Assembly (NCBI GenBank): GCA_950106755.1
Contig: OX467089.1
Span: forward strand, 18,519,345 to 18,583,344
Direction: 5' to 3'
From: Climacium dendroides
Lineage: Eukaryota; Streptophyta; Bryopsida; Hypnales; Climaciaceae
DNA: 64,000 nucleotides
Below, one piece after another: positions 1 through 64,000 of this stretch. A model generated the notes under the pieces. That model was not told the DNA's origin. It saw nothing but the letters and a program-made list of their open reading frames with translations, and ran no database searches. The translations under genes and the position numbers were made by a program. The number at the start of each line of letters is the position of its first letter. Within the stretch, counting starts at the first letter, position 1.

Positions 1-1604
1 CCTGTTGAAACTAGGGAAAGCATTATGGAGTGTCTAAAGGGACTTGGTAGTATGCAGCGCTCTCGGAACGAGTTGTCCGCTATGGATTTGAGCACAGTGA
101 AGCACCAAAGAGTTCCATTCCTTCCAACAGTTTACAACGGAGATGTCATCTTCGAATTGCCTCTTTGTGGGGCATCTTCATCTTCGTCGGAAGCCAAGAA
201 CTTGGAGGAATGGACAAGCGCTACGATTGACATCCATGGTGCAAGCTTGTGACTACCAATATCCAGAACTCCGACAACCTAACATTTCGTAAGTCCTACT
301 GTGCTGGCCATCTTGCTTGTGAGAATGCCAATTGTGAGTACATGAAGAGAGCTTCGAAGAAAAATGAAACTGAGTGGAGTGGCTACACTGTGTTCCCTTT
401 CGCCCTCGGTGAAGCCCCCCCAAAGGACTCCACTCTAGTGTGCAAGGTTTGCAAGTTGGCTCCCCAGTGTCTAGGCGCATGCAAGGCTAGGATATATTTT
501 GTGTATTCTAAAAACCCTGAAATGACGAGGGCGGCTATTCACTTCGGAGAGCATGGCCACCCGGTTGCTACAGGCATGTACAGGGACTCTACCACCCTAA
601 TACACGGACTCATTGCAGAACAAGTGGCAAAAACACCCACGGCCACTAACTCTGCAATCACTCTCTTAGCTAGTAAGGACTTCCTCGGAAGCTATCTATT
701 CCACAATGGAGATGGAGAGAAGCAAATGCTAAAAGCTGACGAAATGGAAGAGGTCATGGACCACTTCCAATACTTGAGTAGTCCAAGTATTCGAAATGTC
801 ATCTCTTCTTTCCGCTCAAACAATCGAGGAGGGGTAATTGACAACATCATGACCATGAAGAAGGAGTCCAAGTTTGAGTTCATACATGACAGCGTCTTCC
901 CAGGTTAAGGCAAAGAGAAGGTTTACATTTTCAAGATGCTCACCGAGGGACCAGGAAGTGGAGTCGACCTTGTGAAGCGAATGCAACCGGATGGAGACCT
1001 GCAGAATGCGTGGTTAATGTTTGACCACGTGAAGCGAGTAAAGGAGTGGACCACAATGGCTTGCCACGTGTATGATACCAACTACAAAAAGGTGATGACG
1101 ATTGTACTATGCAATATGCAATCCGAAGATACCGAAGTGCAGGTACAATTTTGGCGGAGCTTAAACGCGGTTATGCAACGCCACGGAGTACCAAACCCCA
1201 ACTTCAAGGGATTCATGGCAGATAGTGCCATGGCCAATTGGAATGCAGTGCGGATAGTGTATGGCACTGGTTTTGCCAATGTTGAAATGGAGAATCGTGA
1301 GCGGACATGCTTATTGCATTGGAGTACCTCTCTTCACAAGCACACACAAAAGTACATCAAAGAAGTATTTCAACAACAACATTTAACTCTGTGCAAGCAA
1401 TACAAAGATTCAAAGAATATGGATCAAGCAGAGGTCCGTTATCTCGCAATACGGTCTTGGTGGTTGTCATCTGGTGCGGCCAACGAAGAAGGCTTACATC
1501 ACCTGGACCATTGGCTTGCTTTCTGGCATTTCAGATACCGTCAATGGGGAGGCTTCATGGACTTGGTGAGTCAATTTTGTCCGCAAATGTGTTTAGGTGC
1601 TTAG
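1..1604 (+). pseudogene. Mutator-like (MULE/FAR1-type) transposase, N-terminal and catalytic part
   Basis: A transposase gene in pieces: 25-252 in one frame, then 249-1604 in another, with one in-frame TAA at 906-908. The N-terminal part has a cysteine cluster (CAGHLACENANC, then CKVC and further Cys) and an HxGEHGHPV segment, which look like the zinc-binding DNA recognition region of this plant family. The second half (FKGFMADSAMANWNAVRIVYG, then ERTCLLHW) resembles the RNase-H-fold core of MULE transposases. The TAA lies between FPG and GKEKVYIFK and is most simply a CAA-to-TAA change. The reading ends after RQWGGFMDLV at a GTGAGT that could be a splice donor near 1566. No SWIM finger is present here; a matching C-terminal part occurs at 35461-36784. 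Family assignment is from motif recognition only. Confidence 0.6.
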
Positions 1605-2207
1605 GAATCTCTGGCTCACTTTGCATGATGATGTTATTTGTACTTCTTAAAGAACTTTTTCTTAACTTCTTTTTGTTAATTAAGTTGAACATTTTATTTC
1701 TATTTATCAAGAAGTTGGGACGCTTCACACAATAGGAAAACATGCCTTCGATTTGAGACATGAATAGTCCATTGGATGAGGCCTTACCTGTTTTCTAAAT
1801 GGAAGAGTCTGAATTAAATTTTAATAGGGGCAACAGTTATAGTTCTCTCAAATTTTTTTGATAAAATATGAGAAATTTTCTCTCTTAGGAAACAAAACTG
1901 AGAGGTTCCCTCCCCACCTCCAGTACGTGCCTCGGATCCGAGGCATGTGTCGGAGGTGGGGAGGGGACCCCCTTGATTCTTTAAACTTGTGTCCCTAAAT
2001 CTGACTTGATAGTTGCATTTCATAATTGTTTTCAGTTATTTTAGGTTTGGGTTTTTAAGTAGGCTAGATGTGTTGTGTTCGGCGGTAGTAGTAGATTTCT
2101 ACTATCAGAAGGCAGTACTTGTCTTTCGTCGTATAGAACTATAAAAGTAATGAAAATTATTTATGAAGATGCTACAAGTTACAACGGTGGTAAATATTTG
2201 TTATTAA
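1605..2207. other. Non-coding stretch, possible MULE intron remainder
   Basis: No supportable gene. AT-rich except for the imperfect palindrome at 1905-1968. If the MULE is split by insertions, this is the remaining 5' part of its intron. Confidence 0.4.
1905..1968. repeat. Imperfect 64-bp palindrome
   Basis: Two 32-bp arms meet at TCGGATCCGA with no spacer. The arms share the CCCTCCCCACCTCC / GGAGGTGGGGAGGG block and differ at about five positions. It could be a small fold-back element; no clear target duplication was seen. Confidence 0.6.
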
Positions 2208-2615
2208 CAGGGTTACATGGACGTCCGGACGGACGTCCAGTGTCTACGTCCGCCGGTTCCCGAACGTCCGCCGACATAGGACGTTCTGACCGTCCAGCGG
2301 ACGGGGAGGCGGACGGGGCGGACGGGAGGCGAACAGGACGGCGGACGGGGAGGGCGGACGGGGAGCTGGACGGCAGGGCGGCCGGGGAGGGCGGCTAGCG
2401 AGAGCGGACGGGGAGGCGGACGAGAGGCGCACGAGAGGGCGGACCGGGAGGCGGACGGGGAGGGCGGCCGGGGAGGCGGCCGGAAGGGTGGATGGGAGGG
2501 TGGACCGGGAGGCGGACCAGGAGGCGGACGGGAGGGCGGACGGGAGGGCGGACGGGGAGGCGGACGGGGAGGCGGACGGGGTAGACAGGTCGGTGTGGGG
2601 TCGTCCGATCGGGGC
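2208..2615. repeat. R1: hAT-type left terminus plus CGGACGG minisatellite
   Basis: Begins with CAGGGTTACATGGAC, which resembles the hAT ends at 19732 (reverse complement CAGGGTTGTCGTGGAC) and 58034 (CAGGGTTGTTTCAGAC). It is followed by about 380 bp of G-rich tandem repeats built on (G)GGAGGCGGAC. Such clustered subterminal motifs are typical transposase-binding regions of hAT elements. Long open frames on both strands here are by-products of the repeat. Confidence 0.6.
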
Positions 2616-4252
2616 ATCTGGCGGAAAATGGGGTAAACTTCGGTGTAGGTTTAGATGAGTTACATTTGATGTGCGCAATTTCATCCAATTTTTTTTCTTT
2701 CAAATTCGAGCAATTTGGCATTATCATCCAATTTTTCTTCAAATTTAACCTATAGATTTGGTGCAGTCCATTTTTTTTTAGGCATTTGGGCCTTCAATTG
2801 GCCCAAGAAAACAATGGTTCATGGTTCAAACAAATTCAATCATCCAAATAACCATAAGATGTTGTAACCCCTACATGCCGAAGCCTTATTTTCAAATTTA
2901 AACTTCCTTTAATTTGCTCTAAATTGAACAAAGAGCCCACATTTTGGTAAGATGTATCAATTTTTTTGGAATTGTAACCATACAAATTCAAACTAGACTT
3001 GTTAGAGATTGCATAGGAAAAGAAAGCACAACAATATCACTTGTACAGTGAAAGATTATAACATTTGACAATGATGCTGTTAAAATCACAAAAAAAAGTT
3101 GAAGCCTTTTTGGCAAGGCAAATCTAAAATGTTGGGGACCCAAAGAATATGAGGTTAATGGGCCAAACTTGCCCAATCAATTTACAGCTTTGCAAAATTT
3201 ACTCTATAATTTTTTAATATGAATTTCCAATATGAATTTTCCTCCAAGACCTACTGTATTTGAGGCTCATTTCCAAAAGCTCTTAACACAAAAGAAAAGT
3301 CAAGATTGCACAAGGTACCCTTGCATAATATCTCTTTCAGAAAAATCATTGTCCTTTAATTGCAAGATCGGACTTCTGGAGCCAAAAGTAGACTTCAAAA
3401 AGAATTTCCCAAAATTATTACCTCACTAAAATGATGAAAAATAGTTAGGTTTTACTGAACTTCTAAGTTTTGCAAACACCATATTTAATATTTTGGGTCC
3501 TCAAGCATTTAGGGGGTAATTACTATTTTTTTTTAACATGTTAATGAAGCCGACAAACTTGTTGCATGCAAAAAATTAACAACACACCATTAATACCAAA
3601 CAAAAAACCATGCTTCTAGAATCTAGAAGACAATTTACAATTATACATAATACATTGTCCAATTGAATATCTTCAACCATACATGGCAAATTAAAGAATT
3701 GGAAGACCATACAATTTAAAACAAAAACTTCCCAATCTTGCAAATACCAATTTAAAAAATCACAATTTCCGTAATTGAAGGGTTTTAGACTTTTCTATGC
3801 AAAATTGCAAACCAATAATGACAAAAGATAGGGACAATTCACACACTTTAAAAATCATTATCAATTAAAATATCCTTGTCAATTACAAAGGCACATAAAA
3901 GTCCAACTACATTGGCATTCATTGGTCTTAAAAAATCAAAATGGTGCACATATGCTATGCAACTATGTAATTCGCATACATACTACATTACTACTTGGCA
4001 TCTATACATACTACCAGCCTATATACTTATATGAACTATTCTTGAACTTCAATATGAACCACGGAAGTGTTCATCTGGAACAGGCCAGTTGAATGAAGTA
4101 CTAAAACGGAAGATGACTTGTGACAAAGTACTCTCTTTGTTCTGAACGCGCTTCAAATAAGTATCAAACACCTGTGCAAATTGTAGATGGAGGTACTTGA
4201 CATGTGAGCTACTTGATTCACGCTACAACTTGTGATACGCCTCCGACATGCA
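2616..4252. other. AT-rich non-coding DNA downstream of the kinase-like gene
   Basis: No gene seen. Contains a copy of a dispersed AT-rich repeat at about 2985-3515. The rest probably includes the 3' untranslated region of the minus-strand kinase-like gene. Confidence 0.5.
2985..3515 (+). repeat. Dispersed AT-rich repeat, copy 1
   Basis: Collinear with 6283-6690 and 50000-50605, and with 8830-9070 in reverse. Shared landmarks are ATTCAAACTAGACTTGTTAG, AAGAAAGCACAACAATATC, CCAAGACCTACTGTATTTGAGG, TCATTTCCAAAAGC and a terminal CATTTAGGGG. No coding capacity. Confidence 0.7.
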
Positions 4253-5536
4253 CTACCTACTGATCCGTTCAGCTAATTTAGCAACAGCATATTGCTCGGA
4301 TTGCATGGAAAGAGAAGGGATGTTTTGCACATCCGCATCTCTTCCGTGTACATAAGTAATACTAGGATCCACCCACCACCTCCTCTTTATAGCTTCGTCC
4401 TTTTCAGCTGTTGATGTGAATGTATACAACGACTTCATAGGCTTGCTCAACACTGTAGTCATCCCCCAATCACAAACTCCAATGTAAACCCGGGACTCAT
4501 CTTCAGGAAAATGAAACATGATGTTGTCCGGAGAAATGTCGTTGTGGAGATGTCCAGCGGTGTGCACTGCATTCATGATGTGCAGTAATGCCCATGCAAG
4601 CTCCACGCGTTTGGCTCTAAATCGCTTCAGATTTTTAGCAGCAATGATTTCTTCTTCTGTTATACGCGGCTCATACAGCACTCGAAGGGCTATATTGTCT
4701 GGATAGTCGTCATCCCGACACATCATTTCACGCAATGTACCGCCGTTCCACCAGAATGAGTATCCTTCATTCTTTTTGGAATGCACTGCAAAAAAACGTA
4801 TCACTCCAGCATGCGGAATCCTTACTGCCATAGTCTCAGTATTGTGTTCCATCTTTGCAAAAGCAGGTCGTTCACCTTCTTGGAGAGACATCTTTGCTGC
4901 AAACTCCCATGATGGATGAATCTCCCCACATCCTTCTATTCGCACTCTCCGAATTGTAACATAGCCACTCCGCATGATTTTGTTATTTACGGGAATCACC
5001 GTGGCCGTTTCCGGAAGGGCTATTAGAAGGCGACGTGTATTTTGTGCTTGGTCCATTCCAGGCTTGCTCGTCCACCAACCAATTGACCCTGCTCTATTCT
5101 GCCTCCTCTTAAATGGTTGGCACCTTTTGGTGAATAAATCCGCTTTCATAATGACATGCTCGAAGGCTTCATCATTTTCGCGTTTCTTCCTCCAATATTT
5201 ATCCAAAATGACCGAAGCATTCCATAATGCATCATGCACCTTGCTGTCAAGAAATTTGGAGAAATTCTTCTTCTCCGTTTCATCAATCCACTGCGGTACG
5301 TGCAAGGCGTTCAACATCCTCTGCCTCATATCCACGAAGAATTTCTCGATGCAGTCCTCTTCATATCGCACATATTTAGTGTCAAGAGACACTGTAGTCT
5401 CTGTCTCATAAAACTTCACAATCAATTCGATTAAGAATGCTTTGCAACTCTCCGAGGGATTCTCCCTTGTCCACTGAATAGAGGGGGCTTCTTCTTTTTC
5501 CTTCGGCTCCTTGGAAGCCTTCTTTGCCCTCGGCAT
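4253..5536 (-). CDS. Protein-kinase-like protein within the hAT-type block
   Basis: Uninterrupted 427-aa ORF starting MPRAKKASKE with a short lysine-rich N-terminus that could be a nuclear signal. The C-terminal half has kinase C-lobe motifs: HNDISPDN at residues 331-338 (catalytic-loop Asp and Asn both kept) and CDWG at 355-358 in place of DFG. WNGGTLREMM at about 263-272 resembles a post-hinge segment, and FAKM at 226-229 may hold the ATP-binding lysine. A glycine-rich loop is not obvious and the protein ends soon after the activation segment, so activity is uncertain. Residues 1-200 match nothing I recognise. A CGGACGG cluster (5697-6022) lies 161 bp upstream of the ATG. It lacks the stop codons that litter neighbouring transposon genes, which suggests recent movement or selection. 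Confidence 0.7.
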   Translation of the reverse strand: MPRAKKASKEPKEKEEAPSIQWTRENPSESCKAFLIELIVKFYETETTVSLDTKYVRYEEDCIEKFFVDMRQRMLNALHVPQWIDETEKKNFSKFLDSKVHDALWNASVILDKYWRKKRENDEAFEHVIMKADLFTKRCQPFKRRQNRAGSIGWWTSKPGMDQAQNTRRLLIALPETATVIPVNNKIMRSGYVTIRRVRIEGCGEIHPSWEFAAKMSLQEGERPAFAKMEHNTETMAVRIPHAGVIRFFAVHSKKNEGYSFWWNGGTLREMMCRDDDYPDNIALRVLYEPRITEEEIIAAKNLKRFRAKRVELAWALLHIMNAVHTAGHLHNDISPDNIMFHFPEDESRVYIGVCDWGMTTVLSKPMKSLYTFTSTAEKDEAIKRRWWVDPSITYVHGRDADVQNIPSLSMQSEQYAVAKLAERISR

Positions 5537-5696
5537 GTTGATAACCCGATAGAATGATGAACGTCAAAGTTTTATAAAAAAATTGGCAAGAGTTACCCCA
5601 AATATTAGACTCTTACCCACCCAAAGAAAGGAGCCATTGGAGGTCAAACCACCAGCTCTCCGCTCTCTCTTGCATGCAAGGGGGAAGGCAAAAGTG

Positions 5697-6022
5697 AGAG
5701 CGGACGGTCCGTCCGCTTGTCTTATATGAGGCGGACGGCTTCATTCCAGTCCTACAGCGGACGGACTGGCCGTCTGCCTTTTCCTGGCCGTCTGATCGGA
5801 CGGTCTAGGGTTGGCGGCCGCCTCGTCCAGTCCGCACGGTCGAACAGAGGCCGTCCGCTTCTTCCTAGCCGTCCGAGCGGACGGTTTAGGGTTGGCGGAC
5901 GCCTCGTCCGGTCCGCACGGTCGAACAGAGGCCGTCCGATCGGGCGGACGGGGTGGCCGTGCACCCCCTCTGGCCCGTCCAATCGGGCGGACGGACAGTC
6001 TGCGTGATCGGACGGTCCAGAG
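5697..6022. repeat. R2: CGGACGG-type cluster upstream of the kinase-like gene
   Basis: Many copies of CGGACGG / CCGTCCG in both orientations with GGTCTAGGGTTGGCGG-like spacers that are repeated. It sits 161 bp upstream of the kinase-like start codon on the minus strand. Open frames inside it are compositional. Confidence 0.7.
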
Positions 6023-6883
6023 GGGGCGATTTTTAGATCGTCTGCTTCATTTCTACTGTCTCATTTTTAGGGTGATTTTTCCCCCTTTTCATTCAATAAG
6101 CTTCATGTAGGTCTTCTTGTTTGGGAGGAATTGGGCATTTGGACATTTCAATGCCTAATAATTAAAAAAATAGACCCAAGGCTTCTTCTCAACTTTCTTC
6201 AATTTCTTGAAATTTTTACTTCTAAAGAAATGTCAATATTTTCATTACATTTATCATTTTCTTGGAATTTCGAGTTTTTAACCGTACAAATTCAAACTAG
6301 ACATGCTAGACATTATGGAAAAAAAGAAAGCACAACAATATCCCTTATGGAGTTAAAAATTATAATGTTTACCTATGAGGGTGTTCAAATTGCAAAAAAG
6401 AGTTCAAATATTTCTTGCAAGTCAAACCATTGAACTTCGTGACACAAAAAATTGGAAGGCTTAATGTGTATAAGCTCAATTACATTAGGGCTAATCAAAA
6501 TCCACAATACTATTATACAATTCTTCCAAATGAATTTGGATTCTAATTTATTTTCCAGAACTAATTGCATTTCAATCTCATTTCCAACTTCCAAGAGCAG
6601 GTAAAGAATACAGAAAGTCAACATTGCATTTAGTACCCTTGCACTAAATCTAAAAATTAAAAAACACTGTCAAGCATTTCCAAGAAGAGATTTTTAATAC
6701 TACAACTAAACATGTTCAATAGATGTGCATGTTCAAAGTTTTAAATAGTGACATCATTGACCACTAATGGTCACAAAAGTGGTCACCAAAATACATTTAA
6801 ACAATAATAGTAAATCCATAACCTCCGAATAAGTCAAAAGACATCTTCTACTCTACCCTTAAATAGTTAAACTACATTATACT
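6023..6883. other. AT-rich non-coding DNA with dispersed repeat
   Basis: No gene seen. The dispersed repeat at about 6283-6690 lies just downstream of the next minus-strand gene, matching its position downstream of the kinase-like gene. Confidence 0.5.
6283..6690 (+). repeat. Dispersed AT-rich repeat, copy 2
   Basis: Shares ATTCAAACTAGACATGCTAG, AAGAAAGCACAACAATATCCC and the following order of blocks with 2985-3515 and 50000-50605, but is more diverged at its 3' end. Confidence 0.6.
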
Positions 6884-8020
6884 CTATTCTGAATCCGAAC
6901 TACTATCGTCATTTCGACCTTCGGGTGTGGGACCAAAGCCACCACATCGCCTATATCCGCCAGACCCTCCTCCTTGTCCGTAATCGGAGAAGTATGGACC
7001 TCCAAATGGTGGAGGTGGAGGAGGTGATGCATTTGCCTCGGCCCCTCTTGTCCCTCGTTCGCTTGAGCCGGTGTAGTATGAGCTTCCACAAGGCCCATAT
7101 GAGTCCGGCCCTCCCGTCCCCAGATAGAATTGTGACCCACCATATTGAGATCCCCCGTAGTCCGTGAACCTTGTACTTCCATGGCTTCCTCGTATGTTTT
7201 GGAAGTCATCGTGGGGGCCAGGGCTAAAATGCAAACTTCCTCCTCCATATTGCGGGCAACGCACATCACGATCATGACGAGGTGGTGACCGTTGTTGACG
7301 CGGGCGACCTTGATCCAAAATACTATTTCTTGTTGCCTCTCGCAATTGATTTTGGAAGTCCAAGTCTTCGCGCTCTTCTCGACGTATGTGCCTTTGTGGA
7401 AGTGGAGGTGGAGGTGGTAAGTCTTCTTCGTCATCATCATCATTGTCCTCTACATCTGGCAATGGTTCCGGAGGAAATCCAAATTGACCCCGATTAGACC
7501 ACTCCGGCATGCAATCACTTGGGCCAACCCAATTGGTGTCTATCACCGCTTTGTCACAGCTCAATTTGGTCTTCTTGTCCTTTGCAGGCACCGTACGCCA
7601 ATCCACATCTTTCTGGAGTACAATCTCCGCCCAAATCATTGCCATGGTGGAATAGTTCATGATATTTGGTTTGGAAGCACCTAGACCGCAAGATGCCCAA
7701 ATCTCCTCGTATCTCTGCTTGAAATGTTCACTCTTGCAAGTGTTCATGGGACCTTCCCACCATCTTACTTGTCTCTCTAATACAACCGTGTTATCTGCTA
7801 GCCAGAGTTTCGCAATGTGTGACATTTTCACATACTCTCGGCACGTTGTGCAAGTCCATACTGCTTTGGGCTCGTATTGCCATCCCTCTTCAGCCACACA
7901 AAAGTGGTTGAAGTAGGCGTCCCAATCCATGTCTTGTGATTTTCCCTTTGTACTCTTCTTCAGCGGATTGGGAAATCCTTTTGGAGCCATAGTAATCCTT
8001 CTTTTCCGCACTGAATGCAA
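6884..8020 (-). CDS. Unknown protein with YVKM-HI-KLW domain and Pro/Gly/Tyr-rich tail
   Basis: Intact 378-aa ORF; the start may be residue 11 (MAPKGFPNPLKK) at 7990, which gives a lysine-rich N-terminus like the neighbouring genes. Residues about 45-150 contain W..CTTCREYVKMSHIAKLW, then HFKQRYEEIW, INYS-like NYSTMAMIWAE and VDWRT.P, collinear with the N-terminus of the gene at 11138. An acidic run near residues 192-200, a proline stretch and a Gly/Ser/Tyr-rich low-complexity tail (about 245-365) follow, ending DDSSSDSE. The tail resembles disordered, condensate-forming or RNA-binding regions, but that is inference. A CGGACGG cluster lies about 170 bp upstream of the first ATG. The shared part could be a DNA-binding or protein-interaction domain; I do not recognise it. 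Confidence 0.65.
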   Translation of the reverse strand: MHSVRKRRITMAPKGFPNPLKKSTKGKSQDMDWDAYFNHFCVAEEGWQYEPKAVWTCTTCREYVKMSHIAKLWLADNTVVLERQVRWWEGPMNTCKSEHFKQRYEEIWASCGLGASKPNIMNYSTMAMIWAEIVLQKDVDWRTVPAKDKKTKLSCDKAVIDTNWVGPSDCMPEWSNRGQFGFPPEPLPDVEDNDDDDEEDLPPPPPLPQRHIRREEREDLDFQNQLREATRNSILDQGRPRQQRSPPRHDRDVRCPQYGGGSLHFSPGPHDDFQNIRGSHGSTRFTDYGGSQYGGSQFYLGTGGPDSYGPCGSSYYTGSSERGTRGAEANASPPPPPPFGGPYFSDYGQGGGSGGYRRCGGFGPTPEGRNDDSSSDSE

Positions 8021-8189
8021 TGTTTGAGTGAGAAGTTTACAATTTCTATAATTGAGAAGGTGATGAAGAGATTACAAAAAATTAAGTTAATTCATTCACA
8101 ATTGTTCACGCTCCAAGTCGGAAGGGGCTCACAGATACCAATTGGCGCTGGATCTGCCCACTCCGCAAGGGAAACAACTGCGCGGAATG

Positions 8190-8532
8190 GGCCGTCCGTG
8201 CCTCTCTTTATACCGTCCGCCGATACTGACATCACTGCCCAAATCCGACGGGCGAACGGGCGGACCGCCAGATCGGACGGGCAATATGCCCCGGCGCGTC
8301 CAATCGCACGGTCTCGACGGACTGCGGACGACTGCATCGGACGGAGCCCGCGGACGGACACTCTGACCGCGCGGCGAACGGACAGCAGGCGGCGGACTGT
8401 CGGACGGATAGCGGACGGACAGCGGACGGGAGGACGGACAACGGACAACGGACGGCGGACGAGCGGACAGGTGGACGACGGACAGGCAGACAGGTGGACG
8501 GCGGACGAGCGGACGAGGGACGACGAACGGGC
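8190..8532. repeat. R3: CGGACGG-type cluster upstream of the YVKM-HI-KLW gene
   Basis: Dense GCGGACGGACAGCGGACGG-type repeats, G-rich on the plus strand, about 170 bp upstream of the minus-strand ATG at 8020. Confidence 0.7.
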
Positions 8533-10561
8533 CGTTCTTATACACATTGAAGTTCATCATGCTCGAGTCAGATTCGTTAAAAATTAATTAAAAAATAAAA
8601 TAAATATGGCATGTAGTGAAATTTTCAGAATTTATAACAGGACATAAGTTGAAATCTCAGAAAAAATTGATGAAAACAAATTGAAATCTCATAACAAATC
8701 TTAATTAAATGAATTAAAGCTTCCTAAATACTAAATAAGAAAGAAAATTATCTATGAGAATAGAGATTCTAAGTCTAATAATACTTAACCAAGTTGCTAT
8801 TCTTAGTAGTTTATATATATATATAAGTTTATTTTAAATCTAACTTTAGCATCAAAAATCCAATTTTCAAAATGATTGATTATGATTTTCTTATTCAAGA
8901 TTTTGTACAAGAGTTTCCATCACAAACTTGACTTTCATAGTGTTGAGGGCTTTTGGAAATGAGCCTCAAATACACTAACTCTTGGAGAAAAAACCACATT
9001 AAAGATTCATTTAAAAAATTGTAGAGTAGATTTTGAAATGCTCGTTAGGCCCTTCATCCTCATATTTTTTTGGTGACTTGATTTCCTTCATATTTTTTAA
9101 ATCATTCTGTAATTAGTTATGGAGGGCGAATAAGTTGAAAGGCAACGGTCATTAAAAGTGACCATGTCCTAAAATGTGCTAGTACATTCGCTAAAGCAAA
9201 ATGTACCTCTCCGTCATGATCACTCTTAGAGCACGGGTGTTCTTAGAGCAACTCCCTTATGGATTTACTTAATTTAATTTTAAAGGAAAATCATCTAAGT
9301 GACTACAATAAAGTACCTATGTTTTAGTATTAAACATGTTGATTACAAATGCATATTCTATATAAGAGGAAAACCAAAATATTAAATTTTTATTTTATTT
9401 TTAAGTAATCAATAAATAAACTTCTTTTTGTATTTTAGAAATAAAATGTATAGAAACAAAAAGAAAAATGAAACAAAAGAAAAAAATCTTTGTTTTTAAT
9501 TAAAAAAGAAATAAAAGATAAACATGCATATTTTTATTGACGTTTTTTAATTGAGCCTTGATAAAATTGAAGAGCACATGAATTGAAAATCCGGCCCAAG
9601 GGGTTTAGACTTTAGATTAAGTAGGGCCGGATGGAAAAAATTGGAGCCGGATTGAAGAATGGATCGAAGGCAAATCCGGCCGGACTTTCATCCGGCCTTA
9701 GGCACAGTATAAACCCAGGCTTAGATAAAAGAAGAACTTATACATTATACAAATAGAAACTAAATTTTTTTTATTGCTTCACGTTGCAAATTCTCCAAGA
9801 AAAAAAAAATATATATATATATATATATAACAAAAAAAAAATGAAAACAAAAACAAAAAACACAAAAACATATCTTTTATGGATTAGAAGATTATAATGC
9901 TTTTCACAATGAGTAAGGATTTTACAGTTCTACTAATTTCAGAAATGTTGTGAAGTCTTACACTCTTTGTATATCCTTACTTTTAAAACAATCCTAATAC
10001 AGTACAAACATGGCGTTGCAGTGTGTGACATGCATAAGTTATATACATTTTTGGCTTCTCTATAAGTCCATATGTACAAAACACCTTGAAGTCAATGGAA
10101 ATTGTCCATGACGTTCAAAACTAGAACCAAAACCAAACCCCTTGAAGTAATTGTTGTGATTGTAGCACCATCTCAATTTGGTCAATTGGGAATTATAACG
10201 TTTCACTTCATCACTAATATTGATCATGTTTTTGTTTTTTTCTTTCCCTTCGAAATATCCTACATGATGAAAAAATAAATCAAAAAATAATATCCTTTAT
10301 ATCTAGTTAAAATTTGTATGCATACAATTTCAAATGAATATTACAAATTTACAATTTGCTCAAAACAATGGCGTAATCTGAAATGTAGGAGACTAAGAGT
10401 TGAGGGTTTTAGGGTTTAGGGTCTCACTGTAAACTTCAAAGAACTCTAAATGATTATTTAAAATCTGATTATAACTTGTCTATTTCTTATTTTTTGGGTT
10501 AATGAGAAAAGCATAGGATGCTGAAACTTTAATTGACCCCCAAAAAATGACAGTAAGTAAA
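8533..10561. other. AT-rich non-coding DNA between divergent genes
   Basis: No gene seen. Holds an inverted copy of the dispersed repeat (8830-9070), a small cluster of CCGGAT/CCGGCC motifs at about 9590-9700, AT and poly-A microsatellites near 9800, and a short telomere-like AGGGTTTTAGGGTTTAGGGT at about 10403-10422. Confidence 0.5.
8830..9070 (-). repeat. Dispersed AT-rich repeat, copy 3 (inverted, partial)
   Basis: On the minus strand it reads CTCCAAGAGTTAGTGTATTTGAGG, TCATTTCCAAAAGCCCTCAACACTA and GAAAGTCAAG in the same order as 50250-50350. Confidence 0.6.
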
Positions 10562-10865
10562 GGCGGACGAGAAGAATCCTAGGCTTCATGCCAAATTGTC
10601 AAAAATTTGGACGCCTCGAAATAATAGGCGACGGGCTAGGCGGATGGGGCGGTCAGACGCAGTCGGGTCGTCCGCTTGGTCGGCGGACGGGGCAGCTTCG
10701 TCTGCCCGTCCGCCGGGCGGACCTGGACGGCCGGGCCGGCCGTCCGCTTCGGCGGTGGACGGGGCAACTCCGTCCGTCCGTTCGCCGGCTCGGGCCATGT
10801 CCGCGTGGTCCGGGATAGGTCCGGTCCCGGGCCTCTTTTAGGTCTGGGAGCGGACGGGTATATTG
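10562..10865. repeat. R4: CGGACGG-type cluster upstream of the coiled-coil/RING gene
   Basis: Mixed GGCGGACGG and CCGTCCGC motifs ending 273 bp before the ATG at 11138. GC-rich open frames on both strands here are artefacts. Confidence 0.65.
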
Positions 10866-11137
10866 GCGGACAGCCAACACACATCTCTTCACTTTCACTC
10901 TTCCATTTGGGAATCACTGCCACGTCGGATGTGCTACTATTGCTTCACGCGCTAGTTGCTCCTATGTGGTGAAGAGTGGGGGTCATATTTTGATCATACT
11001 ACATTGGATTTTGGTCCTTGGTTACTTACATACGTTTGGAGACAGTGAAGCACATTATATATTTTGAGAGAACGGGGATTATATATTGGAAATTTCCATT
11101 CTAAAATTGCAAGTGAGTACTCGACAATCAAGCAGTC

Positions 11138-14100
11138 ATGGCGGGGGCAAGTAGTGCTGCAACTGAAGGCAAGAAGAAGTCAAAGCCGAAGGGCGTTGGT
11201 CATGAGCTACGGTTTGACATTTTGGATGACGTCAGCATCAAGGCTGAGACGGGTTGGGAAAAAGAGGATGTGGAGTATTGGACCTCTAAATTGTGTCGCA
11301 AATACGTGAAAATGTATCACATTGGGAAGTTGTGGCCTCGAGAGTGTCACCCTCTTCACACCCGTGAATATTGTTTTAAACCATTGAATTGCCTCAATGA
11401 TCATTTTGTGCACCGTTCGATGGAGGTGTGGAAGGCCTTATTTCCGGAGAAGGCTATGAACAAGGGCAAAATTAACTACAGCTTGGCAGGCATGGTTTAC
11501 GCTGAACTCATACTGGGCCGTCAAGTGGATTGGAGTACGTATCCTACGATAGCGACATTGCCACTTGCGATTGGCAGACGTCAAAAACATATCCTGATAT
11601 GTTTCTTCCGAAGGCGCAACTTCCTGAAGCAAGTGAAAAAAAGAAAACATTAGAGGATGCTGTGGAATCAATTCAGATCCCTCTTGAAATCCAAGTGCGT
11701 CGTACGGAAGTACTGAATGGAAAGAAAATGGCGGTAGAACCGGTTTGTATGGGGGACCCCACAAAAGGAAGCACTTGTCTTGTGGACGATGTGGAGGGAG
11801 AGGTGTTTTTGACTCCACCGATGGATTTGAACCCTACACAAAACGTGTTAGAAGGGGTGCCAGAAAGCAACGTTGCAATGAAGCTCCCTCGGCCAACAGA
11901 ACATGGATCTACATCGATGTCATAGAAGCACCAAGAAGAGGATCCTATAAAAGACATTGAAGATAGAGAAGACATTCAAGACGTGAAGGAGGCTCACGCT
12001 TGTATTGACCGGTTTTTAGTAGACACAGCACAAGACATCATGTTTTATGTCCCTCCGTCTCCTAAATCAAGGAAAAAACCAAGCCTACTGTCCAGACCTG
12101 AAAATGCAATTCGGACTTCACCAAACCAAAATGAAGAGCATCCAACTCAACCGACAAATGTAAGGATGGACTCTCAAGACGAGGCTGCTGTAAACAACGA
12201 CAAAGAGACCCCGATTATCCAAGATCATCCGTTGCTAGCTTTGTTGGGCCCAGAGGATCTCAAGACTCTATAAAAGATGCCTCCACTAGAAGAGATGGAG
12301 AACTTGTTGCAGTGTTCCCTCCGATGGAATCAATTTGAAATTCAAAGAGAAGCAACAAATGGCGGAAATGAAGGGAGCACTATAAACGAAGGTGGCCCTG
12401 AGCATGTAGGAGGAAATCCTAATGAAGGTGGCACTACAAATGAAGGACGCAGCTTCACTTCAGGCAATTCAACATCAGGATTTGGCGAGATATTTAGAAC
12501 GGCGTATTCTCTATCATGTACAGTTAGAGTTGTGGCTGTATTGACGCCTGCTCTTGCGCAGATAACTGATACATTTACGAAAATGACACCATCCGTTCTT
12601 CATGGTGCTTTGGCTTTCAGAAAGTTTGTCGAATTTGCGGACAAACTACAAGACGAGAAGTTGGAAGACCTTAAGCAAAAAAAATTTTTGGAACAACAGA
12701 ATTTGGAGTTGAAGGAGGTGCGTTACTCCAAAGAAGATCATGATGACCTCAAGGCAAAGTATGAGATATTGGAGAGCAAATACAACACGTTGTATTGGAG
12801 GCCGACCCCAAACTTGAAGCCCTTGGGTAATGCCTATGAGAGTGTCAAGAAAAATAACAAGACTTTGAAGCGAACGAATGACAATTTGAAGGCCATGAAT
12901 GAGAATCTCAAGGCTATGAATGAGAAGTTGGTGTTGGAGTTGAAGACATGCAAAGAAATGTTAGAAGAGCATCGCAAAACAGTGTGGACATTACAGAACG
13001 AGAAGGTAGGTCAACAATCGCCTGGCGGAATAGGGCTATTAGAGGCAAGTGAACCAATACAAGAGAGCAATCAACTATCTCTTCCTCTTGACGAGGGCAA
13101 AGCTGAGGATGGGACCGTAGAACTCTGACAGCGCATTCCGAGTCCAAAATCCATAGTTCTCCCCTCATTTGAAGATGCTTCCATGCAATCACAAAATCCG
13201 GAAGTTGAAGAGTTAAGGCATCAATTGGACTTGGCAGTTCGAGGAAAGAATGAGGCCGAATCAGCAATGAAACGAATGATGGAAATAGGGGTACTAAGTG
13301 AAATCCTTCCAAAGAAAAATGCGGATTTACGGTGGATGATGTGGGCGCGACAACTACAAGATCATTCCTCAGTATCATCCGGACTCATAAACGGGCTCTT
13401 GAGGTATGCATTGCAATCAGACACAGCATACAAGAATGTCAAGAGTTCTTATGAGCGTTTTGTGGAGAAGTTGGAGGAGGAAAGAAAGGACCCTGATTTA
13501 AAACTTACGGTTTGGGGGAACATGGATAGGATGTATGAGCGGCTAAACCATGGAAAGACCTATGATACGGAGAACATTGATTGGACTTTGGAAGCGGAGG
13601 AAGGATGGGTCCCTTATGGCACGTTGTCAGCTCACTTCCAGCAACATGAGAAGGAGCTTGTGCTAGGAAGTTTTCCAAATACTCCCATCTTGGAGGGTCA
13701 TTGTTCTCTTTGCCAAGGTTGTTTTGGGCCCGAAGGAGCTATAGCATTGGGACAGTGTCGCCATACATTCCATGTGTTTTGCATTCAAAGATCGGCGGAA
13801 TTTCAACGCCGTTGTCCCGAATGCCGTATTCCTCTGAGTCCAAGGCTGTATGAAATGCTAGGGATTTTACACCGTATGCCTACGGGGTACGAATACAATC
13901 GATGGAACCTTCCACTTGACCAAGAGCCATACAAATTTCAGAACTATTTGCATTGGGGGAAACCAATGAAGTGGGATGCTCGATTACAAATATATGAGCT
14001 ATGCGATGGCCCATTTCCCACCAAAGATAAATTCTTTTGGATGATGTCTAACGTGGAGGTTGAGTTGCGTGCCTTCGAGATTAAGAACAACGAGGCTCGA

Positions 14101-14763
14101 GAGTTGTTCTGTCGCAGCATGGGCGGACATTGGAGCACATAGCACCAAAAGTTCTTTCGAATTCCCGAGAAGGAATGGAAGAGAGAGGGTCCAAATGACC
14201 TCTTGGTGGAGGTTGAGCGTGATCCAAAAGTCATAAAGCAATTTGCGGGCTATAATACGGATTTGATAGGGCGGGCCCTCATTTTGTCGAAGTTGGAAGA
14301 AGCAGCAAGAGTTCGTTCTGTGGTGGACCTAAACGGTAAATCATCTACAGAGCATAAGATGGAAGACGTTGCAAGGGCATTTGACATGAACATGAAGGAC
14401 ATTATAACCAAGTGGAGGAAGTATCTAGGAGAGGGAGGCGAACAAACTTGGATGATGAAAAGTGAGGATGAAATGATAAAACAACTGATGGATGACATAG
14501 ATTGTGCTGTGAGGGCTTTGAGGGCCCACGAAGTGGAGCTGTCTCCGAAGAAGAAGAATAAACGGAAGATTGAAGAGGAGGATGACCACTCTCCGGAAAC
14601 CAAACGACAATTTGAGAGGGTTGACATGTAGGTACAAGCTAACCGCGGAGGGAGCAGCCATGGAAATAGTCCGCAACCGGTGCCTCGTCGAACAAGTAGA
14701 AGACTCATGGCGAGGGAGGGGACATCTCGTGATGCCGAAGAAGATAATAATGTGTTGAAGTAA
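11138..14763 (+). pseudogene. Decayed large protein: YVKM-HI-KLW domain, coiled coil, RING finger
   Basis: One gene of roughly 1,200 codons broken by a frameshift near 11540-11570 and five in-frame stops (11923, 12271, 13126, 14140, 14629), after which the frame stays open to TAA at 14761-14763. The N-terminus (MAGASSAATEGKKK) leads into the domain shared with the 6884-8020 protein: CRKYVKMYHIGKLW, HFVHRSMEVW, KINYSLAGMVYAE, VDWSTYP. An acidic/Ser-rich linker follows, then a long coiled coil (about 12640-13020) with repeated NLKAMNE heptads. A RING-type zinc finger lies at about 13699-13830: CSLC, CRHTFHVFC and CPEC. The C-terminal part has basic KKKNKRK and an RRTSRR tail. A role as a transposon-encoded E3-like or scaffold protein is only a guess. 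The stops look like CAG-to-TAG or similar C-to-T changes. Confidence 0.65.
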
Positions 14764-15225
14764 TTGTGAAATGTTTAATTTCCTATGTAGTCGTATTTTA
14801 ATGGCACTCAGGATATAATTATGTAGTGTGGGCTTCATTTTTTTTATGAATAGTAGTATTGTACGTGGCCCACCATGTCCATCATGACTTTTTTGTATTG
14901 CATATACATGTAGTGAAGAAAAACATGTTGCAAGTAATTATTTATTTATTTGAATATATATATATATATTATGTTTTTATCATAAAATTCATTTTCTTGG
15001 ACTAAGTTTTATTGAAAATTTGAAATGTGCATGTTATGCCCAATTTTTAGTGAATTGTGTCGTTGATTGAGAATTTTGTTGTAGTACTTAACACTTGTTT
15101 TCTACTACTTTCGTAATCTAGTTATCCCTAGGATGGAATGCAACCAACTGAACCAAGAGCCCAAAAGTTCGAAGTAAAGAAATAACTAAGTAAAATTGAC
15201 CACCCTAAAAGGCTAAAACCGCCCT
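14764..15225. other. AT-rich non-coding DNA
   Basis: Probable 3' region of the preceding gene; contains an AT dinucleotide run at about 14955-14970. Nothing else seen. Confidence 0.5.
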
Positions 15226-15408
15226 ATCTGCACGACCGCCCGTCTAACCCGTCCGACCGTCCGACCCGTCCGACCCGCCCGCTCGCCCGTCAGCTCCGTC
15301 CGCCCGCCCGCCCGCCCGCCCGCCCCCCCCCATCCTACTGGCCGGCCGCCTTGACCGACCCGACCGACCATCCGTCCGCCCTGTCCGCCCACCCCGTCCG
15401 CCGGGTTT
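15226..15408. repeat. R5: CCGTCCG-type cluster upstream of the hAT transposase
   Basis: C-rich GTCCGACCCGTCCGACCG and (CCCG)n repeats ending 314 bp before the transposase ATG. Confidence 0.65.
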
Positions 15409-15721
15409 TCTGACCGTTGGCAACGGTTACTTCTAAGGCATACAACATTCAACAAATTAGGAGTATAAGAGCAAGGAAGAAGGCATTTACAAGCACTTTT
15501 GAGAAACTGAACGCTAAGATTTCCAAGGGCTAGGAGCTGCAATCTTTGTGTCCCTTGCTTGGTAATGCATAGTTCAGTGGACAGGGGGGCTTTGGTTTCC
15601 AAGGCTTTGCTTACAGACTATATTTGATACATGTGACATGGTGATTTGAACCTAAACATTTGGAACTAAAGACAAGATTGGAACTTGAACTTGGACTTGA
15701 ACTTGAACGGAGCTTTCCACA

Positions 15722-18004
15722 ATGAGTAAGGATTTTTCCGGTTGGTATGTTGTTCCATCAAGCGGTAAAGTGCAGTGCAAGGCATGTGACTTAGTGTTTG
15801 CAAATCGGAAGTGTCGCATGTTGAGCCACCTTGGATATGAAGGCAAAGACGGTGTTCACGACAGGGGGGTAAGCATATGTCCAAAATTGACTTCGTCAAT
15901 TCGAACTCTTTTTGCCGGTTGTAATGGGTTATTTCCACGAAGATCGGCCCTTGACAATGTAGATGGTGAAAACATAGGGAGGGTTGCAAGCAATGCCTCA
16001 AATGGAAGGGATTTTTCACGTTCAACACAAGAGGACTCGTGTGTAGCGCCGTCTGAAATTCATCGTGCATCTTCAAGGGTACATCAAAGTGTGGAAACAT
16101 CAAGTGAACAATGTCCAACTCCACCCTCTTCCATCAATCGGTTACGAAGACAAAGTCGGCTAGTAGATGGGTTTGAACAAGCTGATAGACACAATTTGAA
16201 TGTGTTGTGGGCCAATTTCTTCTATTCAGCCAACATACCATTTGCGGTAGCTCGAAGTGAGGCCTTCAAAGAAGCAGTGAAGAAAACAACTGAGTTTGGT
16301 AAGCCATACAGCCCACCATCGTACGACGCTCTACGAACCAAATTACTAGAAGAAGCGAAAGAAGATGTCAAGCTAAAGTTGCAGAAGAGGATCGAGGATA
16401 GTATCAGAAAGTTTGGAGCAACCTTGTCTATTGATGGATGGAGTTCGGTTACAAATCGGCCATTGGTGAATTGTATGCTTGTATCTTCTGCAGGGGAGCA
16501 ATTTTTGGGATCGGTGGACACAAGTGGGTTCGTAAAAAACGCAGAGTACTTGGCCTCTATTTTGGACAAATTCATACAGGAGGTGGGTCCGCATAATGTG
16601 GTGCAAATAACAACGGACAATGCTCCTGTAAACCCTCGAGCATGTAGAATCATAAAAGACAAATATCCTCACATTTCTTTTCAAGGTTGTGTGGTGCACA
16701 CCTTGAATTTGTTGCTAAAAGATTGGGGGAAGGAAGCATGGGTGGTGGATGTCGTGGCCAAAGCTCGTATGGTTCTTACGTTTTTTAGAAAGCGGCACAT
16801 GCCACTTGTAATATTTCGTTCATACGAAAAAGAGCACAGCTTATTGATGCCAGGCGAAACAAGATTTGCTTCAAATTTCATTGCGCTTGAACGCTTGTTG
16901 AAAGTGAAGGGAGCACTTCAACAGAGTGTGACAGATCCGCGTTGGGAACAATATGTGAGGACGTTGGATGACAAGAAAAAGAAGAACCGTACAAAGTCTC
17001 GGTGTACAAAGAAGATAATAAACAATGAGCATTTCTGGAGGCGTTGCACGAATTTTGTGCAATTGATGGGCGTTGTTGTGTATGGCCTTCGTGATTTAGA
17101 TGCAAAGACGCCATGTTCAGGGAAAGTTTTGCATATTATGAGGAAGATACGGTCGCATGTGGGGGGGTTAGAAAATCCGCCTTTTCTATTGAGCCCCAAA
17201 TTTGCCAAACCATTGAAGGAGGTGTTCAACGCTAGATGGGAAATGGTAGAGACCGATCTCCAATATGCAGGAGCTCTTTTGAATCCCTATCTTTTGCACG
17301 ATAAAGAACTAGCCGACGATTCAAAGGCCACCGAGGCATGCAAGCGTGTTCTCATGCGAATATGTAAACCTACGGACTACGCGGACGTCGTCAAGGAATT
17401 CATGGCGTTTCGACATAGGGAGCCTCCCTTCCACAACATGTTGGATCCAAGTGAACAAAAATTATCAGCACACGCTTGGTGGGATTTTGAAGGCGCATGT
17501 GGGAAGCTCATTGCTCCAATTGCAAGGAGAATATTGGGCCAACCGGTATCTTCATCTTCATGTGAACGGAATTGGAGTAGCTATTCTTTTGTTCACAACA
17601 AATCTCGGAATAAGTTGAGAACAAAGAGAGCTGCGGATTTGGTGTATGTGTACACTAATTCAAGAGTGTTGGCTGCATCCAAGGAGAGGGATGAGAAGAA
17701 GTGGTACCTTGAAAATGTAGATTCAGAAGAATCGGAGGGACCAAATGAAGATGACGAGAGCAGCGAAGATGAAGAAGAAGGTGTTCGTGTGGACGGGAAT
17801 GAAGCACATGGACAAGAAGCAAATTGGGACGACCCAATATTCAATGAAGAAGAAGATTTGGATGGCAACACATACAATTTTGGAGGTGAACCGTTTGGAA
17901 GAATAAATATGGATGATGATGACATGGGCAACAATGACCGAGACGAGTACGACTTTCCAATGGACGATAATGATTGTGGAAACGATGAAGGCGTACCTCC
18001 ATGA
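15722..18004 (+). CDS. hAT-superfamily transposase, intact ORF
   Basis: A full-length 760-aa transposase that would cut and join hAT element ends in the nucleus. A BED-like zinc finger is at residues about 8-55 (C19, C22, H36, C53 spacing). A DUF659-type segment and the RNase-H-like core follow: LSIDGWSSV near residue 236 and ITTDNAPVN near 298 carry the first two catalytic aspartates. The C-terminal hAT dimerisation region has PVSSSSCERNWSSYSFVHNK near residues 605-625, with the likely catalytic Glu in CERNW. The last 90 residues are acidic and Asp/Asn-rich. No internal stop is present, unlike surrounding elements, so this may be a recently active copy. Its TGA overlaps the next ATG (ATGA at 18001-18004). 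The CCGTCC cluster R5 lies upstream and hAT terminus R6 downstream. Confidence 0.9.
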   Translation: MSKDFSGWYVVPSSGKVQCKACDLVFANRKCRMLSHLGYEGKDGVHDRGVSICPKLTSSIRTLFAGCNGLFPRRSALDNVDGENIGRVASNASNGRDFSRSTQEDSCVAPSEIHRASSRVHQSVETSSEQCPTPPSSINRLRRQSRLVDGFEQADRHNLNVLWANFFYSANIPFAVARSEAFKEAVKKTTEFGKPYSPPSYDALRTKLLEEAKEDVKLKLQKRIEDSIRKFGATLSIDGWSSVTNRPLVNCMLVSSAGEQFLGSVDTSGFVKNAEYLASILDKFIQEVGPHNVVQITTDNAPVNPRACRIIKDKYPHISFQGCVVHTLNLLLKDWGKEAWVVDVVAKARMVLTFFRKRHMPLVIFRSYEKEHSLLMPGETRFASNFIALERLLKVKGALQQSVTDPRWEQYVRTLDDKKKKNRTKSRCTKKIINNEHFWRRCTNFVQLMGVVVYGLRDLDAKTPCSGKVLHIMRKIRSHVGGLENPPFLLSPKFAKPLKEVFNARWEMVETDLQYAGALLNPYLLHDKELADDSKATEACKRVLMRICKPTDYADVVKEFMAFRHREPPFHNMLDPSEQKLSAHAWWDFEGACGKLIAPIARRILGQPVSSSSCERNWSSYSFVHNKSRNKLRTKRAADLVYVYTNSRVLAASKERDEKKWYLENVDSEESEGPNEDDESSEDEEEGVRVDGNEAHGQEANWDDPIFNEEEDLDGNTYNFGGEPFGRINMDDDDMGNNDRDEYDFPMDDNDCGNDEGVPP

Positions 18005-19107
18005 TAGCAAGGTTTGTAGATGGAAATCGATTTCTAAGTAGTGACAAGGTCCTCAATCTAAACGAAGAGGACGCAAATGTCCAAGTCCTAACTTCTAATG
18101 GAACCATAGCATCCAATGCTAGAACTTCCGAAATAGATGAAGTGATTGGAAGCGGTAGGTCTCCATCCATAGTGGTGGCCCAACTAGAAAAGAATGACAA
18201 CGTTGAGGACCGCGAGCAAATGAATGTGGACAAGATAAGCGTGGAGTTTCTAGGAGGATTGGCAAGCAAAAGCAACAGGGAACCAAGTAGCCTAAATCAT
18301 GAAGCGAGTGGGACACAAGACAATGTATGTTCGCGTTTGATAGAATGTGGAAGTCCGAACTTGCTTCACAGTGGCCAAGGCACAAAGGAAAACATAACAA
18401 GTTTTGTACGTCCACCGCGTAGCATTCCTCGAATAGGTGCATGCTCACTATTTAATAGTGTAAGCACTACTTTGGTGGGTTCAGGAAGTTCTCAACGTCC
18501 GACACGAGCTTCCATCATTTCGAAAGAAATAGAACGTACCGAAAATCGAAGATTGCAGATTTCTTCATTCACCGATGACAAGGAAGATGAGACGTTGGCC
18601 TCAATGTTAAAGAAGCAAGGAAACCGCCTACCAGCATCTTCAACAAGGCTAGCGGACCCGACACTAGAATCTTCAAATGCTATAGAGGCATTCACTGAAG
18701 AAGGGAGAAAGACAGGGATGACAATGATGATGGAAGAACCCTCTAAAGCAAAGAACAAACGAGTAATGGAGCCGTTTGCTATCTCTCTAACGAAGAAAGT
18801 GAATGCAGGAAAACCCCCCCTTGATAAGCGTTTGTCTATTCCAGAACTTCCGTTGAGAAAAGGAAAAGCGGTTGATCGCCTCCGTGAACGTGTAGAGAAA
18901 ACCTTGATGAAAGCAAAGAACGAGCAAATGATGGGCAAGCCTAAGAAAGCTCGTGTATCTTCAACAGTACAAGAGAAAAGAGGGGAAACTCAAACACTTT
19001 CATCAGACGATGAAGAGAACACCATGAGTGATGAAGATGATGGATTCCAATCAAGAGAGTACAGTAGCGGGGCAGAGGTGAAAGGAGATAGTGATTACCA
19101 CCCCTAG
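18001..19107 (+). CDS. hAT-associated second ORF, unknown function
   Basis: Intact 368-aa ORF whose ATG overlaps the transposase TGA by the four bases ATGA. It is hydrophilic, rich in Ser, Glu and Lys, with basic stretches (KAKNKR, RKGKAVDRLRER) that could be nuclear signals and an acidic SSDDEEN segment near the end. A homologous but decayed ORF at 58552-59690 shares RFVDG, DEVIGS, EQMNVDK, TLASMLK, RKGKAV and the C-terminal YSSGAEVKGDSD, so it belongs to the element family. In that copy the sequence runs straight on from the DEYDF acidic tail seen at the transposase C-terminus, so this ORF may originally have been the C-terminus of one longer protein, separated here by a small indel near 18000. 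Function unknown; I see no known domain. Confidence 0.7.
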   Translation: MIARFVDGNRFLSSDKVLNLNEEDANVQVLTSNGTIASNARTSEIDEVIGSGRSPSIVVAQLEKNDNVEDREQMNVDKISVEFLGGLASKSNREPSSLNHEASGTQDNVCSRLIECGSPNLLHSGQGTKENITSFVRPPRSIPRIGACSLFNSVSTTLVGSGSSQRPTRASIISKEIERTENRRLQISSFTDDKEDETLASMLKKQGNRLPASSTRLADPTLESSNAIEAFTEEGRKTGMTMMMEEPSKAKNKRVMEPFAISLTKKVNAGKPPLDKRLSIPELPLRKGKAVDRLRERVEKTLMKAKNEQMMGKPKKARVSSTVQEKRGETQTLSSDDEENTMSDEDDGFQSREYSSGAEVKGDSDYHP

Positions 19108-19504
19108 GCATTCAAATTTAGAAAGGATTTGAATGAAGAACATTTACAGAACTTGGTGCTCAAATGCTTACGATTTAGAGAGATGAATAGCTAAGATTTA
19201 TTAGTTCTCGGAGCATTTCATAGTAGTACAAGGTTGCCAAATTATCTTGAAAAAATTAATGAAACTATCATTTTTGGGGGATTTTGTCCCAAGTGATAAT
19301 GAAGAAATCTTCATTGTGTTATTTTTTGTTCTCAATTTCAAGTGTGTAGCACGTAAAAATTTCTGAAGCGCCAAAACTCACAAATATGTAAGAAGAACCC
19401 TAAAACAAACTGAAAATCATGCAAAATTACAAAATGCAAAGTTACAAACCCTCACTCTCTCAGTCGGTCACTCCCAGACTCCCTAAACCCCTTGGCCCTT
19501 GAAC
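19108..19504. other. 3' non-coding region of the hAT-type element
   Basis: No gene. Diverged but collinear with the region downstream of the second copy's ORF (58551-58207 on the minus strand); AATTTCTGAAGCGCCA is shared. Confidence 0.6.
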
Positions 19505-19732
19505 CGTTCGCGCGTCCGCCCGTCCGCCAATCCGTCCGTTCTCCCGTCCGCTCATCCGCCCGTCCGCCACTCTGTCCGTCCGCCACTCTGTCCGCTCGCC
19601 CGTCCGCCCATCCGTCCGCCCGCCTGCCCGCCCGCAGGACGGCGACCGAGGACCGTCCGTCTGCGTCCGCAGGGTCCGGACGTCCGATTTTGGACGCAAT
19701 TTCGCCGCGGACGCATGTCCACGACAACCCTG
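19505..19732. repeat. R6: CCGTCCG subterminal cluster and hAT right terminus
   Basis: C-rich CGTCCGCC repeats ending in GTCCACGACAACCCTG at 19732. The reverse complement starts CAGGGTTGTCGTGGAC and aligns with the terminus at 58034, including an internal GCGTCCAAAA...GGACGTC block. The adjoining base 19733 resumes Gypsy integrase sequence, and the paralogous Gypsy copy near 31650 is continuous across this point, which fixes the boundary. Confidence 0.8.
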
Positions 19733-22700
19733 GTCGTGGAAGTATTTCCATTCTTGACTCAGCATTCCGAGCTGCCATTACACGGAATGTTTCCACCTCT
19801 AATTCCACCCCATGCATTGCTTCTTGTCCGAAGACCAGGAAGTATGGTGTCTTTCCAGTCGTGATTTTCTCCGTAGTGTTGTATGCATGGACCGCCAAAG
19901 GCAGTTTCCAGTCCCAATCCGTTTTGTGAATGGAAACCATTTTGTTCAGGATCTTACCAACGATACCGTTCACCCGCTCTGTCAATCTGTTCGCCTTTGG
20001 GTTGTAAGGAGTGGTCTTCCGGTGTTTGATGAGATATTTGCTCGTTAGGTCGAGGATGACATCATTGAGAAAATGAGTGCCCCGGTCACTGACTAACTCC
20101 AATGGGTGCCCAAATCACATGAGGATTTCTTCAAACAAAAAGTTCGCTGAAGTTTCTACATCGTTCTTCCTAGTTGCCTTGGCTTCCACCCATTTGGTCG
20201 CGTAATCCGTGGCTAGGATAATGTATCTCTTCTTCCGTGTATTGACCGGAAAGATAGGTCCGATAAAATCTATCCCCCATTTCTCAAAAGGTGCTAAAGG
20301 GATGATTGGAGTGAGCGGCCAATGGTTTCGGAAAGATGGTGCCCCGGTCCGTTGACACTAATCACAACTCCGTACATAACTTCTCACATCGCGGTGCAAG
20401 CCTGGCCACCAATATCCAGCTATATGGATCCGGTTGACAGTATTGACAAACGCAAAATGTCCTTCTGAACTTCCAGAATGAAGTACTCGAATTACCTTCT
20501 TCTGTTCAGGGAGCTCTAGGCATCTCCGGAGTACGTCATCCGGTCCTAACTTAAAGAGAACTCCTCGAATCAAGGTATAAGGAGCCACCTTTCTCTGAAA
20601 GATCTCTTTTTCCTCTCGGCTCATCTGATCCGGATATCTAGATTCCACTAAGTAATCTATGATATCTTGATATTCCGATATAGACTCATCATTGAGGTGA
20701 AAGACATCTAGTGAGGAAGTTTCCAGAAACTCATCCGGAAACCCAGCAGATATATTTGCTACGGATTCCGGTCCCTTTTTCCGGGAAAGGTAATCCGCGT
20801 TTGAATTTTCCTTTCCGGGTTTAACTACTACTTCATAGTTAAATTCCTGTAACAACAAAATCCATCTAGCAATCCGCCCTGACAAATCCGGTTTGTTTAC
20901 AAGGTACTTTAAAGAATCATGGTCCGTGTGAAAAATTACCTTGTAACCCAGAAGGTAATGTCGGAACTTTTTACAAGAGTACACCACAACCAACGCTTCC
21001 CGTTCCGTGGTGGTGTAATTCCGCTCCGCCATACTCATTTGCCTACTTGCGTAGTAAATCGGATTCTCGCGTTTTACTCCATCAAACTGCCAAAGAATAG
21101 ATCCGAGACACCAACCGGATGCATTGATGGTGACGTGGAACTCCTTGGTCCAATCCGAAACACACAAGATTGGAGCTTTAGCAAGCTGGAGTTTGAGATT
21201 TTCAAAAGCTTGCTGCCGGATTCCGGTCCATTCAAATTCCGTATCCTTCTTTAGGAGTTCTGTAAGAGGAATCGCTCTCTTAGCGTACCCGTCAATAAAC
21301 CGGCGGTAGTATCCGATACAGCCAAGAAATCCACGGATCTCTCTAACGTTGGTCGGAGGCAGTAAGGTTAACACTGCCCTGACTTTATCCATATCCGCCT
21401 GCAATCCGGATTTGCTGACTACATGTCCGAGTAGTATTCCGGAACTCATCCCGAAAAAGCACTTGCCCGGATGCAACTTCAGGTTGGTCTCTCGACATCT
21501 CTCAAAAGTTTTCCGTAAACTGTCCAAATGACTTTTCCGGTCATTGTAAACCGCAAAGTCATCGATAAATATCTCAATAAAATGTCGAAGAAAATCTCTG
21601 AAAATGTCCATCATGAGACGCTGGAAGGTTCCGGGTGCATTGCACAATCCAAACGGCATCCGTGTGAAAGCAAAAGTCCCTCATTCCGTTGTGAATGTTG
21701 TCTTCAACTGATCGCACCACCAGATGAAGACTTGATTGTAACCGGAAAATCCGTCCAGAAAACTGTAGCACTCGTGTCCGGACACTTGGTCCAAAATGAT
21801 ATCCGTGAACGGAAGAGGAAAATAATCCTTCTTTGTGGCTACGTTTAACTTTCGAAAATCCTGGCAAACCTGGATCTTGACTTTACCATCCGTTCCCACC
21901 TTTTTCGGAACCACTACGATAGGGGAAACCCACTCAGAATTGTTAACTAGATATATGAATCCGGCTTCCAATAATCGATTAATTTCCTCCTTCACCATCA
22001 ATGAGTACTTGGGGTTGAGCTAGTATTGTAGTTGACGGACCGGAATGGATCCTTCCGTCAAATCGATGTGGTGTTCTCCTAAATGAGGGGGAATCCCCTT
22101 CAAATCGGACGGCTCCCAAGCGAAAATGTCGAGATACTCCTTCAACAGCTGAATATATCCGGATCTCCTTTTTCCTTGTAACAGCCTATTGATGTAAAAG
22201 CTCTTACCGGGGTCGATTTCCACTTTCTCAAAATCCGTGGGTGAAACGACTGGTTTGATCTTTTCCGGATGAACTCCTTCCGGATCGGAATCTAAACCTG
22301 CCCACTCTGTTGTTTCCGTTCCGAGGATATTGGCTGGAAGATTTCCGGTTTGTATCTATCCGGCGATCCACTTAGTTGTAAGCGGAACGCTTGACTCTCC
22401 CAGTGATCGGTCTTCCACAACCGGATCTCCGGTTGTTTTCGGAAGATGCTCTAGGACGGCATTGGGGAAGCCATAGCTAGCCTCAGACTGATCTCCATAT
22501 GAGTCCACATAATAGCTAGGAGCGGAATCTTCCGGATCCGACCAATCCGTGGTGTATCCTTCCGAGTCGCTAGTTTCCCCCAGATGTCTTTCCGTCGCCC
22601 AAGGAATACGGATAGGAGGTTTTCCTACCACCAACTCCTTGGCTCCCCAATCTACCAGTACCCGGGCCGAATATAGCCAAGGTCTTCCGAGCAACATTGG

Positions 22701-23474
22701 AAATGGCCTTCCTTTGTTAACTCGGATAACCACGTAGTTCAGCAAGTAATCTATCCCCCCGATCCGGGTTGGTACATCCGATAATCTTCCGACCGGATTC
22801 ACCCGAGACTGGTCCGCCATTCTAAGGACTTGATCCGTGGCTTCAAGAGTGGTGAAACCTAAGTCAAATGCCGTCTCCTCCAACATTAAGTTGACCCCGG
22901 ATCCTCCATCTATAAGCACATGCGGAATCGAGCATCCCTCTATTTCCACAGTGACTTCTAGTGTTCCGGAATCTTCCGGTCTTCTGAAGTTCACTACAAC
23001 GGACGGAAGTTTCACTCGCCTCTTCCGTCTCCGTGTCCATGCCTCCCGGATCAGCTTCTGGTACGTCACATTGTCATGCAGTAGCTGACTGATAGTCACA
23101 TTCGCCTTCTGATCCTTGATGTCCTGGATGATGTTGTACTCCTGGGTACTTACATCCGGGTTGATAATGATAGGGGTGTCACTAAAACTCACCCTCTTTG
23201 GTTTAGGTACAGGATCCGATCTGGAAATTTCCGTTCGGATCTCTGCACTAATATCTCTCAGAATCCGATTCCTCTCCACCCCTTCCTCAGACTGAACCCT
23301 TTCCGATTCCGGTCTTACCTCTACAGGGACTGGGTCGGAATCACTACTTGATTCTGGTTTCTCCCTATGCTTTTTCCTCCTCCTCCTTCTATTCGACTGA
23401 TCCGGTTCATTCCGAGTGGAGCTGCGAGTGGTTACCCGGTTTACCATAGTTCCCACCTCATCTGGCAGCTCCAC
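19733..23474 (-). pseudogene. Gypsy pol: protease, reverse transcriptase, RNase H, integrase (truncated)
   Basis: Protease at 22356-23474 with an arginine-rich N-terminus, the active-site-type motif VLIDGGSGVN and MLLGRPWL. Reverse transcriptase spans about 21000-22223: YSFLDGFSGYNQ, then FIDDFAVY as the FxDD catalytic box. RNase H follows with INASGW where the first catalytic Asp is usual, so that residue appears changed. Integrase (19733-20450) has the HHCC-like and core motifs (WGIDFIGP, LVSDRGTHF) and is cut after AESRMEILPR by the hAT terminus. Stops occur at the QY/LNPK, TTE/GTF, SCD/CQR and EILM/FGH positions; each can be explained by one C-to-T or G-to-A change. Would have been cleaved from a polyprotein in virus-like particles. 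Confidence 0.85.
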
Positions 23475-23599
23475 TTCACACCGTCATTTTTCTGGATTCT
23501 CCGTGCCGGCCGTGTGTCCGTAGTTGAGGGCGGTTTGCTCCCTTGGAAGAATTTGCACTTGTTTATATACCGGCCTTGGTACAACCGGTTTCGGACATT

Positions 23600-25112
23600 G
23601 TTCTTCCGGATGTCCGTATTCCTAGCAGTTCTGGCAGGGAAGAACCCGTGGCACACCTTGCCCTATTCCCTTGTTTGGACAGGAATTGGCATAGTGTCCT
23701 GGTTCCCTACAACCATAACAAATCACCACTTGTCTATCCGGATAACTGGATGGTCTCATTGGCTGCTGCATCATCATCCCTTGACTTGATCCAGGTAAAA
23801 AGTTCCGGTTCAACATGTTGGAACGGATCGGAACAGCGATCCCTTTTCCACTTGCATAAGTTGGTTGAACCTGGTAAACTTCCCCTTCCTCTTCCGCCAT
23901 GGTGTAGTACATCTCTTCTTCCGGGTACACATAGTGAACCTGCTTCGATGGAGTCCGTGGACATTCACTCGGGTAGTGACCCGGTTCTCCACATCGTCCG
24001 CACTAGACATTAGATCGAGAAGTCGGAACAACCCGTCTTGGTTTCCAGTTCTCTGCGAGGTTAACCTTGATCGCCTCCAGAGACTCCTGAATGCTTTTCA
24101 TCATCTTCTTCGAATCCGTATCCTCCGCTTTCACCTTGATAGTGGTCTTCTCTCTCTAATTCCGTCTTGATGATCGCGGAGGTGGTGAAATACTTCTCTC
24201 TTCATCCGAACTGGAAGAATCCGAGTCCGAGGCTTCCGTTCCGGATGTATCAGAGCTGCTTTCCGATTCTGAGACCTTCTTCCGGTGCTTCGACTTTCGG
24301 TTGCCCTTCTTGTTCCGCTCTTTCTCCTTCTTCTCGCTTCTTCTCAGGGACTTCCGGAGTGACTGTGCCGAGTTCTCATAGTTGGCGGCAGCATCCATAG
24401 CTTCCCTTAGTGTCCTTGGCCGCGTCTGCCGGATTAAGAATCCCATAGATTTTGGCAATCCGGCCACGTACCATTCCACTTGTAAGTTAGGCGCAATTTC
24501 AGTGGTCAATTTCTGCATTAGCGCCTTTACTCTCTGTCCATACTTTCGTACGGATTCCGTTGACTTCATCGTGAGTGTGCTCAGCCGCCCCAGCGCTCGA
24601 GCCTCTCCTCCAACTTCTCGGAAGGCTTATAAGAAGTCCGCCTTCATCCGATCCTAATCATTCTGGATCAGATCCGGAACATCTTGGTACCATTTGAGGG
24701 CTTCTCCTTTTAACAATCCTTGGAAAATCCTTCTCTGGCCCGCCTCATTCTCTTGATTGGCGAGTGCGGTCGACTCAAACTCGCAGACCCATTCATCCGC
24801 ATCCTGGCTTCCATCTCCCTTGAAACGTTTGTATCTTAACCGGGTCATGTTGTCTTCCTTGTTGAATCGCAACTCTGCTACTTCCGGTTCAAATCCGTGC
24901 TCGGAAACTTGAGGTGTGTGTACCGGTCTTGGATTCTCGTCTAAATTCCTTAGTGCAGGAATTGGTTGATATTCCGGATCCGAGAAATCTGGATCACTCA
25001 AATTTGGCGCAGCCGATCCTTCCGCTTGATGAATATCTTTCTCCCTTTCCGCTTTCCGTTCGCTTCTTGTCCTTCTTCTCATGAGTACGAACTCCGGTTC
25101 CGGTTCATTCAA
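23600..25112 (-). pseudogene. Gypsy gag with CCHC zinc knuckle
   Basis: Starts MNEPEPEFVLMRRRTRSE just inside the PBS and continues through a retrotransposon-gag capsid domain (RYKRFKGDGSQDADEWVCEF, GEALKWYQD). A Lys/Ser-rich spacer follows, then a CCHC knuckle CYGCREPGHYANSC near 23700 and a second knuckle broken by TAG. Stops after LIQND, in FL/AFREVG, after SSRRN and in the second knuckle disable it. The gag is separate from the ORF found inside the LTRs. Confidence 0.8.
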
Positions 25113-25172
25113 ACGAAACCAAAGGTAACAGAATTACTACGACTCCCGGTGTAGAGTTTACTAGCTTTAGGA

Positions 25173-25190
25173 TCCCCAGCAGTGGCGCCA
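25173..25190 (-). other. Primer-binding site, tRNA-Asp-like
   Basis: On the minus strand TGGCGCCACTGCTGGGGA lies 10 bp inside the LTR end. It resembles the TGGCGCCGTTGCCGGGGA sites complementary to plant tRNA-Asp known from Athila/Tat-type Gypsy elements, with three differences in the first 17 bases. Confidence 0.7.
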
Positions 25191-26353
25191 GATTTTTGCG
25201 TGTCGCAGCACAGAGTAAGCAATTTCCCTATTATACTCACAAAAATCACTCTAGAGCATAACAAAACGACCCTAAAGATCGAACCCACGAGATCCTGTGA
25301 AGTAGCTAACTCTAACAAGGAGATAAATCCAATTGAACCCTTTAATTCTACTTTTCCGGTTCTACCTCTGACGACCAGAATATCAAACAACAACCGGAAG
25401 ACTACGACCGGACTGTATCCTACTTCCGGTTTTACTAGTTCCCCGGTTTCTGGACTGACTTCTCAATTCTGGACCCTGCAACTTCCGGTCTTATGTATCC
25501 TCTTGGGCGGATCCGATCCGGTCCACCCTTCCGTACCTGGTTTAATTTTACCTCTGTTTTATCATCAAAGGGTTCGCCGCTTGCTTTTGAAAGTGGTAGG
25601 CCCACCACTCCTTCCGTGACTTATAGTGGCTGAAGACCCACTTACCTATCCGCTGATCCGCTAACGAACACGGATCCGGTTTGGTCCTTCACGGTAATCC
25701 GGATAGCAATCCGAATCACAGGTCACACAAAGACCCCCCGTACGATCCTCTCATACTACAACGACCTTGACACTGATCCGTTCCGTACGAAGTTGGGTGG
25801 CTATAAGTGCATCCGTCCGTTCCAACATCTACGAAAGTTCTTCCGTTCACAACGGTCACAAGACCTCACAAGAGTCAGGATACTCGACCGGATTTTCCAC
25901 CCAGGAGTTCTAGCGTAGTTAAGGAATCCCTCCCTATCCGCCTAGCCTGATCAACGGATCTCTTACCCGGAATGCTAAACTTTTGTAGCTGCTGAGGCAC
26001 TGGAATCCACTCCTAACTCTTCATAACCTACTCACATGTACCTAGAACCGGAAACATACATCAAGGGGAGAAACTCTACCAACACCTCCGTACTCACCTT
26101 CCTATTCTGACTCCGTGCACTCTTGCCAACACTCGGGAAAAATACACAAAAGTTAGTTTAAAGGAAAGTACACAAGGAAATGCCAAAAGAACTCCTCCCT
26201 TTGTCTCCAACTCAAAGACTGTTTTATATACAAAAAGCAAAAAGCAAAAAGCAAAAAGTGAATACATGATTTCCGCCTCTGAAGGCGTTGACAATCCGGT
26301 CCTACCTTATCCTAACCAGATTCTATTCCGGTTCCTATCTATAAGTCCTATTT

Positions 26354-28028
26354 TTACAATCCTTCCTGTTCCGTCTCATACACTCGGGATCCAATGGTAG
26401 GGCTCTCATCAGGTCTCTCCAACTGCTCGAAGACCTTATTTAGATTCCGGTTCCGTTCCCCATCCGTAGGTAGAGCCGGGTGATCTTCCTCAGTTTCCGA
26501 GGAGTCTAAATCTATCGGCTGATGTCCGGTCGAGGGCGTCTCCTTCTTTGCCCTACTTGACTGGGGCGTCTTGTCCTTTCCCGGTTCCTGAGCTACGTCT
26601 TCCGGAAACAAGTCCGGAAGAGAAATTTCAGAGAGCCGGACCGAAACTTCTGTTAACTTCTGGCTGCTCTCCACGATCCGGTCCGTTGACTCCCGTGCCT
26701 TGGATAGGAGCTTCTCCATCTGCTCCTCAAAATCGGTGAGGATGTGCACCACCCTGGTTCCGGATATCTTCTTGTCCTTGTGCACCTCCTCTTCGAACAG
26801 GCGCGCCTTGGTGACCGCGGCTCCGGGTCCTCCAAGCACGTCCTTCACTTCTGCGGCCAACTTCTTCATTTCCTCCGCCATCTCCTTTGTCACGGTGGCG
26901 TTCTCAAGCAACGCGAAAAGTTCGGCCTTGAGGGTGTCCACCTCATCGTGCTGCCGCTTGCTGTCCTCCTTCATCTTCCGGAGCTTATCCGAATTGATAA
27001 CACTCTCAGCTACCTTCTGCGGCAACTGACTGTCCGGTTCCGCTCCGATTAATTCCGCGATCTCCCCGAGCGTCCGCTTCTTAACTTCCCAATCCGCCCG
27101 GATTCCGCAGAGGATACCAACCAACTTGTCGAACGGATCTCCGGTTCCCGATCCGGATGCCACATTCGGTCCGGTTGGAGTCTCACCTCTACGCAGCTGC
27201 GGATATCCCGGGGCGTTCCTTGATTCCGAGTCGGTGTGGTCTTCTGCCTCTTGGCGGGGACATACGGTTCTTCCTCTTCCTCTTCTTCTACTTCTTCCTC
27301 CTCGGTTTCGTTTCCGGAATCCGCTTCTTGGTCGGACTCGGATTCGCCGTACTTCATGGTCCGCTCCTGAGCCTTCCACACCTTCAGCTCCACTTCTGTC
27401 AGCATTTCCTGTTGTTGGTAGAGGTGGTACACATAAAGGCACAGTGGGATAGCCCTACTTCTCCCCACTCTTGTAGTAAGCTGGGACACTAGATCAAAGA
27501 AGATCCGGCCCCAGTCTACTTTCCGGGTTCCGCTCAGCGCTCTGAAAATCGTGTTAGCCAAGGTGATAGTCACCCTGGTGGGCTTTTCCGGATGCAAAAC
27601 CGGAACCAGGAACTAGAGCAGGCGACGCTCCCGGTCATCGAGGCAATCTTCGACCGCGTAGCCGTCCTTCGGGTTTACTACGCTTCCGAACTTGCCCTGG
27701 ACGAAATCATCCTTTCGGTTGGCAAGCTCGAGTCTTCCTGGCCGGAATCCATATACGTCCCGCACAAAGCCTCGGTCCATTGGACCGGATTCCCTCTTAG
27801 GGTGTTATCGAACTGATTCGATACGCCACTCAGGATTTCTCTAACCATCCTCTCATCTTTGAAACCCCAAGGTTTCAAAGCTAACCCCTAACAACCCATC
27901 AACGATAAATCCTCTCTGAGTTCTCCCTATTCCGGTTCCTTGGTCGGCATGACCGGAACCACTTTTCTAAGCTTTACTTCACTCGGGGGCGGGGTGTTAG
28001 AACCTCTCTTCCGGTTCAGCCGCGGCAT
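26354..28028 (-). pseudogene. LTR-encoded ORF, 5' LTR copy
   Basis: Starts MPRLN at 28028, about 310 bp downstream of the LTR TATA box. It includes KPWGF, NQFDNTL, NPKDGYAVEDY in the 3' LTR copy, a conserved FLVPVLHPEKPTRV-type block, an acidic glutamate run with nuclear-type basic residues after it, and a long helical or coiled-coil C-terminal half ending ETEQEGL. This copy has two single-base deletions (about 27762 and 27203) relative to the 3' LTR copy plus at least two TAG stops, one of them shared. It has no zinc knuckle or enzyme motif, so it is neither gag nor pol as I know them. Function unknown; a regulatory or structural accessory protein is possible. Confidence 0.7.
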
Positions 28029-28338
28029 GAGGGTAGCTCTACCCGGTTTTCACTCTCTACAGTCCTAACAAGGGAGCGCCGACACTTAGATGTTCCGCTC
28101 CGCTTGTAAACTAACCTACTGGTGTGCTCACACGCTCAGTCTCTCACGTATCCGCTCGCACTCAAGGTCTCACCCACTCATGTCCGGAGGAGATCTCTCC
28201 GTCTCACACCCCTCACTCACTTCCGGACCCTCTTGTACTTTCTCTCCTTGCCGTGGTCAACGATAAGAACGTCAAGCGCTAAATCAGGACACGACAACAC
28301 GTGGAAAACCAGAGACCTGAAAATGGGCAGGGTCAGGC

Positions 28339-28346
28339 TTTATATA
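28339..28346 (-). promoter_or_regulatory. LTR TATA box (5' LTR)
   Basis: TATATAAA about 285 bp inside the LTR start, followed by GCCTGACCCTGCCC. Transcription from here would place nearly the whole LTR, ORF included, in R-U5. Confidence 0.6.
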
Positions 28347-28628
28347 GTCCTGACGCCCTGGACTGTCTTTATGACCGGTCGGATATCCGGTCCGGTTCTT
28401 GACATCCGGTTCTCTCCAATCCGGTCAACAAGATTCCGGTTGGAAATACTATCCGGTTGTACATCTAATCCGTTCCGCTTCTACCTAAAACCGGATTAGT
28501 TCCATAAGGTCCTTTTGTGACTATTTTTGGATTTATCTTTCTCTCTAGATGAATCCGGATACCTATTTCTAATTTCCGGTTCACTCAAAAAGGTAAACAA
28601 ATAAAAATCAAAAATATGAGTTGTCACA

Positions 28629-28958
28629 ATCAGTAGTGTGATAGTGGGCAGAACTTGTCTGTGGATCCAGAAGGGGTAGTGCCCGGGAGTACCACCGACC
28701 ACGCCAATGATCCACCAACAGGTTGTGCCAAGTAATCACTCGATGTCATTTGTTGTAGCTCGACTCGAGCTGATGTGTATTCTAGAGCTGCATTTGTAGA
28801 TATAGTGTACAGAGTTTTTTTGTGGACACGGGAACTTCTAGTGGACTGAACCATGGAGTTCCAAATTTTGTAATCAATTTTGTATTTTAACACTCATTTG
28901 TTGAGGCTGTAATATATCGTTGTTTTATACAACATTTTATCTTAATTCTTCTATTGCA
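28629..28958. other. Short non-coding stretch
   Basis: No gene seen. Ends in a TTCTATTGCAG acceptor-like sequence directly before the next gene. Confidence 0.5.
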
Positions 28959-30073
28959 GGGCTTCAGAATGCTTTTAATGTTTGTACAACTCGCGCTTCT
29001 TCTGTAGCACCATCAATTCCTATGTTGGAAAATGAGTTTGTTGCCCTTGATGAAATGCCGGTGCTAGGACCTCCTCAAAGTGAATCGAAGAAGGTGGTTA
29101 CGACTGACATTCAACCTGAGGTTGAACCTGATGTTCCTACTGAGTCCTCTCAGCAGTAGGTATGTTCATTTCCCTATTGTCCACGGGTTCTGGAATTCGT
29201 ATCATTGTAGTGTCGACAAAAATAGGAGTTGCAGAATGTTAACTGTCCTCGCTCTATTCCTTTTGACAACAGGAATCTGGTCCTCCATGTCGTCGTGGAG
29301 GGACTTCGGAGGGCGTCGTTCGTCCATTCAGGTCCAGGGTGGCGGACAAGTGGATCAATGTTGTCCTGGACCTAAATGGCATTCTATGTGTCTGCGAAGA
29401 TTGGAAGTCCAAGGGATTGTCGCACAAAAAATTGAAAGACTTGTCGCAGCCGCACTCCGCAACTAAGCCCGCGCTAGTCAGACCCAAGGCTGTGTGGGTG
29501 CGGCCTCATTGCTCTAATTTCCTTACAAAGCTTCAAAAATTTGCAACAGTTTCAGTGTGGAGTTCTATGAAGAAGTCTACCACTGAACTGATTTCTCAAT
29601 ATCTTTTCCGAGACGGACTGCCGCCTTCCCAAATACTTGGGCAGGACTCCTGCCAAACACTAAAACAAAGAGATAGATCGGGAAGGTTGACCTATTTCAA
29701 AGTACCAGGAACGGACAAGGACTTATTCCTCAAAAATCTAGACCGGTTATTTAAAGATAGAAGAGGAAGCTTCTCGTCTGACAGTACTGTCATTGTAGAT
29801 GACAATCCTGTGAAGCATATAATGAACAGGCCTCATAATGTTATACTGCCTGATGCGTGGAGTTATAGAGGGAATGGTCCGCGGGACTCCTTTCTTTTCG
29901 ATGTTTTGCTTCCTTGGTTTCAACGTTTACACATAGCTCGAGACCAAGGTTTGAAGGCATTTAAGGAAAATGGTCCTGGAAGAATTGGGCGACAAATGCT
30001 TTGTGACGAAAGGAATCGCAAGGAGTACGAAGTGCTAATGGAAGTAGTTCACGCTTCGTCTAGTTTGAGTTAG
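28959..30073 (+). pseudogene. FCP1/NIF-type phosphatase-like gene (HAD fold)
   Basis: Two exons seem visible: 28959-29160 (GLQNAFN...) and 29273-30073, the second following TTTTGACAACAG. In frame it reads ESGPPCRRGG, then RVADKWINVVLDLNGILCV. The DLNG box stands where phosphatases have DxDx(T/V); some plant members of this family share the Asn, so loss of activity is not certain. STVIVDDNPVKH matches the family's C-terminal DD motif. The first exon ends CAGCAGTAG before GTATGT; if TAG was once CAG the splice is phase 0 and the protein is continuous. It lies beside sequence shared with the hAT-family copy at 58034-64000, so it may be captured cargo. No ATG is seen for the first exon, so the 5' end is missing or lies further upstream. 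Confidence 0.6.
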
Positions 30074-30489
30074 GTCATGGTCTATGGTTTCCTAGGGAAG
30101 TGTAGTTCGAGTGCAAGACTGGCGCATTTTAGCTCAATCCGCCTTAAATTGTATATACTTATTTTTTAATTGATACTGGTAGACTGGTGGATTGAATGAA
30201 TCCATTCAGAACGTTTAAGCGATATCAGTTTTGTGTGTGATATGTTTGAACTGCTTTGTTCCAGTATGTTGTGTGATCCACTTCATTCGTTTCAACTTGT
30301 GCAGTTTAGGTCGGTCCGACCTAAATAGCACATGCTTGGCTGATATACATGTCAAAGGTCTTTTGACCTTTTTGCTGGGTGTTGTCTTGTGTTTTAGTTC
30401 TTATATTGTTTGGTCTGTGTATTGCGTGGCAGTGTTTTCTCAATTTGAATTATGTTCTTCTTCAATCTGTGGCTTTCTTTGCTTGATAG
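30074..30489. other. Non-coding stretch between two genes
   Basis: T-rich; likely 3' region of the phosphatase-like gene and promoter or intron of the next. A small open frame at 30231-30548 has no recognisable features. Confidence 0.4.
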
Positions 30490-31101
30490 ATGATGAGAAC
30501 TTCGGAGGCCCATGTTCCGAAAGGTGGATTCGCTTCAAAGCCTATTGAGGACAATGTGGTCGACAGTCCTCCGAGTGGTAGGACGCGTCCGCGGCTTTCT
30601 TGCTCCCCGTCGCCGCTGTGATCCGTTGGCCAACGTGCTTTGCCGTCTACTTCTGATCGAATGACTCAAAGAAAGCTTTATGGGGAAGAAGGTTGTCCAC
30701 ACATTGGAACAAATGTGACTTTAGGCATTCCAAGTGAGATTTGCCAAGTGCGTCCAGATATTGCTTCCTCTCTTCCCCGCCTTCCTCCACTGACGGAAGG
30801 TGTCCAAACGAAGCGATCTCGGAGCTCTTCCATGTATATTGCAGAGGCGACCACACCGGAGGTTCCACTACCTCCAATTCATAGATGCAGATACTTGAAT
30901 GTTCCAAAACGTCAACGCTCAAGTCTTAGTGGAGAGTTCCGACTAGAGGGGAGCCGTCGTTTATGGGATGCTGCGGAAGAAAGGTCCTTGGAGAAGCAAA
31001 GGTGGGACATCATTCGAGAGCAGTCCGCAATTTGTACTGGGTATAGTAGAGGACCAAAAATATTGAAGGCATATGAGAAGTTGAAGAGTATGTCACAGTA
31101 G
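30490..31101 (+). pseudogene. Unknown 203-codon gene ending YEKLKSMSQ, copy 1
   Basis: Frame opens at ATGATGAGAACTTCGG and runs to TAG at 31099-31101 with one internal TGA after CSPSPL. The conserved part is basic and Arg/Ser-rich: TKRSRSSSMYIAEATTPEVP, YLNVPKRQR, GSRRLWDAAEERSLEK, RWDIIRE, CTGYSRG and the final YEKLKSMSQ. A second copy is at 63723-64000 plus 60143-60217 on the minus strand, split by a solo LTR, with its own premature stop. I do not recognise the family. Preservation of the amino-acid sequence in two loci suggests it is or was a real protein carried by the hAT-related element. Confidence 0.6.
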
Positions 31102-31512
31102 TAAAGCACATTATGCTTATTACGGAGCATGAGCTACATCATCCGATACAATGTAGATGTACAGATGAACATCAACAATTGTTGACCATGATAACATTTT
31201 TGGTTCCTTATAAAAGGCTACTGTAAAGTCTAGAATCCAAATGTAATTTTGGGTTCCTTATAAAAGGCTATTGTAAAGTCTAGAATCCAAAGTGTCATTC
31301 CATAGTGTACACACTATTACTTGTATATTTGATGGATATTATTGATAAATTCCATTCTTCTCATAATGGACTTGCAATATTTACACTCTTTTCTAATGAT
31401 GCATTGCTTTTCTCTCTCCGTATAGAACAAAATCACCTATGTTTAAAGAAAACTATGTATTTAGAACCTCTCATTTTCTTGGAAAACTCTCATTTTAATG
31501 AATATAGTGTTA
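31102..31512 (+). other. hAT-family spacer sequence
   Basis: Collinear with 60142-59676 on the minus strand, including AAAGCACATTATGCTTATTA, the TCTAGAATCCAAA block, CATAGTGTACAC and a final TTTTAATGAATATAGTGTTA. A 50-bp block is tandemly duplicated here (31197-31300) but single in the other copy. It ends at the junction to Gypsy integrase with a TA overlap. Confidence 0.7.
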
Positions 31513-31985
31513 CGGAGAAAACCACGACCGGAAAGACACCACACTTCCTAGTCTTCGGACAAGAAGCAATGCATGGGGTGGAATTAGAAGTGGAAACATT
31601 CCGTGTAATGGCAGCTCGGAATGCCGAGTCAAGAATGGAAACACTTCCACGACTCATTGCTATTGAAGAACTGGAGGAAATCCGAGATGCAGCACTGGAG
31701 AAGACTATGGGTGTTCAAGAGAAGCGGAAGGTAATCTACGACCGGAAACTTCCAGCTGACGACGGAATTCGAGAAGGAGGATTGGTCCTTCTATACGACA
31801 ACCGTCACAAGGATTTTCCAGGTAAATTACATACCAGATGGATGGGGCCATTCCGAGTGAATCAAGTTTTTCAGAATGGTTCTTTGCAACTAGAAACATT
31901 GCAGGGCTAGTGGCTTGATACTTGGGTGAATGGATTGAGAGTAAAAAAATATAATGCTGCTACATCATCCGAGGACGAGGAATGA
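31511..31985 (+). pseudogene. Gypsy integrase C-terminal fragment
   Basis: Reads TEKTTTGKTPHFLVFGQEAM, then a KVIYDRKL segment and the chromodomain-less C-terminal motif GPFRVNQVFQNGSLQLETL, TAG at 31908-31910, and WLDTWVNGLRVKKY to TGA at 31985. It shows the continuous integrase sequence across the point where the hAT end interrupts the other copy. Confidence 0.8.
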
Positions 31986-32006
31986 TGTTCACGAGGACGC
32001 TCACAG

Positions 32007-32021
32007 ATGAGGAAGGGGTAA
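32007..32021 (+). other. Polypurine tract
   Basis: GATGAGGAAGGGGTA-type purine run directly before the 3' LTR start, the expected plus-strand primer site. Confidence 0.6.
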
Positions 32022-32305
32022 TGTGACAACTCATATTTTTTATTTTTATTTGTTTACCTTTTTGAGTGAACCGGAAATTAGAAATAGGTATCCGGATTCA
32101 TCTAAAGAAAGAAAGATAAACCCAAAAATAGTCACAAAAGGACCTTACGGAACTAATCCGGTTTTAGGTAGAAGCGGAACGGATTAGATGTACAACCGGA
32201 TTAGATTTCCAGCCGGAATCTCGTTGACTGGATTGGAGAGAACCGGATGTCAAGAACCGGACCGGATATCCGACCGGTCATAAAGACAGTCCAGGGCGTC
32301 AGGAC

Positions 32306-32313
32306 TATATAAA
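32306..32313 (+). promoter_or_regulatory. LTR TATA box (3' LTR)
   Basis: TATATAAA followed by GCCTGACCCTGCCC, 318 bp before the ORF start codon at 32624. Confidence 0.6.
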
Positions 32314-32623
32314 GCCTGACCCTGCCCATTTTCAGGTCTCTGGTTTTCCACGTGTTGTCGTTTCCTGACTTAGCGCCTGACGTTCTTATCGTTGACCACG
32401 GCAAGGAGAGAAAGTGCAAGAGGGTCCGGAAGTGAGTGAGGGGTGTGAGACGGAGAGATCTCCTCCGGACATGAGTGGGTGAGACCTTGAGTGCGAGCGG
32501 ATACGTGAGAGACTGAGCGTGTGAGCACACCAGTAGGTTAGTTTACAAGCGGAGCGGAACATCTAAGTGTCGGCGCTCCCTTGTTAGGACTGTAGAGAGT
32601 GAAAACCGGGTAGAGCTACCCTC

Positions 32624-34303
32624 ATGCCGCGGCTGAATCAGAAGAGAGGTTCTAACACCCCGCCCCCGAGTGAAGTAAAGCTTAGAAAAGTGGTTCCGGT
32701 CATGCCGACCAAGGAACCGGAACAGGGAGAACTCAGAGAGGATTTATCGTTGATGGGTTGTTAGGGGTTAGCTTTGAAACCTTGGGGTTTCAAAGATGAG
32801 AGGATGATTAGAGAAATCCTGAGTGGCGTATCGAATTAGTTTGATAACACCCTGAGAGGGAATCCGGTCCAATGGACCGAGGCTTTGTGGCGGGACGTAT
32901 ATGGATTCCGGCCAGGAGGACTCGGGCTTGCCAACCGGAAGGATGATTTCGTTCAGGGCAAGTTCGGAATCGTAGTAAACCCGAAGGACGGCTACGCGGT
33001 AGAAGACTACCTCGATGACCGGGAGCGTCGCCTGCTCCAGTTCCTGGTTCCGGTTCTACATCCGGAAAAGCCCACCAGGGTGATTATCACCCTGGCTAAC
33101 ACGATCTTCGGAGCGCTGAGCGGAACCCAGAAAGTAGACTGGGGCCGGATCTTCTTTGATCTAGTGTCCCACCTTACTACAAGAGTGGGGAGAAGTAGGG
33201 CTACCCCACTGTACCCTTATGTGTACCACCTCTACCAGCAACAGGAACTGCTGACGGAAGTGGAGCTGAAGGTATAGAAGGCTCAGGAGCGGACTATGAA
33301 GTATGGTGAATCCGAGTCCAACCAAGAAGTGGATTCCGGAAACGAAACCGAGGAGGAGGAAGAAGAAGAAGAAGAGGAAGAGGAGGAACCGTATGTCCCC
33401 GCCAAGAGGCAGAAGACCACACCGACTCGGAATCGAGGAACGCCCCCGGGACATCCGCGGCCGCACAGAGAGGAGACTCCAATCGGACCGGATGTGGCAT
33501 CCGGATCGGGAACCGGAGATCCGTTCGACAAGTTGGTTGGTATCCTTTGCGGAATCCGGGCGGATTGGGAAGTTAAGAAGCGGACGCTCGGGGAGATCGC
33601 GGAATTAATCGGAGCGGAACCGGACAGTTAGTTGCCGCAGAAGGTAGCTGAGAGTGTTATCAATCCGGATAAGCTCCGGAAGATGAAGGAGGACAGCAAG
33701 CGGCAGCACGATGAGGTGGACACCCTCAAGGCCGAACTTTTCGCGTTGCTCGAGAATGCCACCGCGACAAAGGAGATGGCGAAGGAAATGAAGAAGTTGG
33801 CCGCAGAAGTGAAGGACGTGCTTGGAGGACCCGGAGCCGCGGTCACCAAGGCACGCCTGTTCGAAGAAGAGGTGCACAAGGACAAGAAGATATCCGGAAC
33901 CAGGGTGGTGCACATCCTCACCGATTTTGAGGAGTAGATGGAGAAGCTCCTATCTAAGGCATGGGAGTCAGCGGACTGGATCGTGGAGAGCAACCAGAAG
34001 TTGATAGAAGTTCCGGTCCGGCTCTTTGAAATTTCTCTTCCGGACTTGTTTCCGGAAGACGTAGCTCAGGAACCGGGAAAGGACAAGACGCCCCAGTCAA
34101 GTAGGGCAAAGAAGGAGACGCCCTCGACCGGACATCAGCCGATAGATTTAGACTCCTCGGAAACTGAGGAAGATCACCCGGCTCTACCTACGGATGGGGA
34201 ACGGAACCGGAATCTAAATAAGGTCTTCGAGCAGTTGGAGAGACCTGATGAGAGCCCTACTATTGGATCCCGAGTGTATGAGACGGAACAGGAAGGATTG
34301 TAA
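32624..34303 (+). pseudogene. LTR-encoded ORF, 3' LTR copy (560 codons)
   Basis: One reading frame from ATG (MPRLNQKRG) to TAA at 34301-34303 with no frameshift, interrupted only by five TAG codons at about 32762, 32837, 33275, 33629 and 33935. At three of these the 5' LTR copy has Gln or Trp, so C-to-T or G-to-A change explains them. Regions in order: basic N-terminus; globular block (KPWGFKDERM, NPKDGYAVEDY, LQFLVPVLHPEKPTRV, ALSGTQKVDWGRIF); glutamate run; DPFDKLVGILCGIRADWEVK; long helical segment; acidic tail. The homologous ORF in the solo LTR at 61531-63126 shows that the protein was maintained across diverged families. Function unknown. Confidence 0.75.
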
Positions 34304-35460
34304 AAATAGGACTTATAGATAGGAACCAGAATAGAATCCGGTTAGGATAAGGTAGGACCGGATTGTCAGCGCCTTCAGAGGCGGAAATCATGTATTCACT
34401 TTTTGCTTTTTGCTTTTTGCTTTTTGTATATAAAACAGTCTTTGAGTTGGAGACAAAGGGAGGAGTTCTTTTGGCATTTCCTTGTATACTTTCTTTTAAA
34501 CTAACTTTTGTATAATTTTCCCAAGTGTTGGCAAGAATGCACGGAGTCAGAGTAGGAAGGTGAGTATGGAGGTGTTGGTAGAGTTTCTCCCCTTGATGTA
34601 TGTTTCCGATTCTAGGTACATGTGAGTAGGTTATGAAGAGTTAGGAGTGGATTCCAGTGCCTCAGCAGCTACAGAAGTTTAGTATTCCGGGTAAGAGATC
34701 CGTTGATCAGGCTAGGCGGATAGGGAGGGATTCCTTAGCTGCTCTAGAACTCCTGGGTGGGAAATCCGGTCGAGTATCCTGACTCTTGTGAGGTCTTGCC
34801 ACCGTTGTGGGTAAACGGAAGAACTTTTGTAGGTGTTGGAACGGACGGGTGTACTTGTAGCCACCTAACTTCGTACGGACCGGAGCAGCGTCAAAGTCGT
34901 TGTAGTATGAGAGGATTGTACGGGGGGGTCTTTGTGTGATCTGTGATTCAGATTGCTATCCGGATTGCTGTGAAGGACCAAACCGGATATGTGTTAGTTA
35001 GAGGATCAGTGGATAGGTAAGTGGGTCTTCAGCCACTATAAGTTACGGAAGGAGTGGTGGGCCTACCACTTTCAAAAATAAGCGGCGAACCCTCTGATGG
35101 TAAACCAGAGGTAAAACTAAACCGGGTACGGAAGGGTGGACCGGATCGGATCCGCCCAGGAGGGTACATAAGACCGGAAGTTGCATGGTTCAGAATTCAG
35201 AAGTCAGTCCAGAGACCGAGGAACTAGTGAAACCGGAAGTAGGATACAGTCCGGTCGTAGTCTTCCGGTTGGTGTTTGACATTCCGGTCGTCAGAGGTAG
35301 AACCGGAAAAGTAGAATTAAAGTGTTTAATTGGGTTATCTCCTTGTTAGAGTTAGCTACTTCATAGGATCTCATGGGTTCGATCTTTAAGATCATTTTGT
35401 TATGCTCTAGGGTGATTTTTGTGAGTATAATAGGGAAATTGCTTACTCTGTGCTGCGACA

Positions 35461-36784
35461 GTTAGATATTACCAGTTCCTAAAAGGTGAGAAGCTAGGAA
35501 CTGGTCTAGGAAAAGAAGAACTATTGTTTCGTGTAGCACAGAGATATGCCCAACGTACCGGTAATCCGAAAGGATTGATCGATGCCATGGCATCTGTACC
35601 AAGTGTCAATGAGTATTGCACTAGGAAGTCCCATTTGGAAGGCGAGGAAGTTTTCGGATCTGAGAAGCGAATGCCAAATCTTCCTCTTAGTTCTGAATAT
35701 GACTCGCATCGTCCCGACAAGGTGAATTTCTCCCGACCCCGGGTTAGAACAAGGGCCACCCCTGCACCCACACCAGTCATATCCTTAGATCGGATTTTTG
35801 AAAAACCATGGCTTGTGACGCATGAAGATTATCCGGATTTGTTGAAGTCACCTAAGCCAAGGTCAATCCCTGCAACTGAGGTGGCCTTCCAAATGAGGGT
35901 CCACCGTCCAAGAAACAGTTTGTGATGAGTCTCAATGGCATATTGTCCGCTTGCCTAAGACGTCTTCAAAGGCATGTTTTGCATTGCAGGCCATTACGCG
36001 AAAAAAGTGTGTAGCTAAAATAGTGCAAGGCAATAGGGGAACAGCTGCACCTACATACACCGGTAGCATGGACAACTACAAGAAAAATAGGATTGAGAGA
36101 ATGCAATTTTTTTTCTGCAATGATGATATATTGCGGTGCGTCAAAGGTTCTCGGCGGAAATGGGTTCTATCAAAACCGAAAGTACCAGATATTTGGCCAG
36201 TGCAAGTTGGAACCAATCTTACACCCAAAGAGATCCTAGATCTTCAAAATGTAGGGTTCTGTCTTCCGCAGCGTCTTGCCATTTCCCCTCGTAGGCTATT
36301 TGGAAATCATGATTTGCCCCCTCATGATTTGGGACTTCAAGTTCCAGAGTCACCTATAGAGCACCCCAGCACACGGTCAGGAAAGAAGATTCGGAGGAAT
36401 CCAAAAGCACCTACAACAAAGCAAGCAAACAATTGCGCCTCCGCACTCACAATGAAAGCAGTGGTTCGTGAAGTGACTATGGTACCGCATCCGAGCTTCG
36501 GATGCATCATTGCACTAGATTCAGGTACACCGCCTGCCATTCAACATTACATGATCACTGTAAGTGCATTTCCTGAATGCACTTGCCCTTATTTCAAGGA
36601 CATGTCAACAAAGGCTTTAGGAAAAAGAGGGCAATGGGCTGATTGCAAGCACTTGTACTTTTTGTTCACTAGAGTTTGCCAATTGGATGCAGAAGTAGAT
36701 CTTTTTATTCATGCTCCAAGCTTTAGCTTTAATGAAGTGAAACACATACTTCAGAGTGGTATCTTGAAGCTGAAATTCAATTAG
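35461..36784 (+). pseudogene. MULE-type transposase C-terminal part with SWIM zinc finger
   Basis: Opens in frame directly at the 3' LTR edge (YYQFLKGEKLGTGLGKEE) and runs to TAG at 36784, with one frameshift near 35905-35920 (RPRNSL stop in one frame, QETVCDESQWHIVRLPKT in the next). The SWIM motif is CTC at about residue 210 of the second segment, followed 19 residues later by CKH (CxCx19CxH). SWIM fingers close many MULE and FAR1 transposases. The N-terminal half is missing here, while 1-1604 has a MULE N-terminal half lacking this end, on the same strand. They may be one gene split by insertions. Confidence 0.65.
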
Positions 36785-37127
36785 TACACAGTTATCTTTC
36801 AAAATGGTTGGCACTAGCATATTGCAATGTACCTTTGGATGATGTGCTCCAAACTTGTTTCACGTAAGAATTGTAGTGAGAGTAAAAGGACCACTATTGA
36901 ATTTCAATTGTCATTCGTCCATTGCACCCTGCACTATCATGCGTGATTGCCCATCCCACACTCTCTAGTATGATTTGTATATATCTTTGGATATAAAATA
37001 TTCATAGAGGGTTGTTTAGATTGGTATTGATAATTGCGACAAAATAAAAATGGCCTTTCCTCGTCCCAATCCACTGAAAATGACCTTGCCTGAATTCCCT
37101 TTTTACAATGAATATGGTAGGACGACA

Positions 37128-37223
37128 GCAAACTTCTGAATGCATAAGGTGACCACCTCTAAGGTACCTCTCGGTACCGAGAGGTACCTTAGAGGTGGTC
37201 ACCTTATGCATTCAGAAGTTTGC
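37128..37223. repeat. Perfect 96-bp palindrome
   Basis: Two 48-bp arms match without a mismatch and meet at CGGTACCG with no spacer. Starts GCAAACTTCTGAATGC and ends GCATTCAGAAGTTTGC. No target-site duplication seen. Confidence 0.9.
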
Positions 37224-38676
37224 AATATTGACCTGAATTTGCTATGGTTGTAAACCAATTTTTTATTAGCACTATCTCATACTAGCATTGGTAGCCGTTA
37301 CCTTCCCTTGCAATACAGATGAGTAGTACTTGCAAACATAATTGAAATGCATTATTATTGATAGGAAGTTTAGCAACATGCTAATGCCTTTTATATGATA
37401 AATTGGTAAAGTGGTTGCACATGGATGAACTTAATTAATCATCTAAACCCTATCACACAGAAATGTTAGCCTAATCCCAAGCGCTTTAATTACAATTGTT
37501 CAGTAGTTCAAGTTAAATTGTTCACCTCATTATACATTTTTCAATACAATAAACAGATGTGCATCCACCAATAATCATTTTATATGAACCCTAAACCCAA
37601 TGCTCTAATCCCTAAATATAGTCCTCTATAAAAAGTTAACAGATATGCAATAAACAAGACATGAAGGCAATAATAATTATCGTAAACATTAAACCCTCAC
37701 CCTAGAAGTATACCTATCCTTCACCTTTGAAGGGTCATTTCACGGTTTGAGGTCCCCAATTATCTTGAGATCGGAAAACAAAATTATAGGGGTACACCTA
37801 AACCCTAAAACCGCGGTGAAAGGTTATGTTATGTGTCTTGATTCCCTCGGTTATAGGTTCACACCCAAATACTCTTTTTGCTATAAACTTAGGGTCTACT
37901 GTCTTGGCTCCACGGTGATAGGTCCATTTTCACGGTTATGGGAGCATGAATATAAAGTTATCATGTTCTACTTTGTAAAACTTCAAAGCAACCCTAGTCT
38001 AAACATCTACAAGACATACTTCATTCAAAAGTTCATTCAATTTGGAATACATGACCATGAACACCTTTTTTCTTACATGTTCAATGGATTTTTGTATGAA
38101 ATATAGAAGAAGTCATCTATTTAGTTGATTTCAAAATATTCCCAATCAATTGCCCGCCATAACATTTATAACTTTGAAGCGTCTATCTTCTTGGGCAACT
38201 TTGCCCTAAAGCCCTATACCCTAACTATCCCCTGAAACCTTCCTATTCCTCCATCTCCTCTCCCTCCTTTCGTCTTGGCAATTGAAAGGCCAATCCTAAA
38301 AGAAAACAAACTCCTTTCTCCCTCCCATGCCGTTGATCTAGATACGGGTAGGGATACTTTACAGGGACAGATGCGATATAATATAGACACGGTCTGGATA
38401 CGAGATACAAGATATAGTTCAAATACAATACAAATACAATACGGTACAAAGATGAGATACGAAGTATAGTTCAAATGCAATATAAATATGATATGGTATA
38501 GATACAAAATACGATATACGAGGTATGGATACAAATATATCCCATATCAAATGTTACCCCCAGCCCCATCTGAAAATTACAGACGGGCAGGAGGGGGGCA
38601 AAAAAACTAAATTTAATATAACAAAAATTTGAGCTTATTGGTGGGAGGTCCAAAAATTCAATTTCATTTTTTTTGG

Positions 38677-38709
38677 GAGTGGATAGTGAGATAGTCTCAC
38701 TATCCACTC
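38677..38709. repeat. Short hairpin, 15-bp arms
   Basis: GAGTGGATAGTGAGA, loop TAG, then the exact reverse complement. No T-tract or gene next to it suggests a function. Confidence 0.7.
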
Positions 38710-39255
38710 GAAAGACAAGCCACTAAGCTCTAGCACATGAAGCAATAAATTGATATAGCATTAAAACACCAATCCCCTACACAAATCGGTTTGTTATTAT
38801 CCCACTATAGGAGGTGTCTAATGTCATTGTTGAAGTTATAAACCAATAGTAATAAATACATTATTCTAAGTTCAATCAATATAACCCTTCCCTCTATGTG
38901 GTCAATGACCCTAAAATATTTCTACACATATTTAGATTGTAGTCCACCCTAAACTTTAGAGGTTAGACTTTTTAAATCCCCAAATTTTGAGACTGGACTT
39001 TTTATTATCCTAAAATATGCTGATTTATGGAAAAAAGGTTTAAAAATTTTAATCAACTTTTGAAGGTAAACACCCAAATTTAACAAAATCAATCAATAAA
39101 TAAATTTCTACCGCACCAAATTATAGAAAAGACCCTAAATCAATGCTCCATGCTCCAATTCCATGCTCTACGCTCTACGCTCCCGCTTTACGCTCGTATA
39201 TTAGCTTCGTTGACGCATGAAGTGGACAAACGTCTTCCTCATCATCCTCCACTTC

Positions 39256-39423
39256 TTATTTAACTTTGACAACATGAATAGCTGTAGAAGCAATTTTGAC
39301 GTCGTTTTCTTCTAGCTTCACGATGATTCCCTCCGGAAATTTTCCTTCAAAATTGTTGTTTCCATCCCCCCCTACATCGGCCATGACCAAGTCTCCATTG
39401 TCGAAGGCTGCAACTCTGGTGCC
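39256..39423 (-). other. Possible terminal exon fragment, unknown protein
   Basis: On the minus strand, after ATTTCAG, an open segment reads GTRVAAFDNGDLVMADVGG, then PEGIIVKLEENDVKIAST and AIHVVKVK before TAA. The composition looks protein-like, but no family was recognised and no other exon was found. Low confidence. Confidence 0.25.
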
Positions 39424-39525
39424 CTGAAATTCTCACTACCATCACTGAAGCATACAATGCACATAAGAAAATAGCTTATGCGGAGTGTCAGGGCAGGATT
39501 GGAACGCAATTTCATGCTGCACATC

Positions 39526-39751
39526 CACTAGAAGAAACCCGCGTTTTAGGTGACGTTTTGTAATTTTTTCAGACGGATTTTAGGTGACGTCGGAAAAAAC
39601 AACTTGTGTTTTTTTGTGTCTAATATATTAATATTAATATTAATATTAATATATTAGACACAAAAAAACACAAGTTGTTTTTTCCGACGTCACCTAAAAT
39701 CCGTCTGAAAAAATTACAAAACGTCACCTAAAACGCGGGTTTCTTCTAGTG
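39526..39751. mobile_element. CACTA-type fold-back MITE, 226 bp
   Basis: Begins CACTAGAAGAAACCCGCG and ends CGCGGGTTTCTTCTAGTG, flanked by ATC on both sides (39523-39525 and 39752-39754), a 3-bp target duplication as made by CACTA/EnSpm transposases. The whole element is a perfect palindrome centred on (AATATT)-type repeats. Each arm holds two copies of TTTTAGGTGACGT, a likely transposase-binding subterminal motif. Confidence 0.85.
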
Positions 39752-39754
39752 ATC

Positions 39755-41767
39755 ACACTAAGTTAATTACTGGAGAAATATTTCTGTCAAGTTGAACGCA
39801 AACGCATGCTGGTGTTGCGACAGTTGAGTAAGATGAGATTGAGGAGAGATGCAAATTGCAAACCCAAGTTTTAAGTTAAACTTTAACGTAATGAAGTTAC
39901 AGTAACTAAAGGAAGTTACATTAAAGTTTAAACTTTAACGTAGTGAAGTTAATCTTAAATGTAGTAGCTGCAGACACGTAAACAAGCACCTAAAGGAAGT
40001 NNNNNNNNNNNNNNNNNNNNNNNNNNNNNNNNNNNNNNNNNNNNNNNNNNNNNNNNNNNNNNNNNNNNNNNNNNNNNNNNNNNNNNNNNNNNNNNNNNNN
40101 NNNNNNNNNNNNNNNNNNNNNNNNNNNNNNNNNNNNNNNNNNNNNNNNNNNNNNNNNNNNNNNNNNNNNNNNNNNNNNNNNNNNNNNNNNNNNNNNNNNN
40201 ACAGGACCCCAAACATGACAAGCATCAACGCAATAGCAACAACCCAAGAGAGAGAAGGCAGACGTCGACTGAACCCTAACAAAAAGACAACCACGTATTG
40301 AGAAACCCTAAATTGATGGAACGAACTTATTAGGAAATGGACGGAGTTCCAGAGGTGAGCGGCCCACCATCAACGTACTTCTGCCATGAACTACTGTGCA
40401 GCAGCGGAAGGCGAAATGCAGTTGCTTCAAAAAAACTACACTCAGTCACAGCAAAAGGCAGAGCGGACACCAGCAGCAGAAGGAGCGTAACAAGTTCTCT
40501 ATGTTGTATTACTCTTATAGCATAAGCACTTCCTTAAGAAGCAAAAAATTTTGAACCTAAACATCCTCAACTCTTGAGGGAATTATGGCGAAGTTCTATA
40601 GTCCTAGGTGAAACCAATGTATACAACTGAAACGCAATTCACAAATACAAAAAATAGTACTCGAAAAACAAGTGAGAAGTGGAAATAAACTTACAATCTG
40701 TCACCATATGTGGCCATGCTCTTAACAATGCGCCTACAAGCCATCGGCATCGGCTTCACTTGAGCAGCAACATAGAGGATACAAAGCGCCACAGTGGAAA
40801 TGAAGGCTGACAAGCGAAGGTGGGATAACTTCAATGCTTTGCTATTTCAAAATGTGCAGAGTAGAATCTAGTAAGCGCAATGGTGATCCTTGTTCCCATC
40901 ATAGGATTCTTGTCATCGTTTCAAGTGGGAAATTTCTCAACGGCTCTCTTGTAGTTCAGATGCAGTACTTGACACCTACATTAGGTTCATTAAAAGGATG
41001 CCAAATAGGATTTTTAGGGTGGTTGAACGCGATATTTAGAACAAATTCCGCCAGTTCAAGTACATGTTACAAGCTTCAAAGCTTACAGAATGTAGCATTT
41101 ACACCTCTGACCCACCATTATGTTGCTAGCTGGTTTATTATGTTGTTTATTTTTCTCCAAAAAAATAGAGTGATTTCGCCACCATTTATTTTAGTTCTGA
41201 CACATCGAGAGGGAAAGTTCTTGAATGCAAGCACTTCATTTTGAAGTGGCCTATGAGCAATTTTAAGTAACTTCTAGAATTTTGGACACCTATTGTGCTC
41301 TTAGATTTGCAAGAATTTGAAAATTGATTGCCGACCTCTTTGTTCTCTACTATTACCTTCATTGCTTTGAATTCAATATTTACTATTTATAATGTAAATT
41401 ACCCACAGCCCAATTTGTGGTGGTTTTGGGTGTACCCACCTTAGAGTTTGGGAGAGTTTGAACTTTGTGTTTAATTATCTTTGTATGTGTATTTATATTT
41501 TTTCATTATTTTTTTTGCAAATGGTAGTACATGTTGTGGGGAATGTTTTTTTGTTGCTTTTGACTTACATTTTGTGATTAGTGTAAGGTTTCCAAGGGTC
41601 TCTTCTTTTTAGGTTTTGAATACCAAATTTTTGTATAAAATCGATTAGTAAGAGTTCTTTAAGTCAACATGGAGCCTTCTTTTTGTGCTAAAGTAGTGCT
41701 CATGTAGCTCATACTCTCTATAACAATGAGTAATACCTTGAATTATAAAAGTCGGGCTTAGGAGGTT
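39755..41767. other. Non-coding stretch with assembly gap
   Basis: No supportable gene. Has two direct copies of AACTTTAACGTARTGAAGTTA at about 39880-39950, and an open minus-strand segment near 40700-40830 (VALCILYVAAQVKPMPMACR) of unknown nature. The rest is AT-rich and includes the sequence leading into the Harbinger remnant. Confidence 0.4.
40001..40200. other. Assembly gap (200 N)
   Basis: Exactly 200 N bases, probably a placeholder of unknown true length. Confidence 0.99.
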
Positions 41768-42897
41768 TTGTATTCCAATGGTGGAACTTCTATAGGCTTC
41801 CATTTTCTTTCGTTGATGTTTTTGCTTAGGTCAAGGAAGAAATTGCATGCTCCCCGCTTCTTTTGGGTAGAGCCTAGGCAATCAACACACTGGAATTATG
41901 TAGAGAGGATAGTGTGGAGATTGAGTAATGAAATACACCACAACAAATTTAAAAAGTTTTATAGAATGAGTTTTGGTGCATTTGAGAATTTCGTGAACAT
42001 GTTGACTCCGTTCTTAAGAAGTAGGTGTGTGAATCAAGTGAAGCCACAAATGGAAATCAAAAAAATTGTAGCATGTGTGATTTATAGATTTGTTTATGGC
42101 CATAGTTCAGAACATATGACAAATCGTTTTAAGATTGGAGCTTCAACCATTAGAAAGTATATAGACATTGTTTGTGACGTACTTACCGATAAAAATAAAT
42201 TGTTTAGCCACTACATTAGTATTTCAAGTGGAGATCGTCTTAAAAGCATCATATCTGAGTTTGAAGAAATAATAAGATTGCCAAATATTTGTAGAGCTAT
42301 GGTACACATATACCATTAGCAGAAAATCCAAGTAGAAAGGTGACATTAGCAGCAAGTGATTTTTTCAATAGAAAAAAATTCAATTCCATTGTTCTGCAAG
42401 CGGTTTGTGATTCATAGAAGATCTTTTGAAATGTGTGCGCTAGGCAACCTAGAGGGGTATATGACGATGGCCAATTCAAATTGTCAAATTTGTATAAAAG
42501 TTTGAAGACACAAGAGATTCTTCAAGAACCGGTCGTAATGGTGGAAGATGTTTGTTGTACTCCTTACTTGATTGGAGACGCTGCCTACCCTATTCGCACA
42601 TACTTGATGAAGAATTGGAAGGCTCCAAACGATATGGAGAAGAAAAGATTTGATAACTCCATAAATTCAAGAAGAATTGTCTTTGAACAAGCGTTTGGCA
42701 CATTGAAGAACAAATGTAAGATCTTGAAGAATTTCAACTCCAGAGTTGATAGGACAGCTAGGATAACTGTAGCTTGTTGATGGTTGTACAACTATTGTGA
42801 ATTATTGAACCAACTAGAGCCTCATGTGACTAATGCAGGTTTGAGAAGAGATCTACTAGTTGAATTTGGGAATGCTAAATTACCCATTGTCGGGTAG
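41768..42897 (+). pseudogene. PIF/Harbinger-type transposase remnant
   Basis: N-terminal helix-turn-helix-like region (FRMSFGAFENFVNML, then VIYRFVYGHSSEHMTNRF, GASTIRKYID) and a DDE core. At 42290-42310 four bases are missing, so that the expected DGTH with the first catalytic Asp is lost and the frame changes. The rest continues as PSRKVTLAASDFFN, a TAG, VYDDGQFKLSN, LIGDAAYPIRTYLMKNW (second Asp) and RRIVFEQAFGTLKNK (Glu), a TGA at 42780, then NYCELLNQLEPH to about 42897. It is inactive. Terminal repeats were not located. Confidence 0.75.
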
Positions 42898-44822
42898 AGA
42901 GGTCAGGCTTTAAGAAAACGTGAAGTTTCTGTCTGCAATTTAAATTGGTCCAGAATGTGAAGGTACTGAGTAATTTAATGTAAATCACCTCAACATATAT
43001 TAAGCAAATTGTTTATAATTAAAAATCTCAATAAGTATCAAAGCATAAACCTTTTCATACAAAGATAAAGGAATTTGTATACAAAGTATAGAAGTATTAT
43101 ATATTCATACTTACACAATACGTATAACTTGAGTGCATATATATGTTTGTAAATATCACGTATAAATATGGTATAATATAAGTATCAATACATGTCCAAT
43201 ATGTATAATATTAAAAAGTCCAAATACATACATACCATGTATAGATATTGTATGAGTTGTGCATGAACCGTATAAAATGTGTACAAATGAAAATCTTTGC
43301 AAAAACTTCTTGAATTTATTGTCAAACTTCAAGCGTAAGCTATAGTCGCTCTAAAATTTCAAATCAAAAGTGACTTAACTTTTCACAAAGCTAAGAAAAT
43401 ATAATATAATCCCTCAAAATTTCAAGCCGAAAGAAGCTATTGATTGACATTTATAGGTTGATGAAGTCTGTACTCTCCAAATTCAAAAGCAGTTGCCTAA
43501 GTCTCCACTTCGATATACAAAACGACTTCATAAGAACTCCAAATCTTTTATGCCATGATCTCTTAGAAAGGTAACTTTAAAATACACATCCTTAACAAAA
43601 CTCAACTCAAAACATGGATATTCCATTCTCAATGCTTCTTCAAAGTTGGAAACTTCTATAAGTTTTAGAATCAGTAACTAATCTTTGACCTCTACACTTC
43701 CACACTCATAACTTTTTCATAAGAACTTCAAATCAAGCTTGCTATAACTTTTTAGAAAGCTGACATTTTTTTACAGAACCCACTCAAATTTCAAACTTAC
43801 AAACATTCTAACTAAAATTTCACAAGCACTTGAAGTTTCGATCTTCACTCTTAAAAGGCAGAAAACCTTCTTTCACTTCATCACTTATAACTTCTACATC
43901 CAAACTCCAAATGGAAAGAATAATAACTTTTTAAAATCACAACAACATGATAAACACTCTCCCAAAATTTCATTCACAAATTCACAATACACATAAATAT
44001 CTCTCACTTTAAACCCTCTACCCTTTTTCTATAGCCAAAACTACAATATGAAGGAGGAGGGAGACAACCTTGACTCCTTATCCAACTCCAAAGGCCACAT
44101 CAGCCCATGCCAAAGCTACATAGGCACTAAAATCCTACTGGCTAAGCCAATGTCCTTCCATAACTCCTACTCAACCTTGCACACGAGGCTATGAATTTAG
44201 CCAAACAAGATGAAAGAAAGGTAAAATAGTTTCTATTTTTCCTTTTCTACAACATAGTCAAACAAACTAAATTTTAACCTTTCTTAACAACTAAAAGATA
44301 AAAATATTTTTTTAAAGATAGGATTCTAAAGTTATAGCTAGGGATATAAAATCTTCGGCGCTCCACAGTCAATCGCCAAGTCGCAAACTTGATTGGCTGT
44401 CAAAGTCCGTTAAAGGTCACCATGCTAGTCTAGGTTCGATTCCCATTGAACCCGTTGACTGTTGAAGGTGCCTCGCGACTTGGCACTTGCTAGTGGAAGC
44501 AGGAAAGAAACAGCCAACTAGCCCCCTAATCCCCTTTAACAAGCTACAAAATGCAGCACACCCAAGATTTATTAACAAGCTCTAGAAATTCCCAGTATTG
44601 AAATAAATCGTGGTTCTTAATACACCCCACCTTTTTCTAGTTGGGCAATACAATTAAAATGGTTTAATGCAGCTAGGTATTCTAAATTACCTCCTAGGGG
44701 ATTTCAACTAGTGAACATTATTCCATAAATTCGATATGCTTGATCGTGAAGGAAGCTACGCTAATTGCCAAAGAGTAGCTGCTGGGATGGACATACTAAT
44801 GCTAGAAAGTCATGAGGCATAC
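42898..44822. other. AT-rich DNA, nothing coding recognised
   Basis: Contains GTATAA/ATACATA-like repeats at about 43080-43280 and the B-box-bearing segment at 44366-44484. Later exons of the RAD51-like gene would be expected here on the minus strand, but none was found. Confidence 0.4.
44366..44484 (+). repeat. Possible tRNA-related (SINE-like) segment
   Basis: GGTTCGATTCC at 44433-44443 is an exact RNA polymerase III B box, followed by CCATTGAACCCG. It lies between matching inverted segments (GCCAAGTCGC at 44375, GCGACTTGGC at 44475; CAGTCAA at 44366, TTGACTG at 44455). I could not find a full cloverleaf or a clear A box, so it is not called a tRNA. Confidence 0.3.
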
Positions 44823-45251
44823 CTGTTTTTGAGCACCGGTTCCAGTTTCTTCCAATTTAGGTGAGTTCTCCGACAGAAGAAAATCTTCAACTGCACGAGC
44901 GAAAAGAATAAAAAAAAATGCATCGACCTTAATGCATAGAATCACACCTCCTCAACTGCATTGACAACCATGAAACTCTTCAGAGGGCTCCTCTAGGGTT
45001 TAGTACAACATCATCGACGATGATATACGATATCCAGATGTTTAGGAGTCAAATTGAAACAGCTCTCACACTCCAAAGTGCACCGCAACCGTCTTGAAAG
45101 GAAAGGTCGCCTCTCACGCCACAAATGAAGAGTTCATCATCTCTAGATTCTTTTCTTAATCATACTCACCTGAAAGAATGCCTTGTTCGGCAAATTCGGC
45201 GAGGATCTTGGGCGTCAGGGAGATTATCCCCAGGGAATCCAACCTGGGCAT
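44823..45251 (-). CDS. RAD51-paralogue-like gene, first two exons (RAD51D-like)
   Basis: Exon 1 is 45251-45170, starting MPRLDSLGIISLTPKILAEF and ending at GTGAGT. Exon 2 is 44890-44823, between GTGCAG and GTATGC, and reads (G)ILSVEDFLLSENSPKLEE. The splice is phase 1 and makes a continuous helix-hairpin-helix-like N-terminus whose spacing recalls RAD51D (TVEDFL-type motif), a homologous-recombination ATPase paralogue. The Walker A exon is not found to the left, so the gene either continues with long introns beyond recognisable sequence or was truncated by insertions. It is divergent from NDC1 with about 710 bp between the start codons. The family call is tentative. Confidence 0.45.
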
Positions 45252-45962
45252 CGCTATAGCAAACAAAAATTCAAAACAACAGGACATCAAGAAACACAAA
45301 CCATGATGAAATTGTGCAAATCCTGCAACGCAAGGACTTCGCAATGGCAAAGGCGGGAGAGAGAAATAAGTTCCTTCTTTCGAAAAATTCGGACGAAATC
45401 GTCACCGATACGACGAAATACTTGCTTCGTCGACGAAAGTGTCGACGAAAACTTGTTCCCTCCCATAGGATATTGTAGCCAGTGAGCCACCTATCGCCAT
45501 GAGCATATTGCCAAATGGCCTCGATCAGAAATCGTCCTTCGACGGTTCAGAATCTGCTTCAGGATACAGAACTGCTTTCCTCATTGCAGACCTCAATGCA
45601 GACGTAAGCTTCTACCAATCCCAATAGGCAAATATTTTGGGTTTTAGGTTAGAGATTGCTGGGCAAGGCAAGGCACGCCAAGGGTGTTTTATCTTTGTGG
45701 TTCTTTCTTCTCTGTCTCTCGATTTGAAGCTCGTGGAATGGTTTCGATAAGGATAAGTAAACTTGCTGAATCTCTTCTTGAATTCAAACTTGGGTACAAT
45801 TGTTAGCCTTGTCTTTGAGTTCTCCACTGTCAACTTCAGAAATGATGTGGAGTTTCATTGCCGGCACGGGCGTCGCCTTTCGAAGCCCGGTCGCCCTGAA
45901 CTGAACGCGAGCCATCGAGAGAAACCATTTGCAACCGCAAACCCTAATCTGATCGTTCAGTT
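45252..45962. promoter_or_regulatory. Shared upstream region of the RAD51-like gene and NDC1
   Basis: About 710 bp between divergent start codons, with moderately GC-rich blocks nearest to NDC1. Probably contains both promoters and 5' untranslated regions. No clear TATA box. Confidence 0.4.
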
Positions 45963-48846
45963 ATGGCGTTAGGCGCGGGTCGAGATGTCGAAGCGAAGCG
46001 CTGGCTGCGTTGCATGATATGGCAAGCTGCAGGATCCACCACCGTGTGGCTGGTCTGGCAATCCACATTCTCGAGCACCGCGGGGAAATACTTGTGGTTC
46101 GTGCCCTCCCCAGGGACCTGCTTCTGGTTCCTCGTCTTCCAAGCCTCCCAACTGCTGTTTCTGATCGGCAAGCTCTTCGTGACAACGTTCCAGGAGAAAG
46201 AAGCAGCGTCAGTGCTGGACCTCATCTCCGGGGTATGGAAAATCACGTGCAACATTGTGGTGGGCACTTCGTGGGAGCCTGAAGTTGCCCGACACTTGTC
46301 TGCGAAGATCAGCACAACAAGGGACAGAATTGTTTTCGTCTTCCTGTGCACGATCTCCGGGTTCCTGTCGCTCGTCGCGCTCGCGTCGACGCAACTGATG
46401 CCGCCCAATCTGCTCGACATTGGAGTCCGCGGCGCGGCGCTGGGGCTCGTGTATGCCTGTTTGCACCTCTTTCAGAAGAAAGAAGTCCTCGCCTTTCCCC
46501 TCATTCAGGTAAGAACCTGATTCTTGGATTAGGTTTAGGGGTTTGGATTCTGTAGGGTTTCGATCTTGCTGAAGCATGTCTGAGCATATCTGAGCATGCT
46601 GAGTGAATGTCAGAGTAACTTACGAGGCAAAATGTTCAACATTGGGTATCCCCAGAGGGAGGATCAATATGAGGGCAAAAGTGGAGTGTACTTTGAAACA
46701 TAATCTTCCTCCAGTTTCCTTAGTAAAGGAAGACGAGTCTTCACTATTGGAAGCATGAATTTGAGTCTTTAATCACTAAGCGGGAAGATGCGTTTTCAAC
46801 GTTGAAAACCATTAACTTTCAACGTTGAAATGAGTCCTTGAAGAATGTGAGTGTGGCACCTGTCAAGTTCAATACTAACGTGTGTGTTTTTAATCAATCC
46901 TGCAGCGAAGCTTTGCCTACAGTTTGAAGATTGGAAGCTCCCGAGTGCTGGTGACCAGTGTGAAGCTGGCCGTGGTGGTGGTACCTGTCGCTGAGATTTT
47001 CGCAGGGTTTATCAGTGCCGAGAGGAAGTTCGCTCTTCGTGACATTTTGGCAGATGGATTTTCGTTTTTCATCTGGCAGCAGATTGTGTTTGTCTTTGGG
47101 GCTATCTGCGCAACTGTATGTTGGGAGCTCTGCCACCACTTTGTGCAGGTACAGATATTCTCACTGCTTCAAATGCTCTCATTTTCTGAGTGGCCTCGTT
47201 ATCCAGGATCCTCACCTTTTCAGAGTTGAATTACACAGTGATTAAGGTAGAGGACACGGATACTTTGTGTCACTATCAGTATTTTAACCAATATGTAGGA
47301 GTCTGCTTTGATTGGGAGATCAGTATAGAGATCACTTTGGGGGCTATTAGAGCCAAGTTCTCTTGAGATCAAATTTTACTGAGTATGAATGTCTTTTGCA
47401 ATTTCAAAGTGGAAGGTTGTAGATCACTATTGCAGGGATAGACAACCCCTTTTCATTCAGATGATCAATGTTCATAAACATTTAGCCAAAATATGCTTAC
47501 AATACTTGCAAATTGAAGTCCAACCAAGTGCGAATAGAATAAGAGTTATTAATAACAGGGGTCAGTATAGGAGACGGGATCAGTTTATTATTTGTCCAAC
47601 GCTTTTGTCCTCTATGTGGGAAGAACATGTCAAAACCATTCTGAAGATGTGTTGAACATCTTTCTGGCAGGTGATCCAAACCAGGCGGCACGTTTTTGCA
47701 CCACCTTTGGGTTCGACATTGGCTGAAACGCAACCCAGCGAGCAGCTCCTCTCCATGTTAGAAGACGTCGATAACCCTTCCCTTGCTCAGCACCTGGCAT
47801 ATCTGGACTTATGCATTGTCGCTGAAAGCAACGTGGACACATGGCGGAGGACAGCGTTCTTTGAGGAGACTGGAGAGACCTACAAACGAATTATTACGTC
47901 CTGCTTCGGACCGCTTGACAATCTCACGCTGCGCCTTGCCAAGGGTTTGGAGATTTTTGAGACCAAGTCGGGAGATTTCCTTAAGCAACAGGTGCAATCC
48001 CAGAGGCTGAACAAAAAACCTGAGAGCATTGGCGTCAAAGAGATCTTCAGAGATCTTCAGGTACGATTCTCGGTTGCATTGCCATTCTTGGTGCACGTGA
48101 GGTTTAGGATCACCTTCATTCTATGAGTCTTATTTCGTCTGCTTATTTGCAAATTACAGTTTACTTTGTACAAATTTGTGGTCGATGGTGTGCATCACAG
48201 ATGAACACAAGGGCCAGGATAGTACAGGGTTGATTTCTGAGAGATTTGCATGTGTGGTTCTTAAGCATTATCTTGTCTTCCTAAGGTAGTATGTTGAAGA
48301 AGGTCCACTTTCTAACCTGGAGATTTTCTAATAGCAGATTGTGCAATGTTTCAGCTGTGTGCTTGGTGCGCGAGAACGGTAGCATCCCTGACAGCAACAT
48401 CCCGACTGGAAGACAGATACGGAGTTGCTCAGCTAAGTGGCTGCAATAAGGCCACGCTCTCCTCTCTTCTATCCTGCCTTTTGGTAGTAGAGGTCTATCT
48501 TGGAAGGAGGAGCAGTGCAAGAGGGGTAGGCTTCGTGGGTCCAAACAGCATCAAGTGGACCGTCCCTTCGCAAGGAAACGTGGCAGACGTGACCAGACGC
48601 AAGGGCTCGCCATTTGGAAAGGGCTCTGTGATGCATAAGAAGGCTTATGCCTTAGCTGACATTCTCCGAACTTCAGTTTACCAAATCATAGCTGTCTTTG
48701 GAGAAGAGATGGTGGGTGGATCTGCGAGTGGGAAGGGCGTTACTGTTGCAGAGCGGGACTGGTTGAGCGAGAAACCTCCTCTCTACGGCACACATGAAAT
48801 GCATGTCCAAAAACTGAGCCTCTTTCTGGAGTACCGGGTCAGTTAA
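45963..48846 (+). CDS. NDC1: Nucleoporin NDC1 (transmembrane nuclear pore protein)
   Basis: Four exons: 45963-46508, 46906-47148, 47671-48060 and 48355-48846, joined by GT-AG introns all in phase 0, giving a 556-aa protein, about the usual plant length. NDC1 anchors the nuclear pore complex in the pore membrane. Six hydrophobic segments are visible in exons 1 and 2 (for example LLFLIGKLF, IVFVFLCTISGFLSLVALAS, VKLAVVVVPVAEIFAGFI, IVFVFGAICATVCW). The soluble C-terminal half has family motifs HLAYLDLCIVAES, EDRYGVAQLSGCN, AYALADILRTSVYQI and the end VQKLSLFLEYR. For exon 4 the acceptor TTTCAG at 48354 is chosen because the nearer AG at 48337 would hit TAG at once. No break was seen; the gene looks functional and is the main host gene here. 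Confidence 0.9.
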
Positions 48847-50608
48847 ACACAGCGTATATCGCACTTGAAATTACAGGATCTGGAAGTGTTTTCTTACTAT
48901 TGATGAAAGATGATTCCTTGTTTGGCCGATAGAGTATTCTTGAGTTTTTTTCTTCCTGGTTCTATCGCAACCCTTTCATGGTAATTTTTGCCCATCTTTC
49001 AATCCCAGTGGGAAGGAAATTTTATGAAAGGCCAGAATGTCAGCAGTTTGTGTGCATTACAATTTTGATTGATATCTTAATCTTATCAATATCCTGTAAT
49101 TCATTATCTCTACTTGTAAGATCCTTGGTCTCAATTGATGTGGAGCAGAAGATACAAATGTCGTCATGAAGTTTGGGTTCCCGGTGTGATTGGATGCCTC
49201 GGGTGCATCCTTTGCAGATTTTGATACCATGCGCTGAACAACTGTAGTTTTCTTCGTTGTTTGGCACATGCTTCTTAGTCTTTGTTTATTCAGTACTCCG
49301 CTCCAATACGGGTCTGTTATTCTTTCGTTCTGGAAGTTCAATAATGCAAGCAATCAAGCATAAGTATGAGTTTGATCGTTTACTGAACAATTAGTGGTGG
49401 TTGGGTCTTGTTGATAATTTACAACTGCAGCATTTCTTCTTGTGGATATCTATTACTCTGTTAGAAGTGTATCTATATAGGATTCCTCAGCTTTAGTCTT
49501 ACGGATATTCTTCACTGAAACGTGTGGTCAGTAATATTGAAAGGAGACTTGAAAGAACACCTTGTTTCAATGAAGTAATTTTAGCATGAGAGACTTGTTC
49601 TTCTTTGCTCGACCTCATGGCGGGCACAAAATCTTCCCTTTGCTCTCTCGTAACCCATTTCGCAACAGAAGCTAGAGTCTTCAACCTTGCTGCAGCATGA
49701 AACATTATTACAAAATGTTGATAAATGTACTTAACCCTTAAAAAGGTCGAGGCGGATGTTTTGTGTCCGATGAATGCCAAGGAATCTTTGTTTGTAGGAC
49801 GAAATTGCGACTATTCATCCTCCCAAATTTGTGTGAAAAGGGAAGATCATCTATAGTATTTTGTCTTCCTATGAGTGTTTTTGCATTATTTTCATTCAAC
49901 AATTCACACGGTGACAAAACAAGATGATTTTCACAATGACCAATCCATCCTTCAAGGGTTGAACAATATTTTAAAGAGTGGAATGAGAAACTTTAGTTGA
50001 CTGTAACCGAAAAAATTCAAACTAGACATGTTAAGGATTATGCAAGAAAAGAAAACATAACAATATCTCTTATAGTGTTTAATTATGGGTGTGTTAAAAC
50101 TATGAAAACTTTTCAATTCTCTATTTGCATGTCAACTCTAAAAAGATGGTCACCAAAAAAAAAATGAGGCTATAGGGCTTAGCATGCATAACTCCAATCA
50201 ATTTACAGATTTTCAAAATCTCTTTTAAAATTTTTTTAAATGATTTTCTAATGTGAATTTTTCTCCAAGGTCTAGTGTATTTGAGGTTCATTTCCAAGAG
50301 CCCTCAACACTACGGGAAGTCAAGATTGCAATGGGCATCCTTGCCCAAAATCTTGAATAGAAAAATCATAATCATTCATTTTCACCAATATTTTTTAAAG
50401 GTAAATTTCAAAGTTCCTTCTAAAATTATTTACAAGCAAAATAGTATCATTTTTAAGATCAAATTTTTTATTCTAAGAGTAGATTTCAAAAAGAATTCTC
50501 CAAAAATATAAACTACTAAAAATAGCAATTTGGTTGGATTTTATTTGACTTCAAAATTTTCAAAACAGCAGAATCTGGTGCCTTGGGCATTTAGGGGTTA
50601 AGGACTCA
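48847..50608. other. NDC1 downstream DNA and AT-rich repeat
   Basis: No gene seen. The first few hundred bases should include the NDC1 3' untranslated region. From about 50000 the dispersed AT-rich repeat begins. Confidence 0.5.
50000..50605 (+). repeat. Dispersed AT-rich repeat, copy 4
   Basis: Matches 2985-3515 block by block (ATTCAAACTAGACATGTTAA, CAATCAATTTACAG, CTCCAAGGTCTAGTGTATTTG, GTAGATTTCAAAAAGAATT, GGCATTTAGGGG). The next element inserted just beyond its end. Confidence 0.7.
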
Positions 50609-53441
50609 TACTATAAGAAAACTATGTTTTTTCCGATGTCAGGCCAAAAATGTTGTACATCTAGGATAACACAATATGTCTCAGAAAACATTGGGATGTC
50701 ATATCGACGGATGCTGGAAAAGTGGAGATTTTGGTTTGATGTTGTAGAAAGCATTGCTAAATTTCAATCACTACATATTGGTGCTATGAAAAACAATGTT
50801 GCAATCCAAGACATTGTTGTGGACATTAGATGTTTTCAAAAATGTTCAAAAAAACATATGTAGCCACATTAGCATCTTTGGTCAAACTTAGCTCAGAAGC
50901 TGAGACAGAAAATTTTTGCAGTCATCGAGGTGATAGAGGATAACAAACAAGTGGTGAGGCCAAAAAGTTGATGTGGCATCTGACATGGCATGATGACATG
51001 GAAATTATGTGACGTGGACATGGAATGTTGATATGGAAATTATGTGATATGGACATGGAATGTTGACGTGGCATGCCATGTCATCATATTTAGTCAGTTC
51101 ATGTTCCAACCTTGGATATTTCTGTGAGCGTCATACAAGACATCCTGACGTTTCCAAGAACATTACTTTGGGCGTTAACATTTTTTACTTCTTGCGAATG
51201 TAACTTCAAACCACATGCTGCCTATCCACTATGCATTTCATGATGTTTGACTGAACATGCAGACGTTGCAAAAGCTATTGTAGGCGTCTTCTTTGATGTC
51301 TTCTTTATAAATCAATTTTATAAAAATTTATTTTCAAAATGTTATAAGTTATATAGATTTAATTTATATAACAAGTTTATATAAATTAAATGAATGGATT
51401 TGTTATGAAAAAAGGTTTACAAATCATATCAATATTATATTATATAAAAATATTTATTTTTAACTTAAGATTTAAATTTTAAATTTTATTAGTTTAAAAT
51501 CATAAATTTTGTATTAAATTTTAATAATTTTTATTGCTATTTCACCTTCTTAACTTATTATTTTCAAATCATTCATATCTAATGTGGGGTGATTTTCTAG
51601 TGAGATATTTGACATCTTAACCCTTAAAGGATCAAGGCCTTTTTTTTGCCAGAAAACATTGAAAATTGCCATTTCTGTACTAAAGAGTAAAAGAAATTTT
51701 AATTTCTTTTTCACATCTAACCATAGGATCTTACACCTAATAAGTAGAAAAAATTGTAGAAAAAATTTCAGAGTTTTTGACCGCATAGATTTAAAGTGGA
51801 AAAAACAAGTTTTTTTGCACATTAAGGGACTAGATTTTTTGACTTTGAACATTTTTAACTTAAAATTTTGCACCACAGAGTTTTGAGATTTAAATATTTA
51901 TACTAGAAAATTGAGTTGAGAGTTTAGGAAAAAAAATAAAAAATAAAAAAAACTTAAATTTCATTCTTAAGAAAATTGTTAAGTAGAAGTAGGTATGAGA
52001 CAGAAGGAAAATCTAAAATATTAATATAGTTTAGATGCAATTAAAATGCACTAATCCCAATGGTGAGATTGTTCTAGCAAGTAAACTAAACCATGTAGAA
52101 TTTTTATTTTGAAAAAATGGTAAAAATTGCATTCAAAAATGCATCCAACAAGTTATTTTTTTCAAGAAGATGTTCTAATTGCCCAAAAAACAAAAATGTC
52201 CATAATTTTCTCATAACAAATCCAAATGAAATGAATCAGAGCTTTCCAGATAGACAAAAATATAATCTACAATAGGAATTCCATGTTGGATGTATTGTTG
52301 TGTCATACTATATTGAAGTTGATGTTGCAAACAACCTTGATTAATAAATGTGGTTTTGTCAATTAAATGTTCAAGGAAACATCCCCATATATGTTGGAAA
52401 TGACATGCAAATGTTCATCATGACATCATAAACAACAAATAAGATTTGTAGAAAATTTAGAAATTGTTGAAGCAAATGTTTAAAACAACATTGTTGTGAA
52501 TGTCTAATTTCATACTACGGATGTTCTTTTGAATGTTTACAATGACTTTGAAAAAAACATAACTAAGATATGTAGATGTTTTTTAAAACATCATTTCAAA
52601 CATCATTGTATTTATGTTGTTGCTCATATTTTAGTTTTGTATATCCCATATGGTTTGTCATGCCTCCTACACCCCACTAGTATAAAAGGCTTGTCTTTTC
52701 ATTAGTTAATAAGTAGATTTTTGAGCCATTCAATATACTTGATAAATATAGTGTATGGCATATTGTATGGTATATTTTGTATAGCATGTTGTATATATAT
52801 TGTATTTTGTATGGCATGTTATATATATTTTGTATGGTGTATTTTGTATGGCATATTACATTTTGTATGACATATTTTATATGTTGTATTGCATATGATA
52901 TACCATATTTTATATTGTGTACAATATATTACTATATTGACAACATGTCTTTTACAACATACCACATGATATAAAAAAAACATATCTCATGTCATTATTG
53001 ATGTTCAAATGTACATGTGAGCGTCGCATATGTTTTAAAAAGCACACCTGTGCAAATGCCACACATCCAAATGGGACATGATGAGAAGCATACAATTGTT
53101 TCACATGATGTTATTCAAGACAATCAAACGTCCACATTGATGTTTCAAAAAACATCATTAAATTCTAAAAAGATTGTTTAGGTAGCTCCAAAAAATGCCA
53201 CGTGAGCGTCTATAGATGCCACGCCAACCAATTTCGTCATCACTGACATGGCATGTCACGTCAGTAACATGTCAAATGCCACATCATAAATGGGCAATGA
53301 ATGAAAAAAAATGACACTCTAGCTTTCCCACGCTTAGGTGGCAGCCACATATAAATTTCTAAGAACCCTATTGACTAATGTTTTTTGTGACATTCGAATG
53401 CAAAAATAGCATGTTCAAAAAAACATTGTTTCTTTATAGTA
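50609..53441. mobile_element. Non-autonomous DNA transposon, 2.8 kb, TACTATAAGAAA ends
   Basis: Terminal inverted repeats TACTATAAGAAAACTATGTT and (reverse complement of the right end) TACTATAAAGAAACAATGTT, flanked by TCA on both sides (50606-50608, 53442-53444). Both subterminal regions carry TGACATGGCAT / CACGTCAG-like motifs, including a 38-40-bp unit repeated twice at about 50997-51075. A TGTATGGCATAT microsatellite lies at 52745-52900. No coding sequence. The end sequence and 3-bp duplication suggest a CACTA-related family. Confidence 0.65.
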
Positions 53442-56400
53442 TCAAATGAGTTATCCAAAAAACATAATACTCCTAAACAACTGGAATAGAACTCCGTGAG
53501 AAATGCCAAAAACAACTACAAAAAGATTCCAACAATTAAAAAAGCCATTTTCCAATAAGAACCTAAAAGATGGAAGTACCAAAAATAGTCAAAATAAGCA
53601 ATTAAGCATAGTTGAATAATACTACCTCTATCTCAAAATAATCTTGTTAGACAAAATGTTTTAGATTAATGCTAAAAATAACATTTTTGAAACCCGATTC
53701 GCATTATAAGTAGAGTTTGGTGCACTTCTAATGTCTTAGAAACTTTGAATTTCAAAGCCCTTTTCAAAGTGTAGTTTTGGAGTGCTAAAAGTTAGAATTT
53801 CTTGAACATTTTCAAAGAGCACCAATGATTATCTTTTGATTTTGAGGTCATCATTTTATGGGTAGTTAGTATGGGCCTAAGAGCATGTATGGACCTTTGT
53901 TCCACCACATAGAGTTTCTTTTTTCCTTAATTGGAAAATGCTCAAAAAGATGCAAAAAATAAGCCAACAGATGTTGACTAACTCCTTTAGTCATTTCATT
54001 TGTTTTTCAATTGATGATTGCATGGATGGAAGGAGAACTACTATTGGTTGTTTTAGTGGTCCCAAATAGCAATTGAAAGCCAAATTTGACTAATTTGGAA
54101 TGTCACAAAGTGCAATAGGAAGATCGTTTAAGGGCAAAAACCTAAGACCAATAAGATCATTTTGGAATGGAGAGAGTATATTTTTTAGTATCAATAATAG
54201 AAAATCATGAATTTCTATAAAATAACAAAGAATTTTTGGATGTAAAATGTAATTTCTATGAAATTTTCAAAGTGGAAGCTCCCTAAATGGCTAAATCACT
54301 AAAACCACCAAATAGGTGAATTTAAAACCAAAATCTGAAAAATCAATAGTCAACCAATTACAGTCAAGTAAGAGGAGGGATTAATGATGCTTTTGAAGGA
54401 CACATTAATCCCTAAATGCCTCAGGGAACAAAAATTGTCCTTACATAATTTGAGTTCAATTCAAATTGTTGTAACTTTTATATCTTGATGTTCAAATTCA
54501 ATAAAACTTGATTGAAAAGTTGCACATGCTAGTCTATTTTGTTTGGTAAAATTCTTAAATCAATTCAAGATGTAATGATTTTTTGAGAGCCAATCAAAGT
54601 TCACAAGTTCAATTTGATTTTAGCTACCTGCATTTGATGACTACAACTTCAAGGGCTTGTATCTCTTTTATTCAATGTTTGTTTTCAATAGAATTTTTTG
54701 GGTTGTGTTTCCCTTGACCACTAGTTATTTTGGTAAGACTTTCATGTCAATCCAAGTTGTTTTGAATGTTGGGGAGCAATTCGAAGTTCAAAACCTTAAC
54801 ATTATTTTATTACAATGAATTTTGACAGCTTGTTTCTTCTTCATACAATGTTTGTTTTCAATTTTTAAAAAATTGTGAAAGTTGCACATACTAGTCTAGT
54901 TTTTATAGTTAAAATTTCATATCAATCCAAGAAGTTATGAGTGACTAAGAGGCATTTTAGTAGGAGGTTCAATCTTAGATGTGGTTTTTTGCAACTTTCC
55001 TTGACATTTCAAAGCCATTTTGCAAATACAATGAGTCTATTGAATAATATTTTCTTTCATCTATGGATTTTCAGGATGATTTTGAAGCACTTTATAGTTT
55101 AAAGTTTTTTCATTTGAGAAGTTTTAGAAATCAAATTTCACCTCCAAATGTGTTGTTAGGAAAATTTTAACATCCTTTTTCAACACTAAAACATTATAAT
55201 CTTACAATCCATGTGGCCAAATGACTCCAAATTTGACTCACAACATCTACACTGTGCACTACAAGATTGTATGGTTGAAATTTCTATACCTTAATGACAT
55301 TTAGATATATAACATTTCAAAAACAATAATGTTTTTAAGCCCCAAAAGGTCTTGGGCCTTTAGGGGTTAATGGAAGTTTAGGGATACTTTAAAGGGAGTC
55401 TAAGTACATTTTTGCATATTGTATCCAAATGTCTAGTTTTTGGGTGGGTTGGAACCTTATTTCACCTACCAATAATATAATATGATAATTTGACTAGTTT
55501 AATAATATTAACTAGGCATAGTAGCAAAAAGTGGTGGTTTAGGGGGCAAGACATTAAATCCATTGGACAAAGTGGGATGAGTAGGATAACTTTTGAATTT
55601 TCTAGGATAAAAATTAAAAAAAATGTCCCCTATTTTGTACCATGTTTAGGGTATGCTTTAAATTATTTCTAGATAATTTGGGATCTCTAATTGCAAATAT
55701 GAATTTAGAATTTGAAAATATTATCATGGATGGAAAATAAAAAAATTCTTGCATTTTTTCCTAAGATAAATTCACCTTGATAGTGCCGCTTTATAGGATG
55801 GGTTTAACATCCCCTGTTTGGAGGTAGTTGCCTTAAGTATTGGTTACACACCATTGTTAGAGACTAGCAAAATTTGTTAACTCTTAAAGGACTTGATTCA
55901 TTGTGAAAATGGTCAAACATCATGTTTGAATGCAATTTTGACTTCTAAATTGTGTTCAAACAACAATCTTATATTTTTATCAGTTGAAACTTTAAATTGT
56001 ATATTACTATGAGGAATTTGAATTTGCTTTGTTAAAAAAAAATTGTTATTATTTTTGTTGCAATAATTGAACAGAAATAAATAAAAATTGAAAAAAAATC
56101 CAAATTATTTGAAATTTTCTCAAGAGGTACAAGTAGCTATTATAGAGTTTAGTGTTAAGAAAGTTCAATTGATTATTTTATTTCTTACAACCAAAATAGC
56201 TACAACAATGACCTTAAAGTCAAATTTGACTATCAAACCAAATTAATCCTCTTAATTGTTGGTCCTCCATATTTTCGTTCTACATAGTATACACTCCAAG
56301 GGGGGGTCACACCTCCTTCACCCACCCTCGCTTTGTATTGGCTCCCTTTTTGCCTTAAACACTTTCCATTCTTTAGAGAAGTTGGCAGGATGAAGAAAGT

Positions 56401-58033
56401 GTGACTACCCCTATTAATCCCCACATCAACTTGACAGTCTATAGTTTTGATGCCAATATGGCACCATATTCACATGCCTTGAAGTTCCCAATGCAATTGG
56501 ACAGCATCGGATGTGATTGGTTGCTCGTCCTAGGAGAGAGTTGAAAAAATCTTCATTGAATAATTCCATTTATTCCATGTATTTTCCAAAGATCCATCTT
56601 TGAATGGGTTTTGCAAAAATCTTTGTTCACAGATTTTGTCTCAAGCTTTCATTGTGCGAGCTCGGTGAGGTTTGAATTGAATTTTGTGGAATCGGATTGT
56701 GCATGTTTGGGTGTGTGATGGGTGATCTCGAAATTTTCCGATCTAGATTTGTATATTCTAGGTCAAATTTTAGGATTAGCGAGGGTTTGGGGGTCTATTG
56801 GTATGCAGTCGGTAGAAGAGGGAAATTATTCAGTTGTAGAATTGATTGGCTTTCAAGGGGTCTCCTTTCATTGGCAAGTTTCATCTAGTAGTCTTAGGAG
56901 GCAATCATAACTGGTTGTTGCAACCTTCAAACAATTGAGGTGCCCCTTGTTGTATACCTTTGTTCCCATGGCTAAATGGGCCTCTTGTTATGTACCTTCA
57001 TAATAAATCCAAATGGAATGATTTCTATGTACACAAAAATATAATCTATGAGATTATTTTTGTGCTTTTTCAATTCAAATTCAAATTCGTTTTTGTTGCC
57101 CCTTCTTTTCTATTTTGAGGCTATTTGGACATAACTTTTGTTCTTGGGCATCAATTGAAAAAAGATTATATTCTTATGAAGCTAATATGTTTTTCTATTT
57201 TCAAAAAAAGTTTCAAAAAATCATGACAAGAATTTAGCCTATAGGTATGTGCCCAAAATTCCATTTGTTTCCCAGAGGGAAAATGAACTTTTAAGGGTTA
57301 AATTTGAATCTAATCTACTTATTTAACTAGGATAGCAAATTGAGATATGTAATATGCCAAGACTCTAATATGGTCTTTAAGATGTGGAGGACATTAAAAA
57401 GACTCATGTTATAAAGGATAAGGCAAGTATCTAGATCTTAAGCTTTTAGGTGCTCCAAACTTTTGAAAAACTTTGACTAAGTGACTCTACAAAAGCAAGG
57501 GCCTCTATAGTTTTTGCAAAACACAACAATTTGAAAGTCAGAAGTTGGAAATGAGAATAGTAAAAGCTACATCCAATGTATTGGAAATGCTAAATGAAAA
57601 GTGGTAATAAAATGTAAGTCAAGATCCAAAATGGGAAAGAAGGCCTTTTTTATATAAATTTTGGACCAAACAACAAATCCTCCATCACCATTTTAGCCCT
57701 TTATTTGATGCCTAAGACAAAATAGAAATTTTGGGTGGACCAACCTGTAACCTAAAATTAAAGCATAACTTCAAATGACCAACTAATTATACCAATGGGT
57801 TGAAAAGACCTAAATTAGCCTAGAATACCTCTAACCCTTTAATCTTTGTCATTCAAGGCTGAAAACACACATTCACCAATTGAATTTCAAAAAAAATTTA
57901 ATAAAAAAAATTCTTAACCTCAAGATCTAACCATTTTGACATATCCAAAATGTTTGAGAAAGTAAAGAAAGACCCTGCATAGGCTTGAATTGGACCTCTA
58001 AAGCCTCCAAGTTGTTTAGGGATGGAATTTGGG
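53442..58033. other. AT-rich, gene-poor DNA
   Basis: No gene seen in 4.6 kb; short open frames (55490, 56233, 56697) lack family features. Contains the degenerate tandem repeat at 54470-54990 and phrases such as TTGGGCCTTTAGGGGTTAAT (55360) like the end of the dispersed AT-rich repeat, so it is probably a patchwork of old repeats. Confidence 0.5.
54470..54990 (+). repeat. Degenerate tandem repeat, about 180-bp unit, three units
   Basis: CAATGTTTGTTTTCAAT appears at about 54675 and 54845; GAAAAGTTGCACATGCTAGTC (54517) and GAAAGTTGCACATACTAGTC (54877) recur, each followed by TCAATCCAAG-like sequence. The units are strongly diverged. Confidence 0.5.
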
Positions 58034-58206
58034 CAGGGTTGTTTCAGACGAATGTCCATCTGAAAAATCGCGTCCAAAAAATGGACGTCTGGATGTCCGC
58101 TTTTAGAGGATGCTGTGGATGCGGATGGACGGTGTTCGATTGCCGTCTGGAGGTCAGATAGACGGGTGGATGGCGTGGACGGTGCGAACGGGCGGACGGA
58201 TGGCGG
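58034..58206. repeat. R7: hAT-type terminus with GGACGG subterminal repeats
   Basis: CAGGGTTGTTTCAGACG at 58034 aligns with the terminus at 19732 and continues with the same GCGTCCAAAAA...GGACGTC block before the GGACGG-like cluster. It is the 3' end of a minus-strand element. Confidence 0.75.
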
Positions 58207-58551
58207 TTTAGTTTCAGTGTCATATACTCATGGTTTAACACTAAGAAATTTTTATTTTGCTGCAAGCCTACTTCTTGAGGTTACTTAGTTGTGGCGCTTC
58301 AGAAATTATCTTATTGAATATGTTGAAAATTCATACTCAAAAAACACACAAATTTTTTTTCTTGAATTTCACTTTTAATGGAAACAAATAAACACAATAG
58401 TTTCATTACATTTTTCAAGATAAATAAACAAACTTGTACTATAGAGCAATGCTCGCAAAACCTAATTCTTTTTTGGTTCCTCAACTCCTTCAATTATAAG
58501 CATTTTAACACTTGTCTATGTAATGTCTTTTGTTCTAACCCCTTCTAAGAT

Positions 58552-59690
58552 TTAATTCCTAAGGGTGGTATCACTATCTCCTTTCACTTCTGCCCCACTA
58601 CTATAGTCTCTTGATTTCCATCCGTCATCTTCATTGTCAAATGTGTTGTCTTCATCATCTGATGAAGATGATTGGATTTCTTCTATTTTTTCCCTAACTT
58701 TCCTAGATGCAAAAGCTTTCTTAGGCTTGTTCAATTTTGGGTCCTTCCTTTGTATAAATTTTTTTTCTAGTATGCGTTCTCAAAGACCAACAACCGCTTT
58801 TCCTTTCCTTGTAGAAAGTACTACAATAGGTTGACATGTGTTAAAGGGGATCTTTCTACATGTACTTTCTTCCTTGGGGAGATAGCAAACGGCTCCATGA
58901 CTCATTTTTTCTTAGCTTTAGCTTATTCTTCCATCATTGCTTTGTCTATCTATCACCCCTCATTGGTGAATACTTCTATTTTATTCAAAGATCGCAGTTT
59001 AATGTCTGATGGTTTTAGGGAAGACTGTGGTGGGCGACCTATACTCTTCAACATTGAAGCTAATGTCCCATCTTCCTCGTAATTAATGCATGAAGAACCA
59101 TTCAATCTTTGATTCATGCTACGTCCAGTTTCCTTCAAAATGTTAGAAGCCTGTGTTAGAGATTGAGAACTTCCTAAACCCACTAAAGTATTACTTCCAA
59201 TATTAAATAGTGTGCATGGACCTATTGGAAGACCACCACGTAGCGGATGTTGTGAACTTCACATACTTTCCTTTGTACTTTGGCCATTGCAGAGCAAGTT
59301 TAGGCTTCTGCATTTTATTAAATGTGAACCTGCTTTGTCTAATTCTTCTTGCGGTTTAGGGTTCAGGGTGCTTGGTCCTCTGCTATTCTTGTTCGTCAAT
59401 TTTTCCTCAAACTTCAAGCTTGTCTTGTCTACATTCATTTGCTCATTGTTTTTTTCGGGTTGGGCCAATGGTGTGGATGGAGATTTGTCACTTCCAATCA
59501 CTTCATCTACTTGTAAAGTTTCGCCATTAGCAACTGTTATTCCATTTTGAGCCTCTTTTGGGACATTTGTATCCTCCTTGTTTACCAAAATCTTATGGCT
59601 ATTTAAAAGCCGGCTTCCATCTACAAATCTTGTTATGGAAGGTACACCTTCGTCCTCTAGAAAGTCATATTCATCTAACACTATATTCAT
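58552..59690 (-). pseudogene. hAT-associated second ORF, decayed copy
   Basis: Homologous to 18001-19107 through RFVDGSRLL, DEVIGSDKSPS, EQMNVDKTSL, GTLASMLKS, RKGKAVVGL and YSSGAEVKGDSD. It has a stop after STKESM, further stops after FTNEG and one frameshift, so it is not functional. Its N-terminus reads DEYDFLEDEGVPS and goes straight into TRFVDG, joining what are the end of the transposase and the start of the second ORF in the other copy. The first nine codons come from the spacer sequence also present at 31495-31512. Confidence 0.7.
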
Positions 59691-60217
59691 TAAAATGAGA
59701 GATTTCCAGATAACTGAGAGTTAAAAAAATCACAATTGTTTATGAATATACAAATATTGGAGCATGGTAAGAGAGTGAAAAGCAATAAACTTATACACAC
59801 AGTACAAATGTAGGTGCAAGTTCCTTTCAAAACCAATGCACTTTATAGGAAATAGCCATCACATATATAAATATAAGTGTACACTATAGGATGACAAGAT
59901 CTAAAGACACCCAAAACTATACAATAGATTCAGTCGTAGCGTTGCACATGGTTCTAGAAGCATCACCACCCCTGACAAATAAACATCCAAAAATTACATT
60001 TGGATTCTAGACTTTACAATAGCCTTTTATAAGGAACCCAAAATGTTGTCATGGTCAACAATTGTTGATATTCAACTCTTCATCTACATTGTATCAGATG
60101 ATGACTGTAGCTCATGCTCCATAATAAGCATAATGTGCTTTACTACTGTGACATACTCTTCAACTTCTCATATGCCTTCAATATTTCCGGTCCTCTACTG
60201 TACCCAGTACAAATTGC
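59691..60217 (-). other. hAT-family spacer and end of the YEKLKSMSQ gene
   Basis: Positions 60143-60217 encode the end of the gene (CTGYSRG... to SMSQ, TAG at 60143-60145). The rest is the spacer collinear with 31102-31512, with about 110 bp extra here. Confidence 0.65.
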
Positions 60218-61530
60218 TGTCGCAGCACAGGGTAAGTGAAATTCCCTATTATGCACACAAAAACCTCTTTAAAGCATAATAAAGTGACTCTAAAGATCAA
60301 ACCTAAGAGACTCTATGAAGTGTTTCGTGTTACTAGATGATTTGAAGAAAGTTTCTCAATTCTATTACTCTTCTTTATCACCCTTCTTTATCCCTCTTCA
60401 CCCTTTTTCCCAAATATCGGATAATTTCCTCCTCTTTCTATAGACGGATCCGGTCCAGAATAACACTGACCCGAATCACAATCGATCGACAATCCACAAG
60501 AACCAAACCGGAACTCACACTTCCGACCGGATCTCGTACTACTTTAACCAAGGACTTCCTTTCCTCAATTTCTATTCCGGTTTTGCTTAGCCTCTGTTGG
60601 CACTTCAGAGGGATTTGCCACTTATTTTCAGAGAGGTAGGCACTCCTCTCTTTCAGGTCTTTATAGTGATGGAAAATTCACTCAGCTAATCTATCCTTCT
60701 ATTCTAACAGGATCCAGTTTGATCTTTCACAACAAACTAGAAATAATCCCAGTATGTAGGTCACACAAAAATCCCCCATACAATCCTCACTCACTACAAC
60801 GACCTTACTATCTTTTGAAATCCGTGCAAAACTAAGGTGGCTACAAGTGCGTCTGCCCGTATCAGCACAATCTAGCGCTCTTCCGTTTACTTCTTCAGAT
60901 GGTGAGACCTCTCAAGTGTTCGGAGGCTAACCTAGACATTCCATCTGGTAGCTCTAGCATAGTTTGAGAATCCTTTCTCTTGCTATCTAGCCTAGCACTG
61001 GCTATCTCACCCGAAATTATGAACTCTAAACCTACTGAGGTGTCTTGATTCACTCCCAACACTTACAACCTGTTCACATGTACCTGCAATCACAAGAAGA
61101 CAACAAGGGGAGAAGATCTTCTCACACTCTACTCATCTATACTCAATCTCTCCCTCCTTTATCCGGCCAATCTTTGGGAAGACGAAGAAAACAATAGACA
61201 ATACACAAGAGACAATATATGCAAGAAGGAAAAAACTCCCAGTCTCAATTTTGAAACTTGAATTATATACATAATTTTACAAAAAGGTCTCCTCGGAAAT
61301 CCGGCACTGATCCGGTCAAGATTTTTGGATCTGAACTTTTCCTAACTTTCCGGAATGAGGTCCGGTCTAACAAGATTTCCTACTCTCTAATTTCTAACTA
61401 CCTATCCCTCTTGAGGGGGTCCACTACTATTTGGAGTAGCTATGGGGGAGAGCTCACTCAAATTTCTACTCTTATCTCCCCCTTTCGGAACTCGTTCCGG
61501 TTCTATAGGAGAAGTTACTCTTGTCATCGT

Positions 61531-63126
61531 CTATGGGGCTTCTGAAGTGGAAGTCCTTCCGGCCTCCTTCTCCTTCGATATTGGAGTTTCGAACTTCCCC
61601 TCCAATATCTCTACCTCATCGAACTCATCCGGGATCGAAATCCCGGATAAAGAGACGGTATCCTCCAACCCCTTTGCATCCTTCCGGAATTCCTTCATGG
61701 CCTCTTCTAACTCCCCGGCAAAGTCAGCCAAGATGCGAGCGATGCAGGTACTTGAAGGTTTCTGATTCTTATGTACCCCCTCGTCAAACAATTTGGCCTT
61801 TGCCATTACCTCACCGGATGCCCCTACTACTGCCGTCATCCGGTTGATCGCAACCTTGGTCTCCTCCTGCAGAGACATTGCGGCCTTTACTTGGTTGCGA
61901 CTAGCATCCAAATCCTTCCGGTAACTTTGGATCTCTCCTCGCAACCGAACCACCTGCTCGTCTGTCTCTTGCTGATTAATATTTTGCTTCAGCAACCTAT
62001 CCTCCAACTCCTTCACTTCGTCCGGATTGCTGATGCAGTTCGCTACGGCTTCCGATATAGAGCTAGTCGGAGCGCTTCCCACCAAATCCACCACCTCGCG
62101 AAGCGTCGTGGTCTTCACCTCCCAATCCGCTCTCACTGCATTGAAAATCCGGATTAGGTTGTTGTTTGGACCCGTCAGGTCCATCAACTGGGACGATGGA
62201 ACGGGTTTCGGCTTGACCACTTCCACCGGCTCCTGCTTCTTTGGAGTAACCGACTCCACTAGTTCCGGTCCCTTATCCTTCCGAAGCCCCGAAGGAGACC
62301 CCTTTAGACTGGGCATCCTCTTCCTCCTTCGGTTGAGAGGAATGTCATCTTCCTCCTCTTCCTCTTTTGCCCAATTCCTCTTCTTAGGGTTTTCACCCTT
62401 CTCCTTCGGTTCTGTCTTGGATTCTTCATCCGATCCACCGCACGTCCAGAGAGCCATCTGAGCCCTCCACTCCTTGTTCTCCTCTGACGTCAGGAGACTC
62501 GGATTCTTGTATAGGTGGAAAAGGTAGGGGCATACCGGAGTAGCCCTACTCTTTCCCACATTTGAGACCAAGACATTCACCAATGTCTGAATGAAGGCCG
62601 CCCAATCCATCCACTTCTCTCCGCTCAGGGCTCCAAAGATTGCGTTTCCGAACATGGAAGTCACCTGGGTGGGTTTTTTCGGATGTAGGATCGGGACCAG
62701 GAATTCAAGTAGTCGTCTGTGCCGCGCATTGACACAGTCTTCGATGGCGTACCCGTCCTTGGGGTTAGCCGCTCCCTTGAACTTCCCGCGCACGAAGTCT
62801 CCCTTCTGGCTAGCCTATTCCGCGCGGCCTTCCTCCAAGTCGTAAACTTTCCTCCAGATCTCCCTTGTCCACATAGGCAGAGCCGGTCAGATAGTGTTGT
62901 CGAACTGGTTAGGGGCTCCTTCAATGAGCTCCCTAACTATGGCTTCGCTTCGAAACCCCCAGGGTTTCCCCAGGAATCCTGCGCATCCCATAACGGAGAG
63001 GTCTTCCATCAATTCTACTCTCTTCCGCTCACTACTGGGCTCTAAAGGAGCCACCTTCCTCACTCTGATTTCTATCCTCTGAGCGCTTGCTTGTACCTGA
63101 TTTCGTCCGCGCTTTAATTGTGGCAT
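61531..63126 (-). pseudogene. LTR-encoded ORF in the solo LTR (532 codons)
   Basis: One frame from MPQLKRGRN at 63126 to the stop at 61531, broken by only two stops (TGA at 62887-62889, TAG at 62815-62817). Aligned with the Gypsy LTR ORF it shares the start MP.L, MEDLSVMGC, GKPWGF, NQFDNT, NPKDGYAIED, LEFLVPILHPKKPT, NAIFGALSG and VRADWEVKTTTLREV. A Glu/Lys/Arg-rich middle with RRRKRM may be a nuclear signal, and the C-terminal third is predicted helical. Amino-acid conservation despite DNA divergence argues that this is a true LTR-borne protein. Function unknown. Confidence 0.75.
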
Positions 63127-63457
63127 TCGTCTCTCTTTTAGATCGCTACCTCTCTTCTCTCCTAGCCGCACGTCTCGTTTCCTCACACACACTCCTCGGT
63201 CTCAACTGAGTCACTCAATGCACAAGTCTCGCGGTTCTCTCTCTCTCTCTCAATTCCAACCACGCTCGCGCACCCAATTCCTCTCTAATCCCTGCGCCTG
63301 TGTAAAGAAAACAAACACACTTACTCACAACTCTCAGACCTTGCACAATTCTCACGCAAACATACTTAATTTGCAGACACAAACTCAAAGCACTGAGAGC
63401 GCGCCAAGTACGCTGGTGCTCCTAGGTGCAAATGACAGCCAAACCCTAAAACAGTCT

Positions 63458-63465
63458 CTTTTATA
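63458..63465 (-). promoter_or_regulatory. Solo-LTR TATA box
   Basis: TATAAAAG on the minus strand, about 335 bp upstream of the ORF ATG, nearly the same spacing as in the Gypsy LTR (318 bp). Confidence 0.55.
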
Positions 63466-63722
63466 CCCCGAAAACCTAATCATTACTTTTTTCCGATTTT
63501 CTGGACGCGAATCTTGGATCCGTTCCTCCGGTTATAGGACTAGACCGGATTCATTTCCGATATCCGTTCCGCTCCATAATCCGGTTCATTCAGGGCTTAT
63601 GTTTCTAGTCTTCCTAACTTTTGGCTTTTCCTTTCCCTTCCGTGCTAATTCGGGTCTACTTAATCCGGATTCCATGTTACAAAACATGATAGAGAGAAAA
63701 TTCAAAAAGTTAGGTTGCGACA

Positions 63723-64000
63723 ATTGCGGACCGCTCTCGAATGATGTCCCACCTTTACTTCTCCAAGGACCTTTCTTCCGCAGCATCCCATAAACGACGG
63801 CTCCCTTTTAGTTGGGACTCTCTACTAAGACTTGAGCGTTGACGTTTTGGAACATTCAAGTATCTACGTCTGTGAATTGGAGGTAGTGGAACTTCTGGTG
63901 TAGTCGCCTCTGCAATATACATGGAAGAGCTCCGAGATCGCTTCGTGTGGACACCTTCCATCAGTGGAGGAAGGCAGGAAAGAGAAGAAGCAATATTTGG
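63723..64000 (-). pseudogene. Unknown YEKLKSMSQ gene, copy 2 (5' piece)
   Basis: Minus strand, continuous with 60143-60217 before the solo LTR inserted. It shares TKRSRSSSMYIAEATTPEVP, YLNVPKRQRSSLS and GSRRLWDAAEERSLEK with 30490-31101, then a TAA in place of a Gln codon before RWDIIRE. The 5' end lies beyond the window. Confidence 0.65.

Follow-up and report, generated by a model that had tools for sequence, protein, structure and literature searches.

The long terminal repeats (LTRs) of a Ty3/Gypsy group in Climacium dendroides enclose a long open reading frame (ORF) that is under purifying selection, lies between two TATA boxes and belongs to elements in which a short CCGGA-core motif has accumulated. 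The window, the 64,000-nucleotide stretch of contig OX467089.1 that was analyzed, contains three LTRs with remnants of this ORF (Table 1). The explanation that we favour, by a little better than an even chance, is that of a U3 gene with its own promoter and a VANC-like nuclear, motif-binding product acting against silencing in trans. The Ty3/Gypsy LTR would hold a complete accessory gene in U3. A first TATA precedes the start codon by about 320 bp, the ORF runs for about 558 codons, and transcription of gag-pol probably begins from a second TATA beyond it; the gene would be copied with both LTRs and could remain in solo LTRs. The product would be nuclear and would most likely work like VANC of the Arabidopsis VANDAL transposons. 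Its N-terminal domain would bind the CCGGA-core motif (about WCCGGAW), spread on both element strands, the protein would oligomerise via a coiled coil, and it would keep DNA methylation off motif-bearing copies in trans.

Table 1 Features of the window (positions in nucleotides of the window)
Feature	Position	Strand	Remarks
Left LTR (L)	25201..28628	minus	3428 bp, TGTGACA...TGCGACA; PBS-like sequence and gag next
Right LTR (R)	32022..35460	plus	3439 bp
Solo LTR (S), related family	60218..63722	minus	3505 bp, TGTCGCA...TGCGACA
Target-site duplication GCAAT, 5' copy for S	63723..63727	minus	
Target-site duplication GCAAT, 3' copy for S	60213..60217	minus	
Paralogous empty site for the S insertion	30754..31253	plus	GCAAT at 31027-31031
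LTR ORF remnant in L	26357..28028	minus	spread over three frames
LTR ORF remnant in R	32624..34303	plus	one frame, five internal TAG
LTR ORF remnant in S	61417..63126	minus	longest open stretch 427 codons; about 40 % identical to P0002, P0003
TATATAAA box 1 of L	28339..28346	minus	about 320 bp before ORF
TATATAAA box 2 of L	26223..26230	minus	about 120 bp after ORF
TATATAAA box 1 of R	32306..32313	plus	
TATATAAA box 2 of R	34427..34434	plus	
PBS-like sequence TGGCGCC...	25171..25190	minus	LTR-end/PBS junction pattern found 13 times in genome
Left-element gag-pol region	19733..25112	minus	3' part missing
gag	25112-24159	minus	CCHC knuckles near 24002 and 23720
PR	23483-22359	minus	assigned by eye
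RT-RNase H and integrase zinc-binding domain	21680-20361	minus	
Integrase, left element	20114-19733	minus	
Integrase remnant and polypurine tract before R	31511..32021	plus	

A first-pass annotation of the window had treated L and R as the 5' and 3' LTR copies of one element. Both are about 3.43 kb long with TG...CA ends, start with TGTGACAAC, end with TGCGACA and are 95.3 % identical, and relative to the element sequence L sits in the place of a 5' LTR and R in that of a 3' LTR. However, the two are inverted and their outer 5-bp flanks are unlike (CTGAT and GTTAG), and they are therefore not the LTR pair of one intact element. For one rearranged element or two insertions the evidence is mixed, as an integrase overlap and one common stop codon are shared, yet the outer flanks differ. 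The overlap is inverted, 143 bp long and 95 % identical between the left and right element pieces (19733-19875 and 31511-31653), and would fit either an inversion with staggered breaks or two insertions.

S was not in the first-pass annotation. It interrupts a repeat, and its joined flanks match the uninterrupted paralogue (30754-31253) at 92.9 % over 504 columns across the junction. Since GCAAT is present on both sides and the empty site is in the window, the boundaries of S are fixed; S is a solo LTR enclosing the ORF. The interrupted repeat itself is coding-like, with two copies (30754-31253, and 59987-60217 plus 63722-64000) that are about 93 % identical, one of them split by S.

Open frames of 530-560 codons had been described for both L and R. 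Coding sequence does lie inside each of the two repeats, but neither copy is open, R having five internal TAG codons and L being spread over three frames; the count was also incomplete, as the copy in S (63126-61417, minus strand) had been missed. The homologues P0002-P0004 (553-561 aa) align near full length to R (32624-34276) in a single frame, to L (28028-26381) across three frames and to S in a single frame. The first methionine is found at LTR position 603 (R), 601 (L) and 597 (S), about 600 bp from the 5' end of the LTR. The S ORF is interrupted by internal stops and the L ORF shifts frame. Even so, the longest sense frames were 366 codons in L and 427 codons in S, compared with simulated maxima of 240 and 192 (500 simulations each), while the longest stop-free stretch of R (145 codons) falls within the range simulated for L (mean 109, maximum 240). 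A chance ORF was ruled out by these frame-length simulations together with the selection among intact copies described below. Reading of TAG as an amino acid in R was also rejected, as L lacks four of the five TAG codons and intact copies need no recoding. The stop codon common to L and R suggests that their common source was probably already broken. The differences between the two ORFs are without codon-position bias (20/22/27), thus no selection is visible between these two dead copies.

The remaining parts of the left element agree with the first-pass view that the ORF encodes an extra protein within the LTR in the same sense as gag-pol. The PBS-like sequence and gag come after the left repeat, outside the ORF, and gag has zinc knuckles of its own (two CCHC plus one broken by a stop). 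After L, on its strand, come CGCAAAAATC, the PBS-like TGGCGCCACTGCTGGGGATC, and then gag, PR, RT-RNase H and integrase to 19733. We presume that this PBS is like that of Athila elements. RT, RNase H and the integrase zinc-binding domain are in Ty3/Gypsy order in a single frame; matches to capsid (E 0.0015) and integrase core (E 0.011) fall below the cut-offs. R is preceded by an integrase remnant and then the purine tract GATGAGGAAGGGGTAA. Neither an Rfam search of 22000-36000 nor a tRNA scan of the window gave a match. Between the inverted LTRs, an ORF at 29339-30073 contains an NLI-interacting-factor-like phosphatase domain (PF03031, E 2e-15).

When the 412.6-Mb assembly was searched with a piece of the left ORF, at least 114 matched rows were obtained (113 of 4370 candidates scored), of which 16 had an open frame of at least 563 codons with no stop in the match. 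These 16 places and four more were fetched, and an ATG-started ORF of 556-560 aa was found in 14 of the 20 (359-549 aa in the other six). The LTR ORF is under purifying selection in the 14 intact copies, with a median dN of 0.033, a median dS of 0.155 and a median dN/dS of 0.211 (range 0.15-0.38, all 91 pairs below 1); the differences by codon position were 2088, 1558 and 4958. The copies were picked as open and nonsense changes were thereby excluded, which alone would not lower dN/dS so far. The median difference in the 600 bp 5' of the ORF was 0.073, half of dS, so it seems that either this noncoding stretch is also constrained or synonymous sites change unusually fast.

The exact pattern of LTR end and PBS occurs 13 times in the genome (reversed control, 0). 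Ten of these loci were examined, leaving out one on C27, the window's own and one on C117, and direct LTR partners were found for four. The C40 pair is 98.0 % identical with a matching target-site duplication (TSD; TCTTG), and the C38 pair is about 97 % identical with the TSD GAGTT, its 5' LTR being without about 220 bp. In the C2 pair (91.0 %) the TSD is mismatched, and in the C1 pair (99 %) the 3' LTR is split by about 3.1 kb and the TSD is one base off (GTCCC, GTTCC). C15 has an inverted copy and a partial direct copy, C16 has 138 bp only, and no partner was present in the stretches fetched for C31, C37, C39 and C117. Two of the ten loci (C40 and C38) thus combine a matching 5-bp TSD, PBS, polypurine tract and direct LTRs, and as both contain the ORF, it lies in true LTRs of complete insertions. 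The window itself has only single inverted LTRs and the solo LTR. Matches of the ORF are therefore located within paired LTRs, as the first-pass annotation had wanted to see, and its objection that redrawn boundaries might place the ORF in internal sequence fails, since S and these two TSD-flanked elements enclose it. It had further named full-length copies without any ORF remnant as evidence against the claim. ORF sequence is found in the 5' LTR at seven of the ten loci, and none was found at C16, C39 and C117. At these three loci (L019, L025 and L031) the 5' LTR matches R over the last 137-938 bp only, and a shortened, interrupted or variant LTR is possible. The ORF of C40 is broken in both LTRs, whereas the 3' LTR of C38 and the 5' LTR of C31 have unbroken frames of 566 and 565 codons, respectively.

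A second family in the same genome encodes a protein of 632-633 aa, about 32 % identical to P0003. Its ORF is about 625-630 bp from the boundary TGTCGTAG, which five of six copies with unlike flanks have in common, the match to the sixth starting a few bases further on. No second LTR was found in the stretches fetched at one copy. These data bear on the explanation that a single insertion brought a host gene or another transposon into the LTR, where it persists as a functionless passenger. Homologue searches gave 5, 234 and 19 matches, and none of those listed (120 of the 234) has a precomputed Pfam domain, which could be taken in its favour. However, the dN/dS of 0.21 already contradicts it, and the stretches flanking the ORF align between two distant families (R and S), with 71 % (5') and 72 % (3') of the aligned positions identical; relative to 60 simulated sequences for each side, z was 10 and 70. 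The ORF of the second family, too, stands at nearly the same distance from its TG boundary. A nested insertion or passenger was thus ruled out by purifying selection and the aligned flanks, and we give it hardly any weight.

The first-pass annotation placed a TATA box about 285 bp inside the LTR, and TATATAAA is indeed found 283-285 bp in. From this box it was concluded that nearly the whole LTR is R-U5 and that the ORF is the first one of the genomic RNA. This alternative has the support that all but one of the 14 intact copies have kept the first TATATAAA, at 290-327 bp before the ATG. However, a second TATATAAA is present 118-126 bp past the last codon in all 14. In S, LTR position 258 has a TATAAAA, and the place aligned with the second box (2454) reads TATATAA. 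Among the ten PBS loci, both boxes were found in six, the second only in C1, and neither in C16, C39 and C117. In C1, the same deletion of about 1.2 kb has removed positions of about 247-1459 from both LTRs (L013 and L014), and with them the first TATA and the ORF's N-terminal half, yet the two LTRs are 99 % identical to each other. A recent transposition was thus possible without this TATA and without the protein in cis. Because of the C1 element and the second box in all intact copies, we infer from the sequence that the genomic RNA would start at the second TATA and that the ORF would lie in U3 with its own promoter; a start at the first TATA is an unlikely reading, although it is compatible with any of the protein functions proposed here.

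In the full-length model of P0003 (pLDDT 73.3), a disordered, acidic linker joins a well-ordered N-terminal domain (about residues 20-228) to a long helical part (301-467), and the tail is disordered as well; a coiled coil is predicted in the LTR-ORF protein. An NLS-like K[KR].[KR] was found in the linker of 41 of 84 proteins, compared with 14 % in shuffles, which supports a predicted nuclear location. The model of the N-terminal domain aligns over 190 residues to DNA-bound VANC21 (9lnj), the only fold match obtained with it, and this predicted structure would fit a putative DNA-binding domain of the VANC type. VANC proteins contain DUF1985 and DUF287 domains (PMC5735166). Neither was among the matches listed, which for our alignments were the best 25 of 110 and 113 families, in searches whose HMMER filters drop weak matches. 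Pfam gave weak matches below the cut-offs for the LTR-ORF protein, mostly coiled coils, and the PDB searched by sequence gave only coiled coils and acidic or helical stretches. No relatives were found in the collections of viral contigs and genome contigs. In Foldseek, the full model had no match at E ≤ 0.001 against PDB and BFVD, and against VIA almost only the helical part of the full model was aligned. The tree of 97 N-terminal domains contains deep clades with many close copies and has the look of transposon families.

VANC21 binds YAGTATTAY, which has accumulated in noncoding tandem repeats of VANDAL21, where methylation is lost (PMC5735166, PMC10398659). For a VANC-like protein, a short motif accumulated in the element is therefore expected. 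The CCGGA motif was first spotted by eye in the LTR sequence and tested afterwards, with a ranking that covered all 5-mers. When five element parts were compared with the dinucleotide expectation, the top 5-mer was CCGGA or the overlapping ATCCG or CGGAA in all but the S ORF, where AGTAG led and CCGGA came second; for example, 71 occurrences were counted in the internal region where 14.6 were expected, and 28 in the noncoding LTR of L where 4.0 were. CCGGA was among the leading six 5-mers in none of eight control regions of the window. The density of the core was 8.4-23.3 per kb in ten element parts, whereas another 44 kb of the window had 0.88 per kb; the 511-bp internal remnant of the right element has two core sites only. 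In the left element A is favoured and C avoided at -2, A/T is found at -1 (84 %) and after the core (85 %), and columns beyond these are flat, which gives a motif of about WCCGGAW. In the second family, the context leans to the palindromic ATCCGGAT.

Synonymous codons were shuffled 1000 times with protein and codon usage held constant. No shuffle reached the observed number of CCGGA in RT-RNase H (22; mean 8.8) and in the R ORF (32; mean 13.2). The numbers were reached by one shuffle for the S ORF (14; mean 5.0), one for gag2 (7; mean 2.2), four for PR (15; mean 7.4), 114 for gag1 (7; mean 4.7) and 698 for integrase (1; mean 0.95), and by 25 to 1000 for six control ORFs. Two intact ORF copies (36 against 15.3, 35 against 13.9) and two ORFs of the second family (14 against 4.6, 15 against 5.6) were reached by none of 500 shuffles each. 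This excess indicates that the motif is kept as DNA and not as protein in most coding parts, and in the longer ones core sites occur in all three frames and on both strands.

CCGGA was in the leading three 5-mers at six of eight divergent loci, fourth at L033 and outside the leading six at L034. The divergent copy at L034 (C2:50297928-50302202) has over-represented GACATC and ACGTC beside ATCCGG, and possibly represents another motif specificity. In other 9-kb stretches, the density was 0.3-0.9 per kb (L022, L024 and L026) or about 11.6 per kb (L018 and L032, which were taken where element sequence was expected). When sites were compared between R and S, three of four S sites 5' of the ORF were near an R site (reached by 20 of 2000 rotations) and two of nine 3' of it (254 of 2000), counts too few to conclude from. 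Among tandem arrays listed for 19000-36000, one short array within the LTRs (32180-32217) goes with core sites, unlike the others listed there. A GC-rich CCGTCCGCCC-like tandem array is present at 19504-19635, and a similar stretch at about 8100-8590 reads as long Arg/Pro/Ser frames.

The distribution of the motif also bears on what the protein may do, as a transcriptional or a particle role is possible. The former would be that of an LTR-encoded regulator which binds the CCGGA core and switches its own LTR promoters with no action on methylation. Upstream of the TATA, within 250 bp of the start of the LTR, there are nine (R) and ten (L) core positions, and density was highest in the 5' noncoding part of both (21.6-23.3 per kb); the DNA-binding-like fold of the model, the predicted coiled coil and the NLS-like motif would suit such a protein as well. 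However, the density of the motif also reaches 13.0 per kb in gag-pol and 18.5-19.1 per kb in the ORF of L and R, away from the TATA boxes, which counts against this role because a promoter regulator needs no sites there, and VANC21 is the sole fold match. We therefore consider a regulator improbable. A slightly lower chance still is given to a protein that assists the particle or replication, in packaging, nuclear import or integration, and for which the motif would be read as element RNA or DNA during reverse transcription. Many LTR elements have extra ORFs without known function (PMC7264820), and the coiled coil, the NLS-like motif and an element-wide CCGGA motif could be accommodated. However, a motif on both strands and kept by two distant families suits double-stranded DNA over RNA, and the ORF-deleted element transposed, although complementation could also explain this.

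The favoured VANC-like reading rests on likeness to VANC21 of VANDAL21, an Arabidopsis Mu-like DNA transposon. In both cases the protein is element-encoded and the element contains many copies of a short motif; the model of the N-terminal domain aligns to DNA-bound VANC21, and action in trans would fit the ORF-deleted mobile copy found here. VANC has been described for VANDAL DNA transposons (PMC5735166, PMC10398659), whereas the present gene is inside a Ty3/Gypsy LTR and its protein has no detectable sequence similarity to VANC21. The motif here is CCGG-based and mostly dispersed over coding and noncoding sequence, in contrast to the YAGTATTAY of noncoding tandem repeats. VANC21 causes methylation loss; by analogy, the LTR-ORF protein may contact DNA, pair with the CCGGA-core motif and counteract silencing. 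That in this Ty3/Gypsy group the LTR is a self-contained anti-silencing gene, whose VANC-fold protein recognises a motif written throughout the element and even into coding sequence, is a broader claim that we make tentatively, at somewhat less than an even chance.

To our knowledge, genes inside LTRs are very rare. Sag of mouse mammary tumour virus, a membrane superantigen, is encoded in the U3 of the LTR and hence in both LTRs. The present ORF is alike in being inside the LTR, in U3 by our reading, and no sequence relation is claimed; it differs in that a predicted DNA-binding-like protein with an NLS-like motif is encoded, and that several families of retrotransposons have it. Plant LTR retrotransposons such as Grande (gene23), Retand (ORF4) and RIRE2 likewise have conserved additional ORFs (aORFs) beyond gag-pol, but these are described as internal, mostly between pol and the 3' LTR and in sense or antisense, whereas ours is in the LTR and in sense; the Grande product is nuclear (PMC7264820). 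The additional ORF of sunflower Tekay, with a dsRNA-binding-like fold, is another LTR retrotransposon protein possibly acting against silencing; its predicted fold is different, and the passage that mentions it gives no LTR position. That 2026 paper uses VANC as its example and leaves open whether other LTR lineages encode methylation-shaping proteins (PMC12844716). Among the titles and abstract starts listed from the open-licence literature, searched with narrow terms, none names an ORF inside an LTR, in agreement with the first-pass statement that no plant family with such a protein is described.

If the favoured explanation is true, a retrotransposon defends itself from DNA methylation by sequence-specific binding, and the place of the gene in the LTR is explained, as each element then has two copies of it and a solo LTR can preserve it. 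It would also provide a directly testable pair of protein and motif in a genome where 14 or more copies are intact. On the broader and less probable claim, any LTR whose ORF is intact, possibly including solo LTRs, would be a gene for a VANC-fold protein, otherwise dead copies could keep protecting live ones, and retrotransposons and VANDAL would share an old transposon-borne class of DNA-binding anti-silencing domain. If the anti-silencing step is left aside, this is a multi-family protein under purifying selection with no Pfam match found, and such LTRs are better annotated as genes, beyond regulatory repeats.

Two other features of the window were recorded. The frame at 15707-18001, open over 765 codons, is that of a hAT-like transposase with DUF659 and a hAT dimerisation domain. 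At 39526-39751 there is a perfect inverted repeat of two 113-bp arms, 100 % complementary and without spacer, for which a hairpin, an assembly fold-back or a young palindrome is possible.
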